Shown here: in pieces, positions 1 to 64,000 of the stretch
Layout: each line of letters starts with the position of its first letter
How positions within the stretch are numbered: the first letter of the stretch is position 1
Assembly (NCBI GenBank): GCA_012514035.1
Contig: JAAZBB010000077.1
Span: forward strand, 1-64,000
Origin: Lentisphaerota bacterium
GTDB lineage: Bacteria; Verrucomicrobiota; Kiritimatiellia; CAIQIC01; Lenti-01
Direction of reading: 5' to 3'
DNA: 64,000 bases
Program-made: the position numbers and the translations under genes
Notes under the pieces: model-generated
The model's database searches: none
Told to the model about the DNA's origin: nothing
The model's input: the letters and a program-made list of their open reading frames with translations, nothing else

Positions 1-2
1 AG

Positions 3-359
3 TGGATCGGCGTGGACTGCGGCAGCGCCGACCACCCCATGAACACCATCATCCGCACCTGGCACCCCGGCCGCTTCCAGGAATGCGACGCCAAGATGAA
101 AAAGGTCTATGGCAAGTCCTTCGACGAGATCTTCCCGCTCAAGAAGTACTACCAGGTCATGCACCTGAAGCTCTTCCCCAAGGGCATCGTCCACGCCGAA
201 AATCTCGCCGGCGACATCGCCAAGCTGGGCTCCACCCGCGCCTGGATCGGCTGCTTCCCCCTGCGCGGCATCGAGCTCGAATCCAGCATGTGCCGCATCG
301 TCGCCTGGCTCCCGCCCAAGACCAAGAAACCCGCCCGGAAAAAAGCCGCCAAGAAGTAG
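3..359 (+). CDS. Cyclase family protein, C-terminal part (5' end outside window)
   Basis: The frame is open from the first bases of the window and ends at TAG 357-359, so only the C-terminal ~118 residues are present. The start of the visible part (WIGVDCGSADHPMNT) and the segment RAWIGCFPLRGIELES resemble the C-terminal half of the cyclase/kynurenine-formamidase-like family (PF04199), metal-dependent amidohydrolases whose substrates are mostly unknown. Metal-ligand His/Asp residues normally lie in the missing N-terminal half, so activity cannot be judged here. The tail PARKKAAKK is a short basic extension. A GTG at 12 is an in-frame codon but is unlikely to be the start, because the homologous region continues upstream of it. 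A strong intrinsic terminator follows 26 bases after the stop. Family assignment is by recognition of the motif pattern only. Confidence 0.6.
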   Translation, partial: WIGVDCGSADHPMNTIIRTWHPGRFQECDAKMKKVYGKSFDEIFPLKKYYQVMHLKLFPKGIVHAENLAGDIAKLGSTRAWIGCFPLRGIELESSMCRIVAWLPPKTKKPARKKAAKK

Positions 360-385
360 GCGTCCGGGTTCAGAAAAGACGAGGA

Positions 386-415
386 GGGCCGGGATCACAT
401 CCCGGCCCCCTTTTT
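386..415 (+). terminator. Rho-independent terminator of the cyclase gene
   Basis: A perfect 9-bp stem (GGGCCGGGA 386-394, TCCCGGCCC 400-408) with loop TCACA is followed by CC and TTTTT. It sits 26 nt after the stop codon of the cyclase gene. The T-run is also the first part of the TTTGGAGTGC terminus of the repeat cluster, so the repeat array begins exactly at the terminator. Confidence 0.85.
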
Positions 416-648
416 GGAGTGCGCGGGCATGACCGCGCTTTCCCCCATCCGCTGCCCTTTTGGAGTGCGCCGACATGTCGGCGCTTTCCCGGCCGCGACA
501 TGTCGCGGCCCCAAAGCGGCGTCGTGCCGCTGTACTCCACATCCATCCCCCATCCTCCGCCCTTTCTGGAGTGCGCGGGCATGACCGCGCTTTCCCAGCC
601 GCGACACGTCGCGGCCCCAAAGCGGCGTCGTGCCGCCGCACTCCAAAC
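412..648. repeat. Hairpin repeat cluster, left copy (units A, B, C)
   Basis: Three related units: A (414 to about 455, truncated), B (461-539) and C (567-647). A full unit is bounded by inverted TGGAGTGC / GCACTCCA termini and contains three hairpins in order: GCGCGG...CCGCGC around a GCATGA loop; the 20-bp palindrome GGCCGCGACATGTCGCGGCC (unit B) or its ACACGT variant (C); and AGCGGC-GTCGT-GCCGCT. Units are separated by a conserved spacer of the type CATCCATCCCCCATCC. The same A-B-C order recurs at 1234-1469 on the other side of the transposase gene. Such structured palindromes beside a RAYT gene are what REP/REPIN sequences look like; the pairing with this transposase is an inference. Confidence 0.85.
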
Positions 649-651
649 CGG

Positions 652-1179
652 TCAAAATTCGTCCGGCACTCTGATCTGATCGACCTTGAACCCCTGCACA
701 GTCTTCACAAACGCCTTCGATGCCGTGTGAGCAAACCATGCGGCTGAACACCATCTGTAGTTGTCCGCATGATCCACAATGCCATGATGCACGGGATTTT
801 CATGCACATAGCGCAGTCTTGCCAGGTATGACGTCTCAAAGGTTATGCGGCTGTCCCAGAACTGCTGCCATACTTTCCGTCCGGGCTGCGCATCCCATTC
901 ATTGATTTGTTTAGCCGTGGTCATGTGCAGCTTGCCCAGCATCTTCCCAAGTGTAGCGGGCTCCGCCGGCGACGACGCAATGAAATGATAGTGATTGGAC
1001 ATCACCGCCCAGGCCCGCAAGGTCCACCCGAATTCTCCGGCAACGCCAAACAGGGCTTCCATAACAAAGCCCAACCGTTCGGGCGCATGAAAAAACGGTT
1101 CCTTGCGGTACGTACCCGCCGTCACCATGTAGATCCCCGGCTCAAACAACCAATGTGCGGGAGCGTGTGGCCAGTTCAT
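652..1179 (-). CDS. REP-associated tyrosine transposase (RAYT, Y1_Tnp family)
   Basis: A 175-residue protein of the IS200/IS605-like Y1 transposase superfamily, which cuts and joins single-stranded DNA at hairpins through a catalytic tyrosine. The HUH metal motif is His63-Tyr-His65 (MSNHYHFI) and the nucleophile is most likely Tyr124 in RLRYVHENPV, a typical RAYT signature. The start at ATG 1179 (MNWPHAPAHW) is chosen because the family domain begins about 15 residues later; the frame stays open further upstream but encodes only repeat sequence there. The gene lies precisely between two near-identical repeat clusters (412-648 and 1234-1469), and its stop codon is 5 nt from the left one. Unlike an insertion sequence, RAYTs are usually single-copy and are thought to mobilise or maintain the flanking palindromes. 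It appears intact. Confidence 0.9.
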   Translation of the reverse strand: MNWPHAPAHWLFEPGIYMVTAGTYRKEPFFHAPERLGFVMEALFGVAGEFGWTLRAWAVMSNHYHFIASSPAEPATLGKMLGKLHMTTAKQINEWDAQPGRKVWQQFWDSRITFETSYLARLRYVHENPVHHGIVDHADNYRWCSAAWFAHTASKAFVKTVQGFKVDQIRVPDEF

Positions 1180-1233
1180 GGCGCAACGATACCAATCAGC
1201 CGTTCGTGAGGCGATTGGTTTCCTTCGGGTTTT

Positions 1234-1469
1234 CTTTGGAGTGCGCGGGCATGACCGCGCTTTCCCCCATCCGCTACCCTTTTGGAATGCGCCGACATGA
1301 CGGCGCTTTCCCGGCCGCGACACGTCGCGGCCCCAAAGCGGCGTCGTGCCGCTGTACTCCACATCCATCCCCCATCCGCTGCCCTTTTGGAGTGCGCGGG
1401 CATGACCGCGCTTTCCCGGCCGCGACACGTCGCGGCCCCACAGCGGCGTCGTGCCGCCGCACTCCAAAC
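1234..1469. repeat. Hairpin repeat cluster, right copy (units D, E, F)
   Basis: Unit D (1237 to about 1278, truncated at the same point as unit A), E (1283-1361) and F (1388-1466) repeat the A-B-C array of 412-648 in the same orientation, including the truncation and the inter-unit spacer. Differences are a few substitutions, for example TGGAATGC for TGGAGTGC at the start of E and CACAGCGGC for CAAAGCGGC in F. The two arrays are therefore a ~235-bp direct repeat bracketing the RAYT gene, not independent insertions. Confidence 0.85.
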
Positions 1470-1531
1470 AGAACCCTTCCCTCCTGTGTGCCCCCGCCCC
1501 GGCGTCACGCAAACCAAAAATACCGTCGCGG

Positions 1532-2314
1532 CTATGCGCCGCTGGCCTGGATGTCTTCCGGCAGCCGTCCCAGGAGGCGCAGCAGGCCATCGAGAATGGT
1601 GATGGGGTGCGGCGGGCATCCGGGAATGTACAGATCCACCGGCACGATCGCATCCGCCCCGTTGCGCACCTCGTCATGGCCCGCATAGGCCCCGCCGGAG
1701 ATGGCGCAGGCGCCGACGGCGATCACGATCCGTGGCTCGGGCAGTGCGTCGTAGGTTTTCTTCAGTGCCAGCGCCATGTTTTCCGTGACCGGCCCGGTGA
1801 TGAGCAGGCCATCCGCATGCCGCGGGGAGGCCACAAACTGGATGCCGAAGCGCCCCAGATCAAAGACCACCGTGGAGAGCACATTCGTATCCGCCTCGCA
1901 GGCGTTGCATCCGCCGGCGCAGACCTGGCGCAATTTCAAGGACCGCCCGAAGAGGCTTTTCATCCGGGCGTCGAGGGCAGCCGCGAGTTGTGGCTCCCCC
2001 GCCCCAGCCATCAGCTCCCCGCGCGTCCGCGCTGCCAGCCGGTGGTCGCGGGTGAAATGCAGCGCGCCGTGCGGACACGCCGCCGCGCAATTGCCGCAGA
2101 ACAGGCACTTGCCCATATTGATGCGCACCTGGCCGTCTTCGCGCGTGATCGCTCCGACGGGACACGCCGCCGCACATTCAAAGCAGCCGTCGGGACATTT
2201 CCCGGGTTCCAGCTTCGGCAAACCCCGGAACCGGTCGGGCAGGGTTGGCGGCGCGGCGGGATAGCCCACCGTGCGGTGTTTCTGGCGAATACGTTCCAGC
2301 AGTGCCCGGATCAT
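1532..2314 (-). CDS. Hyf-like small subunit with N-terminal ferredoxin domain (HyfI/NuoB-like)
   Basis: 260 residues. Residues ~35-95 carry two [4Fe-4S] ferredoxin motifs (CPDGCFECAAACP and CLFCGNCAAACP). The rest is a NuoB/HycG-like domain with CAGGCNACEADTN, VGACAISGG and IPGCPPHPITILDG, i.e. the CxxC...C...C ligands of the cluster next to the active site. The ferredoxin part is normally a separate subunit (HyfH); here it is fused to the small subunit. The protein should pass electrons from a soluble donor to the large subunit on the cytoplasmic face. ATG 2314 overlaps the stop of the large-subunit gene (ATGA), and it is the last gene of a six-gene operon transcribed from the promoter at 8950. 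All four cluster ligands are kept, although the Ni site of the partner subunit is gone. Confidence 0.85.
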   Translation of the reverse strand: MIRALLERIRQKHRTVGYPAAPPTLPDRFRGLPKLEPGKCPDGCFECAAACPVGAITREDGQVRINMGKCLFCGNCAAACPHGALHFTRDHRLAARTRGELMAGAGEPQLAAALDARMKSLFGRSLKLRQVCAGGCNACEADTNVLSTVVFDLGRFGIQFVASPRHADGLLITGPVTENMALALKKTYDALPEPRIVIAVGACAISGGAYAGHDEVRNGADAIVPVDLYIPGCPPHPITILDGLLRLLGRLPEDIQASGA

Positions 2315-3825
2315 AGGTCATGCCCGCAGTAGGAAAGGTTGAAACTCTTGTTGCACAGCGGAAAGTCCGAAATCTCCATGCCGCGCAGGGCCAGGGCCAG
2401 CCCCATCCAGTTGTGAAACGACGGATCCACCACCTTGTAGCGGGCAAACCGCCCGGCCGCATCCGTTTCCGCCACATGAACGATTTCCCCGCGCCAGCCT
2501 TCGCTGATCGAAACCACCAGCGCATTCGGCGCCAACGGACTGCAGGCCGCACAAATCGAACCCGCCGGCAAAGCCGCGAGCTGACGGCGGATCAACTCGG
2601 CCGATTTCTGGATCTCCAACCAGCGCACATACGCCCGGGCGAAGACGTCGCCGCTTTCCTGCACTGCAGCCGGCCCAGCCCCGAACTCCGCTCCTTCGAC
2701 CGGAAAATCCCTCCGGCTGTCCATGTCGCGTCCGCTGGCGCGGGCCGCCGGCCCGACCAGCCCCAGTTCGATCGCCAGGGCCAGAGAAACGGTTCCCGTG
2801 TGTTCAAAACGTGCCAGCACAGATGGCGTCTCCCATAGAAGATTCACCGCGCCGGCCACGTCCCGGAATGTGGCATCCAGCCGTTGGCGCAGTTCCGCCA
2901 CCCGGGCCGGGTCTGCGTCGAAGGCCGTTCCGCCGGGGCGGACCAGGCCGCGCCCGAACCGGCTGCCGCACAGCAACGCCGTCATGTTCAGGAAATCGCC
3001 CCGCAGGCGGCCGCAAAAAGAAGCCGTGGGGAGGAATCCGATATCCCCCGCCAGCGCCCCGAGATCGCCGGTATGGTTGGCAAGCCGCTCCAGTTCCAGC
3101 GCCACGTCCCGAAGCGCCTGGGCCCGAGCCGGAACGCGGCAGCCCGCCAGCGACTCCACCGCGCGGCAATAGGCCAGCGCATGGCCGATCGTGGTGTCGC
3201 CGGCCAGTGTCTCCATGTGATGGATCGTGCGCGGATGCGGACCGCCCCTCAGAGCGCGTTCGATTCCGCGGTGCTGATAGCCCAGCGAAATTTCCAGATG
3301 CAGGACCTGCTCGCCGTGGCATTGGAAGCGGAAGTGGCCCGGCTCGATGATACCCGCATGCACCGGGCCCACCGCCACTTCGTGTATCCCTTCGCCTTCC
3401 ATGCGGAAGAAATCCATCACCGACGGCGACAGGGCGTCAGTCCCGGTCCGGCCCCACGCATCGTGTCCGGACCGGAACGAACGATGAAACCGCAGGGGCT
3501 TGAGCCAGGGATGCCCGGCCGGCACCACGCCCCACTGTTCGGCTATCTCCCGCTCGAATGCCCCCGCCTGCGGACAATCCGGCGTCAGGGACGGATAGGC
3601 CTCGCCCGGATCCGCGGAGAGAAGGCTCAGTGCCCCCTCCCGATCGTCGGCCAGCACGGCGGTCAGGCGGATGCCGCCCTCGGGTCGCGGCGATCCGTAC
3701 AGCGCCGCAATCCGACGGCCCGCCGCGACGGCCTCGAGAACGTCGCGCCGGAACACGGGCATATCGGCCACCGGGATCCGCGAAACCGGAATCGCCTCCA
3801 GATGCCGAAGAATGACGGCGTTCAT
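2311..3825 (-). CDS. Hyf-like large subunit, NuoC-NuoD fusion, lacking Ni-binding cysteines
   Basis: 504 residues from ATG 3825, which overlaps the preceding stop (ATGA). Residues ~35-130 resemble the 30-kDa NuoC domain, and ~150-504 the NuoD/HycE large subunit (LGYQHRGIERALRG; HALAYCRAVESL). In [NiFe] hydrogenases two CxxC motifs bind Ni-Fe. Here the N-terminal pair is replaced by A208-G-D-T211 (METLAGDTTIGH) and the C-terminal DPCxxC by DPSFHN (467-472). The protein therefore should not bind a [NiFe] centre and cannot be a normal hydrogenase. This matches the described Ehr (energy-converting hydrogenase-related) complexes, whose physiological reaction is not established. Cys491 and Cys500 near the C terminus are of unknown role. 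The upstream open frame to 4170 is only readthrough of the previous gene and is not included. Confidence 0.85.
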   Translation of the reverse strand: MNAVILRHLEAIPVSRIPVADMPVFRRDVLEAVAAGRRIAALYGSPRPEGGIRLTAVLADDREGALSLLSADPGEAYPSLTPDCPQAGAFEREIAEQWGVVPAGHPWLKPLRFHRSFRSGHDAWGRTGTDALSPSVMDFFRMEGEGIHEVAVGPVHAGIIEPGHFRFQCHGEQVLHLEISLGYQHRGIERALRGGPHPRTIHHMETLAGDTTIGHALAYCRAVESLAGCRVPARAQALRDVALELERLANHTGDLGALAGDIGFLPTASFCGRLRGDFLNMTALLCGSRFGRGLVRPGGTAFDADPARVAELRQRLDATFRDVAGAVNLLWETPSVLARFEHTGTVSLALAIELGLVGPAARASGRDMDSRRDFPVEGAEFGAGPAAVQESGDVFARAYVRWLEIQKSAELIRRQLAALPAGSICAACSPLAPNALVVSISEGWRGEIVHVAETDAAGRFARYKVVDPSFHNWMGLALALRGMEISDFPLCNKSFNLSYCGHDL

Positions 3826-5303
3826 GGGGCGTCCCCTCCCAGCAGCCGGGCCGCGTGCCCCAGCAGTCCATTCAGCCCGTTTGGAATCCACAGGCCCAGC
3901 CAGAGGGAGGCCGCCAGCAGGGCCAGGGCGGGGCCGAAGGCGGCCCTGTGTTCCCGGCGTCCGGCGGGCTCGAACTCGTCTGAGACGGGTCCCAGCGCCA
4001 TGCTCAGGAACGTCCGCGCCATGCCGGCAAACGCCACGGCCAGCGCCAGCAGCGCCACCACGGCCATCCATTCCCGACCCGGTGCGAAGGCCGCCCGCAG
4101 CATCGTGAATTCGCTGGCGAATGTGCCGAAGGGCGGCATTCCGGTAATCGCCAGCAGTCCGGCCAGCCACAGCGCCCCGCTGACCGGCAGAAGACGCAGC
4201 GCGCCGCGGGTCCGGGCAACCTGCTTGGTCCGGTAGGCGGCCAGCAGATTTCCGGCCACCATGAACAGTGCCGCCTTGACCAGCGAATGATTCACCGCAT
4301 GCAGCAGCGCGCCGTACAACGCGACGCCGCCCAGTCCCGCCCCCAGCGCCAGCAGCCCCATGTGTTCCACGCTTGAATACGCCAGCAGGCGCTTATAGTC
4401 GGCCTGATTCACCAGAAAGGCGGCGGCGATTCCCATGGACAGCAGTCCGAATCCCGCCAGCAGGTTCCCGCTGAACCCGCCCAGCCCCGCCGCGCTACAG
4501 ATTGAGTGCGCCCGCAGAATCCCCAGAAACGCGCAGTTCAGCAGCGCGCCCGACAACAGGGCGGACACCGGACTGGGCGCCTCGCTGTGGGCATCCGGCA
4601 GCCAGGTGTGCATGGGCGCCAGCCCCATCTTCGTGCCGTAGCCCACCAGCAGGAACACAAACGCGGCCTTCAGCCACGGCGTGCGAAGCTCCGCCCCCTG
4701 CGCCACCAGTTCGCGCACCACCAGCGTCCCGCCCGTGCCGTCCGGGGCCGCCGACGCCACAACCAGCAGGAAGTTTCCCAGCAGCGCCAGCGCAATGCCG
4801 ACCGAGCAGACCAGCAGATATTTCCATGTCGCCTCCAGGGAGCGTGGCTGGCGGTGAAAATAGATCAGCGGGGCCGTGGCCAGAGTCGTGGCTTCCACCG
4901 CCACCCACAGCACGCCCAGATGGCGGCTGGCCGCCACCAGCGTCATGGTCGCCAAAAACGCCAGCAGGCAGGCGGTGTGCACGGCTTCCGGCGCATTGAC
5001 GAATATGGACCCGGTATCCTCTTCGGCCTGGCGGCCGTGCGATTCGATGCTCAGCCGGTGGGCCGCGTACACCGCCACCGCCAGAAACAGCAGGCTGGCG
5101 ATCCCGAGAAACAGCCGCCCGGCCGCATCGAAGCCCAGCCAGGCCTCCGGCGCGCAGGCCGGCGGGCGGATCCAGCAGGCCGCCGTCAGCGCCGCATGGG
5201 CCCCGGCGGTCGCCACCAGCAGCGCGCGGCGCAGCCGGTCGGACCGGATCGCCGCCGCAACCGCCGCTGCAACCGCCGGCAGAAGAATCAGCGTCAGCGT
5301 CAC
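3822..5303 (-). CDS. Hyf-like antiporter-type membrane subunit (HyfF-like)
   Basis: 493 residues, almost entirely hydrophobic helices, of the Mrp/NuoLMN ion-translocating family. Recognisable pieces are the central GYGTKMGLAPMHTWLPDAHSE segment with a conserved Lys and the PMHxWLPDAH signature, SPVSALLSGALLN, and YKRLLAYSSVEHMGL with the conserved Lys of the antiporter-like fold. It would move H+ or Na+ across the cytoplasmic membrane, coupled to electron transfer in the peripheral arm. The start ATG 5303 overlaps the stop of the HyfE-like gene (ATGA), and its own stop overlaps the start of the large subunit. HyfF rather than HyfD is preferred from its ~490-residue length and position after HyfE, but these paralogues are hard to separate by eye. 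Confidence 0.8.
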   Translation of the reverse strand: MTLTLILLPAVAAAVAAAIRSDRLRRALLVATAGAHAALTAACWIRPPACAPEAWLGFDAAGRLFLGIASLLFLAVAVYAAHRLSIESHGRQAEEDTGSIFVNAPEAVHTACLLAFLATMTLVAASRHLGVLWVAVEATTLATAPLIYFHRQPRSLEATWKYLLVCSVGIALALLGNFLLVVASAAPDGTGGTLVVRELVAQGAELRTPWLKAAFVFLLVGYGTKMGLAPMHTWLPDAHSEAPSPVSALLSGALLNCAFLGILRAHSICSAAGLGGFSGNLLAGFGLLSMGIAAAFLVNQADYKRLLAYSSVEHMGLLALGAGLGGVALYGALLHAVNHSLVKAALFMVAGNLLAAYRTKQVARTRGALRLLPVSGALWLAGLLAITGMPPFGTFASEFTMLRAAFAPGREWMAVVALLALAVAFAGMARTFLSMALGPVSDEFEPAGRREHRAAFGPALALLAASLWLGLWIPNGLNGLLGHAARLLGGDAP

Positions 5304-5950
5304 GGCGCCCCCTCCTTCAACGCGTCGAGCTGATCCGCGTCGATGTGGTCAAACTCCCGGTTGATATGGAACACCAGAATGCCCATGACGAACACCGCCA
5401 CGAACACATCCAGCAGCACCCCCAGTTCCACCAGCAGCGGCATGGCCTCCACCACCGCCATGCCCAGGGCGAAAATTCCGTTTTCCATCACGATGTAGCC
5501 CAGCACCTGGGTGATCGCCTTGCCCCGCGCCATGATCAGAAACAGCCCTGTCCAGAGCGTGAACAGCCCCGCCGGCACCAGCAGCGGCGACGGCGACTCC
5601 CACGGCAAAGGCAGCCGTGCGCCGAATGCAAACGCCGCTGCCAGCACCCCCGTCCCGATCAACAGCGAGGGGATGTAGCCGATCAGCGGCTCGATCTCCC
5701 GGCGGACGTGGATTTCCCGCAGCGCCCGGTTCAGCAGTGCCGGAAACACAACCCCCTTGAGCGCCGCGCTGCCCGCCCCCAGCAGCAGCGCCGACCCCGT
5801 CAGATGCCCGTGTGCCAGCCAGGGCAGCAGCCCCAGCGCGACGCCCTGCGCCGCCGCGATGCGGATGGCGTTCCGCAACCGGCTGGATCCCAGCAGAAGC
5901 AGGTCCGTCAGGATCAGGAAAATCAATAAGCTGCCGGTTCCGCTTTGCAT
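5300..5950 (-). CDS. Hyf-like membrane subunit HyfE
   Basis: 216 residues, about six predicted membrane helices. The pattern (ALKGVVFPALLNRALREIHVRREIEP in the middle; GYIVMENGIFALG; and the C-terminal VFVMGILVFHINREFDHID) is that of HyfE, a NuoK-like subunit found in hydrogenase-4-type complexes but absent from the simpler Hyc enzyme. Conserved acidic residues within the helices are thought to take part in ion transfer. ATG 5950 lies 4 bp after the stop of the HyfC-like gene, and the stop overlaps the start of the HyfF-like gene, so the genes are probably translationally coupled. Presence of HyfE supports calling the whole locus hyf-like rather than nuo- or mrp-like. Confidence 0.82.
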   Translation of the reverse strand: MQSGTGSLLIFLILTDLLLLGSSRLRNAIRIAAAQGVALGLLPWLAHGHLTGSALLLGAGSAALKGVVFPALLNRALREIHVRREIEPLIGYIPSLLIGTGVLAAAFAFGARLPLPWESPSPLLVPAGLFTLWTGLFLIMARGKAITQVLGYIVMENGIFALGMAVVEAMPLLVELGVLLDVFVAVFVMGILVFHINREFDHIDADQLDALKEGAP

Positions 5951-5954
5951 CGCC

Positions 5955-6857
5955 TCACCGAATCGTCAGCAGCAAGCCCAGCGTGCACAAGACGCCCGCG
6001 CCCACCAGCAACTGTGGCACCCGCAGCAGCCGCACCCGGGCCGTGACGGATTCCACGATGCCCGTCAGAACCGCCAGCGCCAGAATTCCGCCCGCCCCGG
6101 CCGCCAAGCGGGTCAGCGGCCCCGGCAGCGTCCCCAGCGGAAGCAGACCGGCCCACAGCGCCCCCAGCACCCACAGTTTCAGCGCCGAACCCCACTGGAT
6201 GAAGCCAAAATCCACGGCCCCGTGGTCCAGGACCATCACCTCGTGGATCATCGTCAGTTCCAGATGCGTATTGGGATCATCCACCGGAATCCGGCAATTT
6301 TCCGCCAGATAGAGGATGAAAAAGCCCGCGCCGAGCAGGATGCGCAGCGGCAGCTCCCAGCCCGTCGCCAGTTCCGCGTAGATCGGCGACAGCGACAGGC
6401 TCTGGGTTTCGCGCGCCAGCGCCGCCAGGCCGATCAGCAGCGCCGGCTCGGTAAAGACCGCAAACTGCACCTCGCGGCTCGCTCCCATGCCCTCGAAACT
6501 CGATCCGGTATCCAGCGCCGCCGACACCGTGAAAAACCGCCCCAGCCCCAGCACATAGGCCAGCAGGATCCAGTCGCCATCGAAGGCGACCGGCGCGGAC
6601 AGTCCGCCCGCCGGCACGACCAGCAGCGCCACCAGCAGGCAGGCGAACTGGACGATCGGCCCCGCTCGGAACACCCACGTCGTGGTCCGGCTATAGGTGC
6701 CACCCTTGCGCAGCAGCTTCCACAAATCGCGGTAGCCCTGCCCCCACGGCGGCCCGCAACGGCCCGCGAACAGCGCTTTCACCCGCTGGATCAGCACCGG
6801 CAGCAGCGGCGCCAGCGCCACCGCCAAGATCGGATGCAACCACGATGCCAGCTTCAT
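5955..6857 (-). CDS. Hyf-like membrane anchor subunit (HyfC/HycD/NuoH-like)
   Basis: 300 residues from ATG 6857 (MKLASWLHPI), overlapping the stop of the HyfB-like gene (ATGA). It is a NuoH/HycD-type protein with about eight helices. The signature loop YRDLWKLLRKGG near residue 45, EPALLIGLAALA, and the charged loop YLAENCRIPVDDPNTHLELTMIHEVM (conserved Glu/Asp/His) are characteristic. This subunit forms the junction between the electron-transfer arm and the ion-translocating arm, where redox energy is thought to enter the membrane. The conserved acidic loop is intact, which argues that the complex still couples electron flow to ion movement despite the missing Ni ligands. Confidence 0.85.
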   Translation of the reverse strand: MKLASWLHPILAVALAPLLPVLIQRVKALFAGRCGPPWGQGYRDLWKLLRKGGTYSRTTTWVFRAGPIVQFACLLVALLVVPAGGLSAPVAFDGDWILLAYVLGLGRFFTVSAALDTGSSFEGMGASREVQFAVFTEPALLIGLAALARETQSLSLSPIYAELATGWELPLRILLGAGFFILYLAENCRIPVDDPNTHLELTMIHEVMVLDHGAVDFGFIQWGSALKLWVLGALWAGLLPLGTLPGPLTRLAAGAGGILALAVLTGIVESVTARVRLLRVPQLLVGAGVLCTLGLLLTIR

Positions 6858-8896
6858 GCCCACAGCGCCCACCCCAGCAGCAGCACCAGCACCAGCACAA
6901 TGTAAAAGACATACCAATGCACCCGTCCCTGCTGCAGCCAGCGCAACTGCCCCATCCGCCACGCCGCCCGTCGGAACAGCGGATCAAAGAACAACTGGCT
7001 CGCCATGTCCGGCGTCTCCGACCGGTAGGCGCTGGCCGCCGGATACACCCCCGACGGCAGTTTGCTTTCGATCTGCGGGCGCAGGATGCCCCGCGCCGCC
7101 TGCGTCAACGGCTGGGCAAAGCCCGTCGCCGTGTACTGCATGCTCGCCGTCGGCGCCGCATAGCCACAATCCCACGTCACCGTCTCGCGGCCCGCGTGCC
7201 CCGCCAGCAGCCGGCGGCGAATCCCTGCCAGCGCCGCCACCGCCAGCACCAGCGCCGCTAGCAGCCCGAACAGCGCAATCGGCACCAGCGCGCGCACGGC
7301 ACCCGGCGCCGCCTCGGCGGGCGACATCCCGCCCGCCAGCAGCCCCACCACCGGCTCCATCCAGCGTACGCCCCGCGCCATCAACAGCCCGAACACCCCG
7401 CACAGCCCCGCCAGTGCCAGCATTGGAAGGCGCATGGACAGCCCGACCTCCGACGCCATGGCCGCCATGCCCGACCGCGGCTCACCTAAAAAGACGATCC
7501 CGAACGCCTTGGTGAAGCAAGCCGCCGCCAGCCCCCCCACCAGCGCCAGCGACACCAGCACCACCGCGCCGCCGAGCACCGCCGCATCCCCGCCGATGAT
7601 TCCCTCGATCGCCCCCACAAAGATCAGGAATTCACTGACAAACCCATTCAGTGGCGGCAGGCCGCAGATCGCCACCGACCCGATCAGAAACGTCGCGCCC
7701 GTCCACGGCATCCGTTTCAGCGCGCCGCCCAGCAGATCGATGTTGCGCGTGCCCGTCGCGTGCGTCACCGCGCCCGCCCCGAGAAACAGCAGCCCCTTGA
7801 ATATCGCGTGGTTCAGCACATGCAGCAATCCGCCGGCGAACCCCAGCGCGGCGAGACCCGGCAGGCCCAGTGTCATCCCCAGCATCCCCAGGCCGATCCC
7901 CAGTGCGATGATGCCGATGTTCTCCACGCTGTGATACGCCAGCAGCCGCTTGAGATCATGCTGCGCCAGTGCAAACAGCACGCCCAGAATTCCAGATGCC
8001 GCGCCGATCCCCAGGACCAGCCAGGCGCACCAGCCCGGAACCGTCCCCAGAATCGCCAGCAGCCGCACGATCCCATAGATGCCGGTTTTGATCATCACGC
8101 CCGACATCACCGCCGACACCGGGCTCGGCGCCGCCGGGTGGGCCTCCGGCAGCCAGACATGCAGGGGATACAGCCCGGCCTTGGTCCCGAATCCGGCCAG
8201 CCCCAGCAAGAACAGCCCCCCCGCCATGCCCGCCGGGGCCGCATAGGTTCCGAAATCCTGCGATCCGGCCGCACGCCCCAGCAGCACGAACAAGCCGATC
8301 AGCAACGCCGTGCCGAGGTGCGTGGCCACCAGGTAAATCCAGCCCGCGTGCGCCGACCGGGAATCCGCCTCGTCGAAAATCACCAGGAAAAACGACGCCA
8401 TCGTCATAATCTCCCATGCCGCCAGGAACAGCACCCCGTTGCGGGCCGCGACCACCAGCGCCATGCTCGCCACCAGCCCGTTATAGAACAGCCAGAAGCG
8501 GCCCGGATTCCGCCCCTTCCACGAACGGAAATAGCCGATGGCATACAGCGCCGCCAGCCCCGACAGCAGGAACAGCGGAATCAGGAAAAAGGCGCTCAGG
8601 GGGTCCAGGCCCAGGCGGAATTCGCCGTAAGGCATCCGCCAAGGCCTCGCCACGGTCAGGTCCACCCGCCGGAGCAGCGCTCCGACCGCTGCCGCCAGTC
8701 CCGCGCCGCAGGCCAGTCCCGCGCCGCCCGCGCCGATCCCAACCGCCCAGCGCTCGGACCACCGCCCCGCCAACAGCGATCCGACGCCGGACGCGGCCAG
8801 GAGCGCCAGCGCCCCCGCCAAGAGCCCAAACAGATAAATTCCTTCCAGCGGCATGGCAAGATAAACGAATAATGGACACGAATACACCCCGGCCAT
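6854..8896 (-). CDS. Hyf-like antiporter-type membrane subunit HyfB
   Basis: 680 residues and the first gene of the hyf-like operon. It is a NuoL/HyfB-type antiporter-like protein: KAGLYPLHVWLPEAHPAAPSP and HDLKRLLAYHSVENIGIIALG carry the conserved Lys/His residues, and the C-terminal extension (VTWDCGYAAPTASMQYTATGF) is typical of HyfB/HycC. The start is uncertain. ATG 8896 gives an unusual N terminus, while ATG 8854 (MPLEGIYLFGLL) begins directly at the first helix; neither has a clear Shine-Dalgarno. The promoter at 8923-8950 would place the transcript start about 20 nt before 8896, so both are possible. HyfD is absent, so the complex has two antiporter-like subunits (this one and HyfF-like). 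Confidence 0.83.
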   Translation of the reverse strand: MAGVYSCPLFVYLAMPLEGIYLFGLLAGALALLAASGVGSLLAGRWSERWAVGIGAGGAGLACGAGLAAAVGALLRRVDLTVARPWRMPYGEFRLGLDPLSAFFLIPLFLLSGLAALYAIGYFRSWKGRNPGRFWLFYNGLVASMALVVAARNGVLFLAAWEIMTMASFFLVIFDEADSRSAHAGWIYLVATHLGTALLIGLFVLLGRAAGSQDFGTYAAPAGMAGGLFLLGLAGFGTKAGLYPLHVWLPEAHPAAPSPVSAVMSGVMIKTGIYGIVRLLAILGTVPGWCAWLVLGIGAASGILGVLFALAQHDLKRLLAYHSVENIGIIALGIGLGMLGMTLGLPGLAALGFAGGLLHVLNHAIFKGLLFLGAGAVTHATGTRNIDLLGGALKRMPWTGATFLIGSVAICGLPPLNGFVSEFLIFVGAIEGIIGGDAAVLGGAVVLVSLALVGGLAAACFTKAFGIVFLGEPRSGMAAMASEVGLSMRLPMLALAGLCGVFGLLMARGVRWMEPVVGLLAGGMSPAEAAPGAVRALVPIALFGLLAALVLAVAALAGIRRRLLAGHAGRETVTWDCGYAAPTASMQYTATGFAQPLTQAARGILRPQIESKLPSGVYPAASAYRSETPDMASQLFFDPLFRRAAWRMGQLRWLQQGRVHWYVFYIVLVLVLLLGWALWA

Positions 8897-8922
8897 GACT
8901 GGTCCGGGGAAATCAACTGCGG

Positions 8923-8950
8923 CTTATACGCCATTTCCAAGGCGTGTCAA
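8923..8950 (-). promoter_or_regulatory. Sigma-70-type promoter of the hyf-like operon
   Basis: Reading leftward, TTGACA (8950-8945), a 16-bp spacer and TATAAG (8928-8923) form a near-consensus housekeeping promoter in the 89-bp gap between recR and the hyfB-like gene. It separates the hyf-like operon from the upstream recR-ybaB-dnaX unit on the same strand and predicts initiation near 8916. Confidence 0.75.
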
Positions 8951-8985
8951 GCAAGCCCCCTGAGCTCTGACGTCTGATCTATTCT

Positions 8986-9579
8986 TCAAGCTTCCGTCCG
9001 GCCCCGGATCGCGCGGCCCAGCGTCACGGGATCGGAATACGCGATGGCGCTGCCGGCCGGGATGCCGAGCGCCAGGCGGCTGATTTTGATCCGGGGCAAT
9101 TGCTGCGAGAAAACGTGCCGCAGATAAGATGCGGTCGCTTCGCTCTCCACGTCGGAATTGAGCGCCAGCAGGACTTCCTTGACGGTGGCCGCGCGCTCCA
9201 GCAGGGCGGGCAGCCGCAGGTCCCCGATCCCCTCGCCACGCATCGGGGACATTTTCCCCAGCAGGGCGAAATAGCGGCCGCGGTATTCGCCGCTGCGCTC
9301 GATCAGGGCGATGTCCGCCGGATCTTCCACTACGCAAAGAATATCATCCTCGCGGCGGGGATCGGCGCACAGGCGGCAGGGATTCTCCTCCCGGGCCGTC
9401 ACGCTGCCGCACAGCTTGCAGGCCGTCAGCTTGGTCCGCGCCTCATCCAGGGCCGTCGCCAGCTCCCGGGCGGTTCCCGAGGAATTCCGCACCAGATGGA
9501 TGGCCATGCGCTCCGCGGTCCGCCGACCGACACCCGGCAATTGGGCCAGGGCCGCCGTCAAATGCGCCAGCGGATCCAC
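8986..9579 (-). CDS. recR: Recombination protein RecR
   Basis: 197 residues, the usual length for RecR, which with RecO loads RecA at gapped DNA in the RecF pathway. The N-terminal helix-hairpin-helix (LAQLPGVGRRTAERMAIHLV), the zinc finger (CKLCGSV...CRLC, about residues 54-72) and the Toprim domain (LCVVEDPADIALIERS; GKMSPMRGEGIGDL) are all present in order. It follows ybaB by 3 bp, the classic dnaX-ybaB-recR order found across bacteria. The last gene of this housekeeping unit; the next gene downstream has its own promoter. Confidence 0.95.
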   Translation of the reverse strand: MDPLAHLTAALAQLPGVGRRTAERMAIHLVRNSSGTARELATALDEARTKLTACKLCGSVTAREENPCRLCADPRREDDILCVVEDPADIALIERSGEYRGRYFALLGKMSPMRGEGIGDLRLPALLERAATVKEVLLALNSDVESEATASYLRHVFSQQLPRIKISRLALGIPAGSAIAYSDPVTLGRAIRGRTEA

Positions 9580-9582
9580 CAG

Positions 9583-9900
9583 CTAAAACCCCATGCCGGG
9601 CGGCAGGCCCATGCCGGCGGTCAGCTTTTTCATTTCGCTTGCGGCGGTTTCTTTGGCCAGGTCCTGCGCCCCGCGCACGGCGGTCAGCACCAAGTCTTCC
9701 AGCATTTCGGTGTCGCCAGCCTGCGCCACCTTGGGATCAATCCGGATCGCCGCGATGTTGCCATCGCCCATAATCTTGACCGTGACGGCTCCCCCGCCGG
9801 CGCTGTGCTCCAGCTCGATGGCCGCCAGCGATTCCTGTGCCTTGGCCATGCTCTTCTGCATGTCGGCGGCCTGTTTCATCAATTTCATGATATTCGGCAT
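9583..9900 (-). CDS. ybaB: YbaB/EbfC family nucleoid-associated protein
   Basis: 105 residues. The N-terminal MPNIMKLMKQAADMQKSMAKAQESL helix, the central GGGAVTVKIMGDGNIAAIRIDP strand pair and the C-terminal GMGLPPGMGF tail are typical of YbaB/EbfC, a small dimeric DNA-binding protein with a tweezer-like fold. It starts 15 bp after the dnaX stop and ends 3 bp before recR, in the widespread conserved gene trio; the functional link with the other two remains unclear. Confidence 0.93.
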   Translation of the reverse strand: MPNIMKLMKQAADMQKSMAKAQESLAAIELEHSAGGGAVTVKIMGDGNIAAIRIDPKVAQAGDTEMLEDLVLTAVRGAQDLAKETAASEMKKLTAGMGLPPGMGF

Positions 9901-9915
9901 GGGATCCTTTCCCGA

Positions 9916-11547
9916 CTATTCGCGAATGTCGATTAAATCGCCCCCGAACTCCTCGAGGGTTTTCCGGACCAGGGGGTCATCGGCCAGTTTTTTTTTCGTT
10001 GAGGCACGGGCAAATGGCGCCGGCGCATCCGGACAGGCTTTGGCCTTGGCGGAGGACCTGGCCGGCGACTCCGTCTCTGCCCGAGGGCGATCCTCCAGGA
10101 CGAATTTCACGCCGACCGGGCGCTTCAACTCGCGGCCGATGGCCTTTTCAATCGCCAAGCGCGTTCGCGAGGTATCCACCTGCTTCAAGTGTTCGCCGAA
10201 CTCCGGATCAAAGCCCAGCACGACATGATCGCCTTCGACCCGCACCGGTTCGGCTTCTTTCAGGTAGGGGGCGGCGAGCTGTGCCGTTTCCGCAATCGTC
10301 CCGAGGAGAGCCGGCCACCGGCTCTTCAAGTGGGCCACCTCTTGCCGGCCGGGCGGCCGGGAAGCCGATGCCCGGGCGGCCGCGGGCGGATCCGCCGGAA
10401 CATCTGCCGCCGGACCGGCCTGAATCTGCTGAATCAACTCATCGATGCTGACCACGGTGGCGGCGCGGGTTGCTTTGAGCAGCGCCACTTCCACCACGGT
10501 GCGGCGGGAGAGCGCGAAACGCGCCTGATTCGCCGCCTCGGTCAGAATTTCCAGTACCCGCAGCAGCTTCTCCGCATCGGCCAGCGCCGCCTGAGCCTTC
10601 AACCCATCGAGCTGGCTCGCGGTCAAGTCGAACGAATCCGCCAGTTCCGGCGCGTATTTCCACACCAGGACGTTCCGGAGGTGTCCCAGCAGCTCCTGCA
10701 CCAGCCGCTGCAGATCGCGACCGCCTTCATCCAGCTCCGCCACGGTTTTCAAGGCCGCCGCCGCATCCCCCATCAAGACCGCGGTGGCAAGCTGGTCGAT
10801 CGTGGACCACGACACCAGGCCGAACACGCCCAGCACATCCGCTTCCTCGATCGTCTCGCCCTTGAACGAAACGATCTGATCCAGCGCCGATTCCGCGTCG
10901 CGCAGCCCGCCTTCCGCGCCGCGGGCGATGGCCAGCAGCGCTTCTTCGCTGACCTTCCATTTCTCCGCCTTGGCGATTTCCTTCAGGCGGCCGACGATCT
11001 CCTTGATTCCGATGCGCCGCAAATCGAACCGCTGGCAGCGCGACAGGATGGTCGCCGGCACCTTGTGGACATCCGTCGTAGCCAGCAGGAACTTCGCGTG
11101 CGGCGGGGGTTCTTCAAGAGTCTTCAGCAGGGCGTTGAACGCTCCGGTGCTGAGCATGTGGACTTCGTCGATGATGTAGATCTTGTAGGGCCCCCGCGCC
11201 GGCGCATAGCGCACGTTGTCGCGGAGCTCGCGCACGTGGTCCACCTGCGTATTCGAGGCGGCATCGATTTCAATCACGTCGAGGCTGTTGCCCGCCACGA
11301 TCTCCCGGCAGGAGTCGCATTTATCGCACGGATCGGGATTCTGGCCGCGCTTCTGGCAGTTGAGCGCCTTGGCCAGCAGGCGTGCCGTGGTCGTCTTGCC
11401 GGTGCCCCGCGGCCCCACAAACAGGTAGGCATGAGCCACCCGGCCGGTCTGGATCGCCCGGGACAGGGTTTGGATGACATGATCCTGCCCGACGACCTGT
11501 TCAAACTGTTGCGGGCGCCATTTGCGCGCCAAAACCTCATAAGACAT
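9916..11547 (-). CDS. dnaX: DNA polymerase III subunits gamma/tau
   Basis: 543 residues from ATG 11547 (MSYEVLARKWRP, the usual DnaX start). It is the clamp-loader ATPase: Walker A GPRGTGKTTTARLLA, a zinc module CQKRGQNPDPCDKCDSC, Walker B IIDEVHMLS and sensor SRCQRFDLRR follow in order. The C-terminal third is less conserved, proline- and alanine-rich, and ends DLIDIRE; this corresponds to tau-specific sequence contacting polymerase. No obvious slippery A-run frameshift site for a separate gamma product was noticed. The open frame continues upstream of 11547, but that region encodes the SRP RNA, so the longer start is rejected. ybaB and recR follow. Confidence 0.95.
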   Translation of the reverse strand: MSYEVLARKWRPQQFEQVVGQDHVIQTLSRAIQTGRVAHAYLFVGPRGTGKTTTARLLAKALNCQKRGQNPDPCDKCDSCREIVAGNSLDVIEIDAASNTQVDHVRELRDNVRYAPARGPYKIYIIDEVHMLSTGAFNALLKTLEEPPPHAKFLLATTDVHKVPATILSRCQRFDLRRIGIKEIVGRLKEIAKAEKWKVSEEALLAIARGAEGGLRDAESALDQIVSFKGETIEEADVLGVFGLVSWSTIDQLATAVLMGDAAAALKTVAELDEGGRDLQRLVQELLGHLRNVLVWKYAPELADSFDLTASQLDGLKAQAALADAEKLLRVLEILTEAANQARFALSRRTVVEVALLKATRAATVVSIDELIQQIQAGPAADVPADPPAAARASASRPPGRQEVAHLKSRWPALLGTIAETAQLAAPYLKEAEPVRVEGDHVVLGFDPEFGEHLKQVDTSRTRLAIEKAIGRELKRPVGVKFVLEDRPRAETESPARSSAKAKACPDAPAPFARASTKKKLADDPLVRKTLEEFGGDLIDIRE

Positions 11548-11589
11548 GCTGTCTCTCCCGAAGGGCATTGTTGCCGGCGTTCCGCCGAG

Positions 11590-11710
11590 CCGGCCGTCAC
11601 GGGCCAGGACACCCACGGCACCCGGAAGAGCGGCCATGCCGTTGCTGCCTTCCGGCCCTGGCGGGGTTCTGGCCGCATCCGTCGCATGGGACCCAACCCG
11701 TGACAACCGG
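11590..11710 (-). ncRNA. ffs: Signal recognition particle RNA, bacterial small type
   Basis: Read on the minus strand, 11667-11635 contains GCCAGGGCCGGAAGGCAGCA, matching the conserved SRP domain IV (CAGG-CCGGAAGG-AGCA) where Ffh binds. Flanking halves pair over a long distance: GTCACGGG (11704-11697) with CCCGTGAC (11603-11596), extended outward by CCGGTT with GGCCGG through two G-T wobbles. That gives a ~121-nt hairpin of the size and shape of the Gram-negative SRP RNA. It lies 42 bp upstream of dnaX, a common position for ffs. The exact ends are estimated from the pairing. Confidence 0.88.
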
Positions 11711-11858
11711 CCCGGCGGCACCCCGGTCCGGTGCGCCGGAAACCTGTCCGGCAGACGTCAAACACCCTATCTTCCCCCCCGCCGAATTGCAATCCCAACT
11801 CCATCCCGATCGGACATGGAAATTGACAATTGAGCATTCGGATATGCCCCCCGCTGCT

Positions 11859-12548
11859 CTATCTCCGCCGAATCCATTCCTCCGCGCGGTATTTTTCCCC
11901 CAGCGTTCCGGCTTCGGCCCAAACCTCCGTCGGCGCGTCGCCCTGTTCCCACTCCAGTTTCCACTCTGCCCCCAGCGAGTCGCGGATGGCCGCCTCGAAT
12001 TCTCCGGCCCGATCCCGCCCTCCAGGCACCTGCAACGAGCCTTGGTACAGCACCGTATCCCCATAGCGCCGGATCGCCCCGCCCAGCGCCTTCCCCGCCT
12101 CGGTCATCACGTCCAGCGCCACCGGCTCCTGAAAGCATTGCGACGCCCCCCCCGTCCGCCCCCGCGGACCGCTCCGTCCCCCGGCGCACAGCGTCGCCGC
12201 CAATCCCAGCCCGCGCAAACCGCCGACCATCGCGGCATGAAGCCGCCGATAGATGTCCCCCGGCCTCAGCGCCCCTTTCGCCGGAAACACGCAGGAAAAG
12301 GTCAAGTCATCCAAATGCGGGACCACTCCGCCCCCCGTCGGACGCCGCGTATAATTGTTACCGATGCCCCCCGGCAGCGCGACCTCCACTTCCGCCATCC
12401 TCTGGGCGTAGCCGAAGGTCGCGGCCGGGCCGGTCCACCGGAAGAACCGGATGCAGAATGCGTCCGGCCGCGATTGTGCCAGCGCTTCGTCCAGCGCCAT
12501 CTGGCCGAAGACATCGAGCGGGGGGGATTCCAGAAGGAGGCCGGTCAT
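11859..12548 (-). CDS. lplA: Lipoate-protein ligase A family protein
   Basis: 229 residues of the biotin/lipoate ligase fold. Recognised motifs: TRRPTGGGVVPHLDDLTFS (the RRxxGGGxV lipoate/adenylate loop) and GKALGGAIRR followed by LYQGSL, with the catalytic Lys in GKA. It would attach lipoate, or octanoate from carrier protein, to the lipoyl Lys of target proteins. The gene follows gcvPB on the same strand after an 85-bp gap containing heptad repeats, and the obvious client, GcvH, is encoded 3 kb upstream in the same cluster. The protein is shorter than E. coli LplA (~338 residues), lacking the C-terminal domain, so an LplA/LipM-type octanoyltransferase activity is also possible. The region 120-135 is Gly/Arg-rich and atypical. 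Confidence 0.85.
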   Translation of the reverse strand: MTGLLLESPPLDVFGQMALDEALAQSRPDAFCIRFFRWTGPAATFGYAQRMAEVEVALPGGIGNNYTRRPTGGGVVPHLDDLTFSCVFPAKGALRPGDIYRRLHAAMVGGLRGLGLAATLCAGGRSGPRGRTGGASQCFQEPVALDVMTEAGKALGGAIRRYGDTVLYQGSLQVPGGRDRAGEFEAAIRDSLGAEWKLEWEQGDAPTEVWAEAGTLGEKYRAEEWIRRR

Positions 12549-12633
12549 AGGGTTCAGGGTTCAGGCAAATCCAATGATCCATCGGCTCCGGCTCCTCGGC
12601 CCCTGTCATTTCTGAACCCTGACCTCTGCCCCC

Positions 12634-14076
12634 TCATCCCCATGCCACGTTAGGATTGCGGGCGGCAGCCAGTTCGTCCAGACGCCGGACGGGCAGGTCG
12701 TGCGGCGCGGTTTTCACCTTTTCCGGATCGGACAGCGCCTCGGCATGAATGGCCCGCAGCGCCGACACAAAGGCCTCCAGGGTTTCCCGGGTCTCCGTCT
12801 CCGTCGGCTCGATCATGAGCGCTTCATGGACGATCAGGGGAAAATAGATCGTAGGGGCGTGAAACCCATGATCCAACAGCCGCTTGGCCACATCGAGAGT
12901 CTTGAGGCCGTTCATTTTCTCCGGCTCGGTCCGCAGCACGCATTCGTGCAGGCAAGGTTCGTCCACCGCCGCAGGATACAGGTCCTTCAGCCGGGCGCGC
13001 ACGTAATTGGCGTTGAGGATGGCGTTCTCCGCCACGCTTCGCAACCGCAGCGCATCGTGCCCGCGCAAATACGCATAGGCCTTCAGGATCACGCCCACGT
13101 TTCCGGCGAAACTACGCATCCGGCCGATACTGCCCGGACACCGGGTTTGGAGCTTGAACCGTCCGTTCTTCTCAACCACGCGGGGCACCGGCAGGAATTT
13201 CGCCAGCCGGGCCTGCACCCCGACCGGACCCGAGCCGGGGCCGCCGCCGCCGTGGGGCGTCGAAAAGGACTTGTGCAGATTCAGGTGCAGGATATCCACG
13301 CCGAAGTCGGCCGGCTTGGCGAGTCCCATCAGCGCGTTGAAGTTGGCCCCGTCCATGTAGAGCAGCGCCCCCACCGCATGGGTGGCCTCTGCAATCTCCC
13401 GGATCTGGCGCTCGAACAGTCCCAGGGTATTGGGCACCGTCAGCATCACCATGGCCGTCTGCGGCCCCAGTGCCATCCGCAACGCGTCCAGATCCAGGCG
13501 ACCGTCCGCACGCGAAGCCACGGTCCTGACTGCAAAACCGCCCAAGGCGGCGGAGGCCGGATTCGTGCCATGCGACGAATCCGCCACCAGGATTTCCTTG
13601 CGCTTCCGGTCGCCGCGCGCGCGATGGAAGGCCGCGGCCACGAGAATGCCGGTGAATTCGCCGTGCGCACCGGCCGCCGGCTGGAGCGTGAACGCCGCCA
13701 GCCCGGTCAACTCGCACAACAGCCTCTCCAGGCGGAACAGCACCTCCAAGGTGCCCTGCACGGCAGTCTCCGGCGCGCACGGATGCGCCGCCGCGAATCC
13801 CTCCAGCGCCGCCACCTCCTCGTTCGCGCGCGGATTGTGTTTCATCGTGCACGAGCCCAGCGGATAGAAATGGGTGTCGAGGCAGTAGTTGAGCTGCGAC
13901 AGCCGGGTATAGTGGCGCACCACCTCGGATTCCGCCATTTCCGGCAGGCGGGGCGGCACCCGGCGGAGAACATGATGCGGCAACCAATCCGCCGCCGGCC
14001 GCGAAGCCTTGGCGAACCAGATCCCGCGGCGCCCCGGCACGCTCTTCTCGATGGACAGTTTTTCGGAAGATGTCAT
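12634..14076 (-). CDS. gcvPB: Glycine dehydrogenase (decarboxylating) subunit 2
   Basis: 480 residues from ATG 14076, overlapping the gcvPA stop (ATGA). It is the C-terminal half of the PLP-dependent P protein of the glycine cleavage system; with GcvPA it decarboxylates glycine and transfers aminomethyl to lipoyl-GcvH. Visible hallmarks are FYPLGSCTMKHNP, LVADSSHGTNPASA, and the PLP-Lys segment LHLNLHKSFSTPHGGGGPGS. The glycine-rich loop after the Lys is intact. A two-gene P protein is typical of Firmicutes, Thermotoga and many anaerobes, in contrast to the fused ~950-residue enzyme of proteobacteria. The start was chosen for the overlap and because family similarity begins soon after. Confidence 0.95.
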   Translation of the reverse strand: MTSSEKLSIEKSVPGRRGIWFAKASRPAADWLPHHVLRRVPPRLPEMAESEVVRHYTRLSQLNYCLDTHFYPLGSCTMKHNPRANEEVAALEGFAAAHPCAPETAVQGTLEVLFRLERLLCELTGLAAFTLQPAAGAHGEFTGILVAAAFHRARGDRKRKEILVADSSHGTNPASAALGGFAVRTVASRADGRLDLDALRMALGPQTAMVMLTVPNTLGLFERQIREIAEATHAVGALLYMDGANFNALMGLAKPADFGVDILHLNLHKSFSTPHGGGGPGSGPVGVQARLAKFLPVPRVVEKNGRFKLQTRCPGSIGRMRSFAGNVGVILKAYAYLRGHDALRLRSVAENAILNANYVRARLKDLYPAAVDEPCLHECVLRTEPEKMNGLKTLDVAKRLLDHGFHAPTIYFPLIVHEALMIEPTETETRETLEAFVSALRAIHAEALSDPEKVKTAPHDLPVRRLDELAAARNPNVAWG

Positions 14077-15404
14077 GGCGCAAAATCCCCCAGTGCCGCG
14101 ACAAACCGCTCGCACTCTTCCTCCGTGCGCTGTTCCGTCACGCACACCAGCAAACTGTGCTTCCGCGTTGTGACATAGCGCCCCAGCGGCACGCCGGCCA
14201 GCAGACCCCGTTTCAACAAGGCCCGGCGTACGCGTTCCGCCGGCACCGGGCATTCCAGGACGAATTCATTGAAAAACGGGCCGTCAAAGCACAGACGGAA
14301 CCCCGGCACCGCGGCGGCCTGCTCCGCGAGCCGATGGGCCTTGTCCAGGCAGAGTTCCGCCATCTCCTTCAATCCGGCCGGACCCAGAAGCGCCAAGTGG
14401 ATCGTGGCCGCCAGCGCACACAGGGCTTCGTTCGAACAGATGTTGGAGGCGGCGCGTTCGCGGCGGATGTGCTGCTCGCGCGCCTGCAACGTCAGGACGA
14501 AGCCGCGCCGGCCGTCGGCATCGGTCGTGAGGCCGCAGATGCGCCCCGGAATGTGGCGCATATGCGCCTTTCGGCAGGCCAGCAGCCCGAGATACGGCCC
14601 CCCGTAATTCAAGGGATTGCCCAGGCCCTGACCTTCGCCCACGGCAAAGTCCGCCCCCCAGTGCCCCGGGGCTTCCAGCACGCCCAGACTGACCGGATCG
14701 GCAACGGCCACAACCAGCGCTCCGCGCCCATGGGCCCGTTCGGCCAGCACCGGGGCATCCTCCAGCAACCCGAAGAAATTGGGCGTGGCGACGACCACCG
14801 CGGCCACCGTTTCGTCGAGGCGCGCCTCCATCGCGGAGACATCCAGGCGGCCGGTTGGACAGGAAATGGTTTCCAGAACCGGCTCACCCTTCGCCCCAAA
14901 ATAGGTTTTCAGCACCTCGCGCCATTCCGGGTGCAGCGACTCCGGCAGGAGAATTTTATTCCGGCCCGTGATGCGCGCGGCGGCGGACACCGCCTCGGCC
15001 AGGGCTGTGGCGCCGTCGTAAAGCGAGGCATTGGCGGCATCCATGCCATACAGGGCGCAGATGGAGCTTTGGAACTCGTAAATCGCCTGAAGGGTGCCCT
15101 GGCTGGCCTCGGCTTGATACGGAGTGTACGCCGTCAGGAATTCGCCGCGCCGGATCAGGGCCTTGACCGCCGCGGGAACGAAATGATCCTGCGCGCCCGC
15201 GCCGGCGAAGCAGGCCAGCGGCTGGTTCCTGGCCGCCAAGGCGTGCGCATGGGCCATCAACTCCGGTTCGCTCAAGGCCGGCGGCCATTCGAAGTGCGCG
15301 GCGCGCAGATCGCCCGGGATTTGCGCCAGCAAGTCGTCCAACGAGGCCACGCCGATGGCGCGCAGCATCTCTTCGCGGTCGGTGGCGGTATGGGAGGAAT
15401 ACAT
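14073..15404 (-). CDS. gcvPA: Glycine dehydrogenase (decarboxylating) subunit 1
   Basis: 443 residues, the N-terminal-type half of P protein. MYSSHTATDREEMLRAIG, CFAGAGAQDHFVPAAV, YTPYQAEASQGTLQAIYEFQ and LTLQAREQHIRRERAASNIC are the typical GcvPA stretches. The subunit lacks the PLP lysine and forms a heterotetramer with GcvPB. Its stop overlaps the gcvPB start, while a 110-bp gap with inverted heptad repeats separates it from gcvH upstream. In that gap the sequence before ATG 15404 (revcomp GGATACGATCCC) has no strong Shine-Dalgarno, so its translation may depend on reinitiation or on the structure of the gap. Confidence 0.95.
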   Translation of the reverse strand: MYSSHTATDREEMLRAIGVASLDDLLAQIPGDLRAAHFEWPPALSEPELMAHAHALAARNQPLACFAGAGAQDHFVPAAVKALIRRGEFLTAYTPYQAEASQGTLQAIYEFQSSICALYGMDAANASLYDGATALAEAVSAAARITGRNKILLPESLHPEWREVLKTYFGAKGEPVLETISCPTGRLDVSAMEARLDETVAAVVVATPNFFGLLEDAPVLAERAHGRGALVVAVADPVSLGVLEAPGHWGADFAVGEGQGLGNPLNYGGPYLGLLACRKAHMRHIPGRICGLTTDADGRRGFVLTLQAREQHIRRERAASNICSNEALCALAATIHLALLGPAGLKEMAELCLDKAHRLAEQAAAVPGFRLCFDGPFFNEFVLECPVPAERVRRALLKRGLLAGVPLGRYVTTRKHSLLVCVTEQRTEEECERFVAALGDFAP

Positions 15405-15415
15405 GGGATCGTATC

Positions 15416-15513
15416 CAGAATTCAGAATTCAGAATTCAGAATGAAGATAAAAGAAATCAGCGGGAATCGGACAGCTTTCATTCTGACTCCGGAATCCTGA
15501 CTCGGGAATTCTT
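15416..15513. repeat. Heptad inverted repeat between gcvH and gcvPA
   Basis: 15416-15444 is a short tandem of AATTCAG, and 15477-15513 carries the complementary motifs. A perfect 10-bp inverted repeat, TCAGAATGAA (15436-15445) and TTCATTCTGA (15477-15486), closes a 31-nt loop. Equivalent heptad pairs occur in the other non-overlapping gaps of the gcv operon. Confidence 0.7.
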
Positions 15514-15514
15514 G

Positions 15515-15895
15515 CTAGTGGGATACACTCCTTTGGTATCCCTCGAAATCCATCAGGGAATCCAGTTCCGCCGGTCGGGCCATCTTGATCTTGAAGAACC
15601 AACCCTCGCCGTGCGGCGCCTGGTTCACCAGGCCGGGATTGTCGCCGAGGGCGTCATTCACGGCGGTCACCTCGCCCGAAACCGGTGCGAAGAAATCCGC
15701 GGCAGCCTTGACCGACTCGATCACCGCACAGGGCGTTCCCTGCTCCACCCGGGCGCCCACCTTGGGCAGTTCCACGAACACGACGTCGCTGATCTCTTTT
15801 TGGGCATAATCGCTGATGCCGACAGTGGCGACATCGCCTTCCGCACAAGCCCATTCGTGGGTCTTGGCAAAACGGCAGTTGGTCTCGTTGAACAT
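15515..15895 (-). CDS. gcvH: Glycine cleavage system H protein
   Basis: 126 residues from ATG 15895 (MFNETNCRFAKTHEW), preceded by a good AAGGAG Shine-Dalgarno 5 nt away; the longer frame to 15937 is rejected for this reason. It is the lipoylated carrier: KTHEWACAEGDVATVGISDYAQ is the family start, and the lipoyl lysine is in VIESVKAAADF. The C-terminal WFFKIKMARPAELDSLMDF is typical. It should be modified by the LplA-family protein of the same cluster and reoxidised by a lipoamide dehydrogenase not encoded in the window. Confidence 0.95.
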   Translation of the reverse strand: MFNETNCRFAKTHEWACAEGDVATVGISDYAQKEISDVVFVELPKVGARVEQGTPCAVIESVKAAADFFAPVSGEVTAVNDALGDNPGLVNQAPHGEGWFFKIKMARPAELDSLMDFEGYQRSVSH

Positions 15896-15911
15896 GATGG
15901 CTCCTTGGATA

Positions 15912-16026
15912 ACCGGGTTCAAAGTTTCAGGGTTCAAGATAAGGCATTGGAGTTAAAATACCAATACCAGATGGGGCAGCCCGACGGATCAGCCCGAAAT
16001 ACCCGAACCCGGAGCCCTGAACGCTC
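15912..16026. repeat. Heptad inverted repeat between gcvT and gcvH
   Basis: GGGTTCAAAGTTTCAGGGTTCA (positions 15915-15936, shown here only as a run of GGTTCA/TTTCAG heptads) is matched 65 nt later by ACCCGAACCCGGAGCCCTGA (16001-16020). The two halves are imperfectly complementary and could fold into a long hairpin in the gcv mRNA. Confidence 0.55.
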
Positions 16027-16031
16027 ATTTT

Positions 16032-17129
16032 TCACACCTTGTTTTTCCGGAACGGGCCGCGGACGGTCTCGGCGACGACCCGCTTATGGTGAATTTCGAC
16101 CGCGACGCGGGTGCCGGGTTCCCAGGCATCCGGCTGGAGATAGCCCAGGCCGATGCCGGTACCGAGGCTCGGGGCAAAGGTGGCGCTGGTCAGGGTGCCG
16201 ATCTGCCGGTCGCCCCGCCACACGGCGCAGCCATGGCGGGGCACGCCTCGTTCCAGCAGGCGCACGCCGGTCAGCTTTTCCCGGAAACCGGCCTCCTGGC
16301 GGCGGATCAGGGCCTCGCGGCCAATGAAATCGCCCTTCTGCAGCTTGACCACCCATCCGCAGTTCGCCTCAAAAGGCGTGCGGCTTGTATCGGCATCCTG
16401 TCCGTACAGGAGATAGCCCGCCTCCAGGCGCAGCGTGTCGCGGCTGCCCAGTCCGCAGGGAACCAGGCCATGTTGTCCGCCGCGGCGCATCAATTCCTCC
16501 CAAACCTCCTGGATGCCGGCCGGGGAGGCCGCGATTTCAAATCCCTCCTCGCCGGTGTAGCCCGTACGCATCAAGATGGCCATCCCGCCGCCGAAGGGCA
16601 CTTCCACAATGCCAAAGCGCGGCAGCGTCCGCGCCGCGGGAAATAGATCCGCCACCAGCGCCGGAGCGTTGGGACCCTGCACCGCCAGCATGCCGAAACG
16701 GTCGCTGGCGTTGTCCAGGGCCACATCCCAACCCTCCGCCTGCTGTCGGAACCAGGCAAAATCGTCGTGACAGGTGGCCGCATTGACAATCGCCAGGAAG
16801 CGTTCCGGCCCGAGGCAAAAGGTGATGGCATCGTCCAAAATGCCGCCATCTTCCGCCAACAGGTGGGCATAGGTGCCGCGGCCCGGCACCGCGGACATGC
16901 GATTGCAGTTCACGTGCTCTACGAACCGATGGGCCTCGCGGCCCGCCAAAAAAATCTGTCCCATATGGGAAACATCAAACACGCCGCAGGCCGTGCGGAC
17001 GGCCTGATGCTCGGCCAGAATGCCCGCAAACTGGACCGGCAATTCCCAGCCGTGGAAATCCACCATCCGTCCGCCGGCGCGGGTCAGGGAATCAAACAAC
17101 GGAGTTCGCTTGAGGAGTGGTGAAGTCAT
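16032..17129 (-). CDS. gcvT: Aminomethyltransferase (glycine cleavage T protein)
   Basis: 365 residues from ATG 17129 (MTSPLLKRTPLFDSL). The T protein releases ammonia from aminomethyl-GcvH and passes the one-carbon unit to tetrahydrofolate. Signatures seen: MVDFHGWELPVQFAGI, GVFDVSHMGQI (catalytic-site Asp region), MRTGYTGEEGFEI, and the C-terminal RGPFRKNKV. First gene of the gcv operon, with a promoter at 17175-17203 and a leader of about 40 nt. No clear Shine-Dalgarno precedes the ATG. I looked for a glycine riboswitch in the 500 bp upstream and did not recognise one. Confidence 0.95.
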   Translation of the reverse strand: MTSPLLKRTPLFDSLTRAGGRMVDFHGWELPVQFAGILAEHQAVRTACGVFDVSHMGQIFLAGREAHRFVEHVNCNRMSAVPGRGTYAHLLAEDGGILDDAITFCLGPERFLAIVNAATCHDDFAWFRQQAEGWDVALDNASDRFGMLAVQGPNAPALVADLFPAARTLPRFGIVEVPFGGGMAILMRTGYTGEEGFEIAASPAGIQEVWEELMRRGGQHGLVPCGLGSRDTLRLEAGYLLYGQDADTSRTPFEANCGWVVKLQKGDFIGREALIRRQEAGFREKLTGVRLLERGVPRHGCAVWRGDRQIGTLTSATFAPSLGTGIGLGYLQPDAWEPGTRVAVEIHHKRVVAETVRGPFRKNKV

Positions 17130-17174
17130 GTCAGGGTTTAGGAGTGAGGGTTCGGGATTCCGATTTCCAAAAGG

Positions 17175-17203
17175 ATAATATGACATCGATGGTTCCAATC
17201 CAA
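17175..17203 (-). promoter_or_regulatory. Promoter of the gcv operon
   Basis: Leftward, TTGGAT (17203-17198), exactly 17 bp, then TATTAT (17180-17175), upstream of gcvT. It predicts initiation near 17167 and a leader of about 40 nt that contains the heptad-like motif GAACCCTCACTCCTAAACCC (17152-17133). Confidence 0.6.
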
Positions 17204-17585
17204 GACAAGAAGAATCGCTTAGCATGGGCCGCATCTCTGCTTTCCTGATCCGGGCGGGACACTCATTCCGGGATATCCGTTCCCTTCTCCTGCTCGAACC
17301 GATCCAGTTCCCCGGGCAGGACCACGTGACTCTGGCGCCGGTTTTCTTTTGTTTAAGCACATCCGATTCTTGCAGAATTGAATAAGCATGCCACATCCCA
17401 TTGTTTGTTCAGGTCGATGAATGATTCGAGACAGAATTTGTTCGCTCGGTTCGACCAATCCGGCCCCCCCTGAGGCAAGCCGCGCAGCTCCGGGCTTGGC
17501 GGATTGGTTCCTCCGGGGGGTCCCATGGGGAGGCCCGCGCCGGTGATAACGCCCACGGCCGGAACAGCATTCCTGCGCAATTGTC
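17204..17585. other. Gene-free stretch between gcvT and ygeW promoters
   Basis: About 380 bp with no convincing gene. On the minus strand a frame from 17580 encodes a plausible-looking string interrupted by TAA at 17353-17355 and continuing as HVVLPGELDRFEQEKGTDIP to a second stop at about 17267. This could be a decayed coding remnant, but nothing recognisable was found in it. No tRNA or riboswitch was recognised. Confidence 0.4.
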
Positions 17586-17614
17586 TTGATGAAACCCCAT
17601 GTTCTGCTTATATC
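17586..17614 (+). promoter_or_regulatory. Candidate promoter of ygeW
   Basis: TTGATG (17586-17591), 17-bp spacer, TATATC (17609-17614), followed by a ~30-nt leader and an AGAGGAGG ribosome-binding site (17637-17644) before GTG 17651. Confidence 0.5.
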
Positions 17615-17650
17615 CGGCACGTTAATCCACGAAATCAGAGGAGGCGCAAC

Positions 17651-18868
17651 GTGAAGTTTGGACAACCCAGTGATGTGCATACGATCGGCAATGACATCCA
17701 AGAACTCAACCTGCTCAATTTCGACCTGTATGGGCGGGACTTCCTGCTCACGACCGACAAGTCGCTGGTAGACCTGGAAGCCGTCCTGCGGCTGGCCGAC
17801 ATCCTGCGGATGCTGTGGCGGGCCAATGTGTCCACCCGGGTGTTCCAAACCGGCCTGGCCATTGCCCAGTTCCGGGACAAATCCACGCGCACGCGGTTTT
17901 CCTTCGCCTCCGCCAGCAACCTGCTGGGATTGGCCCTGCAGGAACTGGATGAGACCAAGACCCAGATCAGCCACGGGGAGACCGTCCGCGAGACCTCCAC
18001 GATGATTTCGTTCCTGAGCGAGGCCATCGGCATCCGCGACGACATGTTCATCGGCCGCGGCCACACCTACATGCGCGAGGTCGGCCAGGCCCTGGACGAG
18101 AGCTTCCAGGCGGGGGTGATCGGGCACCGGCCCGCCATCATCAACCTCCAGTGCGACATCGATCACCCCACCCAGTCCATGAGCGATCTGCTGCATCTGG
18201 CGCGGCACTTCGGCGGGCTGCATAATCTGAAAGGCAAGAAGATCGCGATGACCTGGGCCTATTCGCCCAGTTACGGCAAACCGCTGTCCGTGCCGCAGGG
18301 CATCATCACCCTGATGTCCCGGTTCGGCATGGATGTCAGCCTGGCCTATCCCGAAGGGTATGACCTGCTGGATGGCACCGTGGCCAAGGCCAAGCAGTAC
18401 GCGCAGGAAACGGGCGGGCAGTTCCGCATCATGAATTCCATGGAAGAGGCCTTTGAAAACGCAGACGTGGTCTATCCCAAGAGCTGGGCGCCCTACCGCG
18501 TCATGAAACGGCGGACGGAACTGCTGGAAGCGGGCCAGGGCATCGAGGACCTGGAAAAGGAATGCCTGGCCAACAACGCCAAGTTCAAGAACTGGGAGTG
18601 CGACGCGCAAAAAATGAAGCTGACCCGGAACGGGGAAGCCCTGTATATGCATTGTCTGCCGGCGGACATCACGGGCGTCTCGTGCCGGCAAGGCGAGGTT
18701 TCCGAAGACGTGTTCGAAAAGTACCGGATGGCCACTTACATGGAGGCGCGTTACAAGCCCTACGTGATTGCCGCCATGATGATGATGGCCCGCTTTCGGG
18801 ACCCCGTGGCGCTTGTCGACCATCTGTTCAGGAACCGCAGCCGCCGGGCCGGCCGGTTCGAGGCATAA
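17651..18868 (+). CDS. ygeW: Knotted carbamoyltransferase of the YgeW family
   Basis: 405 residues. The start GTG 17651 has a strong AGAGGAGG Shine-Dalgarno 7 nt upstream. It belongs to the aspartate/ornithine carbamoyltransferase superfamily: the carbamoyl-phosphate loop FRDKSTRTRFSFASA, IGIRDDMFIGRGHTYMREVG, INLQCDIDHPTQSMSDL, AMTWAYSPSYGKPLSVPQG and HCLPADITGVSC are shared almost word for word with E. coli YgeW, a knotted transcarbamylase whose physiological amino-group acceptor is not settled. In E. coli ygeW sits with ygeX, ygeY and hydantoinase/xanthine-related genes; none is present here, so this copy is an orphan between gcvT and aroC. It is distinct from anabolic ArgF (no DxxxSMG context seen). 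Confidence 0.88.
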   Translation: MKFGQPSDVHTIGNDIQELNLLNFDLYGRDFLLTTDKSLVDLEAVLRLADILRMLWRANVSTRVFQTGLAIAQFRDKSTRTRFSFASASNLLGLALQELDETKTQISHGETVRETSTMISFLSEAIGIRDDMFIGRGHTYMREVGQALDESFQAGVIGHRPAIINLQCDIDHPTQSMSDLLHLARHFGGLHNLKGKKIAMTWAYSPSYGKPLSVPQGIITLMSRFGMDVSLAYPEGYDLLDGTVAKAKQYAQETGGQFRIMNSMEEAFENADVVYPKSWAPYRVMKRRTELLEAGQGIEDLEKECLANNAKFKNWECDAQKMKLTRNGEALYMHCLPADITGVSCRQGEVSEDVFEKYRMATYMEARYKPYVIAAMMMMARFRDPVALVDHLFRNRSRRAGRFEA

Positions 18869-19211
18869 GTCCGATTCATCTCCGGTGCGCCCCCCGCTCC
18901 GGCATGGAAAAGGGGGCCGCCAATGAATTTTGAATCTGATGCAGCCCCCCTGACCCTTCAGGGGTGAATTCCATTTTTTCTGCGTGCCCGGCGAGCGCAC
19001 CGACAGGCGAACCGGAGAGAAAGCGGGAAAATCCCGAGCACGCAGGAAACAACCGGAAAACAAGACGGGTGAAGATCCAGCCCGAAAATGAATTGTCCCA
19101 AACCGCGCACGCACAGAAGACGAAACGGGGGATAGCCGCGGGATGCGCCACTTTAGGCTTTTCTCGCCCCTGCCGGCATCCTAGTCTTGGCGGCCAGGAG
19201 AACCTCCGGAA
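18869..19211. other. Gene-free stretch between ygeW and aroC
   Basis: 343 bp without a convincing gene. It holds a terminator-like hairpin at 18947-18979; the remainder is moderately AG-rich and ends in a CCAGGAG ribosome-binding site for aroC. Confidence 0.5.
18947..18979 (+). terminator. Possible terminator downstream of ygeW
   Basis: CCCCTGA (18947-18953), loop CCCT, TCAGGGG (18958-18964), then after nine bases TTTTTT (18974-18979). The gap between stem and T-run is longer than in a canonical intrinsic terminator, so this is tentative. Confidence 0.4.
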
Positions 19212-20333
19212 ATGTCCAGCAGCATCGGCACTTTGTTCCGCGTCACCACCTTTGGCGAATCGCACGGGCGCGCCATCGGATGCATCGTCGACGGCTGCCC
19301 GGCCCGCATTCCCCTTTCCCCGGACGACATTCAAACGCAGTTGAACCGGCGGCGGCCCGGCGCCTCCGCCCTGTCCACCCCCCGCCAGGAGACGGATGCG
19401 GTAACGATCCTGTCCGGGGTGGAGCGCGGCCTGACCCTGGGCACCCCCATCGGCCTGTCCATTCCCAATGCGGACACCCGGCCGGCGGACTACGCCGAAA
19501 TGGAGGCGATCCCGCGGCCTTCCCATGCCGATTTCACCTATGCGGAAAAATACGGAATGCGCGCACGTTCCGGCGGCGGCCGCGCCTCCGCCCGGGAAAC
19601 CGCGGCGCGGGTCGCCGCCGGGGCCATCGCCGAAAAAATGCTCGCCGCGTTTCATCCGGTTGAAATCGTGGCCTGGGTCGAAGCCGCTGGCGACATCCTC
19701 GCGCAACGTCCCGACCTGGGGGCGGTCACCCGCGCCACGGTGGATGCCTCTCCCGCACGCTGCCCCGACCCCGCCGCCGCCCCCCGGATCGTGGCCGCCA
19801 TCGAGTCCGCCCGCGACCGCGGCGATTCCATTGGCGGCGTGATCGCCTGTGTCTGCCGCGGGGTGCCTGCCGGCTGGGGCGAACCGGTCTTCGACAAACT
19901 CACCGCCCAATTGGCCCGCGCCATGATGTCCATCCCGGCGACCCGCGGTTTCGAAGTGGGCGCAGGCTTCGCCGCCGCGCGTATGCGCGGGTCAGAGCAC
20001 AACGATCCGTTTACAGCCCGGCCGGGCGGCGGCATCCGGCCCGCCAGCAATCACTGCGGCGGCATCCAGGGCGGCATATCCAATGGCGAGGAGATCTTCT
20101 TCCGCGTGGCGTTCAAGCCGGTTTCCACCATCTCGCTCCCGCAGTCAACCGCCGCCTTCGATGGCACTCCGGTGACTTTTGAAGCCAAGGGCCGCCACGA
20201 CCCCTGTGTCCTGCCCCGTGCCGTACCGGTGGTCGAAGCCATGGCCGCCCTGGTTCTCGGCGACGCCTTTCTGCATCAGCAAATCCAACTGATGCCCCGC
20301 CCCGCCGCCGCCCGTCCGGAAAACAGCCCATGA
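19212..20333 (+). CDS. aroC: Chorismate synthase
   Basis: 373 residues. It converts 5-enolpyruvylshikimate-3-phosphate to chorismate using reduced FMN, the last shared step to aromatic amino acids. Family signatures: GTLFRVTTFGESHGRAIGC (signature 1, with His), RSGGGRASARETAARVAAGA (signature 2) and RMRGSEHNDPF with the catalytic-region residues. The length and termini are normal. A GGAG ribosome-binding site lies 12 nt before ATG. The stop overlaps the start of the DUF4139 gene (ATGA), so it heads a translationally coupled three-gene unit with a DUF4139 protein and a heptosyltransferase; no functional connection is evident. Confidence 0.96.
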   Translation: MSSSIGTLFRVTTFGESHGRAIGCIVDGCPARIPLSPDDIQTQLNRRRPGASALSTPRQETDAVTILSGVERGLTLGTPIGLSIPNADTRPADYAEMEAIPRPSHADFTYAEKYGMRARSGGGRASARETAARVAAGAIAEKMLAAFHPVEIVAWVEAAGDILAQRPDLGAVTRATVDASPARCPDPAAAPRIVAAIESARDRGDSIGGVIACVCRGVPAGWGEPVFDKLTAQLARAMMSIPATRGFEVGAGFAAARMRGSEHNDPFTARPGGGIRPASNHCGGIQGGISNGEEIFFRVAFKPVSTISLPQSTAAFDGTPVTFEAKGRHDPCVLPRAVPVVEAMAALVLGDAFLHQQIQLMPRPAAARPENSP

Positions 20334-21769
20334 AAACACGCCTGTTCCTCTGCGCCTTGATTCTGCCACTGGCCGCGATGGCGGCCCGGCCGCGCTCCGT
20401 CACCCTGGTCATTCAGGAAACCGGCCTGGCCCGGATATCGGAAACCCACGACCTGGAACCGCCGGGACCCGACGGCTTGATCCGCATTGCCCCGCTGCCG
20501 GCCACCCTGGTGCCCGCGTCGGTCACGGCCGTTCCGATCGAGCGCGGCGAAAGCCTGGACATCCTGGCGCAGCGCTTTGCGTGGGACTTGCTGGACAACG
20601 AATCCCTTTTCCGCGCCTACCGCGGCGCCACCATCGTCGGCCGCAAGGGTGGCGAAACCATTCGCGGGCGACTGTTGACGCCGCCCGATTTTTCCGATCC
20701 CCATCCGGCCCTGGTGCTGGCCGCCGATGATCCTGCCGTCCGCCTGGTGCCCAATCTGCTCGAACTGGATGCCGTCGAATTCCCGGCCCGCCCGGAGCTC
20801 GCCCGCACCCCGACGCTGGTTTGGCAACTGGCGGATGGACGGCCCCCGCCCGCCGCTGTGCAGCTCCATTACGCAGCGTCGGGCATTACCTGGGCGGCCT
20901 CTCATGAGGCGATTCTCGCGCAGGACAACCGGTCCCTGGCGCTGTCCACCCGGATCCAACTGCAAAACCGCGCCGGACGCGATTTCGCCGGGGCCCGCAT
21001 TCGGCTGGCCCTGACCGACAAGGGCCAGTTTGCGCCGCTGGTTCCCCCCCCGAACGATCCGCGCGCCGGCAAATCCACCCCCCTGCGTTATTCCGCCGAT
21101 GGCCTGGCGTGGGTGCCGGAACGGACGGCGGCCTCCGCGGCCATCGTGGCCACCTACGACCTGCCCTTCGCCGTCGACCTGTCCGCCGACGGCGAGGTGC
21201 TGGCCGGCCTGTCCTCGGTCGCCGCGCTGCCCGTCGATCTCCGCCGGGTGTATGACGGTGTCCGCTTCGACCGCTACCAGCGCAACCGCCGGACCGACTG
21301 GAACCTGGGCACGGAATCCGCCGCGACGATTGATACGCGACTGACGATCCGGAACGAACAAGCCGCCCCGATGCCGCCCGGCGAACTCCGCTTGCTGCGC
21401 GGACAGGCCGACGGCGCGCTGGAATGGATCGGGAACGACTGGCTCCCCGCCCTCCCGCCTGGAGAAACGGCAACCCTCAATCTGGGCCCCGCCGCAGGGC
21501 TGCAGGGCCGACGCGTCCGCACCGGCTACTCCGAAGACGCTCCGCGGATGGCCGCCGAGGAATCCTTCGAAATCACCCTCGAAAACCAGACCCCCGACGA
21601 CCAGACCATCGTGGTCGTCGAACATCTGTACCGGGGCGACACGCATGAGATCATCGCCGCCAGCGCCGAGCATGTGCCCGGAGCGGCCCCCCACTCCATC
21701 GAGTTCGAGATTCCCGTCAAGGCGGGCACGCAGAAATCCTTCACCTATACGGTCCGTTACACCTGGTGA
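20330..21769 (+). CDS. DUF4139 domain-containing exported protein
   Basis: 479 residues with a signal peptide (MKTRLFLCALILPLAAMAA). The order of an N-terminal strand-rich part (VTLVIQETGLARISETHDLE...) and a C-terminal region (VYDGVRFDRYQRNRRTDWNL; ENQTPDDQTIVVVEHLYRGD; IEFEIPVKAGTQKSFTYTVRYTW) is that of DUF4139 proteins (related to the so-called mucoidy-inhibitor A family), beta-rich envelope proteins without a known reaction. TW at the C terminus is the normal end of the family domain. It overlaps aroC upstream (ATGA) and the heptosyltransferase downstream (GTGA). Function cannot be stated beyond probable periplasmic or outer-membrane location. Confidence 0.75.
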   Translation: MKTRLFLCALILPLAAMAARPRSVTLVIQETGLARISETHDLEPPGPDGLIRIAPLPATLVPASVTAVPIERGESLDILAQRFAWDLLDNESLFRAYRGATIVGRKGGETIRGRLLTPPDFSDPHPALVLAADDPAVRLVPNLLELDAVEFPARPELARTPTLVWQLADGRPPPAAVQLHYAASGITWAASHEAILAQDNRSLALSTRIQLQNRAGRDFAGARIRLALTDKGQFAPLVPPPNDPRAGKSTPLRYSADGLAWVPERTAASAAIVATYDLPFAVDLSADGEVLAGLSSVAALPVDLRRVYDGVRFDRYQRNRRTDWNLGTESAATIDTRLTIRNEQAAPMPPGELRLLRGQADGALEWIGNDWLPALPPGETATLNLGPAAGLQGRRVRTGYSEDAPRMAAEESFEITLENQTPDDQTIVVVEHLYRGDTHEIIAASAEHVPGAAPHSIEFEIPVKAGTQKSFTYTVRYTW

Positions 21770-22803
21770 ACAAAACCCCGGCAACCGCGCCCCCCCCCGT
21801 CCGCCCCGGACGCATCCTGGTGTGCGGCCTCAACTGGCTGGGCGACGCCATCCTGTCGATGCCGGCCCTGCAGATGTACCGCTGGGAACACCCGGACGAG
21901 GAAATCATCCTGCTGACCAAACCGTTCCTGGCCCCCTTGTGGGCCCTGCATGCCGCCCCCAGCCGGATCCTGACGTTGCCGTCCGAAACCTCCGGCCTCA
22001 AACCGCTGGTGCGAACCCTGCGGGAACTGGAAATCGACGTCGCCTACGTGTTGCCGCACTCGTTTCGCTCGGCCCTGCCGCCCTATCTGGCCAGAATTCC
22101 CCGGCGCATCGGCATGCCCGGCCATTTTCCGCGCGATGTCATGCTGACGGAAATCCGGCGTCCCCTGGGCGGGCCGGGCCGCGCCCATCAGGTTTTCGAA
22201 TACCTGGATTTGTTCTTCCGCGGGGAAAACCGCCGCACCTTCACGCCCCCGGCGCTGACGGTGCCCCCGACCGTTCTGGGCGCCATGCACAAGCGCCTGG
22301 ATGCACTGCCGCCGCCTTGGATCGCCCTGCTGCCCGGCGCGGCCCGGGGTCCGGCCAAGCAGTGGCCCACGGAAAATTACGCCCTGGCCGCCGCCCGGCT
22401 CATGGCGGATACCGGCGGCTCCATCATCACCCTGGGCACCGCAGCGGAAGCGGAAATCTGTCAGCAAGTCGCCGCGGCGGCGGCCCCCAACGGCCTCAAC
22501 CTGTCCGGCCAGACCACGCTGGAGGAACTGGCCGCGGTCCTGGCCCTGGCATCCGCCGTGCTGTGCAATGACAGCGGCGGCATGCACCTGGCCGCCGCGC
22601 TCGGCACACCCGTGGCAGGCCTCTTTGGCATCACCAATCCCGGGCAGACCGGGCCCCTGGGCAAACAGGTGCGCATCCTGCAACGGTCCGCCCAGCGCAC
22701 CCGCGACATCCCCCGGCGGTCCGCCGCCGCGGAAAAGGCCCTGCGCGCCATCTCCGTGGACGATGCCGTGCAAGCCGTCCTCGACCTGCTGCGCCGGGTC
22801 TGA
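21766..22803 (+). CDS. Glycosyltransferase family 9 (heptosyltransferase II-like)
   Basis: 345 residues from GTG 21766, which overlaps the preceding stop (GTGA). It is a GT-B-fold heptosyltransferase of the WaaF/RfaF type: ILVCGLNWLGDAILSMPAL at the N terminus, GAARGPAKQWPTENYALAA in the middle (typical GAxxGxAKxWP), and CNDSGGMHLAAALGTPVAGLFG, the nucleotide-sugar-binding signature. It would add ADP-heptose to the inner core of lipopolysaccharide, which implies a heptose-containing LPS in this organism. The annotation as heptosyltransferase II rather than I rests on the WaaF-like motif set; the substrate could be another ADP-sugar. Confidence 0.85.
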   Translation: MNKTPATAPPPVRPGRILVCGLNWLGDAILSMPALQMYRWEHPDEEIILLTKPFLAPLWALHAAPSRILTLPSETSGLKPLVRTLRELEIDVAYVLPHSFRSALPPYLARIPRRIGMPGHFPRDVMLTEIRRPLGGPGRAHQVFEYLDLFFRGENRRTFTPPALTVPPTVLGAMHKRLDALPPPWIALLPGAARGPAKQWPTENYALAAARLMADTGGSIITLGTAAEAEICQQVAAAAAPNGLNLSGQTTLEELAAVLALASAVLCNDSGGMHLAAALGTPVAGLFGITNPGQTGPLGKQVRILQRSAQRTRDIPRRSAAAEKALRAISVDDAVQAVLDLLRRV

Positions 22804-22818
22804 AATCCCGGCCAGGCC

Positions 22819-23466
22819 CTACGGCAAAACGTACCAGAGAATGGCGAAGTAGTGGCAGGCGCCGCCGCCCAGCACCATCAGGTGCCAGATCGCATGGTGA
22901 TACGGCACGCGCTTGAAGAGATAGACCACCGCCCCGAGCGTGTAGCACAGCCCGCCCGCCAGCAACCAGCGAATGCCGGCGGGCGACATGTGGTCCAGCA
23001 GCGGTTTGAGCGCGACCACGATGATCCAGCCCATCAGCACGTACAGCCCCGTGCTCGCTTTCTTGAAACGGCCGGTGCAAAATCCCTGAAACACCAGTCC
23101 GACCGCCGCGATGCCCCATACCACGCCGAACAGCGCCCAGCCCAGCGCCCCCCGCAGCGTGATCAGCAGGAAGGGCGTATAGGTGCCGGCAATCATCAGA
23201 AAGATCATTTCGTGGTCCAGCACGCGAAACACGCGTTTGACGCGCGGATTCTTGAAGCTGTGATAGAGCGTCGAAACCGTGAACATCCCGACCATGGCCG
23301 TCCCGTAGATCGCACAGGGCACGACCTGCCAGGCGCCTTCGCCGCGCACCACCGCCACCACCATCAGCACGGCCAGGCCGGCGATGCCCAGCAGGGCGCC
23401 CGCTCCGTGGCTCACCGCGTGGGCGATTTCCTCGCCCAGCGTGTATTTCGACGGCTGATAGCTCAT
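22819..23466 (-). CDS. Hemolysin III family (PAQR/YqfA-like) membrane protein
   Basis: 215 residues from ATG 23466 (MSYQPSKYTLGEEIAHAVSHG). A seven-helix membrane protein of the hemolysin-III/PAQR branch of the CREST superfamily. The putative metal/hydrolase residues are present: STLYHSF (Ser and His), DHEMIFLMIAGTYTPFLL (Asp) and HAIWHLMVLGGGACHYFAI (two His). Members have been linked to membrane lipid homeostasis, but activity in bacteria is not generally proven, and the hemolysin name is historical. The frame stays open upstream, but that part is composed of the TTTTTCCA palindromes and is not coding. It is downstream of the hnd operon on the same strand. Confidence 0.85.
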   Translation of the reverse strand: MSYQPSKYTLGEEIAHAVSHGAGALLGIAGLAVLMVVAVVRGEGAWQVVPCAIYGTAMVGMFTVSTLYHSFKNPRVKRVFRVLDHEMIFLMIAGTYTPFLLITLRGALGWALFGVVWGIAAVGLVFQGFCTGRFKKASTGLYVLMGWIIVVALKPLLDHMSPAGIRWLLAGGLCYTLGAVVYLFKRVPYHHAIWHLMVLGGGACHYFAILWYVLP

Positions 23467-23548
23467 GCCGCCCGCCCCGGCGCCCCGCAACCTTGTGCCG
23501 CGGGGGCAGCCGTTCCTGCCGCCCCGCCGGACGCCGCCACGCCCCCTT

Positions 23549-23643
23549 CCGGATTTTTCCACGGTGTGGAAAAAAACGGCGATTTTTTCCACACAATGGA
23601 AAAATATTTTGCGCTTTTTCCACACAATGGAAAATCCGGCGGC
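23549..23643. repeat. Cluster of three TTTTTCCA palindromes
   Basis: Palindrome 1: TTTTTCCAC-GGT-GTGGAAAAA (23554-23574); 2: TTTTTCCA-CACAA-TGGAAAAA (23585-23605); 3: TTTTCCA-CACAA-TGGAAAA (23616-23634). The outer borders are also inverted: CCGGATTTTTCC at the left and GGAAAATCCGG at the right. GTGGAAAAAA and TTTTTTCCAC across palindromes 1 and 2 can pair too. The cluster lies in the 235-bp gap between hndD and the hemolysin-III-like gene. Confidence 0.8.
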
Positions 23644-23701
23644 GGCCGTACCGCGCCGTGGAAAACCCGGAACCCGTCGGCTGTGGTCACGCCCCGGGCT
23701 C

Positions 23702-25456
23702 CTAGCGCTTGTATTTCAGGCGGACGTGGTAGCCGGTATGCAGCAGTTCATGGGATTTGCGGCCGAGGGGCGTCCCGAGGAAATCCCGGTAGAGTTTTTT
23801 AATCATGGGGTTTTCGTGCGAGCAGCGGAAGGCGCTCTTTTCGTCGTCGCGGTAGATGCCCGCCGCGCGCCGGGCGCGGATCTCGTCGGTGGCGCCGTAC
23901 GGCTGGCCGCCGCCGCCGACGCAGCCGCCGCGGCAAGCCATCACCTCGATGAAGTGGTACGGTGTCTCCTGCCCCTTCTTGCGTGCCGCGCGCACCCTGT
24001 CGAGGACCTTCTCGATGTTGGCCATCGAGTGGGCCACCGCCACGCGCACTTCCTTGCCCGCCACCTGCAGCGTGGCCTCCTTCACGCCGTCGAGACCCCG
24101 GATCGCCGTCAGCTCCATGGAGGGCAGGCGCTCCTTTGTCAGCGCCCAGTGGGCGGTGCGCAGCGCGGCCTCCATCACGCCGCCGGTCACGCCGAAGATC
24201 GTGCCGGCCCCGGTGTAGTCGCCCAGCAGCGAGTCCACCCGTTCGTCGTCGGGCAGATTCGAAAAGTCAATGCCGGCGCTCTTGATCATCCGGCACAGCT
24301 CGCGCGTCGTCAGCGAGTAATCGATGTCCTGCTGGCCGGAGCTGCGCATTTCCTCGCTGCGCCGGATTTCGAACTTCTTGGCCGTGCAGGGCATGATGGA
24401 GACCACGAAGATGTCCTTGGGATCCAGCCCGATCCGCTTGGCGTAGTAGGTCTTCGCCAGCGCCCCGACCATCGCCTGCGGCGACTTGGCCGTCGAGAAG
24501 TGCGCAATGAAGTCCGGCGCGAACTTTTCCATGTAGTCGGTCCACGACGGGCAGCAGCTGGTGATCAGCGGCAGCTCGCCCTTGCCGTGCACGAAGCGTT
24601 CGACGAACTCGGAGCCCTCTTCCATGATGGTGAGGTCGGCGCCAAAATTGGTGTCGAACACCGCGTTGAATCCGAGGCGCCGCAGGGCCGAGTAGATCTT
24701 GCCCGTCAGCAGCGTGCCGGGTGCATAGCCGAAATCCTCGCCCAGGGCCACGCGCACCGCCGGGGCAATCTGCACCACGCAGTGCTTCTTCGAATCCGCC
24801 AGCGCCGCGTACACTTCCTTCGCGTGGCTGTGCTCGTAGATTGCGCCCACCGGGCAGTGCGCCGAGCACTGGCCGCACTGGATGCAGGGCGATTCGTTGA
24901 GGGTCACATCCGCCGCCGGCGCGATGCGCGTGTTTTCGCCGCGCCCGATGAATTCCAGCGCCCAGACCCCCTGCATCTGCTGGCAGACCGCCGCGCAGCG
25001 CCCGCACAGGATGCATTTCTCCGGATTCAGGATCAGCGAGCCGGTCGAATCGTCCTCCGGCAGGTCGCGCAGCCGCTTGCCGAAGGGCGCCTCCCGCACA
25101 CCGAACTCCGCGGCCAGCCGCTGCAACTCGCAGTTCTGGTTGCGCGGACATTGCAGACAGTCGTCCGGATGCGTCGAGAGGATCATTTGAATCACCGTGC
25201 GCCGGATGGCGTAAAGTTCCGGGTCGTGGGTGAGGATTTCCTGGCCTTCCGCCGCCGGGGCCACGCACGCGCGCACCAGTTTGCTGAATCCTTTGACCTT
25301 CACCACGCAGATGCCGCAGGCCGCCCAGGCCGGCAGGTCGGGGTGGTAACACAGGCTGGGAATCTTCACTTGCACCTGCTTGGCGGCGTTCAGGATCGTG
25401 GTGCCTTCCGGCACCTCCACGGGCAGCCCGTTGATGGTCAGCTTGACGGTCTTCAT
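23702..25456 (-). CDS. hndD: [FeFe] hydrogenase catalytic subunit (HndD-like)
   Basis: 584 residues. Domain order: N-terminal [2Fe-2S] domain (SLCYHPDLPAWAACGICVV), His-Cys3 [4Fe-4S] motif (HPDDCLQCPRNQNC), two ferredoxin clusters (CILCGRCAAVC; CIQCGQCSAHCP), then the H-cluster domain with the three signatures TSCCPSW, MPCTAKKFE and MACRGGCVGGGGQP, all ligand cysteines intact, and the small-subunit-like C terminus. It reduces protons or oxidises H2 as part of the HndABCD (NADP-reducing or electron-bifurcating) complex. AGAGGGA lies 8 nt before ATG. Last gene of the hndA-B-C-D operon. The maturases HydE, HydF and HydG needed to build the H-cluster are not in the window. Confidence 0.95.
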   Translation of the reverse strand: MKTVKLTINGLPVEVPEGTTILNAAKQVQVKIPSLCYHPDLPAWAACGICVVKVKGFSKLVRACVAPAAEGQEILTHDPELYAIRRTVIQMILSTHPDDCLQCPRNQNCELQRLAAEFGVREAPFGKRLRDLPEDDSTGSLILNPEKCILCGRCAAVCQQMQGVWALEFIGRGENTRIAPAADVTLNESPCIQCGQCSAHCPVGAIYEHSHAKEVYAALADSKKHCVVQIAPAVRVALGEDFGYAPGTLLTGKIYSALRRLGFNAVFDTNFGADLTIMEEGSEFVERFVHGKGELPLITSCCPSWTDYMEKFAPDFIAHFSTAKSPQAMVGALAKTYYAKRIGLDPKDIFVVSIMPCTAKKFEIRRSEEMRSSGQQDIDYSLTTRELCRMIKSAGIDFSNLPDDERVDSLLGDYTGAGTIFGVTGGVMEAALRTAHWALTKERLPSMELTAIRGLDGVKEATLQVAGKEVRVAVAHSMANIEKVLDRVRAARKKGQETPYHFIEVMACRGGCVGGGGQPYGATDEIRARRAAGIYRDDEKSAFRCSHENPMIKKLYRDFLGTPLGRKSHELLHTGYHVRLKYKR

Positions 25457-25469
25457 CGTTCCATCCCTC

Positions 25470-27257
25470 TCAGCGGCGGCTCACGGCGCCGAACTTGCAG
25501 GCCTTGAGGCACTCGCCGCACTTGATGCAGTTCTCCTGGAGGATCCGGTGCGGCTTCTGCCGCTCGCCCGCGATCGTGTTCACCGGGCACTTGCGCGCGC
25601 ACAGCGTGCAGCCGATGCATTTCGCCGGATCGATCTCGTAGGTCACCAGCTTCTTGCAGACCCCGGCCGGGCAGCGCCGGTCCTGGATATGCGCGCGGTA
25701 TTCCTCCTCGAAATACTTCATGGTGGACAGCACCGGATTGGGCGCGGTCTGCCCCAGCCCGCACAGCGCGGCCTTCTGCATCGCCAGCCCCACCTCGCGG
25801 ATCTTGTCGAGATCCTCCGCCCCGCCCCGGCCCGCCGTGATCTTATCGAGCAGGTTCAGCAGGGTGCGCGTGCCGATCCGGCAGGGGGCGCACTTGCCGC
25901 AGCTTTCGTCCACGCAGAACTCCTGGTAGAACCGCGCCACGTCTACCATGCAGTCGTCCGCGTCCATCACGATCATCCCGCCCGAGCCCATGATGGACCC
26001 CAGCTCCTGCAAGTGCTCGTAGTCGATCGGCGTGTCAAGATACTCCGCCGTGATGACGCCGCCGGAGGGCCCGCCCGTCTGCACCGCCTTGAAGGCCTTG
26101 CCACCGCGGATGCCCCCGCCAATGTCGTAGATGATCTCGCGCAGAGTGATGCCCATGGGCACCTCGATCAGCCCCGAGTTGATGATCTTGCCCGTCAGGG
26201 CAAACACCTTCGTCCCGGGGCTCTTCGGCGTGCCAATGCGGGCGAAGGCCTCGCCGCCGTTCAGCAAAATGACCGGGATGTTGGCGTAGGTCTCGACGTT
26301 GTTGATCACCGTGGGCTTCTGCCAGAGGCCCGAGACCGCCGGAAACGGCGGGCGCGGAATCGGCATGCCCCGCTTGCCCATGATCGACGCCAGCAGCGCG
26401 GTTTCCTCGCCGCAGACGAACGCCCCGGCCCCGAGCCGGATCTCGACCTCGAAATCAAAGCCCGTTCCCAGGATGTCTTTGCCCAGCAACCCGTACTCAT
26501 GGGCCTGCGCAATGGCCGTCTCCAGATGCTGGATCGCCAGCGGATATTCCGCGCGGATGTAGATCACGCCCTTGGACGCCCCCACCGTCCGCCCCGCAAT
26601 CGCCATCGCCTCCAGGATCGAATGCGGATCGCCCTCGATCGTCGAGCGGTCCATGTAGGCCCCGGGATCGCCTTCGTCCGCATTGCACACCACATATTTC
26701 TCGCTGCCGGGCGCGTCCTTCGTGAACTTCCACTTCAGCCATGTCGGGAACCCCGCGCCGCCGCGGCCGCGTAGGCCGGATTTCTTGAGCTCCTCGACCA
26801 CCTGGTCCGGCGTCATCTCCGTCAGCACCTTCGCCAGCGCCTCGTAGCCCATCCGCGCGATGTATTCGTCGATCTTCTCCGGATCGATCACCCCGCAATT
26901 GCGCAGCACCACCCGCACCTGCTTCTGGCAAGCAGGCCGGTCGCCGGATGTTGCGCGCCCGCCGGGCGGGGGCGGATTCAACCGCAGCCGCGTCACGGGC
27001 TGGCTCTTGACCACGTGCTCCGCCACGATCTCCGGCGCGTCCGCCGGCCGCACCTTCGCGTAGAACATCTCGTCAGGCAGGACCTTGACGATCGGCCCCT
27101 GCGCACACAGGCCGAAGCAGCCAGTGCGCACCACTTGCGCGGTTTCGGATACGCCCTGCTCTCCCAGTTCGCGCTTCAGCGCCTCGTAGAGCTCCGCACC
27201 GCCCTGCGTTCCGCAGTTCGCGCCGGTGCAGACCAGCAAATAGGTCTTGATCGCCAT
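25470..27257 (-). CDS. hndC: NADH-binding flavoprotein subunit of the hydrogenase (HndC/NuoF-like)
   Basis: 595 residues from ATG 27257 (MAIKTYLLVCTGANCG), chosen over the upstream ATG 27320 because of the GGAG site 8 nt before it and the family start. Residues ~1-90 form a thioredoxin-like [2Fe-2S] domain (CTGANCGTQ, RTGCFGLCAQGP). Residues ~120-500 are the NuoF domain with FMN/NADH-binding GLRGRGGAGFPTWLKW and GAGAFVCGEETALLASI, and the ESCGKCAPCRIGT [4Fe-4S] motif. Two C-terminal ferredoxin clusters follow (CIGCTLCARKCP; CIKCGECLKACK). It exchanges electrons between NAD(P)H and HndD, and in bifurcating relatives is the presumed flavin site. The spacing to hndD is 13 bp. Confidence 0.95.
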   Translation of the reverse strand: MAIKTYLLVCTGANCGTQGGAELYEALKRELGEQGVSETAQVVRTGCFGLCAQGPIVKVLPDEMFYAKVRPADAPEIVAEHVVKSQPVTRLRLNPPPPGGRATSGDRPACQKQVRVVLRNCGVIDPEKIDEYIARMGYEALAKVLTEMTPDQVVEELKKSGLRGRGGAGFPTWLKWKFTKDAPGSEKYVVCNADEGDPGAYMDRSTIEGDPHSILEAMAIAGRTVGASKGVIYIRAEYPLAIQHLETAIAQAHEYGLLGKDILGTGFDFEVEIRLGAGAFVCGEETALLASIMGKRGMPIPRPPFPAVSGLWQKPTVINNVETYANIPVILLNGGEAFARIGTPKSPGTKVFALTGKIINSGLIEVPMGITLREIIYDIGGGIRGGKAFKAVQTGGPSGGVITAEYLDTPIDYEHLQELGSIMGSGGMIVMDADDCMVDVARFYQEFCVDESCGKCAPCRIGTRTLLNLLDKITAGRGGAEDLDKIREVGLAMQKAALCGLGQTAPNPVLSTMKYFEEEYRAHIQDRRCPAGVCKKLVTYEIDPAKCIGCTLCARKCPVNTIAGERQKPHRILQENCIKCGECLKACKFGAVSRR

Positions 27258-27267
27258 GTCCGTCTCC

Positions 27268-27654
27268 TCACGCCTTCCGGCCCGGCAGGTCCGCCACGGG
27301 CTTGTCGAAAATGTGATCATTCACCAGCAACTTCCGCCCCAGGTGCTGGTTCACGATCTTGCGCGCCGTCTCGGCATCCACGCGGCCGTAGACCACCGTC
27401 GGCATCCCCGGCACGGCCACCTCCACGGTCGGCTCGCTGTGGCAAAGCCCCATGCAGCCCGTTCGCCGGATCTGCACCGCGCCCAGGCCGACTTTCGCCA
27501 GCTCCTTCTCAAACAACGCCAGCAAATCCGCCGCCCCGGCCGCGATCCCGCACGTGCCCAGGCCCACCGTAATGCGCACCTGGCCCGCAGAGGCCCCGCC
27601 CGCCGCGCACGCCGCGCGCAGCTTCCGCAAATCCGCCAGTTTCAGCTTCGCCAT
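27268..27654 (-). CDS. hndB: Thioredoxin-like [2Fe-2S] subunit HndB
   Basis: 128 residues. MAKLKLADLRKLRAACAA, then VGLGTCGIAAGAADLL and RTGCMGLCHSEPTVEV are typical of HndB, a thioredoxin-fold [2Fe-2S] ferredoxin found in NADP-reducing hydrogenases of the Desulfovibrio fructosovorans type and absent from the three-subunit HydABC enzyme. Its presence supports an HndABCD-type four-gene operon. It is separated from hndA by 24 bp and from hndC by 10 bp, and presumably relays electrons between HndA and HndC in the cytoplasm. Confidence 0.9.
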   Translation of the reverse strand: MAKLKLADLRKLRAACAAGGASAGQVRITVGLGTCGIAAGAADLLALFEKELAKVGLGAVQIRRTGCMGLCHSEPTVEVAVPGMPTVVYGRVDAETARKIVNQHLGRKLLVNDHIFDKPVADLPGRKA

Positions 27655-27678
27655 CCTGCACCTCGTTTCCGTTGCGGT

Positions 27679-28182
27679 CTATGCCTGCGCCTTGTACTGC
27701 GCGAGAATCCCGGCCACGTCCTCGCGCTTCAGGTTGCCGTGCATCGTGCCGTTGACCGACATCACGGGCGCGAGCCCGCAGCACCCCAGGCACCGCACCG
27801 CCTCCACCGAAAACATTCCGTCTGGCGTCACGGTGTTCAGGCCCACCCCCAGGATGTGCTCCAGCTCCTGGAGAAGGCCCGCGGCCCCCTTCAGGTAGCA
27901 CGCCGTGCCCATGCAGACCGAAATCCGGTACCGGCCCGGCGCCTTCAGCTTGAAGAAGTGATAGAACGTCAACACCCCGTACACCTTGGCCAGCGGAATT
28001 CCAAGCTGCTCCGCAACCTGAAACGCCACCGGACGCGGCACGTAGCCGAAATGTTCCTGCACCTTGTGCAGAACCATGATCAGGTTGCCCGGCACGTTTT
28101 TCCATTTCCGGATGAACGCCTCCAACTCCGGCGTCAGTTTGTTGTCCGCCACCGGCTCGACCACCTGTTCTTTCCTTGCCAT
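27679..28182 (-). CDS. hndA: NuoE-like [2Fe-2S] subunit HndA
   Basis: 167 residues from ATG 28182 (MARKEQVVEPVADNKL), preceded by a GGAGG site 6 nt upstream. It is a NuoE/HndA-type thioredoxin-fold protein. KVQEHFGYVPRPVAFQVAEQLGIPLAKVYGVLTFYHFF is the family core, and the four ligands lie in CMGTACYLKG and CLGCCGLAP. It is the first gene of hndABCD, facing rex head to head across a 158-bp AT-rich control region. Such genes are classic Rex targets, because NADH accumulation releases the repressor and allows hydrogen production to regenerate NAD+. Confidence 0.93.
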   Translation of the reverse strand: MARKEQVVEPVADNKLTPELEAFIRKWKNVPGNLIMVLHKVQEHFGYVPRPVAFQVAEQLGIPLAKVYGVLTFYHFFKLKAPGRYRISVCMGTACYLKGAAGLLQELEHILGVGLNTVTPDGMFSVEAVRCLGCCGLAPVMSVNGTMHGNLKREDVAGILAQYKAQA

Positions 28183-28340
28183 TCGAAACCTCCGTAAATA
28201 CGGAATGTAAATGTGCACAGGCTATGAAAACGCTTTTTTGCTTTCAAGTTCATTTTATAGAAATTTTCACTTGATTTACATATATGCATTCCTTAACGTT
28301 CGCTGGTCACATAATAAATACTATTCATAGGGTTAATGTG
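28183..28340. promoter_or_regulatory. Divergent hnd/rex control region
   Basis: An AT-rich stretch unlike its GC-rich surroundings. Inverted repeats seen: TCAAGT (28245-28250) and ACTTGA (28270-28275), with TTTTATAGAAA between; and TCACAT (28306-28311) with ATGTGA (28335-28340) next to the rex start. No canonical Rex box (TTGTTAA-N4-TTAACAA or TTGTGAA-N4-TTCACAA) was found, so the operator is unassigned. TATAAA read leftward within the first repeat could be the hnd -10 element. Confidence 0.5.
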
Positions 28341-29003
28341 ATGAGACAGAATATTATAATCCAAAAAGACATGATCCAGCGCCTCGTTCGCTACAAGAAC
28401 GCCCTGCAGAAATTCAAGTCACTGGGCCTGACGCGGGTATTTTCGGATAATCTGGGCGAAGCGGCCGGCATATCCGCCGCTCTGGTGCGCAAGGATATTT
28501 CCCTGGCCCGGCTGACAGTGGGCAACAAACGCGGCGGCTATCCCATCGATGCCCTGCTCCAAGGGCTTGACTCCATCCTCGGCACCCATATCCAGCAACG
28601 GGTCATCATTGTGGGCTGCGGGAAGATCGGCACCGCCCTGATGCACTATCCGGGCTTCTCGTCCGAATCCATCCAGATTGTCGCCGGATTTGACAACAAG
28701 CCCGACCGCTTGAAGCCCGACGCCGCCATCCCCATTCTGGCCGTGAGCCAGATGCCCGCCTTTGTACGAGAGCACGACATCCTGGTCGCCATTCTGGCCG
28801 TTCCGGAATCCGCCGCCGCGACGGTCTTCGATCAGCTCGCCGCCGCCGGCATCCAGGGCGTCCTCAACTTCTCCCCTGTCCAGCTCAAGCCCACCCCCAA
28901 CCTCGTCGTCCAGAACATCAACATCGCCCTGGAAATTGAAAATCTCTTTTATTACGTCCGCTTCACCCAACGCTACCCCCCCTCTGTCAGTGTCAGACAC
29001 TGA
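28341..29003 (+). CDS. rex: Redox-sensing transcriptional repressor Rex
   Basis: 220 residues from ATG 28341 (MRQNIIIQKDMIQRLVRYKN); an in-frame ATG 57 bases earlier (28284) is possible but adds residues not typical of the family. The N-terminal winged helix (VFSDNLGEAAGISAALVRKDIS) is followed by the Rossmann NAD(H) domain (IIVGCGKIGTALMHYPGF). Rex senses the NADH/NAD+ ratio and represses fermentation and hydrogenase genes. It is divergent to hndABCD, its likely target. The end is odd: after YVRFTQRYP the last residues SVSVRH and the stop are encoded within a 21-bp palindrome (28985-29005) related to the border of the adjacent transposase, so the original C terminus has probably been replaced by insertion. 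Confidence 0.93.
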   Translation: MRQNIIIQKDMIQRLVRYKNALQKFKSLGLTRVFSDNLGEAAGISAALVRKDISLARLTVGNKRGGYPIDALLQGLDSILGTHIQQRVIIVGCGKIGTALMHYPGFSSESIQIVAGFDNKPDRLKPDAAIPILAVSQMPAFVREHDILVAILAVPESAAATVFDQLAAAGIQGVLNFSPVQLKPTPNLVVQNINIALEIENLFYYVRFTQRYPPSVSVRH

Positions 29004-29005
29004 CA
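28985..29005. repeat. Palindrome at left border of Y1 transposase unit, overlapping the rex stop
   Basis: Perfect 10-bp arms TGTCAGTGTC and GACACTGACA around a single A. The rex stop TGA (29001-29003) lies in the right arm. GTGTCAGACAC recurs at the other side of the transposase gene (30105-30115). Another perfect palindrome, CCGGCTAGCCGG (29021-29032), covers the transposase stop codon. Confidence 0.8.
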
Positions 29006-29024
29006 ATGTTGACAATTCAGCCGG

Positions 29025-30023
29025 CTAGCCGGCGGAGGTCATGGCCGCCGACAGCTTCTGGATGAAGGCATTGAGTTCCGGATCCGCCCTCATTTTCCGC
29101 TGAAACCGTTCCATCTGGCGGCACACGGCGCCCGGTGTCCCAAACCCCAGATAGGTCCTCACCGCGCGCTGCGTCATCCGGCTGTGCCTCATCAGCATGT
29201 AGATAGCCGCTGTCCGGGCGCCGCCGCCATAGGTCCGCCGAAACAGGGACTCCTCCTCCACGCCGAATGCCGATGCCACCCGGCGAACCACCTCTTCCGG
29301 TTCGATACGAGCCGCCACCCGCCGCACAGACTCCGAGCGGTTCCCGCGAATTGCTCCCGGCACAGGGACCGGGGAGTCCTGCTCCGTAGGCTTGTCGCGG
29401 GACGTGTCAAATCCACTCTCCTGCTCCCATCGTGACAATGGCCACGAAAGGCCCGCCTCGACAAACCGGCGATAGGCGTCGCGTCGATCGGCAATCCTTT
29501 TCTTGCCCATTAAGGCCAGGAGAGGTTTGTCATCCAGCATCTCCGGCACAGGCGCCAGCCCGGAATAACTGCGAAAGCTACTCCAGATATACTCGTTCAG
29601 GCGAGCCAGCCGCTGCCTGTTCGACCTCTGCGCAGCCGGCTCGTGGGCCACGGGATTCAGATGGATATACCGCGACAGATTCAGCAGATAGCGATCTCCC
29701 TTCACCAGAACCGCTCCATACCGCCCCTGCACCAGATGACCGGTACGGTCGTGCCGCAGATTGAAATACAAAGTGTAGGCCGTTTGCAACCGATGCATGA
29801 AGCGGCTGAGATTGCCTTGCGGGGTTTCCACCAGCAAATGTAAATGGTTGGGCATGAGACAGTATAGATAGAGGCGAATGCCATCCTGCCCCACGGCCCA
29901 GTCCAGGTTCTCCATGAACCGCCGACGGTCCGCATCATCCATGAAAATCAATCCGCGGCCCGCCCCCCGCTGGGTCACGTGATAAATCGCTCCCTCGTAT
30001 TCGACACGCCGTTTTCTACCCAT
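29025..30023 (-). CDS. Y1-family (HUH) transposase with DnaA domain-IV-like C terminus
   Basis: 332 residues from ATG 30023 (MGRKRRVEYEGAIYHV). The N-terminal ~190 residues are a Y1/RAYT-like transposase: HUH motif His60-Leu-His62 in MPNHLHLLVET, and nucleophile Tyr119 in RYIHLNPV. The C-terminal ~90 residues (EEVVRRVASAFGVEEESLFRR; GARTAAIYMLMRHSRMTQRAV; GTPGAVCRQMERFQRKM) have the pattern of the DnaA C-terminal DNA-binding helix-turn-helix, a fusion known in some larger Y1 transposases. A hydrophilic linker (about 200-240) joins them. Palindromes with GTGTCAGACAC flank the gene on both sides, and the left one has altered rex. It appears intact. The frame is open upstream to 30086, but that part is border repeat. 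Confidence 0.88.
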   Translation of the reverse strand: MGRKRRVEYEGAIYHVTQRGAGRGLIFMDDADRRRFMENLDWAVGQDGIRLYLYCLMPNHLHLLVETPQGNLSRFMHRLQTAYTLYFNLRHDRTGHLVQGRYGAVLVKGDRYLLNLSRYIHLNPVAHEPAAQRSNRQRLARLNEYIWSSFRSYSGLAPVPEMLDDKPLLALMGKKRIADRRDAYRRFVEAGLSWPLSRWEQESGFDTSRDKPTEQDSPVPVPGAIRGNRSESVRRVAARIEPEEVVRRVASAFGVEEESLFRRTYGGGARTAAIYMLMRHSRMTQRAVRTYLGFGTPGAVCRQMERFQRKMRADPELNAFIQKLSAAMTSAG

Positions 30024-30066
30024 GTTGCCATTCTGCCAATCCGTTCTTGTCCTCGCAAGCCAAATA

Positions 30067-30118
30067 TGAGTGCCTGACACTGACATTTTGTTTATGATAT
30101 ATGGGTGTCAGACACTCA
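30067..30118. repeat. Palindrome at right border of Y1 transposase unit
   Basis: TGAGTGCCTGACAC (30067-30080) and GTGTCAGACACTCA (30105-30118) are inverted repeats with one mismatch and a 24-nt AT-rich loop. The left arm runs into TGACA, giving CTGACACTGACA, which also occurs in the left border (28996-29005 as GACACTGACA). Confidence 0.75.
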
Positions 30119-30195
30119 CATATTATATTTAATATATGTTGCTGCCGGATTGACGGAGGCTGCGCGATCGGTATCTTGGAGAGGCAAGTGACTTC

Positions 30196-33100
30196 GTGAA
30201 CCGAAACCGTGGCAACCTTCGATTGGCGGCAGGGACAGGCCTCCTGCTGGCGGTATGCGCCATGGCCGGCTCCCCGAATGCCTTCCGCACGCTGGTCGTG
30301 GTCAACACCAACTCGGTTGATTCGGTCGAACTAGGCGAGTATTACGCCGCCGCGCATGGCATTCCCGCGCACCACGTCTGCCGGCTGGGAATTGCCACCA
30401 ACCTCGTGTCGATCAACTCCAACGAATTTTCCAGCCTGCTGCTGGATCCCATCCACAGCCACATCACGGCCGAGGGGCTTGAAGCGCTAATCGACTATGT
30501 GGTGCTTTGCTGGGAATTTCCCACCCGGATTCGCTTTGTTGAAGGGGTCAGCGCCGCCCTGTTTTACGGCTATCAGAACGCCCCGGGCTATTTCGACCCT
30601 CCCCGGAGCTGCAAACTCCCGGAATACACCAGCAACGCATACTATCGCGCCGAGCGCGCTTTCCGGTCTGCCGACGGCTGGAATGGAACCAATGGATTCG
30701 TGGCCTTCCATCTCATCGCATCCAACCTGGCCACGGCCAAGATGGTGGTCGACCGCGGGGTCGCGGCCCAATCCTCGTTCCCTCCCGCGGACATCCATTT
30801 GCACATGATCTATGGTGGTTCCCGCGGCATCCGCGAACAGCTCTTTTCCGACGCGCAGTTTTCCTTCACTTCCCTGCCCGGCCTGCCCCTCAACTTCGTG
30901 CTTGCGCCGCTCTATCAAAACCTATCGGGGCAAACCCATGTTATAGGCTATCAGGATGGCTATGGCGGCATTCCCGCCGTCGTCCGGAGCAGTAACGTCT
31001 GGCTTCCCGGAGCCTATGCTGATCACATGACCTCCTCCGGCGGCATGATCCAGGACTTCCAGAATTCCACAAACCAGTCCACCATTCTCGACTGGATGGG
31101 AATCGGCGCCACGGCCTCCTACGGCACCGTGGCTGAACCGTGCAACTACCTGGCCAAGTTTCCCGATCCCGTCATGGGCTTCTATTATGCCCGCGGCTTC
31201 ACCATCGGCGAGGCCTATGCCATGTCCGTGGCCGCCCCGTACCAGGGCCTCTTCGCTGGCGATCCCCTGGCGGCCCCTTTCGCCGCCCCGCCCGTGATCT
31301 CCGTCCCCTTCCCCGCCCCCTTTCAAATCGTTACTGGCACTGTCCCGGTGCAGGTTACGGCCATCGCCCACGCCCAAGGCGTACCCGCCGCATCCCTGGA
31401 TTATTATCTCGACGGCCGGTTTCAAACCAACCTAGTCACTCTGGAACCCGCGCCGGGCAACCGGCTGTCTGTGACCGTCGGCGACTGGACCCATTCCGCC
31501 ACCGTCACACTGACGGACACCTTGTTCGATGCCGTCGCGGCCTTGGCCGACGCCGTCAATGCCGACTCCAGCCTGGCGGTTCGTGCCACAGCCTGCAGCG
31601 ACCGGCTGGAACTGGTCTACACAAACTACGATCGCGACGGCGACCACCTCCCGGTTTCCGCATCGGTTTCGCAAGAATCCGCGACCGCTCTGACGCTCGG
31701 CGTTGGCCTCGCAGCGAACAGTCTGATTCCCTCCATTTATCCTGCGCGCGAGTATGTCGAACTGGCCACCTATACTACCAACGGAGCCAACGCGGGTGAC
31801 GCCATCACCAGCATTATCACCCTCACCAACGGCGTGGCCGTTACGAACATCATCATTGCCGCCCAGGGGGAAACAGCGGCCCAGTTGCTGGATCGGCTGA
31901 AAGATGCGATCAACGCCCACCCGGCCCTGACCAATGCCAACGGCGTGGTGTACGACCGGTTGGCATCCTCGCCCTCCACCTCCGGAGCCGTCTTCGCCCG
32001 CAGTCCCGGCCCGGAAGGCCGCTTGATCCACCTCGGCTATTGGATCAGCGCCGTGGACACCAATGGCCTGGTGACCGATTATTCCTTTTCTGATTATCTC
32101 AACGACAACGCCCGGGAGAGTGACATTCTCCCGCGCGCGTCCATTCTCTTTCATGTCCGGCCTACGAACGGCATCCTGGAAACTACGGTCAGTGTGGATA
32201 CCGCCGGTCTCTCCGACGGGGTGCATGTTCTCGACTTCATCGCCCGCGACGGCTCCGCCGTTGCCGCCCAGTCCCGCTTTTCCCTGCCGCTGGTCGTCGG
32301 CAACGAGTCCCCGCAACTGGCGGTCCTGGGCACCAATGGCGAAGGCGTTGTGAACAACGATCTGCCCGATTTGACCAAGGGCACCGACTTCGGCCCGGTG
32401 GAATGGGGCGCCAGCCGCACCAACACATTGGCCATTTGCAATGACGGCCCGGCTTCTCTGTCCATCGCCGGCTGGTCCACCACCGGGCCGGGCACCGACA
32501 CCTTCCAAGTTGTCGGCATTCCCGCACTGATTGAAGCAGGGGGTGTCTCCAATTTCACCGTGGTCTTCGCTCCCGCCGTCACCGGCCGCTTTCAGGTCGC
32601 GCTGGGCTTCGACAGCGATGCCGTTTTTCCGCAAACCAACATTCTGTTTGCCGGCACGGGCGTGCCCCGCTCGCAGAACATTGATTTTCCGGCCCTGCCG
32701 GACCAGATCGCCACCAACGAGATATTGCTGTCGGCAACCGCCACTTCGGACCTGGACGTTGAATTCTCGGTGGCCGATGGCCCTGCCGTTTTGAATGGGC
32801 CCCTGCTGTCTTTCACCAACACCGGCATTGTCAGCATCGTGGCCTCGCAAGACGGAAATGACCTCTGGGAACCGGCTCCCAGCCTCACCAATAGTTTCAT
32901 GGTGATGAAGGCCCTGGCCACCGTCACGCTCTTCGACTTGTGGCAAACCTATAACGGGGCAGCACGGCCAGTCTCCTTCACAACGGCCCCGGCGGACCTG
33001 AAGGTGGACATCACCTACAACGGCATGGACTCGCCGCCCACCAATGCCGGCAGCTACGCGGTCACGGGCACGGTGCAGGAGGTCCTGTACGAAGGTTCCG

Positions 33101-33714
33101 CCGCGGACCTGCTGGCCGTCGCGCCCGCCCCCCTGACCGTCACGGCCGATTCGCAAACCAAACCCTACGGCGCACCCAATCCGCCCCTGACCTTTCACTA
33201 TTCCGGCTTCGTGGCGGGCGATGACGCCACGGTCTTGATCGCCGAGCCGGTCGCCGGCACCACGGTGGACGTGACCACTCCCGCCGGCACCTACCCCGGC
33301 GCGATCACGGTGTCCGGCGGCCTGGCGGACAACTATGAATTCCACTATGTGGCCGCCGACTTCACCGTGACCGAGGTCGTTCCTGTCCGCATCTCTGCTC
33401 TCGCCACCGACCGCCAGGAGATGCATGTGATCTTCGGCCCGGTGGAGGAAGGCTTTTCCTACGATTTGTTTTTCTGCACCTCCCTGACAAACGGTCCATG
33501 GCTTTCCGTGACGGCGATGGTTGCCACCGCGCCGGCCGAAAGCGCCTCCCTCGCCCACGCCATCAGCAACCCGGTCCGCGGCTTCTACCGGATTGCCACC
33601 TTGGCTGGCCAAACAAATCCCCCGGGGCTCCTGTTCTCGGGAGACCCGCCGCTCCACCTCGCTCCCGGCCTGGCCGCACCCGGCCTCGTCAGGAATCCGG
33701 ATTGCACGAAATAA
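30196..33714 (+). CDS. Large exported TIGR03790-like protein with Ig-like/MBG domains
   Basis: 1172 residues from GTG 30196, with a signal peptide (RLAAGTGLLLAVCAMAG). Residues ~30-370 match the TIGR03790 uncharacterised family: LVVVNTNSVDSVELGEYYAAAHGIP, WEFPTRI, SSGGMIQDFQNSTNQSTILDWMGIGATASYGTVAEPCN and YYARGFTIGEAYAMSV. The middle holds Ig-like segments, including a choice-of-anchor-type repeat (VEWGASRTNTLAICNDGPA...), then around residues 830-1060 MBG-type domains (LTVTADSQTKPYGAPNPPL; TYPGAITVSGGLADNYEF). The C terminus is a beta-rich segment (SYDLFFCTSLTNGPW). Such proteins are extracellular or cell-surface; no catalytic residues can be named. Ser/Thr and Asn-rich composition is typical of exported proteins in PVC bacteria. 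Confidence 0.72.
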   Translation: MNRNRGNLRLAAGTGLLLAVCAMAGSPNAFRTLVVVNTNSVDSVELGEYYAAAHGIPAHHVCRLGIATNLVSINSNEFSSLLLDPIHSHITAEGLEALIDYVVLCWEFPTRIRFVEGVSAALFYGYQNAPGYFDPPRSCKLPEYTSNAYYRAERAFRSADGWNGTNGFVAFHLIASNLATAKMVVDRGVAAQSSFPPADIHLHMIYGGSRGIREQLFSDAQFSFTSLPGLPLNFVLAPLYQNLSGQTHVIGYQDGYGGIPAVVRSSNVWLPGAYADHMTSSGGMIQDFQNSTNQSTILDWMGIGATASYGTVAEPCNYLAKFPDPVMGFYYARGFTIGEAYAMSVAAPYQGLFAGDPLAAPFAAPPVISVPFPAPFQIVTGTVPVQVTAIAHAQGVPAASLDYYLDGRFQTNLVTLEPAPGNRLSVTVGDWTHSATVTLTDTLFDAVAALADAVNADSSLAVRATACSDRLELVYTNYDRDGDHLPVSASVSQESATALTLGVGLAANSLIPSIYPAREYVELATYTTNGANAGDAITSIITLTNGVAVTNIIIAAQGETAAQLLDRLKDAINAHPALTNANGVVYDRLASSPSTSGAVFARSPGPEGRLIHLGYWISAVDTNGLVTDYSFSDYLNDNARESDILPRASILFHVRPTNGILETTVSVDTAGLSDGVHVLDFIARDGSAVAAQSRFSLPLVVGNESPQLAVLGTNGEGVVNNDLPDLTKGTDFGPVEWGASRTNTLAICNDGPASLSIAGWSTTGPGTDTFQVVGIPALIEAGGVSNFTVVFAPAVTGRFQVALGFDSDAVFPQTNILFAGTGVPRSQNIDFPALPDQIATNEILLSATATSDLDVEFSVADGPAVLNGPLLSFTNTGIVSIVASQDGNDLWEPAPSLTNSFMVMKALATVTLFDLWQTYNGAARPVSFTTAPADLKVDITYNGMDSPPTNAGSYAVTGTVQEVLYEGSAADLLAVAPAPLTVTADSQTKPYGAPNPPLTFHYSGFVAGDDATVLIAEPVAGTTVDVTTPAGTYPGAITVSGGLADNYEFHYVAADFTVTEVVPVRISALATDRQEMHVIFGPVEEGFSYDLFFCTSLTNGPWLSVTAMVATAPAESASLAHAISNPVRGFYRIATLAGQTNPPGLLFSGDPPLHLAPGLAAPGLVRNPDCTK

Positions 33715-33754
33715 CCGCCGACGGGGATTGCTTGCCCCGGCGGATAATTGTCGT

Positions 33755-34252
33755 ATGGTGTCTCGCGTGAATCCATTCCCGGCACGTACCCGACCGGTCC
33801 GCCTGGCCATGGTCCCCCTCATGGTGCTGTTCCTGGGTTCCGCCATCCGGGTCGGAGCATGGGAAAGCCTGACCTTCGACCTGCCGTCCGGCGGCCGGGA
33901 GAGCCTCTGGCGCGATGAACTCGCCCGGCACTGGCATGGCCAGACCGAGAAACGCATCGAAGGCGGACGCATCGATGTTCTCACCGGCGAATACGCCATC
34001 GAAGTTGAATTCCCGCACAAATGGCACGAAGGCCTGGGACAGGCCCTCCATTACGCAAATGCCACCGACCGCCAGGGTGTGCTGGCCATCATTGCGTACG
34101 CCCGGGGCGAGGCATACCTGCACGGCAAGAGCCGGCGCCGGCTCGAACTGATCGAAGAACAATGCTCCGCCAACAACATCAAGATGCTGGTTCTGTTCCC
34201 CAACCGCCCCGAGGAATTCATCCGCCACGTCGCCCCGATCTGGATCGAATAG
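33755..34252 (+). CDS. Exported PD-(D/E)XK-like putative nuclease
   Basis: 165 residues from ATG 33755 (GTG 33767 and ATG 33812 are alternatives). An N-terminal hydrophobic segment (LAMVPLMVLFLGSAI) followed by VGA looks like a signal peptide. The core GRIDVLTGEYAIEVEFPHKW has the Asp...Glu-x-Glu...Lys arrangement of PD-(D/E)XK nucleases, followed by a conserved Gln helix (GLGQALHYANAT) and a beta strand GVLAIIAYARG. This resembles a scattered family of small exported proteins annotated as hypothetical. Export of a nuclease fold is unusual and the activity is unproven. The gene stands alone between a large surface protein and a convergent ABC ATPase. Confidence 0.6.
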   Translation: MVSRVNPFPARTRPVRLAMVPLMVLFLGSAIRVGAWESLTFDLPSGGRESLWRDELARHWHGQTEKRIEGGRIDVLTGEYAIEVEFPHKWHEGLGQALHYANATDRQGVLAIIAYARGEAYLHGKSRRRLELIEEQCSANNIKMLVLFPNRPEEFIRHVAPIWIE

Positions 34253-34312
34253 AACAGTTCCGGATGGCTGGCGGCCGGCGGGATTGATCCGCTGTTTTTG
34301 CCGACCGGCAAC

Positions 34313-35287
34313 TCAGAACAGGTGGCACCAGGTGCGATGGCCATCGACGTCGCGGGCGGCGGGCGCCTCCCGGCTGCAGATGGGCATGGCCCGCGGGCAA
34401 CGCGGATGGAAGGGGCATCCCGGCGGCGGTTTGGCTGCGGAGGGGGGTTCTCCCGGAAGGGGCTGGCGCTTCCGGCGGACGCCCGGCACGGGCACCGCCG
34501 CCACCAGTGCTTGGGCATAGGGATGCCGCGGGGCAACGACCATCGAATCCGCCGGCCCGATCTCCGCCAGCCGGCCGAGATACATGACCGCAATGCGATG
34601 CGCAACATGCCGCAACACGCTCAGGTCGTGGCCAATCATCAGGTAGGCCAGTCCATGCCGGCGCCGCAGTTCCAGCAGCAGGTTGATCACCTGGGCCTGC
34701 ACGCTGACGTCCAGAGCGCTGACCACTTCGTCACAGACAACCAGATCCGGGCGCAGGGACAGAGCCCGGGCGATGCAGATGCGCTGGCGCTGGCCCCCGG
34801 AAAACTCAAAGGGATACTTCCACAAGGCGTCGGCATCCAGCCCGACCTCAGCCAGCAGACGCGTGGCTGCCGCCTCGCGCGTTTCGTCCTGCAGCAGGCG
34901 ATGCTCGGCCAACCCTTCCGTGAGCAGTTCGCAGACCGGCAGGCGCGGATTCAACGACGCCATCGGATCCTGGAAGATCATCTGGATGCGCCGCCGCTGG
35001 TTTTTGGGGAGCGGGCTGCTCCGCCCCGGAGCAAACAGAATCTGCCCCTCCAGCCGGACCGTGCCGGCAGTGGGTTGTTCCAGTCCGGCCAAGACGCGTC
35101 CCAGCGTGGTCTTGCCGCAGCCGGATTCCCCGGCCAGGCCCAGGGTCTCGCCGCGCGCAATTTCCAGGGATACGCCGTCGACCGCGCGGACATGCCCCCG
35201 GATGCGGGCCAGCACTCCCCGCCGGATGGGAAAGTGAACCGCTACGTCTGCCAGCGTAATCCAAGATGGTGCGGGGCCCGCGGACAT
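34313..35287 (-). CDS. Oligopeptide-type ABC transporter ATP-binding protein (OppF/DppF-like)
   Basis: 324 residues from ATG 35287 (MSAGPAPSWITLADV). Walker A GESGCGKTTLGRVLAG, Q-loop MIFQDPMASLNPRL, signature FSGGQRQRICIARAL, Walker B LVVCDEVVSALD and the H-loop IGHDLSVLRHV are intact. The C-terminal Cys cluster GCPFHPRCPRAMPIC is the [4Fe-4S]-type motif of the OppD/OppF/DppF branch, placing it among peptide/nickel importers. The normal partners (OppD, permeases OppB/C, binding protein) are not adjacent; the next gene on the same strand is a patatin 20 bp upstream. It is thus an orphan ATPase, perhaps serving permeases encoded elsewhere. The open frame extends upstream to 35503, overlapping the patatin gene, which is rejected. 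Confidence 0.85.
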   Translation of the reverse strand: MSAGPAPSWITLADVAVHFPIRRGVLARIRGHVRAVDGVSLEIARGETLGLAGESGCGKTTLGRVLAGLEQPTAGTVRLEGQILFAPGRSSPLPKNQRRRIQMIFQDPMASLNPRLPVCELLTEGLAEHRLLQDETREAAATRLLAEVGLDADALWKYPFEFSGGQRQRICIARALSLRPDLVVCDEVVSALDVSVQAQVINLLLELRRRHGLAYLMIGHDLSVLRHVAHRIAVMYLGRLAEIGPADSMVVAPRHPYAQALVAAVPVPGVRRKRQPLPGEPPSAAKPPPGCPFHPRCPRAMPICSREAPAARDVDGHRTWCHLF

Positions 35288-35306
35288 TTCAATACTTTGG
35301 CAGGAA

Positions 35307-36173
35307 TCAGGGGGAAAGGAAATCGCGCAGTTTTCCGGCGGCGGCGGCGGCATCGGACCAGCCGTTCTGGTAGAGGCGTTCGAGTTCGGCGCGGTCCTGG
35401 CTGTAGCGTCCCACGGCCAGCGGTTGCGAGGGACGGATAACCAGAAGGCGTCCCGCCGCGGTCTCCGCTTCCAGTTCGTCGAGGGCGTGGTTGTAGGTGG
35501 CATGCTGACGCAGAATCGCCTCGGCCAGTTCCGGAAAATGCCGGTATTTCAGGCGGATCGCCGCCCGCTGCGCGGCGCGGGGCGCGTGTTTGCGGAAACC
35601 CTGGTTGCGGGTTAGCACCACCACGCGCCGCGGAAAACCGTCTGCCGCGGCCTGCTCGAACGGAATCGGCGCGGCAATTCCGCCATCGAGATACAGCCGC
35701 CCCTTCACCCGCGCCATCCGCCCGACCATCGGCAGCGACGAGCTCGCCAGCAGGGCGTCGATCATCGGCGCGTCGTCCTTGTCAAAGAATACGGCCCGCC
35801 CGGTCCGGCAATCGGTCGCGCCGATCCGAAACCGCGCCGGCGAAGCCTCGAATGCGGCACAATCGAAGGGAATCTGCCGGGGAATCTCGCGAAAGATGAA
35901 CTCCATGCCGAAGGGATTGCCCTGGCGAGCCCAGTTACGCCACGAAAAGTAGCGTGGATCGCCCGCGAAGCGGGTGAAGATCTCGCGGTTGCGCCTGAAC
36001 TGCCCCGAGACGTAGGAGGCCGCATTGCAGATGCCCGCCGAGACACCGATGACATACGGGAAGCGGAGGCCGATCTGCAAAAAGAAATCCATCACCCCCG
36101 AGGCATACTGCGCCCGCATGCCGCCGCCTTCCAGGACCAGCGCCGCGTCCCGCCGCACCGGCAACGCCTTCAT
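35307..36173 (-). CDS. Patatin-like phospholipase family protein
   Basis: 288 residues from ATG 36173 (MKALPVRRDAALVLEGGGMRA). The patatin hallmarks are in order: oxyanion loop LEGGGMRAQYASGV, nucleophile Ser in GVSAGICNA, and catalytic Asp in YLDGGIAAPIP. Patatin-type proteins hydrolyse acyl esters of lipids through a Ser-Asp dyad; the closest E. coli type is YjjU, of undefined substrate. No signal peptide, so probably cytoplasmic. It sits 7 bp after a 43-residue membrane ORF and 19 bp before the orphan ABC ATPase, suggesting co-transcription of the three. Confidence 0.88.
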   Translation of the reverse strand: MKALPVRRDAALVLEGGGMRAQYASGVMDFFLQIGLRFPYVIGVSAGICNAASYVSGQFRRNREIFTRFAGDPRYFSWRNWARQGNPFGMEFIFREIPRQIPFDCAAFEASPARFRIGATDCRTGRAVFFDKDDAPMIDALLASSSLPMVGRMARVKGRLYLDGGIAAPIPFEQAAADGFPRRVVVLTRNQGFRKHAPRAAQRAAIRLKYRHFPELAEAILRQHATYNHALDELEAETAAGRLLVIRPSQPLAVGRYSQDRAELERLYQNGWSDAAAAAGKLRDFLSP

Positions 36174-36180
36174 CGCGCCC

Positions 36181-36312
36181 TCACAGCGCGAAAACCCGCG
36201 CGCCCGCCAGGTTGATCTGGCGCAGGCGAAACACATTGGTCATCAGCAGGGAGCAGAGGATGATCAGCGAACCCGCATAGCCAACGCCTTCCTTGATCCA
36301 GTTCCCGTTCAT
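36181..36312 (-). CDS. Short membrane protein, truncated YgjV/PnuC-like fragment
   Basis: A 43-residue ORF from ATG 36312 with a GGCGG-like site upstream (AAGGCGGAC) and an in-frame stop 30 bases before it. The product has one hydrophobic helix: WIKEGVGYAGSLIILCSLLM followed by TNVFRLRQINLAGARVFAL. The sequence GYxGSxxILxSLLMxxxxxLRxINLxG is typical of the N-terminal half of small (~80-90 residue) two-to-three-helix membrane proteins of the YgjV/CBU_0592 kind; here it stops directly after the point where the second helix should begin. It may be a truncated remnant or a genuine small protein. It is 7 bp upstream of the patatin gene. Confidence 0.5.
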   Translation of the reverse strand: MNGNWIKEGVGYAGSLIILCSLLMTNVFRLRQINLAGARVFAL

Positions 36313-36373
36313 GTCCGCCTTGCTGTCATCCCGGTGCCGAATTCAATACGCGCCGCCTGCTGACCCTCAAAGG

Positions 36374-37321
36374 TTATGCGCCCAGTCGGGTTCCCGCGGG
36401 CAGGGGGTGCCCGCGCAGGAAAGCGGCACCGGACATTACGTTCTTGCCCGCGGGCTGGACTTGCGTCAGCCGCAGGGCCCCCACCCCGGTCGCCACGAGG
36501 GGGCCGGCCGGGCTCGATTCCAGGACCATCCCCGGCAAGACGCCCGCCGGGCCTGATTCAACGAGAACCGCGTGGATTTTCAGCAGGCTGCCGCCGGGCA
36601 GATTCGTGTAGGCTCCGGGCCAGGGATGGAATCCCCGCAGCCGGTTGCGGATGGTTTCGGCCGGCAGGCTCCAATCCACGCGGCCGTCATCCTTGACCAG
36701 CTTGCGCGCAAATGTCGCGCGCAACCCGTCCTGCGGAATGCCTCGGGTCCGGCCGGCGCGCAAATTGTCCAGCACACCCGCGAGCAGGCGCGCGCCGAGT
36801 GTCGCCAGCTTGGACTCGAGGTGGCAGAATGTGTCGTCCGGGGCGATCTCCATTGCCTCCTGTGCCAGAAGATCCCCGGCATCCATTTGGGGCGTCACGT
36901 AAAGCACGCTCACGCCGGTCTCGCGGTCGCCGTTAGCCAGCGCCCATTGGATCGGGCTGGCGCCGCGATATTTCGGCAGCAGCGAGGGATGCACGTTGAT
37001 CGCCCCCAGGCGCGGCACGGCCAGGAGGTTGGATTTCAGGAACTGGCCGTAGGCCGCCACAATGATCAGATCGGGATTCAACGCCGCCATTCGGGCCACG
37101 AAAGATTCCTCGCTGGCCGCGGCCGGCGTGAAGACCGGCAGGCCGTGTTGTTCCGACCGTGTTTTCAGAATACAGGCCTGGCGCTGCAGGCCCCGGCCGC
37201 CCGCCCGGTCGGGCTGCGTCACTACGGCCGCCAGTTCATCGCGCTCCGCCGCCAGGATGCCTTCCAGCAGCGGACACGCCAGGGCGCCGGATCCCATCAA
37301 GATGATCTTCAGCCTGTCCAT
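36374..37321 (-). CDS. fmt: Methionyl-tRNA formyltransferase
   Basis: 315 residues, normal for Fmt, which transfers formyl from 10-formyl-THF to initiator Met-tRNA. The catalytic region IIVAAYGQFLKSNLLAVPRLGAINVHPSLLPKYRGASPIQW (only partly quoted: key residues Asn in INVHPSLLP, His, and Asp in MDAGDLL) is intact, as is the C-terminal OB-like domain (VDWSLPAETIRNRLRGFHP). The neighbouring def gene, often adjacent, is not here. No clear Shine-Dalgarno is seen; a GCGTATACC sequence lies just upstream and may contain a -10 element. Confidence 0.95.
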   Translation of the reverse strand: MDRLKIILMGSGALACPLLEGILAAERDELAAVVTQPDRAGGRGLQRQACILKTRSEQHGLPVFTPAAASEESFVARMAALNPDLIIVAAYGQFLKSNLLAVPRLGAINVHPSLLPKYRGASPIQWALANGDRETGVSVLYVTPQMDAGDLLAQEAMEIAPDDTFCHLESKLATLGARLLAGVLDNLRAGRTRGIPQDGLRATFARKLVKDDGRVDWSLPAETIRNRLRGFHPWPGAYTNLPGGSLLKIHAVLVESGPAGVLPGMVLESSPAGPLVATGVGALRLTQVQPAGKNVMSGAAFLRGHPLPAGTRLGA

Positions 37322-37355
37322 GACCGGTATACGCTAGAGGGCCCTTCCATCGGCG

Positions 37356-37394
37356 TCAAAACAAAACCCGCCGCCGGACACAGCCCCGGCGGCG
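37356..37394 (-). terminator. Leftward intrinsic terminator upstream of fmt
   Basis: On the minus strand CGCCGCCGG (37394-37386), loop GGCTGTGT, CCGGCGGCG (37377-37369), then GGTTTTGTTTTG. It would stop leftward transcription arriving from 37395-37610, where no protein gene lies on the minus strand. A second hairpin (GGCGGAA/TTCCGCC, about 37425-37449) precedes it. Confidence 0.5.
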
Positions 37395-37549
37395 CGCGGG
37401 GTCCTTGTCGGCGCGAGGCGGAATTCCAGTGCGTTTCCGCCAGTGGCAGCAACAGGTTGTGTCCTTTGCCGGGCTCCCCGCCCAACCGCGGCCAGATAGG
37501 CAGCGCTGGTCATGGGCGGCGAATTCGTTCTGTTTCGCCACTTGTTGCA

Positions 37550-37578
37550 TTGGCAATCATATTCCGGGATGGTATTTT
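37550..37578 (+). promoter_or_regulatory. Promoter of the KTSC gene
   Basis: TTGGCA (37550-37555), exactly 17 bp, TATTTT (37573-37578), followed by AAGGAG (37598-37603) and ATG 37611. Confidence 0.65.
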
Positions 37579-37610
37579 TGCACCGTGACCAAACAGAAGG
37601 AGTTTTCCAC

Positions 37611-37892
37611 ATGAAAACAACGGCCTTGGTTTCAATCTCCCTGATTCTGCTCGCGACCCTGTCCTTTGCAGCGGGCCTGGTGATGGAGCCGGTCCAAACT
37701 GCTCTCATCGTCCAGGCCGGTTACGACCCGGATACCCAATTGATGGCGGTCACCATGGGCGAGCCCGCCAACACCTACTTCTTCAAGGCGGTGCCGGCGG
37801 ACGTCTACAACGCCTTCAAGACCACCGAGTCCAAGGACAGCTACTTCCTCGAAAACATCAAGGGCAAATACGAAGAAGACATGGCCCGCTAG
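37611..37892 (+). CDS. Exported KTSC-domain protein
   Basis: 93 residues from ATG 37611 with a good AAGGAG site 7 nt upstream. MKTTALVSISLILLATLSFAAG is a signal peptide or N-terminal anchor. The remaining ~65 residues (YDPDTQLMAVTMGEPANTYFF; VPADVYNAFKTTESKDSYFLENIKGKY) match the KTSC domain, a small module of unknown function named for its conserved Lys-Thr-Ser-Cys; here the SKDSYFLENIKGKY end is clear but no Cys is present. KTSC proteins are usually cytoplasmic, so a secreted form is unusual. It is a single-gene unit with its own promoter, between divergent fmt and convergent tsaC. Confidence 0.7.
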   Translation: MKTTALVSISLILLATLSFAAGLVMEPVQTALIVQAGYDPDTQLMAVTMGEPANTYFFKAVPADVYNAFKTTESKDSYFLENIKGKYEEDMAR

Positions 37893-37964
37893 GCGCTTTC
37901 TTTCCGCCAGAGCGGAACATCGGGCTCGTTCCGGGGAATCTGCTCCCCCCGGCCGCAGGTTTCT

Positions 37965-38588
37965 TCATGACTGCGCTGCGACTCCAGCCGCGGCCGCCAA
38001 TTCGGCGCTGCTGATCGGTCCTGCCCGCAGAAGAATCCATCCGCCCGGCTCCACCTTCACCACGGTGCTGGCCTTCCCGCCGGGCGCGGGTCCCGCATCC
38101 AGCGCCAGCGCCACCTGCGGCGTAAGAGCCGCCCAGGCTTCCGGCGCCGTCAATGCAGGCGGCTGGCCGCTGCGATTCGCACTGGTCACCGCCGGCAGAA
38201 AATCCATTTCGCGCAACCAGGCCAGCGCCACGGGATGCGCCGGCACCCGGAAACCATCCCATCCCCCCTGCGCGTTTTGCAGGATCATTGTCAACGGCCC
38301 CGGCCAAAAAGCCGCCGCCAGCCGCGCGGCAACTGCATCCATGCGGACGCCCGTCGCGTCCACGGCGTCGATCCCTCCGGCGAAATACGTCACGCGCTTG
38401 GCGGCATCGCGGCCCTTGGCCGCATAGAGTCGCGCGAGCGCCTCCGGCACATCCGCGCGGGCGGCCACGCCATAGACCGTCTCGGTCGGAACAATCACCA
38501 GTTCCCCGGCGCGAATCAGGTTCGCTGCGCGCCGGATGGTCTCCGGCGTGGGGACAGCCAGACGCGGAGCTTCAACGGAATCGGGCAT
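37965..38588 (-). CDS. tsaC: Threonylcarbamoyl-AMP synthase (Sua5/YciO/YrdC family)
   Basis: 207 residues. GELVIVPTETVYGVAARA is the family signature, followed by KGRDAAKRVTYF (typical KxRP/KR loop), FWPGPLTMIL and AVTSANRSGQPPA. The enzyme makes threonylcarbamoyl-AMP for the tRNA t6A37 modification. It is the short YrdC/TsaC type without the Sua5 C-terminal domain. ATG 38588 overlaps the last 17 bases of the S41-like gene on the same strand, so the two are co-transcribed although functionally unrelated. Confidence 0.9.
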   Translation of the reverse strand: MPDSVEAPRLAVPTPETIRRAANLIRAGELVIVPTETVYGVAARADVPEALARLYAAKGRDAAKRVTYFAGGIDAVDATGVRMDAVAARLAAAFWPGPLTMILQNAQGGWDGFRVPAHPVALAWLREMDFLPAVTSANRSGQPPALTAPEAWAALTPQVALALDAGPAPGGKASTVVKVEPGGWILLRAGPISSAELAAAAGVAAQS

Positions 38589-39885
38589 AGCCGAGCGCCT
38601 TCAGACCCAGCAGCACGTCCGTCGCCCGCCGCAAATAGGTGTCATTGCGCGTGCGGTCGCGCAGGGCTTTGTCTTCCTTTTCCTCGTCCGAAAGCGTCTT
38701 GCCCGGACGCAAGGCGGGCGCATCCGGCTCGTAAACCGTCTCGTTCAACGCGGCCTCGGTGATCAGCACATCGGGAGTGATGCCGCCCGTCCCGGCGTAG
38801 ATGGTGCCATCGCCGACCTTGAGTTGACGAGTGGCCAGCAGGGCATACCGGCCGGTGGAAAGTTTAACCGGCTCGCGAATCATCGGATCGCCGGCCGTCG
38901 GACGCCCGATGATCATGGCGCCCTTCACGCCGCCGCCCAACACCGCGGCCAGCAATTCCGCCGCCCCGGTGGTATCCTCGTCCACCAGCACCATCAATGG
39001 CAGGGAGGAAACTGCCGGGGCCGGCGCCTGGATCGAAGTCAGTTCGTGGCCCTGGCGATCGGTCATCGCATACAGAACCGTGCCCGCCGGCACATATCCG
39101 GCCGCCGCAGCCGGAATCTCGAACTCGGCCATCCCGGCCGCCCCGCGCAGATCCAGGATGGCCCCGAAAATACCGGTTTCCCGCCATTGGGCCAACGCGG
39201 CAGCAATTTCGGCCCCTGCCCCGGGGAAAATGCCAGCCGCCCGCATGTACCCCATGTCCGCAGGCAGTTCCTCCACAGTCGTCAGTGAAGTCGCTTCGCT
39301 CCGCTGGCGTTCCACGGTAACCGCCCGGCTCACCTCGTCCACGCTCCGCACGCCAATTTCCAGCGCCGCCTCGTCGCCCTCGGCCAACAGTTCCCGGACA
39401 TAGCTCAGGGCCGCACCGGTTTGGAGGCTGCGGCCCGCCACCTGCTCGATCCATTCCCCCGGCTGAATGCCCGCGGCCGCCGCCGGCGAGTTGGTCCGCA
39501 CCGCCGCCACCTTGGGCAGCCCCTCTTCGAGAGCAACCAGGACCAGGCCGGTGTCCCACTCGCGCTCGGACAGCCGTTGGGTCCTCGTCGCCAACTCGGT
39601 CTCGTCCAGAAAGACCACCGACGGCTCGCTGGTGCGGATCAGCGACTCCAGCAGCGCCGCCCGCGCTTGTCCATCGGCCGGCGCCAGATGATGCTCGGCC
39701 AGCAGTTGCGCTCCCTCTTCGATGACTGCGCACAGGCGATGCGCCCAATCGGCCAGCGCCTCCGCCGCAACCGGCTCAGGCCCGCTGCCCGCGACGCCGG
39801 TCGGCGCGGATTGCGCTGAAACCATCCCCAGAAAGCCGGCTCCGATGATGACGAAGGCCAATCCGGTTTTTCTCAACCGCTCCAT
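38572..39885 (-). CDS. S41 peptidase-like exported protein, catalytic residues missing
   Basis: 437 residues from ATG 39885 with AAGGA upstream. A signal peptide (GLAFVIIGAGFLGMVSA) is followed by an N-terminal helical part, a PDZ domain (~130-215: PKVAAVRTNSPAAAAGIQPGEW) and a tail-specific-protease-like domain (~225-400: GAILDLRGAAGMAEFEIPA; PLMVLVDEDTTGAAELLAAV; AMIIGRPTAGDPMIREPVKL). In active CtpA enzymes the Ser lies in GSASAAE and the Lys in TFGKG; the equivalent positions here read DTTGAAE and TAGDP, so both Ser and Lys are absent. The fold is otherwise kept, so this is likely a non-catalytic binding protein. It lies between the omptin and tsaC genes, transcribed with both. Confidence 0.75.
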   Translation of the reverse strand: MERLRKTGLAFVIIGAGFLGMVSAQSAPTGVAGSGPEPVAAEALADWAHRLCAVIEEGAQLLAEHHLAPADGQARAALLESLIRTSEPSVVFLDETELATRTQRLSEREWDTGLVLVALEEGLPKVAAVRTNSPAAAAGIQPGEWIEQVAGRSLQTGAALSYVRELLAEGDEAALEIGVRSVDEVSRAVTVERQRSEATSLTTVEELPADMGYMRAAGIFPGAGAEIAAALAQWRETGIFGAILDLRGAAGMAEFEIPAAAAGYVPAGTVLYAMTDRQGHELTSIQAPAPAVSSLPLMVLVDEDTTGAAELLAAVLGGGVKGAMIIGRPTAGDPMIREPVKLSTGRYALLATRQLKVGDGTIYAGTGGITPDVLITEAALNETVYEPDAPALRPGKTLSDEEKEDKALRDRTRNDTYLRRATDVLLGLKALGYARFR

Positions 39886-39905
39886 GTGGAATCCTTTCCT
39901 TCCGT

Positions 39906-40874
39906 TCAAAAGGTCATTCCCGCACCAAGCGAAATGACCAGATATTCGTTCTCGATACCGGCGTTGTCTGCATCCCCGCCGTATTCGCCCGTTCGGGTGT
40001 CGTAGACTTCCATGTCACCGATGATCAAATCCACCTGCTGGTAGTCCAGGGCCGCCAGCAGGAACAGGTTCTGGAAGGTTCCCTGCCGGAGGGCGTAGCG
40101 AGCTTCCAGGCCGAAGCCCAGCATGTCGCCACCCTCGAAGGTTTCCTTGAAATGCAAGCCACGGGACACGTGCTCATCCCAATCCGTCGCCCACAGATAC
40201 GGGCTGTAGGTCAAATACCCCGAGAACGTGAAGTTGTTCAACTGCCAGTCCGCGCTTGCGCCCAGATATGGCATGCGGAATTCCTGCTCGTAATTGATCA
40301 TGTTGAGTCCGCCCAGGTCTTGCGGCACGTAGCCGTATTCGGGATAGAGCAGATATTGGCCGCGGTCCTCCCAAGTCCAGCCGTCCTGTTTGTAGCCCGC
40401 CATCACCCGCGCTTGCAGATTCTCCCGCGTCAGCAGGTCCCAGGCCACGTTCAGGTCGAGGATGTAGCCAGCCGTCACATCCACCTCCGACAGAGAATAA
40501 TGCGTCCAGTTCCCGGACGCGGGTTCCAGCCAGTCGTAGTCGTCCATTTCGCCGCTGCCCTCCGACAGCGCCAGCCACAGGCCGCCATTCACCGTCAGTT
40601 TGTCCAGCAGGCGAACCGACCCGCTGCCGCCGCCCACGACCACGTTCTTCAACTCCCAATCGAGGCGGCTTAACTGCCGGCGGCTTCCGTCCAGCGTTTC
40701 ATTGTCATACACATGTTCATGCGCTTCGCCGTTCAGCAGGCCCAGCGTAAGTTGACCCGCGAAGGCGATTCCAGGACCCTCGTTCGGCCCGGCCAGGGCC
40801 CCGGCCTGAAATGCCGCGAAGCCCGCCACCGGGATCAAAACCATCGCCAATAATCCGGGAATGACTTTTTTCAT
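39906..40874 (-). CDS. Omptin-family outer-membrane protease
   Basis: 322 residues from ATG 40874 (MKKVIPGLLAMVLIPVAGFA signal peptide). The strands and loops follow the OmpT/Pla pattern: the catalytic Asp pair Asp112-Tyr-Asp114 (MDDYDW, corresponding to OmpT D83/D85), the Asp-His pair Asp233-Glu-His235 (TDWDEHV, corresponding to D210/H212), NYEQEFRMPYLG, and the C-terminal AGIENEYLVISLGAGMTF ending in aromatic Phe. All four catalytic positions are kept, so an active aspartic-type beta-barrel protease is predicted. Omptins normally need LPS for activity, consistent with the heptosyltransferase at 21766. They are best known from enterobacteria, so finding one here is unusual. The S41-like gene follows 20 bp downstream. 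Confidence 0.85.
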   Translation of the reverse strand: MKKVIPGLLAMVLIPVAGFAAFQAGALAGPNEGPGIAFAGQLTLGLLNGEAHEHVYDNETLDGSRRQLSRLDWELKNVVVGGGSGSVRLLDKLTVNGGLWLALSEGSGEMDDYDWLEPASGNWTHYSLSEVDVTAGYILDLNVAWDLLTRENLQARVMAGYKQDGWTWEDRGQYLLYPEYGYVPQDLGGLNMINYEQEFRMPYLGASADWQLNNFTFSGYLTYSPYLWATDWDEHVSRGLHFKETFEGGDMLGFGLEARYALRQGTFQNLFLLAALDYQQVDLIIGDMEVYDTRTGEYGGDADNAGIENEYLVISLGAGMTF

Positions 40875-41026
40875 CGTGCCCAGGTCCTCTCTACTTGGCA
40901 GCCAGTCTGCGGTTCCTCCGCCGCACCGTAAAGCAGAAAAACATCCGCTTGTCCGGCGGGTCGCTGCCGCTTGCCCATGTTCTTTTTCTTGTCCACATTC
41001 CCGCCCCAAGGCACAATCGGACCCCA

Positions 41027-42025
41027 ATGGACGCGACCCTCCACATGCCCATCCTGCTGGAGCCCATGTACAAGGAGTACATCTGGGGTGGCGATCGTCT
41101 CCTCCATGAATTCCACCGACGGCTCAATCCCGGAATTTATGCCGAGGCCTGGGAAATTTCCGACCATCCCGATGGCCGCACCCGCATCCTCAACGGCCCC
41201 GATGCCGGAGCCACTCTGTCCGAAGCCATTGCGCGACGCGGCCCGGACCTGTTGGGCAACGGCCGTACGGACAAGACCTTTCCGCTTCTGGTCAAGATCA
41301 TCGACGCCCGCGAAACCCTCTCCGTGCAGGTCCACCCCGACGATGACGCCGCAGCGCGCCTGGGCGGCGAAGCCAAGAGCGAAATGTGGTACGTGCTTTC
41401 CTCCACTCCCGACGCCCACATCTATTCCGGATTCAAGCCCGGTGTCACCCCCGCCGATTTTGAAAAGGCCCGCGCGGCCGGCACAATTCCGGCGCTCCTG
41501 CAGCGGTTCCGGGCCCTGCCCGGCATGGTCTTCAACACCCCCGGCGGACGCATCCATGCCATTGGCGCCGGATGCCTCCTGCTCGAAATCCAGCAGGACG
41601 CAAACACCACCTATCGGCTGTACGACTGGGACCGGCTGGACAAAGAAGGCCGCCCCCGCCCCCTCCACGTGGAGCAGGCCTTGCGCGCCATCAATTGGGA
41701 CCTGACGGACAGTCCCGTCGCCCCCATCCAGCCTCGAATCCCCCAACCGGCCGGCCACGCTGTACGTCTCGTGCTGGACTCTCCCCATTTCCACGTCGAG
41801 GAATGGACTCTGACCGCGCCCTGCAGCATCACACACGACTCCTCCAGTTTCCTGATTCTCTTCCCGATCAACAGAAACGTGCGCATCCGCACCCCGGGCC
41901 AGCCAGCCATGATCCTGCAACGCCGTTCCACCTGCCTGCTGCCGGCTATCTTGGATTCGTTTCTCATCCAGCCCGCCGAATCCGACGGAGAAGCAGTCCG
42001 GCTCCTCGTCACCCGCCGGCCGTAA
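41027..42025 (+). CDS. manA: Mannose-6-phosphate isomerase, class I
   Basis: 332 residues from ATG 41027 (ATG 41045 is an alternative; the frame is open further up but overlaps the divergent promoter region). Cupin-type phosphomannose isomerase: YKEYIWGGDRL at the N terminus, zinc ligands in LSVQVHPDDDAAA (Gln, His), EMWYVL (Glu), and GRIHAIGAGCLLLEIQQ (His). It converts fructose-6-P and mannose-6-P. The short Bacillus-type length fits class I short forms. It stands divergent to the omptin gene. No cofactor gene nearby. Confidence 0.9.
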   Translation: MDATLHMPILLEPMYKEYIWGGDRLLHEFHRRLNPGIYAEAWEISDHPDGRTRILNGPDAGATLSEAIARRGPDLLGNGRTDKTFPLLVKIIDARETLSVQVHPDDDAAARLGGEAKSEMWYVLSSTPDAHIYSGFKPGVTPADFEKARAAGTIPALLQRFRALPGMVFNTPGGRIHAIGAGCLLLEIQQDANTTYRLYDWDRLDKEGRPRPLHVEQALRAINWDLTDSPVAPIQPRIPQPAGHAVRLVLDSPHFHVEEWTLTAPCSITHDSSSFLILFPINRNVRIRTPGQPAMILQRRSTCLLPAILDSFLIQPAESDGEAVRLLVTRRP

Positions 42026-42071
42026 CCCTCATTGGTCCTGCCTCACTGCATCTTCAGCATCTTGACTCATA

Positions 42072-42123
42072 GGTATGGTTTTTATAAAAACTTTATAGAT
42101 ACTGTTTTTATAAAAACAATACC
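42072..42123 (+). promoter_or_regulatory. Double AT-rich palindromic operator upstream of wHTH regulator
   Basis: Two identical perfect 14-bp palindromes GTTTTTATAAAAAC at 42078-42091 and 42104-42117, 26 bp centre to centre, enclosed by GGTAT (42072-42076) and ATACC (42119-42123). The site ends 8 bp before the ATG of the regulator, so it probably overlaps the promoter or the transcript start. Strong candidate for autoregulation by the double-wHTH protein. Confidence 0.7.
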
Positions 42124-42131
42124 TGAAGCCC

Positions 42132-42692
42132 ATGAATCGACGGCTGAGTCCGACCCTGTGGAGAACCTGCCGGATGTTGTCCGGCAAGACGCGCATCCGG
42201 CTGCTGCATCACATTTGCAACCACCCGGGAGATCATGTGTCCGCGATGGCCAAGACCATGGGCATCGGCGTATCCGCTGCCAGTCAGGAACTTCGCCGCA
42301 TTCAATCACGTGGAATCCTTCAAACCGAGTACCGGGGCGCGAAGCTGATCTACCGTCTCGGCGCCGACCCGCTGGTCTATTCTGCCGCTCCGATCGTCAA
42401 TGCCCTGCAGGCCAGCCTCACAACCGGCGGGGATCAGGAAGGCGAACGGCTGCGTCGCATCGCCAAAGGATTGGGACATCGCAAACGGATTGCGCTGCTC
42501 CGCTCGCTGTTGAAATCTCCCCAAACCACCTATGCCCTGCAACAGGAACTGAAGATGGCCTTTTGCACCATTCGACCTCACCTTGACGCACTGCTGGAAA
42601 GCGGCCTGATTCGCCGCACCGGCCGGACCTTCCACCCGGTATCCCCATCACATCCGTTGGCCCGGGCCCTGCTGAAACTGCTGCCGGATTAA
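42132..42692 (+). CDS. Putative transcriptional regulator with two winged-helix domains
   Basis: 186 residues. The N-terminal domain (~15-75: MLSGKTRIRLLHHICNHPGDHVSAMAKTMGIGVSAASQELRRIQSRGIL) and a second copy (~105-170: KGLGHRKRIALLRSLLKSPQTTYALQQELKMAFCTIRPHLDALLESGLI) both have the ArsR-like winged-helix pattern (quoted in pieces; key features are the recognition helix SAASQELRRI and TIRPHLDALL). Cys residues (14, 29, 144) do not form an obvious ArsR metal site. Such duplicated ArsR-like proteins are uncommon. The symmetric duplicated palindromes 15-50 bp upstream are the natural candidate binding site. The ketopantoate-reductase-like gene follows after 47 bp in the same direction. Confidence 0.7.
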   Translation: MNRRLSPTLWRTCRMLSGKTRIRLLHHICNHPGDHVSAMAKTMGIGVSAASQELRRIQSRGILQTEYRGAKLIYRLGADPLVYSAAPIVNALQASLTTGGDQEGERLRRIAKGLGHRKRIALLRSLLKSPQTTYALQQELKMAFCTIRPHLDALLESGLIRRTGRTFHPVSPSHPLARALLKLLPD

Positions 42693-42739
42693 TCCGCCCC
42701 TGGCTTGCCCGAATCGGCTGTCCCCGGTATCCTTGCGGC

Positions 42740-43684
42740 ATGATACAGCCACCAGATCAGATGGCGTCCATCCGCAATGTTGCGCTTCTCGGGCTTGGCG
42801 CCATCGGCACGCTCTATGCCGCGCAGATCGTCGCCCGCGATCCGACCTGTCTGCGCATCATCGCCGATGCCCAGCGCATTGCCAGATTCCGCGCCGACCC
42901 GCCATCCCTCAACGGCCGGCGTCTCCATTTGAAGTATGTCTCCCCGGACAATCCCGGCCCAACCGCCGACCTTGTCCTCGTCGCCGTCAAAGCCCCCGCC
43001 CTCTCATCCGCGCTCCCCGCCATTGCCCCGGTGCTGTCCGACACCACTCAGATTCTGCCGCTTCTCAACGGCATTACCGCCCAGGATGTCCTGGCCAATG
43101 CCTTCGGCTGGGCCCGCGTTCTCCATGGGTTTGTCAATTGCAACAGCGCCATGCGCATCGGACATGCCGTCGTGCAGCAGGGCACCGCCAAGATTGTGTT
43201 CGGCGAAGCGCTCAATGAGCCGCCATCCGCCCGGGTAACCGCTGTCGCCGCTTTCTTTTCACGGCTGGGCATCGCCCATGATATCCCGGCGGACATGCGC
43301 AGCGCTCAGTGGCGGAAATTCATTCTGAACATCGGCCTCAACCAGGCACAAGCCGTCTTCCGCGCCCCGAACCGCGAACTCCAGCGCAACCCCGCCGCCA
43401 TGCAATTGGCGCGGACGCTAATGGACGAAGCCGCGGCTGTCGCTGTTGCTCTCGGCATTCCCGGCATGAACCAGGTCCCGAAGCGGGTAGAAAAACTCAT
43501 CCGTTCGCTGCCCCCGAATGAAAAGACCTCTATGCTGCAAGACGTCGAAGCCAACCGCCATCCCGAAATCGATCTCCTGGCCGGCACCATTTGCCGCCTG
43601 GGCCGGGAGCTGGGCATTCCCACCCCCGCCAATGAATCTGTCTTGCGGAGCTGGGATCCGCAGAAACTGGACGCCGGCCTGTGA
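42740..43684 (+). CDS. Ketopantoate reductase family protein (PanE/ApbA)
   Basis: 314 residues. The N-terminal Rossmann motif VALLGLGAIGTLYAAQI binds NADPH; VLVAVKAPAL and PLLNGITAQ are the conserved catalytic-side loops; KFILNIGLNQAQAVF contains the likely catalytic Lys; and the C-terminal helical domain ends EIDLLAGTICRLGRELGIPTPANE, typical of PanE. It would reduce 2-dehydropantoate in pantothenate synthesis, although the PanE family also includes reductases with other substrates. ATG 42740 is used; ATG 42761 (MASIRNVALLG) is an equally good alternative. No panB/panC nearby. Confidence 0.82.
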   Translation: MIQPPDQMASIRNVALLGLGAIGTLYAAQIVARDPTCLRIIADAQRIARFRADPPSLNGRRLHLKYVSPDNPGPTADLVLVAVKAPALSSALPAIAPVLSDTTQILPLLNGITAQDVLANAFGWARVLHGFVNCNSAMRIGHAVVQQGTAKIVFGEALNEPPSARVTAVAAFFSRLGIAHDIPADMRSAQWRKFILNIGLNQAQAVFRAPNRELQRNPAAMQLARTLMDEAAAVAVALGIPGMNQVPKRVEKLIRSLPPNEKTSMLQDVEANRHPEIDLLAGTICRLGRELGIPTPANESVLRSWDPQKLDAGL

Positions 43685-43761
43685 TTCCGGCCGGTCGTTG
43701 GCCGGACGGCGGGTGATCTCCACATCTCCGGCGCCCGCATTCGTTCACGACGCGTGCAGGA

Positions 43762-44856
43762 TCACATTAATCCGATCAGGGTTTTCACCGCTTTTTCCGC
43801 CCCACCCCGGGGGAGAATCTCCCGGGGTTCGGTGGCGGATTCGATCGCCGCCAAGGCCGGACCCAGCCGGCCGGCATACAAATCGGCCTGGGGAATGTGC
43901 ACATTCCGCAAAAAACGTTTTAGTTCCCGTTCCAGCATCGGATATTCAATGAAATCTTCCCGCTCAGCGTAAATGATCGGTCGGGCATTCGCCACGCAGT
44001 CACTCAATATCCCGTAGCCCGGCTTGGTGATCACCACATCCGAGCTGGCCAGCACATCCGAAAACCCGATGGTCCGTCGATCGACCGCGTGAATGTTCAT
44101 CCGTCCCGTCCACTCCAGCGGCTTGACGGTGAAGAATTCGAACGCATTCAGCGCTTCAACCGCGTCCAGGGCCGGTTCGTTCCACTCCAGGGAGGTGAAG
44201 GATAGTAATACCCAGCGCTTGTTGGCATCCGCCCCCGTCAAAGCCGCGAGTTCCCGGCGGCGGGCCCGCCCCGGTCGGGCCAGCAGCGGCAGGTCCGTGC
44301 GCCGGGGAAAGATGGACATCGCCGGGGAAAACGGCAATTTCAGCAGCAGCTTTGCCTTGCGGTATCCCTCCTCGAACATCCGGACCACCGGCCGCCAGCG
44401 CGGATCGCGAAGGGCAAACGGCGCATAGATCCAGTCCCATGAGAAATTGCCCACGGCCACCGCCGGGATGCCCGCTGCCGCCGCCGCCTCCAGCGGGATG
44501 GACGGAATATCCGCCACGACCAGATCCGCGCCTTCCCCGCGCAGCACTTCCGCCTCGTAGTCAACCAGCCGGGGCCGTTCCTCCAGCAATTCCAGTGTCG
44601 CTGCCAGCGTGGCGGCCACATCCACGCGGATGGAGTCTTTCTGCACCATGCCCACATCAAACGCCCCGGGCCGGACCACCAGCCGCCCGTCGCCATCCGG
44701 CAGACGGCTGCGCAGAAAAATCTCCGGCAGGTCGGTCGTCACAGTGATGCTCACCGCCGGATGCGCCGCCAGTAAAGCCCCGATTATTTCACTGGAACGC
44801 ACTCCGTGGCCATAGCCATGGGCCGTGATGTAATAGGCAATGTGCAACCGTTTCAT
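43762..44856 (-). CDS. Glycosyltransferase-like protein (arabinokinase N-terminal-type)
   Basis: 364 residues. The N terminus LHIAYYITAHGYGHGVRSSEII and the C-terminal SSDVVITKPGYGILSDCVANARPIIYAEREDFIEYPML are typical of a GT-B-fold protein related to the N-terminal domain of plant L-arabinokinase and to MurG/UGT-like enzymes, often annotated as hypothetical in bacteria. The KPGYG loop would bind the nucleotide of a sugar donor, but donor and acceptor are unknown. No signal peptide or membrane helix was noticed. It is convergent with the ketopantoate-reductase-like gene and divergent from sppA. Confidence 0.6.
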   Translation of the reverse strand: MKRLHIAYYITAHGYGHGVRSSEIIGALLAAHPAVSITVTTDLPEIFLRSRLPDGDGRLVVRPGAFDVGMVQKDSIRVDVAATLAATLELLEERPRLVDYEAEVLRGEGADLVVADIPSIPLEAAAAAGIPAVAVGNFSWDWIYAPFALRDPRWRPVVRMFEEGYRKAKLLLKLPFSPAMSIFPRRTDLPLLARPGRARRRELAALTGADANKRWVLLSFTSLEWNEPALDAVEALNAFEFFTVKPLEWTGRMNIHAVDRRTIGFSDVLASSDVVITKPGYGILSDCVANARPIIYAEREDFIEYPMLERELKRFLRNVHIPQADLYAGRLGPALAAIESATEPREILPRGGAEKAVKTLIGLM

Positions 44857-44953
44857 GTCATGGCCATCCTATCCATATCCCCTTATTCTGGAAAAGCCGG
44901 TTTTCCGTTTTCGGCTTTTCCGTTTTTGCTGGGATGTGCTAGGTTGCCGGGAA

Positions 44954-45982
44954 ATGAAAAGTCAAGGATCGATGCAAGGGGTACGCGTGAAATGCCGCCA
45001 TTGGCCGTTCTGGATCGTCATCATTCTGCTTGGCGGCGTTCTCGGACTGAGTCTGCTGCTCAACTTGACGGCCATCGGCCTCCTGACCGGCCCGGGCAAG
45101 CCCAGCCGGGTCCAAAAGGGCGAAGATGAATATCCCCGGTTCATTCAGAAGCACTCCTACGGTTCAGGCACGACCAAGGTTGTCCGGATTTCGTTCATCG
45201 GCGTTCTGACCCGGCAGCTCGATGGCGGCTGGTTCGGCACCACGGATCCCGTCGAGGACTGCCTCCGGCAAATCCGCGCGGCGCGCCAGGATCCCCATGT
45301 GGCGGCGATCATCCTCGAAGTGGATTCGCCCGGCGGCGAGGTAACTTCCGCCGACGAGATTCATCGTGAACTGACGCAATTCAAGGAAAGCCGTCCCGGC
45401 CGCAAGCTCACCGTGTTGGTCCATGATATGGCAGCTTCTGGCGCCTATTACATTTCATTGCCCGCCGACCGCATCCTGGCCCAGCCCACGGCACTCATCG
45501 GCTCCATCGGTGTGATTTTGCAGACCCTGAACATCCAGGGTCTCAGCGACAAACTCGGCGTAACTGACACTACCATCAAGTCGGGCAGGAACAAGGATCT
45601 GCTCAATCCCTTCCACCCCGTGGATCCAGAACAAATAGCGCTCCTGCAGGATTCCGTGGATGCGATGCACGAGCGTTTCGTGAACCTGATCGCCGAGGGC
45701 CGGGGCCTCAAGAAATCCGATTTAAAATCCATCGCCGATGGACGCCTGTTTACGGCTGCAGACGCGTTGAAGCACCAGTTGATCGACGGTATTGGTTATT
45801 GGGACGACGCCATGGCGGCCACCGCTGAAATGTTGGGAGTCGAAGACATTCTGGTCATCGGATACGAAACACAGAACACCTTCTGGGGCCTGCTGCTGGG
45901 TGCCCGGTCACCTCTGCCCGCGATCCAGTCGCTGATCTCGGAAGCGACCACCCCGCGCCGACTGTATCTCTGGCGGCCGTAA
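44954..45982 (+). CDS. sppA: Signal peptide peptidase SppA (S49 family)
   Basis: 342 residues from ATG 44954. The start is uncertain: ATG 44972 and GTG 44987 (with AAGGGG 6 nt upstream, giving MKCRHWPFWIVIILLGG) are good alternatives, and the membrane anchor FWIVIILLGGVLGLSLLLNL lies after all of them. The S49 domain has AAIILEVDSPGGEVTSAD, the nucleophile Ser in DMAASGAYYISLPAD, and the general-base Lys in TIKSGRNKDLLNP, spaced as in the short Bacillus-type SppA. The protease degrades cleaved signal peptides or stress-damaged membrane proteins at the cytoplasmic membrane. Catalytic residues are intact. Confidence 0.9.
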   Translation: MKSQGSMQGVRVKCRHWPFWIVIILLGGVLGLSLLLNLTAIGLLTGPGKPSRVQKGEDEYPRFIQKHSYGSGTTKVVRISFIGVLTRQLDGGWFGTTDPVEDCLRQIRAARQDPHVAAIILEVDSPGGEVTSADEIHRELTQFKESRPGRKLTVLVHDMAASGAYYISLPADRILAQPTALIGSIGVILQTLNIQGLSDKLGVTDTTIKSGRNKDLLNPFHPVDPEQIALLQDSVDAMHERFVNLIAEGRGLKKSDLKSIADGRLFTAADALKHQLIDGIGYWDDAMAATAEMLGVEDILVIGYETQNTFWGLLLGARSPLPAIQSLISEATTPRRLYLWRP

Positions 45983-46019
45983 TCCTCCCTCCCATCTGTC
46001 GGCAAAATACTCCTGCGCG

Positions 46020-46189
46020 CGTAATGCCGGGAATTAATTAAGTATGACCAATTATAAGTTAAATAAAATATATCCAATTATATATATTTACTTAAACATC
46101 AGTAAATTATACACAATACTATTCAACACAGTTAATTAACTGTATCCAGTGCCATATTTTCAGAACTCGAATATGGGGACAGAATTAAT
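46020..46189. other. AT-rich island with palindromes between sppA and aminotransferase
   Basis: About 170 bp of very AT-rich DNA in a GC-rich region. It contains the perfect palindrome CAGTTAATTAACTG (46129-46142), a hairpin CCATATT (46152-46158) / AATATGG (46170-46176) and, just before the aminotransferase stop, GGGGACAGAATTAATT (46175-46190), a string resembling borders of RAYT-type elements; GGAATTAATTAAG (46030-46042) echoes it at the other end. No gene was found in it. Confidence 0.6.
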
Positions 46190-47365
46190 TTATCGTTCCG
46201 CGCGGATGTTGGCGACGAAGATGGCCATGCGCTTCATGGCTTCGCGGATGTTCTCCATGCTGGTGGCATAGGCACAGCGCAAGAAACCCGCGCCGGATTT
46301 GCCAAACGCATCGCCCGGCACAACCGCGACGCTCTGTTCCTCCAGGAAACGCATCGCAAAATCCTCCGACGACACGCCCAAATCGCCGATATAGGGGAAG
46401 GCATAGAACGCGCCAGCCGGCGTATGGCAGGAAACCTTCATATCGGCAAACGATGCAATCAGATAATTGCGCCGACGGTTGTATTCCCCCAGCATCGCGG
46501 CCACGGCCTCGTCACCGCGTTCCAGCGCCTCGGCCGCGGCCATCTGGCCCGTGGTGGGCGCACTCATGATGGCGTACTGATGCAGTTTCATCATGTTCTC
46601 GGAGATCTCGGCCGGGGCACAGGCATAACCGATGCGGAAGCCGGTCATGGCCCAGGCCTTCGACATGCCGTGCAGGAAGATTGTACGTTCCTTCATGCCG
46701 GGCACCGAAACAAAGCTGACGTGCTTCGAGTCGTAGGTCAGCTCCGCGTAGATTTCGTCTGTCAGGAGCAGCAGATCGTGCCGGATGCAGAAGTCGGCAA
46801 TGTCCTCGACGTCGGACTTGGCCAGCACCGCGCCGGTCGGGTTGCAGGGAAAATTGAGCATCAGCACGCGTGTTTTTTTCGTGACCGCCTTTTCAAGCAT
46901 GGGCCGGGTCAGGCGGAATTGGTCCTCGCGGCGGGTTTCGACGCAGACCGGTGTGCCTCCTGCCAGGATAATGCTGGGCCGGTAGCTGACAAAACACGGC
47001 TCGTGATAGATCACCTCGTCGCCGGGATTCACAATCGTGCGCAGGGCAATGTCGATGGCCTCGCTGACACCCACCGTAACGAGGATTTCCCGGTCCCAGT
47101 CATATTCCGCGCCGAACTGCCGAGCCACATAGCGGGCGATAGCCTTGCGCAATCCGGGATCGCCGCGGTTCGAGGTATAGTGCGTGGCCCCGCGTTCCAA
47201 CGACCAGACGGCCGCTTCGCGCACGGTCCATGGGGTGTCGAAGTCTGGTTCGCCAACGCCCAGTGAGATCACATCCTTGCGGGATGCAACGATGTCGAAA
47301 AACTTGCGGATACCCGAAAACGGGAGCACTTGCACATGCGCCGCAACTCTGCTTCTGCCCTTCAT
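46190..47365 (-). CDS. Aminotransferase class I/II, aspartate-aminotransferase-like
   Basis: 391 residues, a PLP-dependent fold-type I aminotransferase. VISLGVGEPDFDTPWTVREA is the family start; VTVGVSEAIDIALRTIVNPGDEVI, NFPCNPTGAVL, DEIYAELTY, and the PLP-Lys segment HGMSKAWAMTGFRIGYACAP are all present. The subgroup (PatA/AspC-like of Gram-positives and archaea) acts on aspartate, aromatic or N-acetyl-diaminopimelate-type substrates, which cannot be resolved here. The gene follows an Lrp/AsnC regulator by 24 bp on the same strand; this pairing is common and suggests the regulator controls it according to amino-acid supply. Confidence 0.9.
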   Translation of the reverse strand: MKGRSRVAAHVQVLPFSGIRKFFDIVASRKDVISLGVGEPDFDTPWTVREAAVWSLERGATHYTSNRGDPGLRKAIARYVARQFGAEYDWDREILVTVGVSEAIDIALRTIVNPGDEVIYHEPCFVSYRPSIILAGGTPVCVETRREDQFRLTRPMLEKAVTKKTRVLMLNFPCNPTGAVLAKSDVEDIADFCIRHDLLLLTDEIYAELTYDSKHVSFVSVPGMKERTIFLHGMSKAWAMTGFRIGYACAPAEISENMMKLHQYAIMSAPTTGQMAAAEALERGDEAVAAMLGEYNRRRNYLIASFADMKVSCHTPAGAFYAFPYIGDLGVSSEDFAMRFLEEQSVAVVPGDAFGKSGAGFLRCAYATSMENIREAMKRMAIFVANIRAER

Positions 47366-47389
47366 GGCCCGACTGCCCTTCTCCGCAGC

Positions 47390-47869
47390 CTAGGGACTGA
47401 TTTGCAGACGGTCGTCGTGCTTGTCCCCGTCCATCAGCACCCCGTCCTGTTTGTAGGTCTTGAGCATGAAATGCGTTCCCGTGGACAGTACGCCGTCCAG
47501 CGTTGCCAGCCGCTCGCTGACGAACGAGGCCACCTCCCGGAGGGTGTTGCCCTCCACGAACAGCAGCAGGTCGTACTTGCCCGACATCAGGTGCATGTTC
47601 ACCACTTCCGGAAAGCCGCTGATACGCCGGGCCACGCGGTCGAATCCACCCTCGCGCTCCGGCTGCACCTTGACCTCAATAACTGCGGTTACGTGATCAT
47701 CCGGCAGATGATCCTCGTTGATCAGCGCTCGGTAGCCGCGGATGGTGCCTTCCTTTTCATAGTCCTCGATGCGCGCGGCGACCTCGGCCGGGGTCGACTG
47801 GATCATCTTCGCGATGTCCTCTACGCTCGTGCGGGCGTTCTTTCTGATGATTTCCAACAGCTCATCCAT
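47390..47869 (-). CDS. Lrp/AsnC family transcriptional regulator
   Basis: 159 residues. The N-terminal HTH (MDELLEIIRKNARTSVEDIAKMIQSTPAEVAARIEDYEKEGTI, abbreviated key: SVEDIAKMI and VAARIEDYE) and the C-terminal RAM effector domain (AVIEVKVQPEREGGFDRVARRI; EVVNMHLMSGKYDLLLFVEG) are normal for the family, which forms octamers that bind amino acids. It precedes the aminotransferase in an apparent two-gene operon. No specific operator was identified in the 130 bp upstream, which leads into a repeat element (47996-48138). Confidence 0.92.
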   Translation of the reverse strand: MDELLEIIRKNARTSVEDIAKMIQSTPAEVAARIEDYEKEGTIRGYRALINEDHLPDDHVTAVIEVKVQPEREGGFDRVARRISGFPEVVNMHLMSGKYDLLLFVEGNTLREVASFVSERLATLDGVLSTGTHFMLKTYKQDGVLMDGDKHDDRLQISP

Positions 47870-47995
47870 GGCTTGTCTCCGATTTAAATCCGCATCCTAC
47901 CAATCTCAACCGGCCCAATGCCACCCAATTTGCATGGTTCTTGAATCATGCCGGAAGTAGGTGCATCCCTGTTTCGTTGACAACGATCGACCAAA

Positions 47996-48138
47996 TTTGG
48001 AGTGCGGCGGAAAGCGAGACTCGGCGAGCGCCACTCCGCTTTTTTCGGGGGCAGCCGAATGGCCAGCCGGAACAGCCGGGAAAGCCCAGCAGCCAAAGCG
48101 GGGCCGCCTCCCGTTGGTCGTTGTCCCCGCACTCCAAA
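47996..48138. repeat. 143-bp element with the same termini as the RAYT repeats
   Basis: Begins TTTGGAGTGCGGCGG (47996-48010) and ends CGCACTCCAAA (48128-48138), the same inverted termini as the hairpin units at 412-648 and 1234-1469; the first 15 bp are identical to the minus-strand start of units C and F. The interior differs (AAAGCGAGACTCGGCGAGCG, then a run around CACTCCGC-TTTTTTCGGGGG). A third partial terminus TTTGGAGT follows at 48152. It looks like a non-autonomous MITE/REPIN relative. Confidence 0.75.
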
Positions 48139-48189
48139 CCGAGCCGCACAATTTGGAGTAGGGAAGGCGCCCCCCCATCTGAAGACGCC

Positions 48190-49551
48190 CTAGGCCCCGC
48201 CGCGGGTGGCCAGGGGAACGTAATGGCGGCGGGCGGCCACGCTTTTGTAGGCGGGGCGAATAATCTTGCCGCCGTTGGCCAGTTCTTCGATCCGGTGGGC
48301 GCTCCAGCCAGCGATGCGGGCCATGGCAAAGATGGGGGTGAACAGTTCCGTCGGGATTTCCAGCATCCGGTAAAGAAAGCCGGAGTAGAAATCCACGTTG
48401 GCGCTGACGCCCTTGTACATCTTGCGTTCTTGGCCGATGATCTGCGGGCCGAGGCGCTCGACGCGCATATACAGATCCATTTCCTCGGAAACGCCCTTCT
48501 CGGCCGCCAGCTTCTGCACCTGGCCGCGCAGGATCTGGGTGCGGGGATCGGACGTGGAATACACGGCGTGGCCGATGCCGTAGATCAAGCCGGAGCGATC
48601 GAAGGCCTCCTTTCGAAGCAGCTTGTAGAGGTAGTCCTCCACCTGCCGGTCGTTGGACCAGTCTTTGACCTCGCGTTTCAGCTCGTCGAACATGGCCACG
48701 ACCTTGGCGTTGGCGCCGCCGTGGCGCGGTCCCTTCAACGAGCCCATGGCGGCGGCGATGACCGAATAGGTATCGGTCAGGCTGGAGGTGACGACATGGG
48801 TGGTGAAGGTCGAGTTGTTGCCGCCGCCGTGTTCGGCATGCAGCACCAACGCCAGATCCAGCAGCTGCGCCTCCAGGGGCGTGTAGCGGCTGTCATTGCG
48901 CAGCATGTGCAGGAAGTTCTCCGCGGTGGACAATTCCGGCTGCGGGGCATGAATGACGAGGCTGCCCTTGCCATAGTAATACACATAGGCCTGGTAGCTG
49001 TAGGCCGCGAGCAGCGGGAAAGTGGCCACCAGTTTCAGGCATTGCCGCAGCACATTCGGGAGGGAAACATCTTCCGCCCGGTCGTCGAGTACATACATCG
49101 CCAGGATGCTCTGAGCCATCGCGTTCATCATGTCGCGACTGGACAGCTTGAGCAGAGAGTCGTGGACAAAGTCATCGGGCAGCGCCCGGTATGAACCGAG
49201 CCGCGCAGAAAACTCCGCCAGTTCGCCCGCGCGGGGGAGTTCCCCGCCCAGCAAAAGGTAGCAGGTTTCCTCATAGCCGGGCCGCTTCTCCGCCAGAAAA
49301 CCGGCCACGAGTTCTTCGATATCGATGCCGCGGTAGATGAGATGGCCGGGACCGGTCACATCGCCTTCGGGATGCGACTGCACATCGCCGATCTGGGTCA
49401 GGCCGGCGAGAACGCCCTTGCCGTTGATGTCGCGCAGGCCCCGTTTGACGTCATATTTCTGGTACAGGGCGGAATCCACCTGGCTGCTGGTTGATGCCTT
49501 CGCGCTGAGCCGCTGAATCCATTCGTTTTCGTTGCCGTGCATGGTGTTCAT
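48190..49551 (-). CDS. gltA: Citrate synthase
   Basis: 453 residues from ATG 49551, with a strong GGAGGAGGGT upstream (ATG 49542 is an alternative). Catalytic triad residues are seen in LHAEHGGGNNSTF (His), GIGHAVYSTSDPR (His) and ANVDFYSGFLY (Asp), with GLIYRGIDIEEL-like GHLIYRGIDIEELVAGF near the N terminus. It condenses oxaloacetate and acetyl-CoA in the TCA cycle or its oxidative branch to glutamate. The N-terminal ~50 residues precede the usual domain and correspond to the longer citrate synthases of some anaerobes. It is preceded on its 3' side by the repeat element at 47996. Confidence 0.94.
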   Translation of the reverse strand: MNTMHGNENEWIQRLSAKASTSSQVDSALYQKYDVKRGLRDINGKGVLAGLTQIGDVQSHPEGDVTGPGHLIYRGIDIEELVAGFLAEKRPGYEETCYLLLGGELPRAGELAEFSARLGSYRALPDDFVHDSLLKLSSRDMMNAMAQSILAMYVLDDRAEDVSLPNVLRQCLKLVATFPLLAAYSYQAYVYYYGKGSLVIHAPQPELSTAENFLHMLRNDSRYTPLEAQLLDLALVLHAEHGGGNNSTFTTHVVTSSLTDTYSVIAAAMGSLKGPRHGGANAKVVAMFDELKREVKDWSNDRQVEDYLYKLLRKEAFDRSGLIYGIGHAVYSTSDPRTQILRGQVQKLAAEKGVSEEMDLYMRVERLGPQIIGQERKMYKGVSANVDFYSGFLYRMLEIPTELFTPIFAMARIAGWSAHRIEELANGGKIIRPAYKSVAARRHYVPLATRGGA

Positions 49552-49640
49552 ACCCTCCTCCAGCCATCACTCCGGGTGCAGGGTATCAGCCGACCCGGCA
49601 GAGGCAAATCCCAAAATCAGGCTCCCACGGGGATCGGGGG

Positions 49641-51062
49641 CTACAGGGCGGGCGGAACACGCTGCACGCGAAAAAACCGCGGCAGGGGATCCCGCGCCAG
49701 GTTCAGGGTGTTGGTACCGCGCCTGGCGGGCAGGAGCTGAACGCGGTTGGTCCAGGACGCGGGATTGTGCAGGTCGCCGGTCCACACGAGTTCATGCAGG
49801 GTATCGTCCGGCAGCCAGTAGTCCAGCCAGGCCGAGGCGGACGACCCGCCGCTGCCCATGGCGCACCACGGCTGCACGCCGTCGGACATCCGGGCAAAGT
49901 GGGCCAGAAACGCCGCGGCCATGCCGGCGTGCGGCAGAAACTGCACGTTCTCGTCGTTCGTGGAGGTGCTGACCAGGGCGCTCCAGGTCCAGTTGGCCGA
50001 CCCATGAATGACCCACGGGCGCGCCCCGCGGGGATCGATCACCATGTATTTGGCATGGACCAGATCCCAACTTCCTCCGTCCCGACGGGTGCGCTCCGCG
50101 TTGTAGTAGGCGGGAAACATCACAACACGGTTGCGTGTGGCGTAGTGCACCGGCTGGAGCAGCGCTGAATACACGCTGTCGGGCGCGTATTGATCGCTTT
50201 TGGGGATCACGCCATGGACCACGACCCCGCGATTGCAGGCGCGCGCGAGAGCCTCCACCACGTTCGACCGTGTCAGCAGGTTCAGCCCGAAGAAGATTTC
50301 CTCCTGGGCGGCATCGATTGCGGCGGTGATGTCGGTCAGCGCGTTGGATCCGCCCGGAGCGGCGCTGGGATACGGGGCAAACCGCACCCAGCCATCCGCA
50401 TGCATGCCCGGAAGGCGGAACCGCGTGCCGTCGTGGGCATGCGACTTGGCCGGATCGGAATGAAAGCGACCTTCCAGCAACTCGCGCATTTCGTTTGAAT
50501 AGGCCCCGGCCAGCGCGTTGTCCTGGATTTCCGTCAGGATATTCCACTGTTCGGAGCTCCCGGCGCCGGTGAAGTTCCACGACCCGGAGAGCACCCAGGC
50601 CTGGGTGGCGGCCCGGTACCAGAACACCCCGGTTTTATTGTGCATGATGCCGTCGGGAAACGGGCACCGGGACAACTGCAACGGATTCACCGACCGCGCG
50701 GCGAGCCCGGACAGGGACAGACCCGGCCAGAAGTTGGATGCGATATCCACCCCCTTGTCCGCCACGAAGCCGATCTTCGCGCCGCGCGTCAGGGCCTGGC
50801 CAAGCGCCTCCAGAAGCTGGCCGGCCACAACTTGATTGGTAAAGGTGTAGGTCGCCAGGCAGGCCCAGTCGTTGTTGTCCAGGGCATTGATCCGCGCCAG
50901 AAAGGCATCGCGAATGACAAATTCGTCCGGCCCGGCGTTCGTGGAATTCTGATCGGGCAGGTTGAAGCGCACGGTCCAGCCCGCCCCGGTCCAGGTGTCT
51001 GCCAGAACAACGTTTGCCGCCATGGCGCCAGCCAGGCACAAGAAGATGCCGCGGAAGCACAT
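49641..51062 (-). CDS. Exported phospholipase D-like protein
   Basis: 473 residues from ATG 51062 (MCFRGIFLCLAGAMAANVVLA, signal peptide); ATG 51128 would hide it. Two PLD half-sites: MHNKTGVFWY (His-x-Lys, ~residue 140) and LVHAKYMVIDPRGARPWVIHGSANW (HxKx4D, ~325, followed by GSANWT). A preceding Ser/Asn segment SGSWNFTGAGSSEQWN belongs to the first repeat. Proteins of this kind are secreted phospholipases or nucleases; the first HKD lacks the acidic residue at the usual position (HNKTGVF). C-terminal ~80 residues (DYWLPDDTLHELVWTGD) are an additional beta-rich part. Substrate unknown. Confidence 0.78.
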   Translation of the reverse strand: MCFRGIFLCLAGAMAANVVLADTWTGAGWTVRFNLPDQNSTNAGPDEFVIRDAFLARINALDNNDWACLATYTFTNQVVAGQLLEALGQALTRGAKIGFVADKGVDIASNFWPGLSLSGLAARSVNPLQLSRCPFPDGIMHNKTGVFWYRAATQAWVLSGSWNFTGAGSSEQWNILTEIQDNALAGAYSNEMRELLEGRFHSDPAKSHAHDGTRFRLPGMHADGWVRFAPYPSAAPGGSNALTDITAAIDAAQEEIFFGLNLLTRSNVVEALARACNRGVVVHGVIPKSDQYAPDSVYSALLQPVHYATRNRVVMFPAYYNAERTRRDGGSWDLVHAKYMVIDPRGARPWVIHGSANWTWSALVSTSTNDENVQFLPHAGMAAAFLAHFARMSDGVQPWCAMGSGGSSASAWLDYWLPDDTLHELVWTGDLHNPASWTNRVQLLPARRGTNTLNLARDPLPRFFRVQRVPPAL

Positions 51063-51135
51063 GTCCCGCAGAATAGACTCCCGAACCCTTGTGAACAAGC
51101 CCTCCTTCGCGCTTCCGAGCGAAACCACGTTGTCC

Positions 51136-52443
51136 TCAGGGGCCGGTTGCCCGTTCCATCGCCGCCCCCATCATGCCGAAGCGGTTCATGAACCGTTTCA
51201 GGGTGGGTCCCTGCACCAGGATGGTGAACAGGATCACCCCCAGGGTCAATTGGATGACGAGAGTGCGTTCGGCCGGCGACACCAGGCCGGGTGCGATGGA
51301 AACCGCAAGAGCAATCGGAAGCGCACCGCGCAGGCCGCCCCAAAACATCAGGAACTGCATCGGCAGAGTGATCTGGTTGCCGGTTCTGGAAAAGCGGTTG
51401 CAGCACAGGCCCGTGAAGCCCACGATCAGGACCCGCGACAGCAAGACCGCAACGATGGCAACGCCTATCGCCCGGGCCACATGGAACAACCGGCCGGCAT
51501 CGTGAATCAGGAAGGATTCGGTCAGGCCCAGCAGCAGGAAGATCAAGCCATTGGCCATGAAAGCGGCAAACCGCCAGAAGTTCCGGATGCCGGCAAGGGT
51601 CCTGGCGTCGAAATCCCGGCGGCCGGAATAACTCACGACCATCCCGGCGGCACAGGCCGCCATGACACCGGAAAAGCGGCAATAGTAATTGGCCAAAACG
51701 AAGGCTGCGTAGGCCACCACCGTGGTCAGGCCGACTTCCACCAGGGGATCGTGCCGGGACCAGCGAACAATGAGCATCATGACCCAGCCGACGGCGGCGC
51801 CGACAAGACCGCCCCCGCAGAACACCAGCAGGAACTGGCCGGGAATCCGGACCAGGGTGGTGAGTTGCCAGGCTTCCGCCGGATCGTTCAGCAGAAGGCT
51901 GCTCGCCACGATTCCCGCCACGATGTCGAACACCACAATGGTCGTGGCATCGTTGAACAGACTCTCGCCGTCCACCAGCAGGGCGAGTCTTTTCGGCGCT
52001 CCCAACTCGCTGAACAGCGCAATGACCGCCGCGGAATCCGTGGTCGAAATCAACGCCCCGAACAGCATCGCGGCGTTCAGGCCCAGGGGGGTGAACCGGG
52101 CGACCGCGAGGCCGACCATGGCCGTGACAAACACGACGCCGGGCGCGGCCAGGATGAAAATGGGCACGATGTTGCGCATCAGTTCGCGGGCGTCGAGATT
52201 GATCGCTGCGTCGAAAATCAGCGTCGGCAGGAGGATGTAGAGGATGAAATTCGGCGTCATGTGAATCCGCTGCAAAACGTGCAGCGCGGGAGACATCCCG
52301 CCCAGGTAATAAAGCGCCATGCCGACGAGCATCAGGCCGATGGTGACGGGGAACCGCAGCTTCCGGAAGACAATGCCTGCCAACAGGGCCGTCAGGACCA
52401 AGCCAACCAAACCGGCGACGATTTCGACCGGGAAATCTTTCAT
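51136..52443 (-). CDS. CPA1-type cation/proton antiporter (paralogue 1)
   Basis: 435 residues, about twelve helices. It is a monovalent cation:proton antiporter of the CPA1/NhaP type, with PTLIFDAAINLD, GALISTTDSAAVIALF, GESLFNDATTIVVFD and WGGLRGALPIALAVS in order. It is very similar to the incomplete gene at 62719-64000, suggesting a duplication. Where the paralogue has the usual TTDPVAV, this one has TTDSAAV, so the conserved Pro after the Asp is lost; the Asp is kept, and the ion selectivity could differ. It is divergent from the SRAP gene. Confidence 0.85.
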   Translation of the reverse strand: MKDFPVEIVAGLVGLVLTALLAGIVFRKLRFPVTIGLMLVGMALYYLGGMSPALHVLQRIHMTPNFILYILLPTLIFDAAINLDARELMRNIVPIFILAAPGVVFVTAMVGLAVARFTPLGLNAAMLFGALISTTDSAAVIALFSELGAPKRLALLVDGESLFNDATTIVVFDIVAGIVASSLLLNDPAEAWQLTTLVRIPGQFLLVFCGGGLVGAAVGWVMMLIVRWSRHDPLVEVGLTTVVAYAAFVLANYYCRFSGVMAACAAGMVVSYSGRRDFDARTLAGIRNFWRFAAFMANGLIFLLLGLTESFLIHDAGRLFHVARAIGVAIVAVLLSRVLIVGFTGLCCNRFSRTGNQITLPMQFLMFWGGLRGALPIALAVSIAPGLVSPAERTLVIQLTLGVILFTILVQGPTLKRFMNRFGMMGAAMERATGP

Positions 52444-52742
52444 GGCGGGGACTATGTTGCCGGCGGCCGCCCCCTGTCAAATCGCAAACGGCGGCCGCCC
52501 GGGAAACGGTGGTCATCTGCGATTGGATCGCACGTTTGCATTGGATTCCTCCTGTACGCAACGGCTGTTCTGGAGGGGCACGGCTCCGTCCTGCCCGGTT
52601 CCCGTCGCCAGCGCGGAAACCACGGCGGGCGACACGGAGGCTGCCCTTCCGGTTTCGGAATTGCACCCAATCGCCGATGCGCCCCGGCCGGGTGCCTACA
52701 TTGGGTTTGGCGCCCGGGCGGGCATGGCTTATCCTAGGCAAC
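52444..52742. other. Divergent intergenic region antiporter/SRAP
   Basis: 299 bp between divergent starts. No gene, palindromic operator or clear LexA box (CTGT-N8-ACAG) was found in it. Confidence 0.5.
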
Positions 52743-53477
52743 ATGTGCGGGCGCTTCGTATTGCCGGATGAACAAATCGTGGGCGAGCATTACCGGACCG
52801 TCCAGTGCTTCTTCCGCGGCTGGTTCAAACCGATGTTCAACGTGGCGCCGACTGCGCAGGTCCCTGTCATTGTCCGGGCCGCTACGGGGGCCTGGGAACT
52901 CCGGCGCGCCCGGTGGGGCTTGATTCCAGCCTGGTGGCCCAAGCCCGAACCACCGGCGCTGACGTTCAACGCGCGCTCCGAGGACGCGGCGCGCAAGCCC
53001 GTCTGGCGCGACAGCCTGCGCAGCGCGCGCTGCCTGATGCCTGTCCGGGGCTGGTACGAGTGGATGGCGAAGGAGCCGGCTGGCGGCGCCCCGCGTCGCC
53101 GGGGTCGACAGCCCTTCTTCCTGCACTGTCCCGATTCGCCGGTGATCGCCTTTGCCGGCCTGCAATCCGTCTGGACCGGGCCCGACGGCGTATCGGTAAC
53201 CAGCTGTGCGCTGCTCACCAAGCCGGCAACCGGCAACCTCAAGACCATCCATCCCCGCATGCCGGTGGTTTTGATGCCTGACCGGGAAGCGGGCTGGCTG
53301 GATCCCGCTGCAACCGGGCAGGACCTCGTGGCGATGGTCGCCGATAGCCGCGTCGACGTGGAGAGCTATCCGGTTGGAACCCGGGTCAACAACATCCACA
53401 ATGACGGCCCGGACCTGATGCAGCGCATTCCAGTTGCCACCACCGGGCTGTTGGATCTGGACGCGCCCGTCGGCTGA
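52743..53477 (+). CDS. SOS response-associated peptidase (SRAP/YedK/HMCES family)
   Basis: 244 residues from ATG 52743. SRAP proteins cross-link to abasic sites in single-stranded DNA through Cys2. Cys2 is present right after the start (MCGRFVLPD), which fixes the start position. The other conserved residues are also seen: FNVAPTAQVPVI, RWGLIPAWW, NARSED, the Glu in VRGWYEWM, and the His in TIHPRMPVVL. Length and order match YedK. The adjacent region shows no SOS box, so damage control is not demonstrated. Confidence 0.93.
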   Translation: MCGRFVLPDEQIVGEHYRTVQCFFRGWFKPMFNVAPTAQVPVIVRAATGAWELRRARWGLIPAWWPKPEPPALTFNARSEDAARKPVWRDSLRSARCLMPVRGWYEWMAKEPAGGAPRRRGRQPFFLHCPDSPVIAFAGLQSVWTGPDGVSVTSCALLTKPATGNLKTIHPRMPVVLMPDREAGWLDPAATGQDLVAMVADSRVDVESYPVGTRVNNIHNDGPDLMQRIPVATTGLLDLDAPVG

Positions 53478-53563
53478 ACCTTTCCTCGCCGCCCCCCCAT
53501 CCCGCCAGTTTCCCCTCCCCGCCAGGACAAGGCAGGGAATCCGGGCGCTCGGCGGCCAGCCGG

Positions 53564-54490
53564 TTATGGCTTCCGGCGCGGACCGTTTTGGCCTTCCAAC
53601 TGCCGTTTGGCTGCTGCCAGCTCTTCGAGTTTGGCCTCGTTCACCGCGGGGTAGGCCAGGTCGAGATTCTCGAGGGCCTTGACCACCGCGGCGGCGACCA
53701 CAATGCGCGTGAACCACTTGTTGTCGGCGGGCACGACGTACCACGGGGCTTCGGGCGTCGCGGTGTGACGGATCATGTCCTCATAGGCGGCCATGTAGTC
53801 GTCCCAGTGTTCCCGTTCGGCGACATCTCCGGCGGAGAACTTCCAGTTCTTGTCCGGATTCTCGATTCGCTCCAGGAAGCGCTTCTTCTGCTCCTTCTTC
53901 GAGACGTGCAGGAAAAACTTGAGGATGAGCACGCCGTTGCGGGACAGGTAGCGCTCGACAGCGCGAATATCCTCGAAGCGCTCCTGCCAAATCCGCTTGG
54001 TGACCAGCTTCGGCGGCAGTTTCTGCCGGGCGAGGAGTTCCTGATGGACCCGCACCACAAGGGTTTCCTCGTAATACGAGCGATTGAAAATGCCGATGCG
54101 GCCGCGTTCCGGCAGGCATTTGAGGCAGCGCCAAAGGAAATCATGGTCCAATTCCTCGGCGGAGGGGGTTTTGAAGGAGAAGACCTGACAGCCCTGGGGG
54201 TTCACGCCGGACATGACGTGCTTGATGGCCCCATCCTTGCCAGCCGCATCCATGGCCTGGAACATCAGCAGCACCGCCCACTGGTCCTGGGCATAGAGCT
54301 TGTCCTGCAGTTCGGCCAGCGCCTCGATGCCGACCTGCAGCCCTTCCTGGGCCTTGCCCTTGTCCTCCGACTTGAGCCACAGCGTGTCGCCGGGATTGAT
54401 CTTGTTCAGCCGGAATTTCTTCCCGTTTTCAAAACGGAAGGGATCCGACAGCCGGCCCGCAATCTTCAAAATCCGTTTTTTGCCTGGCAT
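53564..54490 (-). CDS. Polyphosphate kinase 2 family protein (polyP:nucleotide phosphotransferase)
   Basis: 308 residues. PPK2 family: the Walker A-like QAMDAAGKDGAIKHVMSGVN, Walker B-like GIFNRSYYEETLVVRVH and the lid IRAVERYLSRNG...KKRFLERI segment. They transfer phosphate between polyphosphate and nucleoside (di)phosphates; the subclass, which fixes whether NMP or NDP is used, cannot be settled by eye. N-terminal FRLNKINPGDT is typical for class III. The gene faces the SRAP gene convergently. No PPK1 or exopolyphosphatase in the window. Confidence 0.88.
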   Translation of the reverse strand: MPGKKRILKIAGRLSDPFRFENGKKFRLNKINPGDTLWLKSEDKGKAQEGLQVGIEALAELQDKLYAQDQWAVLLMFQAMDAAGKDGAIKHVMSGVNPQGCQVFSFKTPSAEELDHDFLWRCLKCLPERGRIGIFNRSYYEETLVVRVHQELLARQKLPPKLVTKRIWQERFEDIRAVERYLSRNGVLILKFFLHVSKKEQKKRFLERIENPDKNWKFSAGDVAEREHWDDYMAAYEDMIRHTATPEAPWYVVPADNKWFTRIVVAAAVVKALENLDLAYPAVNEAKLEELAAAKRQLEGQNGPRRKP

Positions 54491-54600
54491 ATCCGCACCT
54501 TTCCTTAACGCACTTGCGAGTATATCCGAATTCGTGCCCGGCGGCGATGGAATTCCATGGTGCCGGTCCGGTCGCGGCTAGCCGCCCGGTGCCACGCGGC

Positions 54601-55353
54601 TCAGAACATGGCGCCCAAACCGGCAATGAAGCCGGACAATTTGAAATCCAGCTCGTTGTCCGGATCTTCCTTGACCTTGTAGCCGACGACGCGGTAGCCG
54701 AACCGCACCACGACATGCGGCGTCACCCGATAACGAAGCTGCGGATAGAGTTCGAACACCAGGTCGGAATCGCCGCCGCCGCCGATGGAAAAGGCGGGCA
54801 CAAGGCTCATGCCCTGGATCTTCGAAGCGAACAACGGCAGGCTGGGCCAGAGGATGACCATGGGATCCAGCAGGTCCTGGCTATGCCGGATCGTCCCGGC
54901 GCCGGTAACGTCCAGATCGCTTTCGATATGCGCATAGCGCAGGCCGGCCGCCAGGGTGAACGTCTGTCCCTCCTTCCAGCCCTTGAATACATAGCCGGCC
55001 GCCAGTTCCGCAAACAGCATATCCGTATCCATCTGGCCGGCCAGCGGCACCCCATCCAGCTTCAAGGCGTCGGTGGACAGTTCATAGCCGTCGATCTGCC
55101 CGCCCAGCGCGAATTGCTTGTACACCATTTTGCCCGCCAGCGAGCCGCCGGCTTCCAGGTGTTCCAGGAGATCGCCGGTCGAACGGTCGTAATCCACGTC
55201 CCGGCCATTGATCGCACCATCGCCGGAAAGGCCGGCCACCCACAGGCTGGGCACCAGTTCAACCTGCCAATCCGGCTTTTCGGCGGCCGCCGCCACCAAG
55301 GTTCCGGCCAGTCCCAGGCCGGCGATCAGTCCCCAACCACGTCGCTTATCCAT
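54601..55353 (-). CDS. Outer-membrane beta-barrel protein, unknown function
   Basis: 250 residues with a signal peptide (GWGLIAGLGLAGTLVAAAAE). Alternating polar/hydrophobic strands (WQVELVPSLWVAGLSGDG; LAAGYVFKG; RYRVTPHVVVRFGYRVVGYKV) and the terminal KLSGFIAGLGAMF ending in Phe indicate a small beta-barrel inserted in the outer membrane by the BAM machinery. No enzymatic motif is recognisable. It lies 33 bp upstream of the beta-CASP gene's end region on the same strand, with no clear functional link. Confidence 0.65.
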   Translation of the reverse strand: MDKRRGWGLIAGLGLAGTLVAAAAEKPDWQVELVPSLWVAGLSGDGAINGRDVDYDRSTGDLLEHLEAGGSLAGKMVYKQFALGGQIDGYELSTDALKLDGVPLAGQMDTDMLFAELAAGYVFKGWKEGQTFTLAAGLRYAHIESDLDVTGAGTIRHSQDLLDPMVILWPSLPLFASKIQGMSLVPAFSIGGGGDSDLVFELYPQLRYRVTPHVVVRFGYRVVGYKVKEDPDNELDFKLSGFIAGLGAMF

Positions 55354-55386
55354 ATCCCTTTCTCCGCTCCATCCGCGGATCCGAGG

Positions 55387-56778
55387 TCATAGTTCGATCG
55401 CCTCGTTCAGGTCCGGCAACTGCGGTTGCAGGCCGAAGCGCCGGCGGATCTGGGCTTCCAGCCCGAGCCGCGATTCCGCTTCCCCGTGGGTCAGCACCAC
55501 TCGGGGCTTGGCGGGGACCAGAGCTTCCAGCCACGCCAGCAGGTCGGTCTGGCCGGCATGCGCGCTGAACCCGCCCATGGTGTGGACGTTGGCTTTCACC
55601 GCGATGGGTTCACCGAAGATTTTGACCTTGTCGGCGCCGTCCACCAGCATCCGGCCCAGCGTGCCGACAGCCTGGTAGCCGACGATCAGCACGTGGGTTT
55701 CCGGCTTCCACAGGCTGGCCTTGAAGTGGTGCAGGATGCGGCCGGCGTTGCACATGCCCGCGCCCGCCATCACCAGGCACGGTCCGGGCTGGGCGTTGAT
55801 CTGCTTTGAGTCCTCGGCCGTGACGCACAGCTTCATCGTCTTGAGATCCTCGCGCAGGCGCCGATCGCGGGTGTACTTCAGGGCTTCGTCGTCGAACAGT
55901 TCGCGGTGTTGTGTATAGATGTTCGTGGCCTGGATCGCCATCGGACTGTCGAGGAAGATCGGGAACGGCGGGGCTTTGCCTTCGCGGAACATCCAGCCGA
56001 GCAGGCTGACGATGAGCTGGGCGCGGCCCACGGCGAACGTGGGCACCAGCATCTTGCCGCCGGCGGCGATGGCATCCCGGACAATGGCGACAAATTCATC
56101 GACTGTTTGGTCGAAGGCCCGGTGGTCTCGAGAGCCATAGGTGGATTCGATGAACACCATGTCCGCATGGTGGAACGGCTCGTAGGTTTTCAGGATCGGC
56201 GCGCTCCGCGGTCCGAGGTCGCCCGAGAAAACCACCATCTTCTGGCGGCCATCCTCTTCGACGATCAGCTTGATGGAGGCGGATCCGAGCATGTGGCCGG
56301 CCTCGGCCCAGACCGCCTGGATGCCGGGCGCAACCGGGACCGGCTCATGATATGGCACCGCCTGCATCCAGCCGATGACATCCTCGACATCTTCGGGGGT
56401 GTAGAGCGGCGCAACGGGCGGCTCCCCCGCCCGCGCCAGCTTGCGGTTCTTCCGCGCCACGTCGCCGGCCAAAATATGCGCGGAGTCGCGGAGGATGAGG
56501 GCAGTCATTTCGATCGTCGCTTCGGTGGCATAGACCGGCACGCGCTGGCCACGCTTCGCCAACAAGGGCAGCCGCCCGGTATGGTCGAGGTGCGCGTGGG
56601 TGATCAGCACCGCATCCAGCTTGATCCGGGACGGCGGTTTCCAGCGGTTGAGCGACTCGGACTTGCGGGTGCCCTGAAACTGGCCGCAATCCACCAGCAC
56701 GCACGCCTTGTCGGTCTGGACGTAATAGGCGGACCCGGTGACTTCGCCGCCCGCAGCGCCGGCAATGATTATTTTCAT
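55387..56778 (-). CDS. MBL-fold beta-CASP RNA-processing nuclease family protein
   Basis: 463 residues from ATG 56778 (MKIIIAGAAGGEVTGSAYYV), with AAGGAC upstream. Metallo-beta-lactamase motifs: VDCGQFQG, THAHLDHTGRLPLL, GHMLGSASI and VFSGDLG; then the beta-CASP part MAGAGMCNAGRILHHFK (motif B, with Gly-Met) and TMGGFSAHAGQTDLL (motif C His). This is the YsxH/CPSF73-like branch with zinc-dependent endo/exonuclease activity on RNA in characterised members. It has no KH domain and no signal peptide. Follows the OMF gene by 25 bp on the same strand, at the end of the efflux operon, without an obvious link. Confidence 0.88.
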   Translation of the reverse strand: MKIIIAGAAGGEVTGSAYYVQTDKACVLVDCGQFQGTRKSESLNRWKPPSRIKLDAVLITHAHLDHTGRLPLLAKRGQRVPVYATEATIEMTALILRDSAHILAGDVARKNRKLARAGEPPVAPLYTPEDVEDVIGWMQAVPYHEPVPVAPGIQAVWAEAGHMLGSASIKLIVEEDGRQKMVVFSGDLGPRSAPILKTYEPFHHADMVFIESTYGSRDHRAFDQTVDEFVAIVRDAIAAGGKMLVPTFAVGRAQLIVSLLGWMFREGKAPPFPIFLDSPMAIQATNIYTQHRELFDDEALKYTRDRRLREDLKTMKLCVTAEDSKQINAQPGPCLVMAGAGMCNAGRILHHFKASLWKPETHVLIVGYQAVGTLGRMLVDGADKVKIFGEPIAVKANVHTMGGFSAHAGQTDLLAWLEALVPAKPRVVLTHGEAESRLGLEAQIRRRFGLQPQLPDLNEAIEL

Positions 56779-56803
56779 GTTCGTCCTTCCGGGGCCTGTG
56801 CCC

Positions 56804-58219
56804 CTACGGCTTGTAGTTTTCCACACCGCCCGGCCAACCGCCGCCGAGGGCCTTGTATAGCTGGACGGAGGCATTGAGCAGATCGTTTCGGCTTTGCACG
56901 GCGGTCAATTGGGCGCTGAAGAGGTAGCGCTGGGCGTCGAGCACGTCGCTGTAGCTCGCCACGCCGCCATCGTAGCGCATCCGGGCCAGTTCGAGCCGCC
57001 GGCTTTCGGCCTGCTCCGTTTCCTCGTCCGCCGCCAGTTTTTCACGGATGAAGCGGACGCCGGCGAGGGCGTCGTTGACCTCGCGAAAGGCGTTCTGGAT
57101 GGCCTTCTCGTAATCGGCAAGGGCGATTTTCTGCTGCGCCTGGGCCACACGCACGTTGGCGCGAATTTTGCCGGCGTTGAAGATCGGCGCCGCGAGACTG
57201 GGCGTGAAGTTCCACGCCTTGGAGAGGCCGGTGTCGAACAGGTCGCCAAGGTCTTCGCTTTGCAGCCCCAGCGCGCCGGTGAGGGAAATCACCGGGAAAA
57301 AGGCCGCCCGCGCAACCCCGATGTTGGCATTGGCGGCGATCAGGTTCTGTTCAGCGGCGCGCACGTCGGGGCGGCGCAGCAACACGTCGGACGGCAAGCC
57401 CGCCGGCACGTCTTCCGGCTGCCACTGGGCAATCAAGTCCAGCCCGCGCGGAATGTCGCGGGGATTGCTGCCGATCAGGATGCTCAAGGCGTCTTCCGTG
57501 ACCGCGATCAGCCGGCGTAGGTTGGCAATTGAGGATTGCGCCGAAGATACCTGCGTCTGGGCCTGCGCCACGTCGAGTTCGGAGACGATCCCGTTGCCAT
57601 CGTCATATTTAATGCGGGTCAACTCGAGCATGTCCCGGCGCGAGGCCAGGGTTTCGTTGGCGATTTCGAGCTGGCGGTCGAGGGCGCGCAGGTTGAAGTA
57701 GGTCGAAGCGACGTTGGCCGCCAGCCCGATTTCCACCGTGCGCCGGGCCTCCTCCGACGCCAGATACTGGGCGCGAGCGGCTTCGTTGAGCCGGCGGATG
57801 CGCCCCCACAGGTCCACCTCGTAGGACAAGGCGCCGAACAGATCGTATTCATCCGCCTCGGCCCCCGGCAACGGCGGAACGTTGCCGGCCCGGGCGGTGG
57901 TGTAGCTGGCCGAGCCGTTGATGGCGGGCCAGTAGTCGGCCCGCTGGATACGGAGGGCGGCGTCCGCCTTCTCGATGCTGGCCATGGCGCTGCGGATGTC
58001 GGGGCTGTTGGTCAGCGCCGTCGCGATGAGTTCGTTCAGCACGGGATCGCGATACATGGCTTCCAGCGGGAGGTCGGCCAGCGAATTGGTGGCGGGCTCG
58101 CCCATCCGCCAGGCTTCCGGCACGGAGATTTCCGGGCGGAGGTAATCGGGGCCCGTGGCGCAGCCGGCGAGCGCCATGGCCATCAACAGCAGCGGGCCGA
58201 CCATCCAACGGCAGTTCAT
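56804..58219 (-). CDS. Outer-membrane efflux lipoprotein (OMF, NodT family)
   Basis: 471 residues from ATG 58219, overlapping the RND gene stop (ATGA). A lipobox (LLMAMALAGC) makes it a lipoprotein; PDYLRPEISVPEAWR and YEVDLWGRIRRLNEAARA are typical of OprM/NodT-type TolC-like channels with two coiled-coil repeats (first ~60-260, second ~270-450). It would form the exit duct of the tripartite pump encoded upstream. ATG 58219 is preferred over the longer frame, which would overlap the RND gene extensively. Confidence 0.92.
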   Translation of the reverse strand: MNCRWMVGPLLLMAMALAGCATGPDYLRPEISVPEAWRMGEPATNSLADLPLEAMYRDPVLNELIATALTNSPDIRSAMASIEKADAALRIQRADYWPAINGSASYTTARAGNVPPLPGAEADEYDLFGALSYEVDLWGRIRRLNEAARAQYLASEEARRTVEIGLAANVASTYFNLRALDRQLEIANETLASRRDMLELTRIKYDDGNGIVSELDVAQAQTQVSSAQSSIANLRRLIAVTEDALSILIGSNPRDIPRGLDLIAQWQPEDVPAGLPSDVLLRRPDVRAAEQNLIAANANIGVARAAFFPVISLTGALGLQSEDLGDLFDTGLSKAWNFTPSLAAPIFNAGKIRANVRVAQAQQKIALADYEKAIQNAFREVNDALAGVRFIREKLAADEETEQAESRRLELARMRYDGGVASYSDVLDAQRYLFSAQLTAVQSRNDLLNASVQLYKALGGGWPGGVENYKP

Positions 58220-61200
58220 GGCGCGCCCTCCTTTCCGCGCCGGCCGCGGCGTTCCACCGCCACGAAAAACGACGGCGTCAGGAAGACGCCCAGCAGCGTG
58301 GCCGTCAGCATGCCGAACAGGACGGCGAGCCCCATCATCTTGCGCGCGTTGGCCCCGGAGCCGCTGGCCAGCACCAGCGGCAGCACGCCGAGAATGAAGG
58401 AAAAGGCCGTCATCAGGATGGGCCGGAAGCGCAGCTTGGCCGCCGCCATGGCGGCTTCCACCGTTTCCGCGCCCGCGTCGCGCTGCATCTTGGCGAATTC
58501 CACGATCAAGATGGCGTTCTTGGCGGCCAGGCCGATCAGCATGACCAGCCCGATCTGGACATAGATGTTGTTGTCGAAGCCGAAGGCCCATACGGGCAGG
58601 AACGCCCCCAGCAGGACCGTCGGGGTGATGAGCATCACGCTCCAGGGCAGGCTCCAGCTTTCGTAGAGCGCGGCCAGCAGCAGGAAGACGAAGACCACCG
58701 CGAGGATCAAGGTCGGCGTGGAGCTTGGGGCCGTTTTCTCCTGGTAGGAAAGGCCGGTGAAGGCCAGGCCCATCTCGCGCGGCAGGACTTCGGCGGCCAC
58801 CTCTTCGACGGCCTCCATGGCCTGGCCCGAGCTGTAGCCCTCCGCCGCCTGCCCGGTGATTTCCACCGACCGCATCAGGTTGTAGCGGATCGTCATTTCA
58901 GTGCCCGCGGACGGATTCACCTTGACGAGGGTAGACAGCGGGATCATGGCGTTGGTGGTCCGGCTGCGGACGTAGAACTGGCCGATGTCCTCCGGCTTCT
59001 GGCGAAAGTCGGAATCGGCCTGCACAAAGACGCGGTAGAGGCGGCCAAAGCGGTTGAAATCGTTGACATAGGCCCCGCCCAGCGAGGCCTGCAAGGTGGC
59101 AAACACGTCGTTGATCTGGACGCCCAGCGTGCGGGCCTTTTCGCGGTCCACCTCGAGCGCGATCTGCGGCACGGTGGGATCAAACGAGGTGAAAAGCCCC
59201 GTCAACTCGGGCCGTTTTTTCGCCGCCGCGAGAAAGGCCTGGACTTGTTCATTCAATTCCTGCACCGAGAGGTTCCCGCTGCGGTCCTGCAAGAACAAGT
59301 CGAAGCCGCCGGCGGCGCCGAAACCGGGCAGGGACGGCGGCACGAACGGGAAGGCGATCGCCTCCGGAATGGCGCCGAGGCGCTGGCGCAGGCTCATCAC
59401 GATGCCGCGCAGGCTGGTTTCCGGCGTAGTGCGCTCTTCCCACGGCGTCAGGCGGATGAAAAAGGTCGCGGTGTTGGGCGTATAGGTGCCGCTGAGGATG
59501 GACATACCCCCGACAACGTTGTACGACGCGACGCCCGGCGTGGTGGCGAGGATGTCCTCGGCGCGCTTGGCCACCTCGCTGGTGCGTTCCAGCGAGGCCG
59601 CGTTCGGCAACTGGACGTTGGCCAGCAGCACGCCCTGGTCCTCGATGGGCACGAAACCCGTCGGCACGATGGCGGCCAGCCGGCCGCCGAGCAGGGCCAC
59701 GCCGGCAATCGCCACCAGGCTCAATCCCGCCCGGCGCGCCAGCGACGTCGCCAGCCGCATGTAGGTGCTCGTGGTGCGGCTGAATCCGCGGTTGAAGCCC
59801 CGGTAGAACCAGCGCAAGGGGGACTTTTCGATATGGGCGGGCCGGAGCAGCAGGCTGGACAGCGCCGGGCTGAGCGACAGCGCGTTGAAGGTGGAAATGA
59901 TCACCGAAACCGCGATGGTCAGGGCGAACGGCGCGTACATGCGGCCGGTCAGCCCGCCGATGAAGCCCACCGGCACGAACACGGCCACCATGATGGCCGA
60001 GGTGCCGATGATCGGCCCGGTCACCTCGCGCATCGCCTGCTCGGTGGCCTCCCGGGCCGACTTGCCGCGCTCGATGTGCGACATCACGGCCTCGACCACA
60101 ACGATGGCGTCGTCCACCACGATGCCGATCGCCAGCACCAGGCCGAACATCGTCAGCGTGTTGACCGTGAATCCCAGCGCCGGGAACAAGATGAAGGTGC
60201 CAATCAGCGACACCGGAATGGCGATCAGCGGAATCAGCGTAGCGCGGGCGTTCTGCAGGAAGACGAACACCACCAGCACCACCAGCAGGATCGCCTCGAA
60301 CAGGGTGTGGACGATCTCCTCGATGGAAGCCGTGACCGCCGGCGTCGAGTCGTAGGTGATCGCGTAGTCCACGTCGTCCGGGAAGTAGCCCTTCAACTCC
60401 TCCAGCGCCCGGTAGACGCCGTTGGCGCTTTCGATCTGGTTGGCGCCCGGCAGCAAATAGACCAGCAGCAGGCCTGCATCCTTGCCGTTGTAGCGGCCGA
60501 ACGACTTGTAGTATTCCGCCCCCAGTTCGATGCGGGAGACGTCCTTGACCCGCACCTGGCGGCCATCCTCCGTCGAGCGGACGAGGATATCGCCGAATTC
60601 CTCCGGGGTGGAGAGGCGCCCGGGGGCGCGCACGGTGAAGGTGAACTCCTGATCGGCGGGGGATGGCGCGCCGCCAATCTGGCCCGCCGGCGCCTGCGCG
60701 TTCTGCTCCTTGATGGCGCCGATCACGTCCGCCGGCGTCAGGCCGAGCTTGGCCAGCTTGTCCGGCTGCAGCCAGATGCGCATTCCGTATTCCGCGCCGC
60801 CCGCCATGTCCACCTGGGACACGCCTGGCACACGCAGCAGCGCGTCGCGGACGTTGAGCACCGCGTAGTTGTTGAGAAACAGGCTGTCGTAGGTGCCCTT
60901 CGGCGAATAGAGCGACACCACCAGCAGGATGCTGGGATTGACCTTCTTGACCGTGACGCCCTGCGCCGTGACCTCCGCGGGCAGGCGCGACTGGGCCTGG
61001 GCTACCCGGTTTTGGGTCAGCATGTTGGCGTTGTCGAGGCCGCTGCCGACCTGGAAGGTGACGCTCAACTGCATGCGGCCGTCGCTCGAGTTGAGCGACT
61101 TCATGTAGAGCATGTTGTCCACGCCGTTGACCTGCTGCTCGATCGGAGTGGCAACCGCTTGCTCGACCACCTCGGCATCGGCGCCCGGATAGGTGGTCGT

Positions 61201-61335
61201 GACCTGGATGTTGGGCGGCGAAAGCTGCGGATACTGTTCGATGGGCAGCTTTAGCAGCGTTTGGGTACCGACCAGCACGATCAGGATCGAAATGACCATG
61301 GCCAGGATCGGCCGGCGGATGAAGAAATGCGCCAT
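58216..61335 (-). CDS. RND multidrug efflux transporter (HAE1, AcrB/MexB-like)
   Basis: 1039 residues, twelve helices and two large periplasmic loops. PILAMVISILIVLVGTQTLLKLP at the N terminus, GIVVDDAIVVVEAVMSHIERG with the proton-relay Asp pair in helix 4, and LIGLAAKNAILIVEFAKMQR with the partner Lys of helix 10 are intact. Loop IVPTGFVPIEDQGVLLANVQLPNAAS is the usual porter segment of HAE1 pumps. It exports hydrophobic or amphiphilic compounds using the proton gradient. It starts 3 bp after the adaptor gene stop and overlaps the OMF gene (ATGA), completing the pump MFP-RND-OMF. No regulator (TetR/AcrR) is adjacent. Confidence 0.95.
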   Translation of the reverse strand: MAHFFIRRPILAMVISILIVLVGTQTLLKLPIEQYPQLSPPNIQVTTTYPGADAEVVEQAVATPIEQQVNGVDNMLYMKSLNSSDGRMQLSVTFQVGSGLDNANMLTQNRVAQAQSRLPAEVTAQGVTVKKVNPSILLVVSLYSPKGTYDSLFLNNYAVLNVRDALLRVPGVSQVDMAGGAEYGMRIWLQPDKLAKLGLTPADVIGAIKEQNAQAPAGQIGGAPSPADQEFTFTVRAPGRLSTPEEFGDILVRSTEDGRQVRVKDVSRIELGAEYYKSFGRYNGKDAGLLLVYLLPGANQIESANGVYRALEELKGYFPDDVDYAITYDSTPAVTASIEEIVHTLFEAILLVVLVVFVFLQNARATLIPLIAIPVSLIGTFILFPALGFTVNTLTMFGLVLAIGIVVDDAIVVVEAVMSHIERGKSAREATEQAMREVTGPIIGTSAIMVAVFVPVGFIGGLTGRMYAPFALTIAVSVIISTFNALSLSPALSSLLLRPAHIEKSPLRWFYRGFNRGFSRTTSTYMRLATSLARRAGLSLVAIAGVALLGGRLAAIVPTGFVPIEDQGVLLANVQLPNAASLERTSEVAKRAEDILATTPGVASYNVVGGMSILSGTYTPNTATFFIRLTPWEERTTPETSLRGIVMSLRQRLGAIPEAIAFPFVPPSLPGFGAAGGFDLFLQDRSGNLSVQELNEQVQAFLAAAKKRPELTGLFTSFDPTVPQIALEVDREKARTLGVQINDVFATLQASLGGAYVNDFNRFGRLYRVFVQADSDFRQKPEDIGQFYVRSRTTNAMIPLSTLVKVNPSAGTEMTIRYNLMRSVEITGQAAEGYSSGQAMEAVEEVAAEVLPREMGLAFTGLSYQEKTAPSSTPTLILAVVFVFLLLAALYESWSLPWSVMLITPTVLLGAFLPVWAFGFDNNIYVQIGLVMLIGLAAKNAILIVEFAKMQRDAGAETVEAAMAAAKLRFRPILMTAFSFILGVLPLVLASGSGANARKMMGLAVLFGMLTATLLGVFLTPSFFVAVERRGRRGKEGAP

Positions 61336-61338
61336 GGC

Positions 61339-62472
61339 TTACTCGGTAGCGATGGAAGCTTCCCCGACGGCCGGCTGTAAAGTCACCGATACGGGCATGT
61401 TGTTCTGCAGCTTCTGTCCGCCTTCGATCACCACCCTCTCGCCGGGCTGCAGGCCGGCTTCGATCAGATAAAGGTTGCCGACCCGCGCCCCCACCTTGAC
61501 CGGCCGGAATTCAGCCCGGTCGTCGGCGCCCACCACGTACACCGAATAGGTCGCCTGCAACTCCTGCACGGCCCGCTGCGGCACCAGGATGGCGTTGGCC
61601 ACCTGGCGCACCGGCACCCGCACGCGCGCAAACTGCCCCGGCCGCACGACCTGGCCGGGATTCGGGAAGGATGCCTCCAGCAGCAGCGTGCCGGTGGCCG
61701 GATCCACGTTCCGATCCGCAAACACCACCGCGCCTTGGTGCGGATGAACGGTGCCATCCGCCAGGATAAGTTCGAACGAGGGCGCGCTTGGCGCGTCCCG
61801 CCCTTCTTCCGGATAGGCATGGCGCACCGCCAGGTATTCCTGCTCACTGATGCTGAAACGCACATGAATCGGGTCCAGGGCCGACAGGGTCGTCAGCAAG
61901 GTATTCTGGCCCCGGCCGACGAGATTGCCCGGCTTGACCTCCGTCTTGCCAATGAGGCCGGCGATGGGCGCATGGATCTCGGTGTATCCGAGCTGGATTT
62001 CCATGCTGTCCACGGCGGCTTTCGCGGTGGCAACCGCCCCCGACGACGTGTTTTCGGCGGCAAGGGCGTCATCCAGCGATTGGCGCGAGATGGCGCTCTT
62101 TTCCCATAGCGGGGTCAGCCGCGCCACGTCGCGCCGGGCCTTGTCGAGTGCCGCCTCGGCCTGGACGAGATTGCCCTTGGCCTGCGCCAGGTTGGCTTGC
62201 AGCGTGCTTGGGTCAATCGTGTAGAGCAACGCCCCCTGCTCCACCATGGCGCCTTCGCGGAAATGAATGGCCTCCAGGATGCCTTCGACCCGGGCGCGGA
62301 TTTCCACGTCCTGCGAACCGCGCGTCTGGCCCATGGCCTCGAAATAGACCGGCTGGTCGCGGACCATGACCTCGGCCGCCACCACCGGCACCGGCGCCGG
62401 GGCCGGCGGAACGACTTTGTCGCGGCATCCGGCCGCCAACAGCACTACGCCCAGCAAGATCGGAATGCGCAT
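61339..62472 (-). CDS. RND pump periplasmic adaptor (MFP, HlyD-like lipoprotein)
   Basis: 377 residues from ATG 62472 (MRIPILLGVVLLAAGC), with a lipobox LLAAGC and AAAGGG upstream. Domain order: N-terminal lipoyl/barrel part (VEIRARVEGILEAIHFREGAMVEQG), coiled-coil (AQAKGNLVQAEAALDKARRDVARL), barrel (YTEIHAPIAGLIGKTEVKPGNLV) and membrane-proximal domain (AVQELQATYSVYVVG). It would link the inner-membrane RND pump to the OMF channel. First gene of the pump operon; a promoter was not identified. The frame stays open far upstream, but that is antisense to the antiporter at 62719. Confidence 0.93.
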   Translation of the reverse strand: MRIPILLGVVLLAAGCRDKVVPPAPAPVPVVAAEVMVRDQPVYFEAMGQTRGSQDVEIRARVEGILEAIHFREGAMVEQGALLYTIDPSTLQANLAQAKGNLVQAEAALDKARRDVARLTPLWEKSAISRQSLDDALAAENTSSGAVATAKAAVDSMEIQLGYTEIHAPIAGLIGKTEVKPGNLVGRGQNTLLTTLSALDPIHVRFSISEQEYLAVRHAYPEEGRDAPSAPSFELILADGTVHPHQGAVVFADRNVDPATGTLLLEASFPNPGQVVRPGQFARVRVPVRQVANAILVPQRAVQELQATYSVYVVGADDRAEFRPVKVGARVGNLYLIEAGLQPGERVVIEGGQKLQNNMPVSVTLQPAVGEASIATE

Positions 62473-62682
62473 GGGACAAACCCTTTCAGAGCTTTGATGG
62501 CGCGATTCTACTCCGAGTCCGTCTTCGCGGTCAAAGCCGGAATCCGCGCGGGGCCGACTTGGTCTTACGCCGTGGTTGTTGTCGCTCCTTCCGGCCATCT
62601 CCTTTCTGATGACAAGTCCTCGCCCATGCGAAAAACCACGAGGCCGGACCTTTGTATCCGGCGGGCACGACTCGTTTGCAGT

Positions 62683-62712
62683 TTGACGAAGCGCCTCCGG
62701 AAGCTTCATAAT
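62683..62712 (+). promoter_or_regulatory. Promoter of the second antiporter, nearly leaderless
   Basis: TTGACG (62683-62688), 18 bp, CATAAT (62707-62712). The initiation point would fall at about the ATG (62719), leaving little or no leader; no Shine-Dalgarno is visible either. Confidence 0.55.
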
Positions 62713-62718
62713 TCCAGC

Positions 62719-64000
62719 ATGAAAGACTTCCCGGTTGATATCATCGCCTGTTTTGTCGGGCTGCTGCTGGTGGCCCTGTTTTCGGGCATCATGTTCCGCA
62801 AGCTCCGCATCCCCTACACCATCGGCCTGGTGGTCATCGGCATGGCGCTCTACAAGCTCGGCGGACTTTTCCCGCCGTTGCAGATTTTGCAGCGCGTCCA
62901 TCTCACGCCGAACTTCATCCTCTACATCCTGATCCCGACGCTCATTTTCGACGCCGCGCTGAACCTCGACATCCGCGAGCTCATGCGCAACCTCGTCCCG
63001 ATCCTGGTCCTGGCCGTGCCGGGCGTGCTCGTCGCCACCGCCGTCACGGGCCTGATCGTCGCCCGATTCACGCCGTTGAGCCTGAACGCCGCCATGCTCT
63101 TTGGGGCGTTGATCTCCACCACGGATCCCGTCGCGGTCATCGCCCTCTTCAATGAACTCAGGGCGCCGAAGCGCCTCACCATGCTGGTAGACGGCGAAAG
63201 CCTGTTGAACGACGCCACCGCCATCGTGATGTTCGATATCGTCGCGGCCATTGTCGCCGGGAGCCTGCTGCTGGCCGATCCGGCCGAGGCGTGGAGTCTG
63301 TCCGCGCTGGCCTCGGTGCCCCGCGATTTCGCGGTGGTCTTCTTCGGGGGCCTCCTGGTCGGCGCGGTCGTGGGGTGGCTGATGATGCAAATCATCCGCC
63401 TGTCCCGCCACGATCCGCTGGTCGAGGTGGGCTTGACCACTGTCGTGGCCTATGCCGCCTTCATCCTGGCCAACTATTATCTCAAATTCTCGGGCGTGAT
63501 GGCCGCCTGCGGCGCGGGCATGGTCGTCAGCTACTATGGCCGGCGTTATCTCGGCGAGGACATGTTCCGCGCCATCCATCACTTCTGGGCCTTTGCGTGC
63601 TTCATCGCCAACAGCATGATTTTCCTGCTGCTGGGGCTGACGAAATCCTTCCTGATCCACAACCTCGGGCGGCTGTACAAAGTCGGCGCCGCTGTCGGCG
63701 TGGCGATTGTCGCCGTGCTTCTGTCCCGCGCCCTCATCGTCGGCCTGACCGCCCTGGGCTGGAACCTGTTCAGCCGGCGCGAGAACCGGATCACCTGGCC
63801 CATGCAATTCATCATGCTGTGGGGCGGCTTACGGGGCGCGCTGCCCATCGCCCTGGCCGTCTCCATCGGCGCCGCGCTGGTGCCGCCGGAAGAGCAAACC
63901 CTCATCATCCAACTCACCCTGGGCATCATCCTGTTCACCATCCTCGTCCAGGGCACGACCATGAAGCGATTCATGCGCCGTTTCGGGATGGTCGGCAGCG
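62719..64000 (+). CDS. CPA1-type cation/proton antiporter (paralogue 2), 3' end outside window
   Basis: The frame from ATG 62719 is open to the window end, 427 residues read. It is a close paralogue of the antiporter at 51136-52443: MKDFPVDIIACFVGLLLVAL, PTLIFDAALNLDIRELMRNL, GALISTTDPVAVIALFNEL, GESLLNDATAIVMFD and WGGLRGALPIALAVS. Unlike paralogue 1 it keeps the normal TTDPVAV. By comparison with paralogue 1 only about ten residues should be missing. The two copies are in opposite orientations about 10 kb apart. It is divergent from the efflux operon and has the promoter described at 62683. Confidence 0.88.
   Translation, partial: MKDFPVDIIACFVGLLLVALFSGIMFRKLRIPYTIGLVVIGMALYKLGGLFPPLQILQRVHLTPNFILYILIPTLIFDAALNLDIRELMRNLVPILVLAVPGVLVATAVTGLIVARFTPLSLNAAMLFGALISTTDPVAVIALFNELRAPKRLTMLVDGESLLNDATAIVMFDIVAAIVAGSLLLADPAEAWSLSALASVPRDFAVVFFGGLLVGAVVGWLMMQIIRLSRHDPLVEVGLTTVVAYAAFILANYYLKFSGVMAACGAGMVVSYYGRRYLGEDMFRAIHHFWAFACFIANSMIFLLLGLTKSFLIHNLGRLYKVGAAVGVAIVAVLLSRALIVGLTALGWNLFSRRENRITWPMQFIMLWGGLRGALPIALAVSIGAALVPPEEQTLIIQLTLGIILFTILVQGTTMKRFMRRFGMVGS

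Follow-up and report, generated by a model that had tools for sequence, protein, structure and literature searches.

Ehr complexes are widespread, being present in many phyla, and a 2013 study is said to have compared them with complex I. Six papers (PMC7894505, PMC8691401, PMC10284858, PMC10432482, PMC7304191 and PMC6349859) describe Ehr as combining membrane subunits of the Hyf type with one large and one small subunit (EhrA, EhrC, EhrL and EhrS being named), the large subunit having a group 4-like phylogeny and no [NiFe] CxxC motifs, and call its function unknown. The literature suspects that Ehr couples a redox reaction in the cytoplasm to the transport of ions. The Geobacter Ehr, likened here by its available description and not by sequence, has seven locus tags as compared with six genes at the locus studied here, which differs from that description in its ferredoxin-fused small subunit and in the extra cysteines C169, C286, C491 and C500.

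The locus lies in the window, i.e. the whole 64,000 nt stretch of Lentisphaerota bacterium DNA that was analysed, and by its sequence is assigned as a new member of the known class Ehr. Six open genes, read on the minus strand from 8896 to 1532, encode a membrane complex of the Hyf/complex I type, and were found to be intact in frame as the earlier note had claimed. The junctions are tight, with 4-base start/stop overlaps at four of the five (ATGA at 6857-6854, 3825-3822 and 2314-2311, and GTGA at 5303-5300); only the HyfC-like and HyfE-like genes do not overlap, being separated by 4 bases. The near-consensus promoter noted previously was also recovered, as a promoter-like TTGACA-N16-TATAAG upstream of the operon (8923..8950, minus strand), the one match in the window against none in 100 shuffles. 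A stricter scan listed no site in 8700-9100 because it required T at the last -10 base. Selection on each of the six genes is purifying (dN/dS 0.12-0.35 in 24 gene pairs with four relatives), and their order is identical in 64 of 80 named Ehr loci, some of which are cut by contig ends.

The genes correspond to those for HyfB, C, E, F, G and I of Escherichia coli, in identical order. HyfA and HyfD have no counterpart in the operon, and the HyfI-like subunit carries a fused HyfH-like domain. EhrA (HyfB-like, 680 aa, 6854..8896) and EhrD (HyfF-like, 493 aa, 3822..5303), both on the minus strand as are the others, are antiporter-type subunits (PF00361, E 3e-48 and 1e-50, respectively), and EhrA scores 585.5 bits with the NCBIfam model for hydrogenase 4 subunit B, under its cut-off of 667. 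In NuoM numbering, the proton-path residues E144, K234, H348 and E407 are intact in both; EhrA further retains K265, whereas EhrD has N at this position, like HyfF. EhrC (HyfE-like, 216 aa, 5300..5950) matches NCBIfam hydrogenase 4 membrane subunit E at 5e-25, below cut-off. EhrB (HyfC-like, NuoH-type, 300 aa, 5955..6857; PF00146, E 4e-30) carries the most distinctive stretch, THLELTMIHE at residues 197-206 (6240..6269). The pattern THLELTM[IV]HE is present in 85 of 85 EhrB sequences, with I204 replaced by V in two, and [ST]HLELTM[IVL]HE in seven of seven distant Ehr. As judged by alignment with four non-Ehr proteins, it replaces the acidic EAExE[LI] stretch of NuoH, HyfC, HycD and Mbh; in complex I the corresponding stretch lines the edge of the quinone cavity.

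EhrS (260 aa, 1532..2314) consists of an N-terminal 2x[4Fe-4S] ferredoxin domain (PF12838) fused to a NuoB-like domain (PF01058). The proposal that the small subunit keeps its cluster was borne out: the proximal ligands C136, C139, C203 and C233 are present together with the eight ferredoxin cysteines (40/44/47/51/70/73/76/80), so that all twelve cluster cysteines are retained.

The large subunit EhrL (504 aa, 2311..3825) is a fusion of a 30-kDa (NuoC-like) and a 49-kDa (NuoD/HycE-like) domain. By alignment, residues 208-211, AGDT (3193..3204, minus strand), occupy the first CxxC site of the hydrogenases, as the earlier note stated. The second site was placed by that note at DPSFHN (467-472). 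This is ruled out by aligning EhrL with HycE, HyfG, Mbh and further proteins, which puts the site at S498-Y499-C500-G501 (2323..2334, minus strand), at the extreme C-terminus. EhrL stops three residues past SYCG, whereas HycE, HyfG and Mbh run 32-34 residues further; three Ech/Coo-type rows likewise have no such extra residues. Thus, A208, T211, S498 and G501 stand at the four metal-ligand positions in the window protein, which lacks the paired CxxC motifs of group 4 [NiFe] hydrogenases. Each of the 31 Ehr rows is changed at all four positions, as none of the nine hydrogenases is, and the first site has no Cys in any of the 31 as compared with Cys in 9/9 hydrogenase rows. Within the C-terminal tail, C491 and C500 are both present in 81 of 81 sequences.

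The assignment to Ehr is supported by these motifs, by the operon and by phylogeny. A large subunit without the CxxC pair is combined in one operon with antiporter-like and NuoH-like subunits. In the tree of large subunits, which the earlier note had proposed as a check, 31 Ehr rows (the window protein and 30 others) are split from nine hydrogenases and four NuoD-type rows with support of 100/100, and of 100/99 when the motif columns are removed, the reference rows being called Ehr from motif and operon, with none of the records annotated as Ehr and Geobacter EhrL not among the rows. Hence, EhrL groups with Ehr and not with true [NiFe] Hyf. Among solved structures, E. coli Hyc (7z0s) is the closest to the complex, and Hyf and Hyc differ from it in having the CxxC ligands, the C-terminal extension and the usual NuoH-type stretch. 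EhrL matches MbhL (6cfw_L) with E 1e-34 and, behind it, 6u8y_L with 1e-15; the latter is listed as NADH dehydrogenase subunit D, and we take it to belong to the sulfane reductase MBS (MBS/Mbx class). With complex I (NuoB/C/D/H/L/M), the complex shares the large-subunit fold, the proton-path residues and a C-terminus ending where NuoD ends; it differs in lacking quinone residues and, in its six-gene operon, the NADH arm (NuoE/F/G), and in a proximal motif that is CxxC and not tandem CC. Fold searching revealed the shared fold and nothing beyond it.

The genome itself encodes a complete, true Mbh-type [NiFe] hydrogenase on another contig, which belongs to the same superfamily and shares the ferredoxin-type iron-sulphur subunit and antiporter-type modules, but has CGIC and CISC and, at the C-terminus, runs on for 34 residues past the point where Ehr stops. 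This enzyme is a better contrast to Ehr than the separate [FeFe] hydrogenase of the window, which was found at 23702-28218 as reported earlier, with adjoining NuoE/F-like genes at 25-28 kb. The co-occurrence of the latter with Ehr had been read as a division of labour, but carries little weight as a functional clue since it is not specific: group A [FeFe] hydrogenase is over cut-off in 68 of the 75 closest Ehr carriers and, among Ehr-negative genomes that lack quinone markers, in 67 of the 80 searched (of 87 in all). Taken as a whole, the earlier observation is partly confirmed and its interpretation partly supported.

On this basis, the six-subunit complex is proposed, at about even confidence, to be an ion pump driven by electrons passing from ferredoxin to an acceptor that is likely neither H2 nor quinone. 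The ferredoxin domain of EhrS would receive the electrons, which would cross its two [4Fe-4S] clusters and then the proximal one to reach the old [NiFe] pocket, rebuilt as AGDT plus CNKSFNLSYCGHDL, with C491 and C500 as a possible redox pair or ligands. The THLELTMIHE stretch of EhrB would then relay this change to both antiporter-type subunits. With cluster ligands and proton-path residues intact, the window copy could plausibly use electron flow to pump ions. Set against this are the absence of a conserved flanking partner gene among the 40 largest open-frame clusters of 100 loci, the presence of quinone markers in 22 of 86 carriers, and a poor AlphaFold model at the pocket, pLDDT being under 50 at EhrL residues 145-185 and 485-504.

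Alternative electron partners were weighed across 288 sampled genomes of the phylum, which included 86 Ehr carriers; HypD, RnfC and [FeFe] counts refer to the 75 closest carriers, which are not independent, 20 of them belonging to one family. A ferredoxin:quinone oxidoreductase, equivalent to complex I without its NADH arm, is improbable, as none of the 31 Ehr rows keeps the equivalents of His38 and Tyr87, the quinone-site residues of complex I. EhrL has I160 and G209 there, four of four NuoD-type rows have H and Y, and the NuoH stretch is replaced. Moreover, 64 of the 86 carriers lack both MenD and MqnA/D, MenD matches under cut-off being counted as absent (e.g. 184 bits in G225 and 178 bits in G242, of the window's own genus). 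A UbiA-family match, the only marker used for ubiquinone genes, is absent (E <= 0.001) in 22 of 86, of which one, G201, has MqnA/D. The marker search of the window's genome found no MqnA/D, for MenD a single 84.7-bit match (cut-off 244.2), and neither of the two terminal oxidases sought, cytochrome bd and COX1; it did find three UbiA-family matches, given which this organism may have an unusual or scavenged quinone. A formate dehydrogenase-linked complex would agree with the FDH-Ehr proposal and fdhA neighbourhoods in Margulisbacteria (PMC6349859) and with Geobacter Ehr subunits being higher on formate than on hydrogen (PMC7894505), as given in the available parts of these papers, but is very unlikely here, the PF01568 molybdoenzyme (FDH type) being absent from the window's genome (assembly 94 percent complete) and from 67 of 86 carriers. 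Least probable is a [NiFe] hydrogenase with unusual ligands: although Glu161 and Arg445 are retained, as in 9/9 hydrogenase rows, the four ligand positions are without Cys in all 31 Ehr rows, which form a separate clade, and HypD, which is required for making the [NiFe] site, is absent in 36 of 75 carriers. The missing ligands and the missing HypD therefore support the earlier view that the complex works without H2 chemistry. Given the markers missing in many carriers and, except for [NiFe] chemistry, in the window's own genome, Ehr probably does not need quinone, formate dehydrogenase or [NiFe] chemistry. Reverse operation, in which an ion gradient drives ferredoxin reduction with electrons from a mild donor, is doubtful; the fused ferredoxin domain is compatible with either direction, and the relatives Mbh and Ech can run both ways, but no conserved donor enzyme was seen beside the operon. 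Open-frame clustering of 100 loci revealed no conserved partner gene among the 40 largest clusters, which by position and letters were mostly antisense or shadow frames of Ehr genes; only two real flanking genes were recognised, one for an ABC-transporter ATPase of a generic kind in 9 loci and one for a long protein in 6. Replacement of Rnf by Ehr was also considered and set aside. RnfC is over cut-off in 37 of 75 carriers and not in the window's genome, and this role is therefore neither excluded nor required by the carrier count. All 27 carriers without quinone markers, PF01568 and HypD do have Rnf, and a second ferredoxin pump is therefore not obviously needed there, which counts against the proposed ferredoxin-driven pump.

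A further objection to that pump comes from relatives without the proximal cluster, since a redox pump should not survive such a loss. In Allomeiothermus silvanus, the six-gene Ehr operon is complete, the four proximal ligand positions hold T, D, E and S, and both THLELTMIHE and the pump residues are retained. When its small subunit was compared with its 120 best homologues, 71 of these had none of the four ligands. Within the window's own clade, locus L053 has N, E, E and W at these positions and all eight ferredoxin cysteines, and purifying selection acts on all six of its genes (dN/dS 0.10-0.20 against L026, with dS > 1 in all six pairs). A small-subunit tree with 68 rows, built from 122 columns and a subsample of the 120 homologues, requires four changes to explain complete ligand loss, of which at least three are forced by starred branches. 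There are relatives in which the EhrL and EhrB signatures persist and the proximal cluster is gone. None of the open-access papers listed by the literature searches, as judged by title or start of abstract, concerned an Ehr lacking the proximal cluster. Ehr may thus be basically an ion transporter, coupled without electron transfer to the pocket, in which an iron-sulphur arm of the window type regulates or boosts transport. This account is possible, though clearly less probable than the electron-driven pump: the four proximal cysteines are present in 94 of 96 small subunits of the window's set, the window copy keeps its full complement, and only two cluster-less cases, A. silvanus and L053, were seen in an operon. 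A related and rather unlikely conjecture treats Ehr as an ion machine of the complex I type in its own right, and not as a family of disabled hydrogenases. It would have a site of its own, where the invariant H198, E200, H205 and E206 of THLELTMIHE would face the EhrL GD motif and NKSFxLSYxGxDL tail and bind a metal or small molecule; chemistry at this site, and not terminal electron transfer, would drive the pump, the Fe-S clusters being an add-on largely discarded in Thermus and Meiothermus. Relatives with the same core having lost the proximal cluster, redox pumping cannot be taken as class-defining, and what Ehr complexes have in common may be something other than bringing electrons to the pocket.

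For the ferredoxin-fused Ehr, these results mean that many carriers can do without known quinone pathways, formate dehydrogenase of the PF01568 type and [NiFe] maturation, and they provide two sequence handles on function, the EhrB motif and the cysteine pair 491/500. The natural cluster-less relatives bear on whether Ehr pumps by redox chemistry in the first place. Should it not, Ehr would be a complex I-type machine driven otherwise than by electrons delivered to the cavity, which would be a new principle.

The Ehr complex of the window is encoded by six consecutive genes on the minus strand (8896 to 1532) with between-gene gaps of at most 4 bases, in the order HyfB-like, HyfC/NuoH-like, HyfE-like, HyfF-like, fused 30- and 49-kDa large subunit, and small subunit, the last carrying a two-cluster ferredoxin domain fused at its N-terminus. 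Neighbouring genes overlap by ATGA at three junctions and by GTGA at one. The dN/dS is 0.12-0.35 for all six genes (24 pairs, against four relatives), in agreement with an earlier note that the subunits are intact in frame, and the complex is real and maintained. The near-consensus promoter claimed there is borne out in part: TTGACA-16-TATAAG on the minus strand at 8950-8923, 27-54 bases upstream of the first start codon, is the sole match to this pattern in the window, with 0 in 100 shuffles, but is not among the sites of a stricter promoter scan. Genes that by their motif look like REP-associated transposases lie at 652-1500 and 29025-30086, and GC-rich repeated stretches were seen by eye around the former.

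In a tree of 44 large subunits (31 Ehr, none of the rows annotated as Geobacter Ehr, nine hydrogenases and four NuoD-type proteins), a 100/100 branch parts all Ehr rows from the hydrogenases and NuoD-type proteins. A clade of 23 rows, also at 100/100, comprises the 22 of the ferredoxin-type set and Variovorax copy 1; with motif columns excluded, support for both branches is 100/99. The assignment to Ehr made from the sequence is supported, and the window complex is an additional member of this already known class. The best solved-structure relative of its large subunit is HycE, and the nearest named relatives are from MAGs named as Verrucomicrobia, Opitutia and Lentisphaerae.

Cysteine occupies all four ligand positions in HycE, HyfG, three further formate-hydrogenlyase-type enzymes, the Mbh of the window's own genome (G000) and three enzymes that we labelled Ech/Coo type, and hydrogenase ligand cysteines are found in 0 of the 31 Ehr rows. 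AGDT (residues 208-211) does stand at the first CxxC, as the earlier note proposed. DPSFHN, proposed for the second, aligns near RAATYANW of HycE and is ruled out; the true site is S498-Y499-C500-G501, within the C-terminal CNKSFNLSYCGHDL. Every one of the 31 Ehr rows stops at the same residue, and Hyc, Hyf and Mbh run 32-34 residues further; the Ech/Coo-type and NuoD-type rows likewise have no residues past the Ehr end.

Both C491 and C500 are present in the tail of 81/81 sequences (own and 80 named loci) and in 19 of 20 additional complete tails from genomes of the phylum, locus L144 having Ala at 500. In eight distant Ehr (Rhizobium, Azospirillum, Cupriavidus, Paraburkholderia, Rhodococcus, a Meiothermus relative, Methylocalor and Variovorax copy 2) position 500 is Ser or Ala, and position 491 is Ile/Thr in five and Cys in three; Variovorax copy 1, with a ferredoxin-fused small subunit, has the pair. 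Given this distribution across ferredoxin-type and distant Ehr, the cysteine pair tends to accompany the ferredoxin type with two clusters; L144 departs from this trend.

The two Variovorax operons, which differ in that the small subunit is ferredoxin-fused in one and not the other, lie near each other on a plasmid (L088:6872-25015). In Variovorax (L088:16487-17221) and Paraburkholderia (L094:1990-2823), the gene directly upstream of an Ehr operon carries the annotation fused MFS/spermidine synthase. One genome of the phylum has a tandem pair of Ehr operons (L138:1376-19900), the second incomplete in the fetched stretch.

In the membrane arm, proton-path glutamate, lysine and histidine residues are kept in both antiporter-type subunits of the alignment. 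The Ehr NuoH-like subunit has P[VF]DDPxTHLELTM[IV]HE, whereas NuoH, HyfC, HycD and the own Mbh carry PFDxxEAExE[LI] in that stretch, the complex I counterpart of which borders the quinone cavity. THLELTM[IV]HE occurs in 85/85 sequences (own and the 84 of 100 loci that yielded a long enough match) and [ST]HLELTM[IVL]HE in 7/7 distant Ehr; to our knowledge, this motif has no published description.

G000 (2.78 Mb, 94 percent complete) encodes HypD and, on contig C42 (L089:3755-11935), a complete Mbh-type [NiFe] hydrogenase with Mrp-like antiporter modules, both CxxC motifs and the C-terminal extension. It has at least two group A [FeFe] hydrogenases, one of HydABC type in the window (23702-28218) with NuoF-, NuoE- and thioredoxin-like ferredoxin partners, and a second HydA on contig C2 (66268-67440). 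Searches of this 94 percent complete genome found no MqnA/D, no PF01568 molybdoenzyme, no RnfC over cut-off and neither cytochrome bd nor COX1; the best MenD match (84.7 bits, cut-off 244.2) is in our reading an acetolactate synthase-type enzyme, and three UbiA-family matches have no assigned role. G000 appears to live by anaerobic fermentation and to have no known quinone pathway.

Of 288 genomes sampled in the phylum, 86 carry EhrL (E <= 1e-60). Twenty-two of these carriers have MqnA/D or a MenD match over cut-off and 64 have neither, against 115 of 202 Ehr-negative genomes with at least one, so that quinone markers are rarer in carriers (odds ratio 0.26, Fisher p 1.4e-6, uncorrected for kinship). 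A UbiA-family match is absent from 22 carriers, and PF01568 is present in 19 of 86. Among the 75 carriers whose EhrL match has E < 1e-150, 39 have HypD; 27 of the 75 have no quinone markers, PF01568 or HypD, and RnfC is present in 27/27. These results argue against a need for quinone, formate dehydrogenase or [NiFe] chemistry in Ehr, in line with a comment in PMC6349859 that no complete pathway for ubiquinone or menaquinone was found in Ehr-bearing Riflemargulisbacteria. Among eight Ehr rows from UbiA-less genomes (L126, L130, L132, L135, L137, L139, L140 and L144), T211 is Ser in five, H215 is altered in four, and the C-terminal NKSFxLSYxGxDL tail is present in all.

In the window copy, ferredoxin would feed a predicted ion pump, with an electron acceptor that would be neither H+ nor quinone. 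A rival kept alive by some relatives is that what all Ehr share is the transport of ions, powered by some other event in the rebuilt cavity. The six-gene plasmid operon of Allomeiothermus silvanus (L087:6960-14135) encodes a small subunit with T, D, E and S at the four proximal-cluster ligands and only four of eight ferredoxin cysteines (51, 70, 73 and 76), with THLELTMIHE and the pump residues intact. Among the best 120 homologues of this subunit, 71 have 0/4 ligands, 46 all and three some, a few rows being fragmentary or gapped at ligand columns; named cluster-less sources include Thermus, Meiothermus, Calidithermus, Gaiellaceae and Acidimicrobiales. L053, a Planctomycetales MAG in the window's own clade (large subunit 65 percent identical), has N, E, E and W at these ligands and 8/8 ferredoxin cysteines (11528-12253), and its Ehr genes compared with those of locus L026 are under purifying selection (dN/dS 0.10-0.20, dS above 1). 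Its Ehr operon includes two HyfB-like genes (L053:3101-6957).

Complete ligand loss requires four changes, at least three forced by starred branches, on the small-subunit tree (68 rows, 122 columns, ligand columns excluded, many forks unresolved); a cluster-less Ehr was seen within an operon, otherwise intact, in A. silvanus and L053 only. With the proximal ligands lost, the usual route of electrons to the former active site is closed in such complexes, and the ion-transport alternative stays alive. However, the window small subunit keeps all twelve cluster cysteines, as the earlier note had it for the cluster, and this copy is best explained as an ion pump that ferredoxin would feed and whose acceptor would be neither H+ nor quinone, a prediction in which we at most infer direction, ion and acceptor. 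The interest of these results is that the question of Ehr function becomes testable through named residues and named natural variants.
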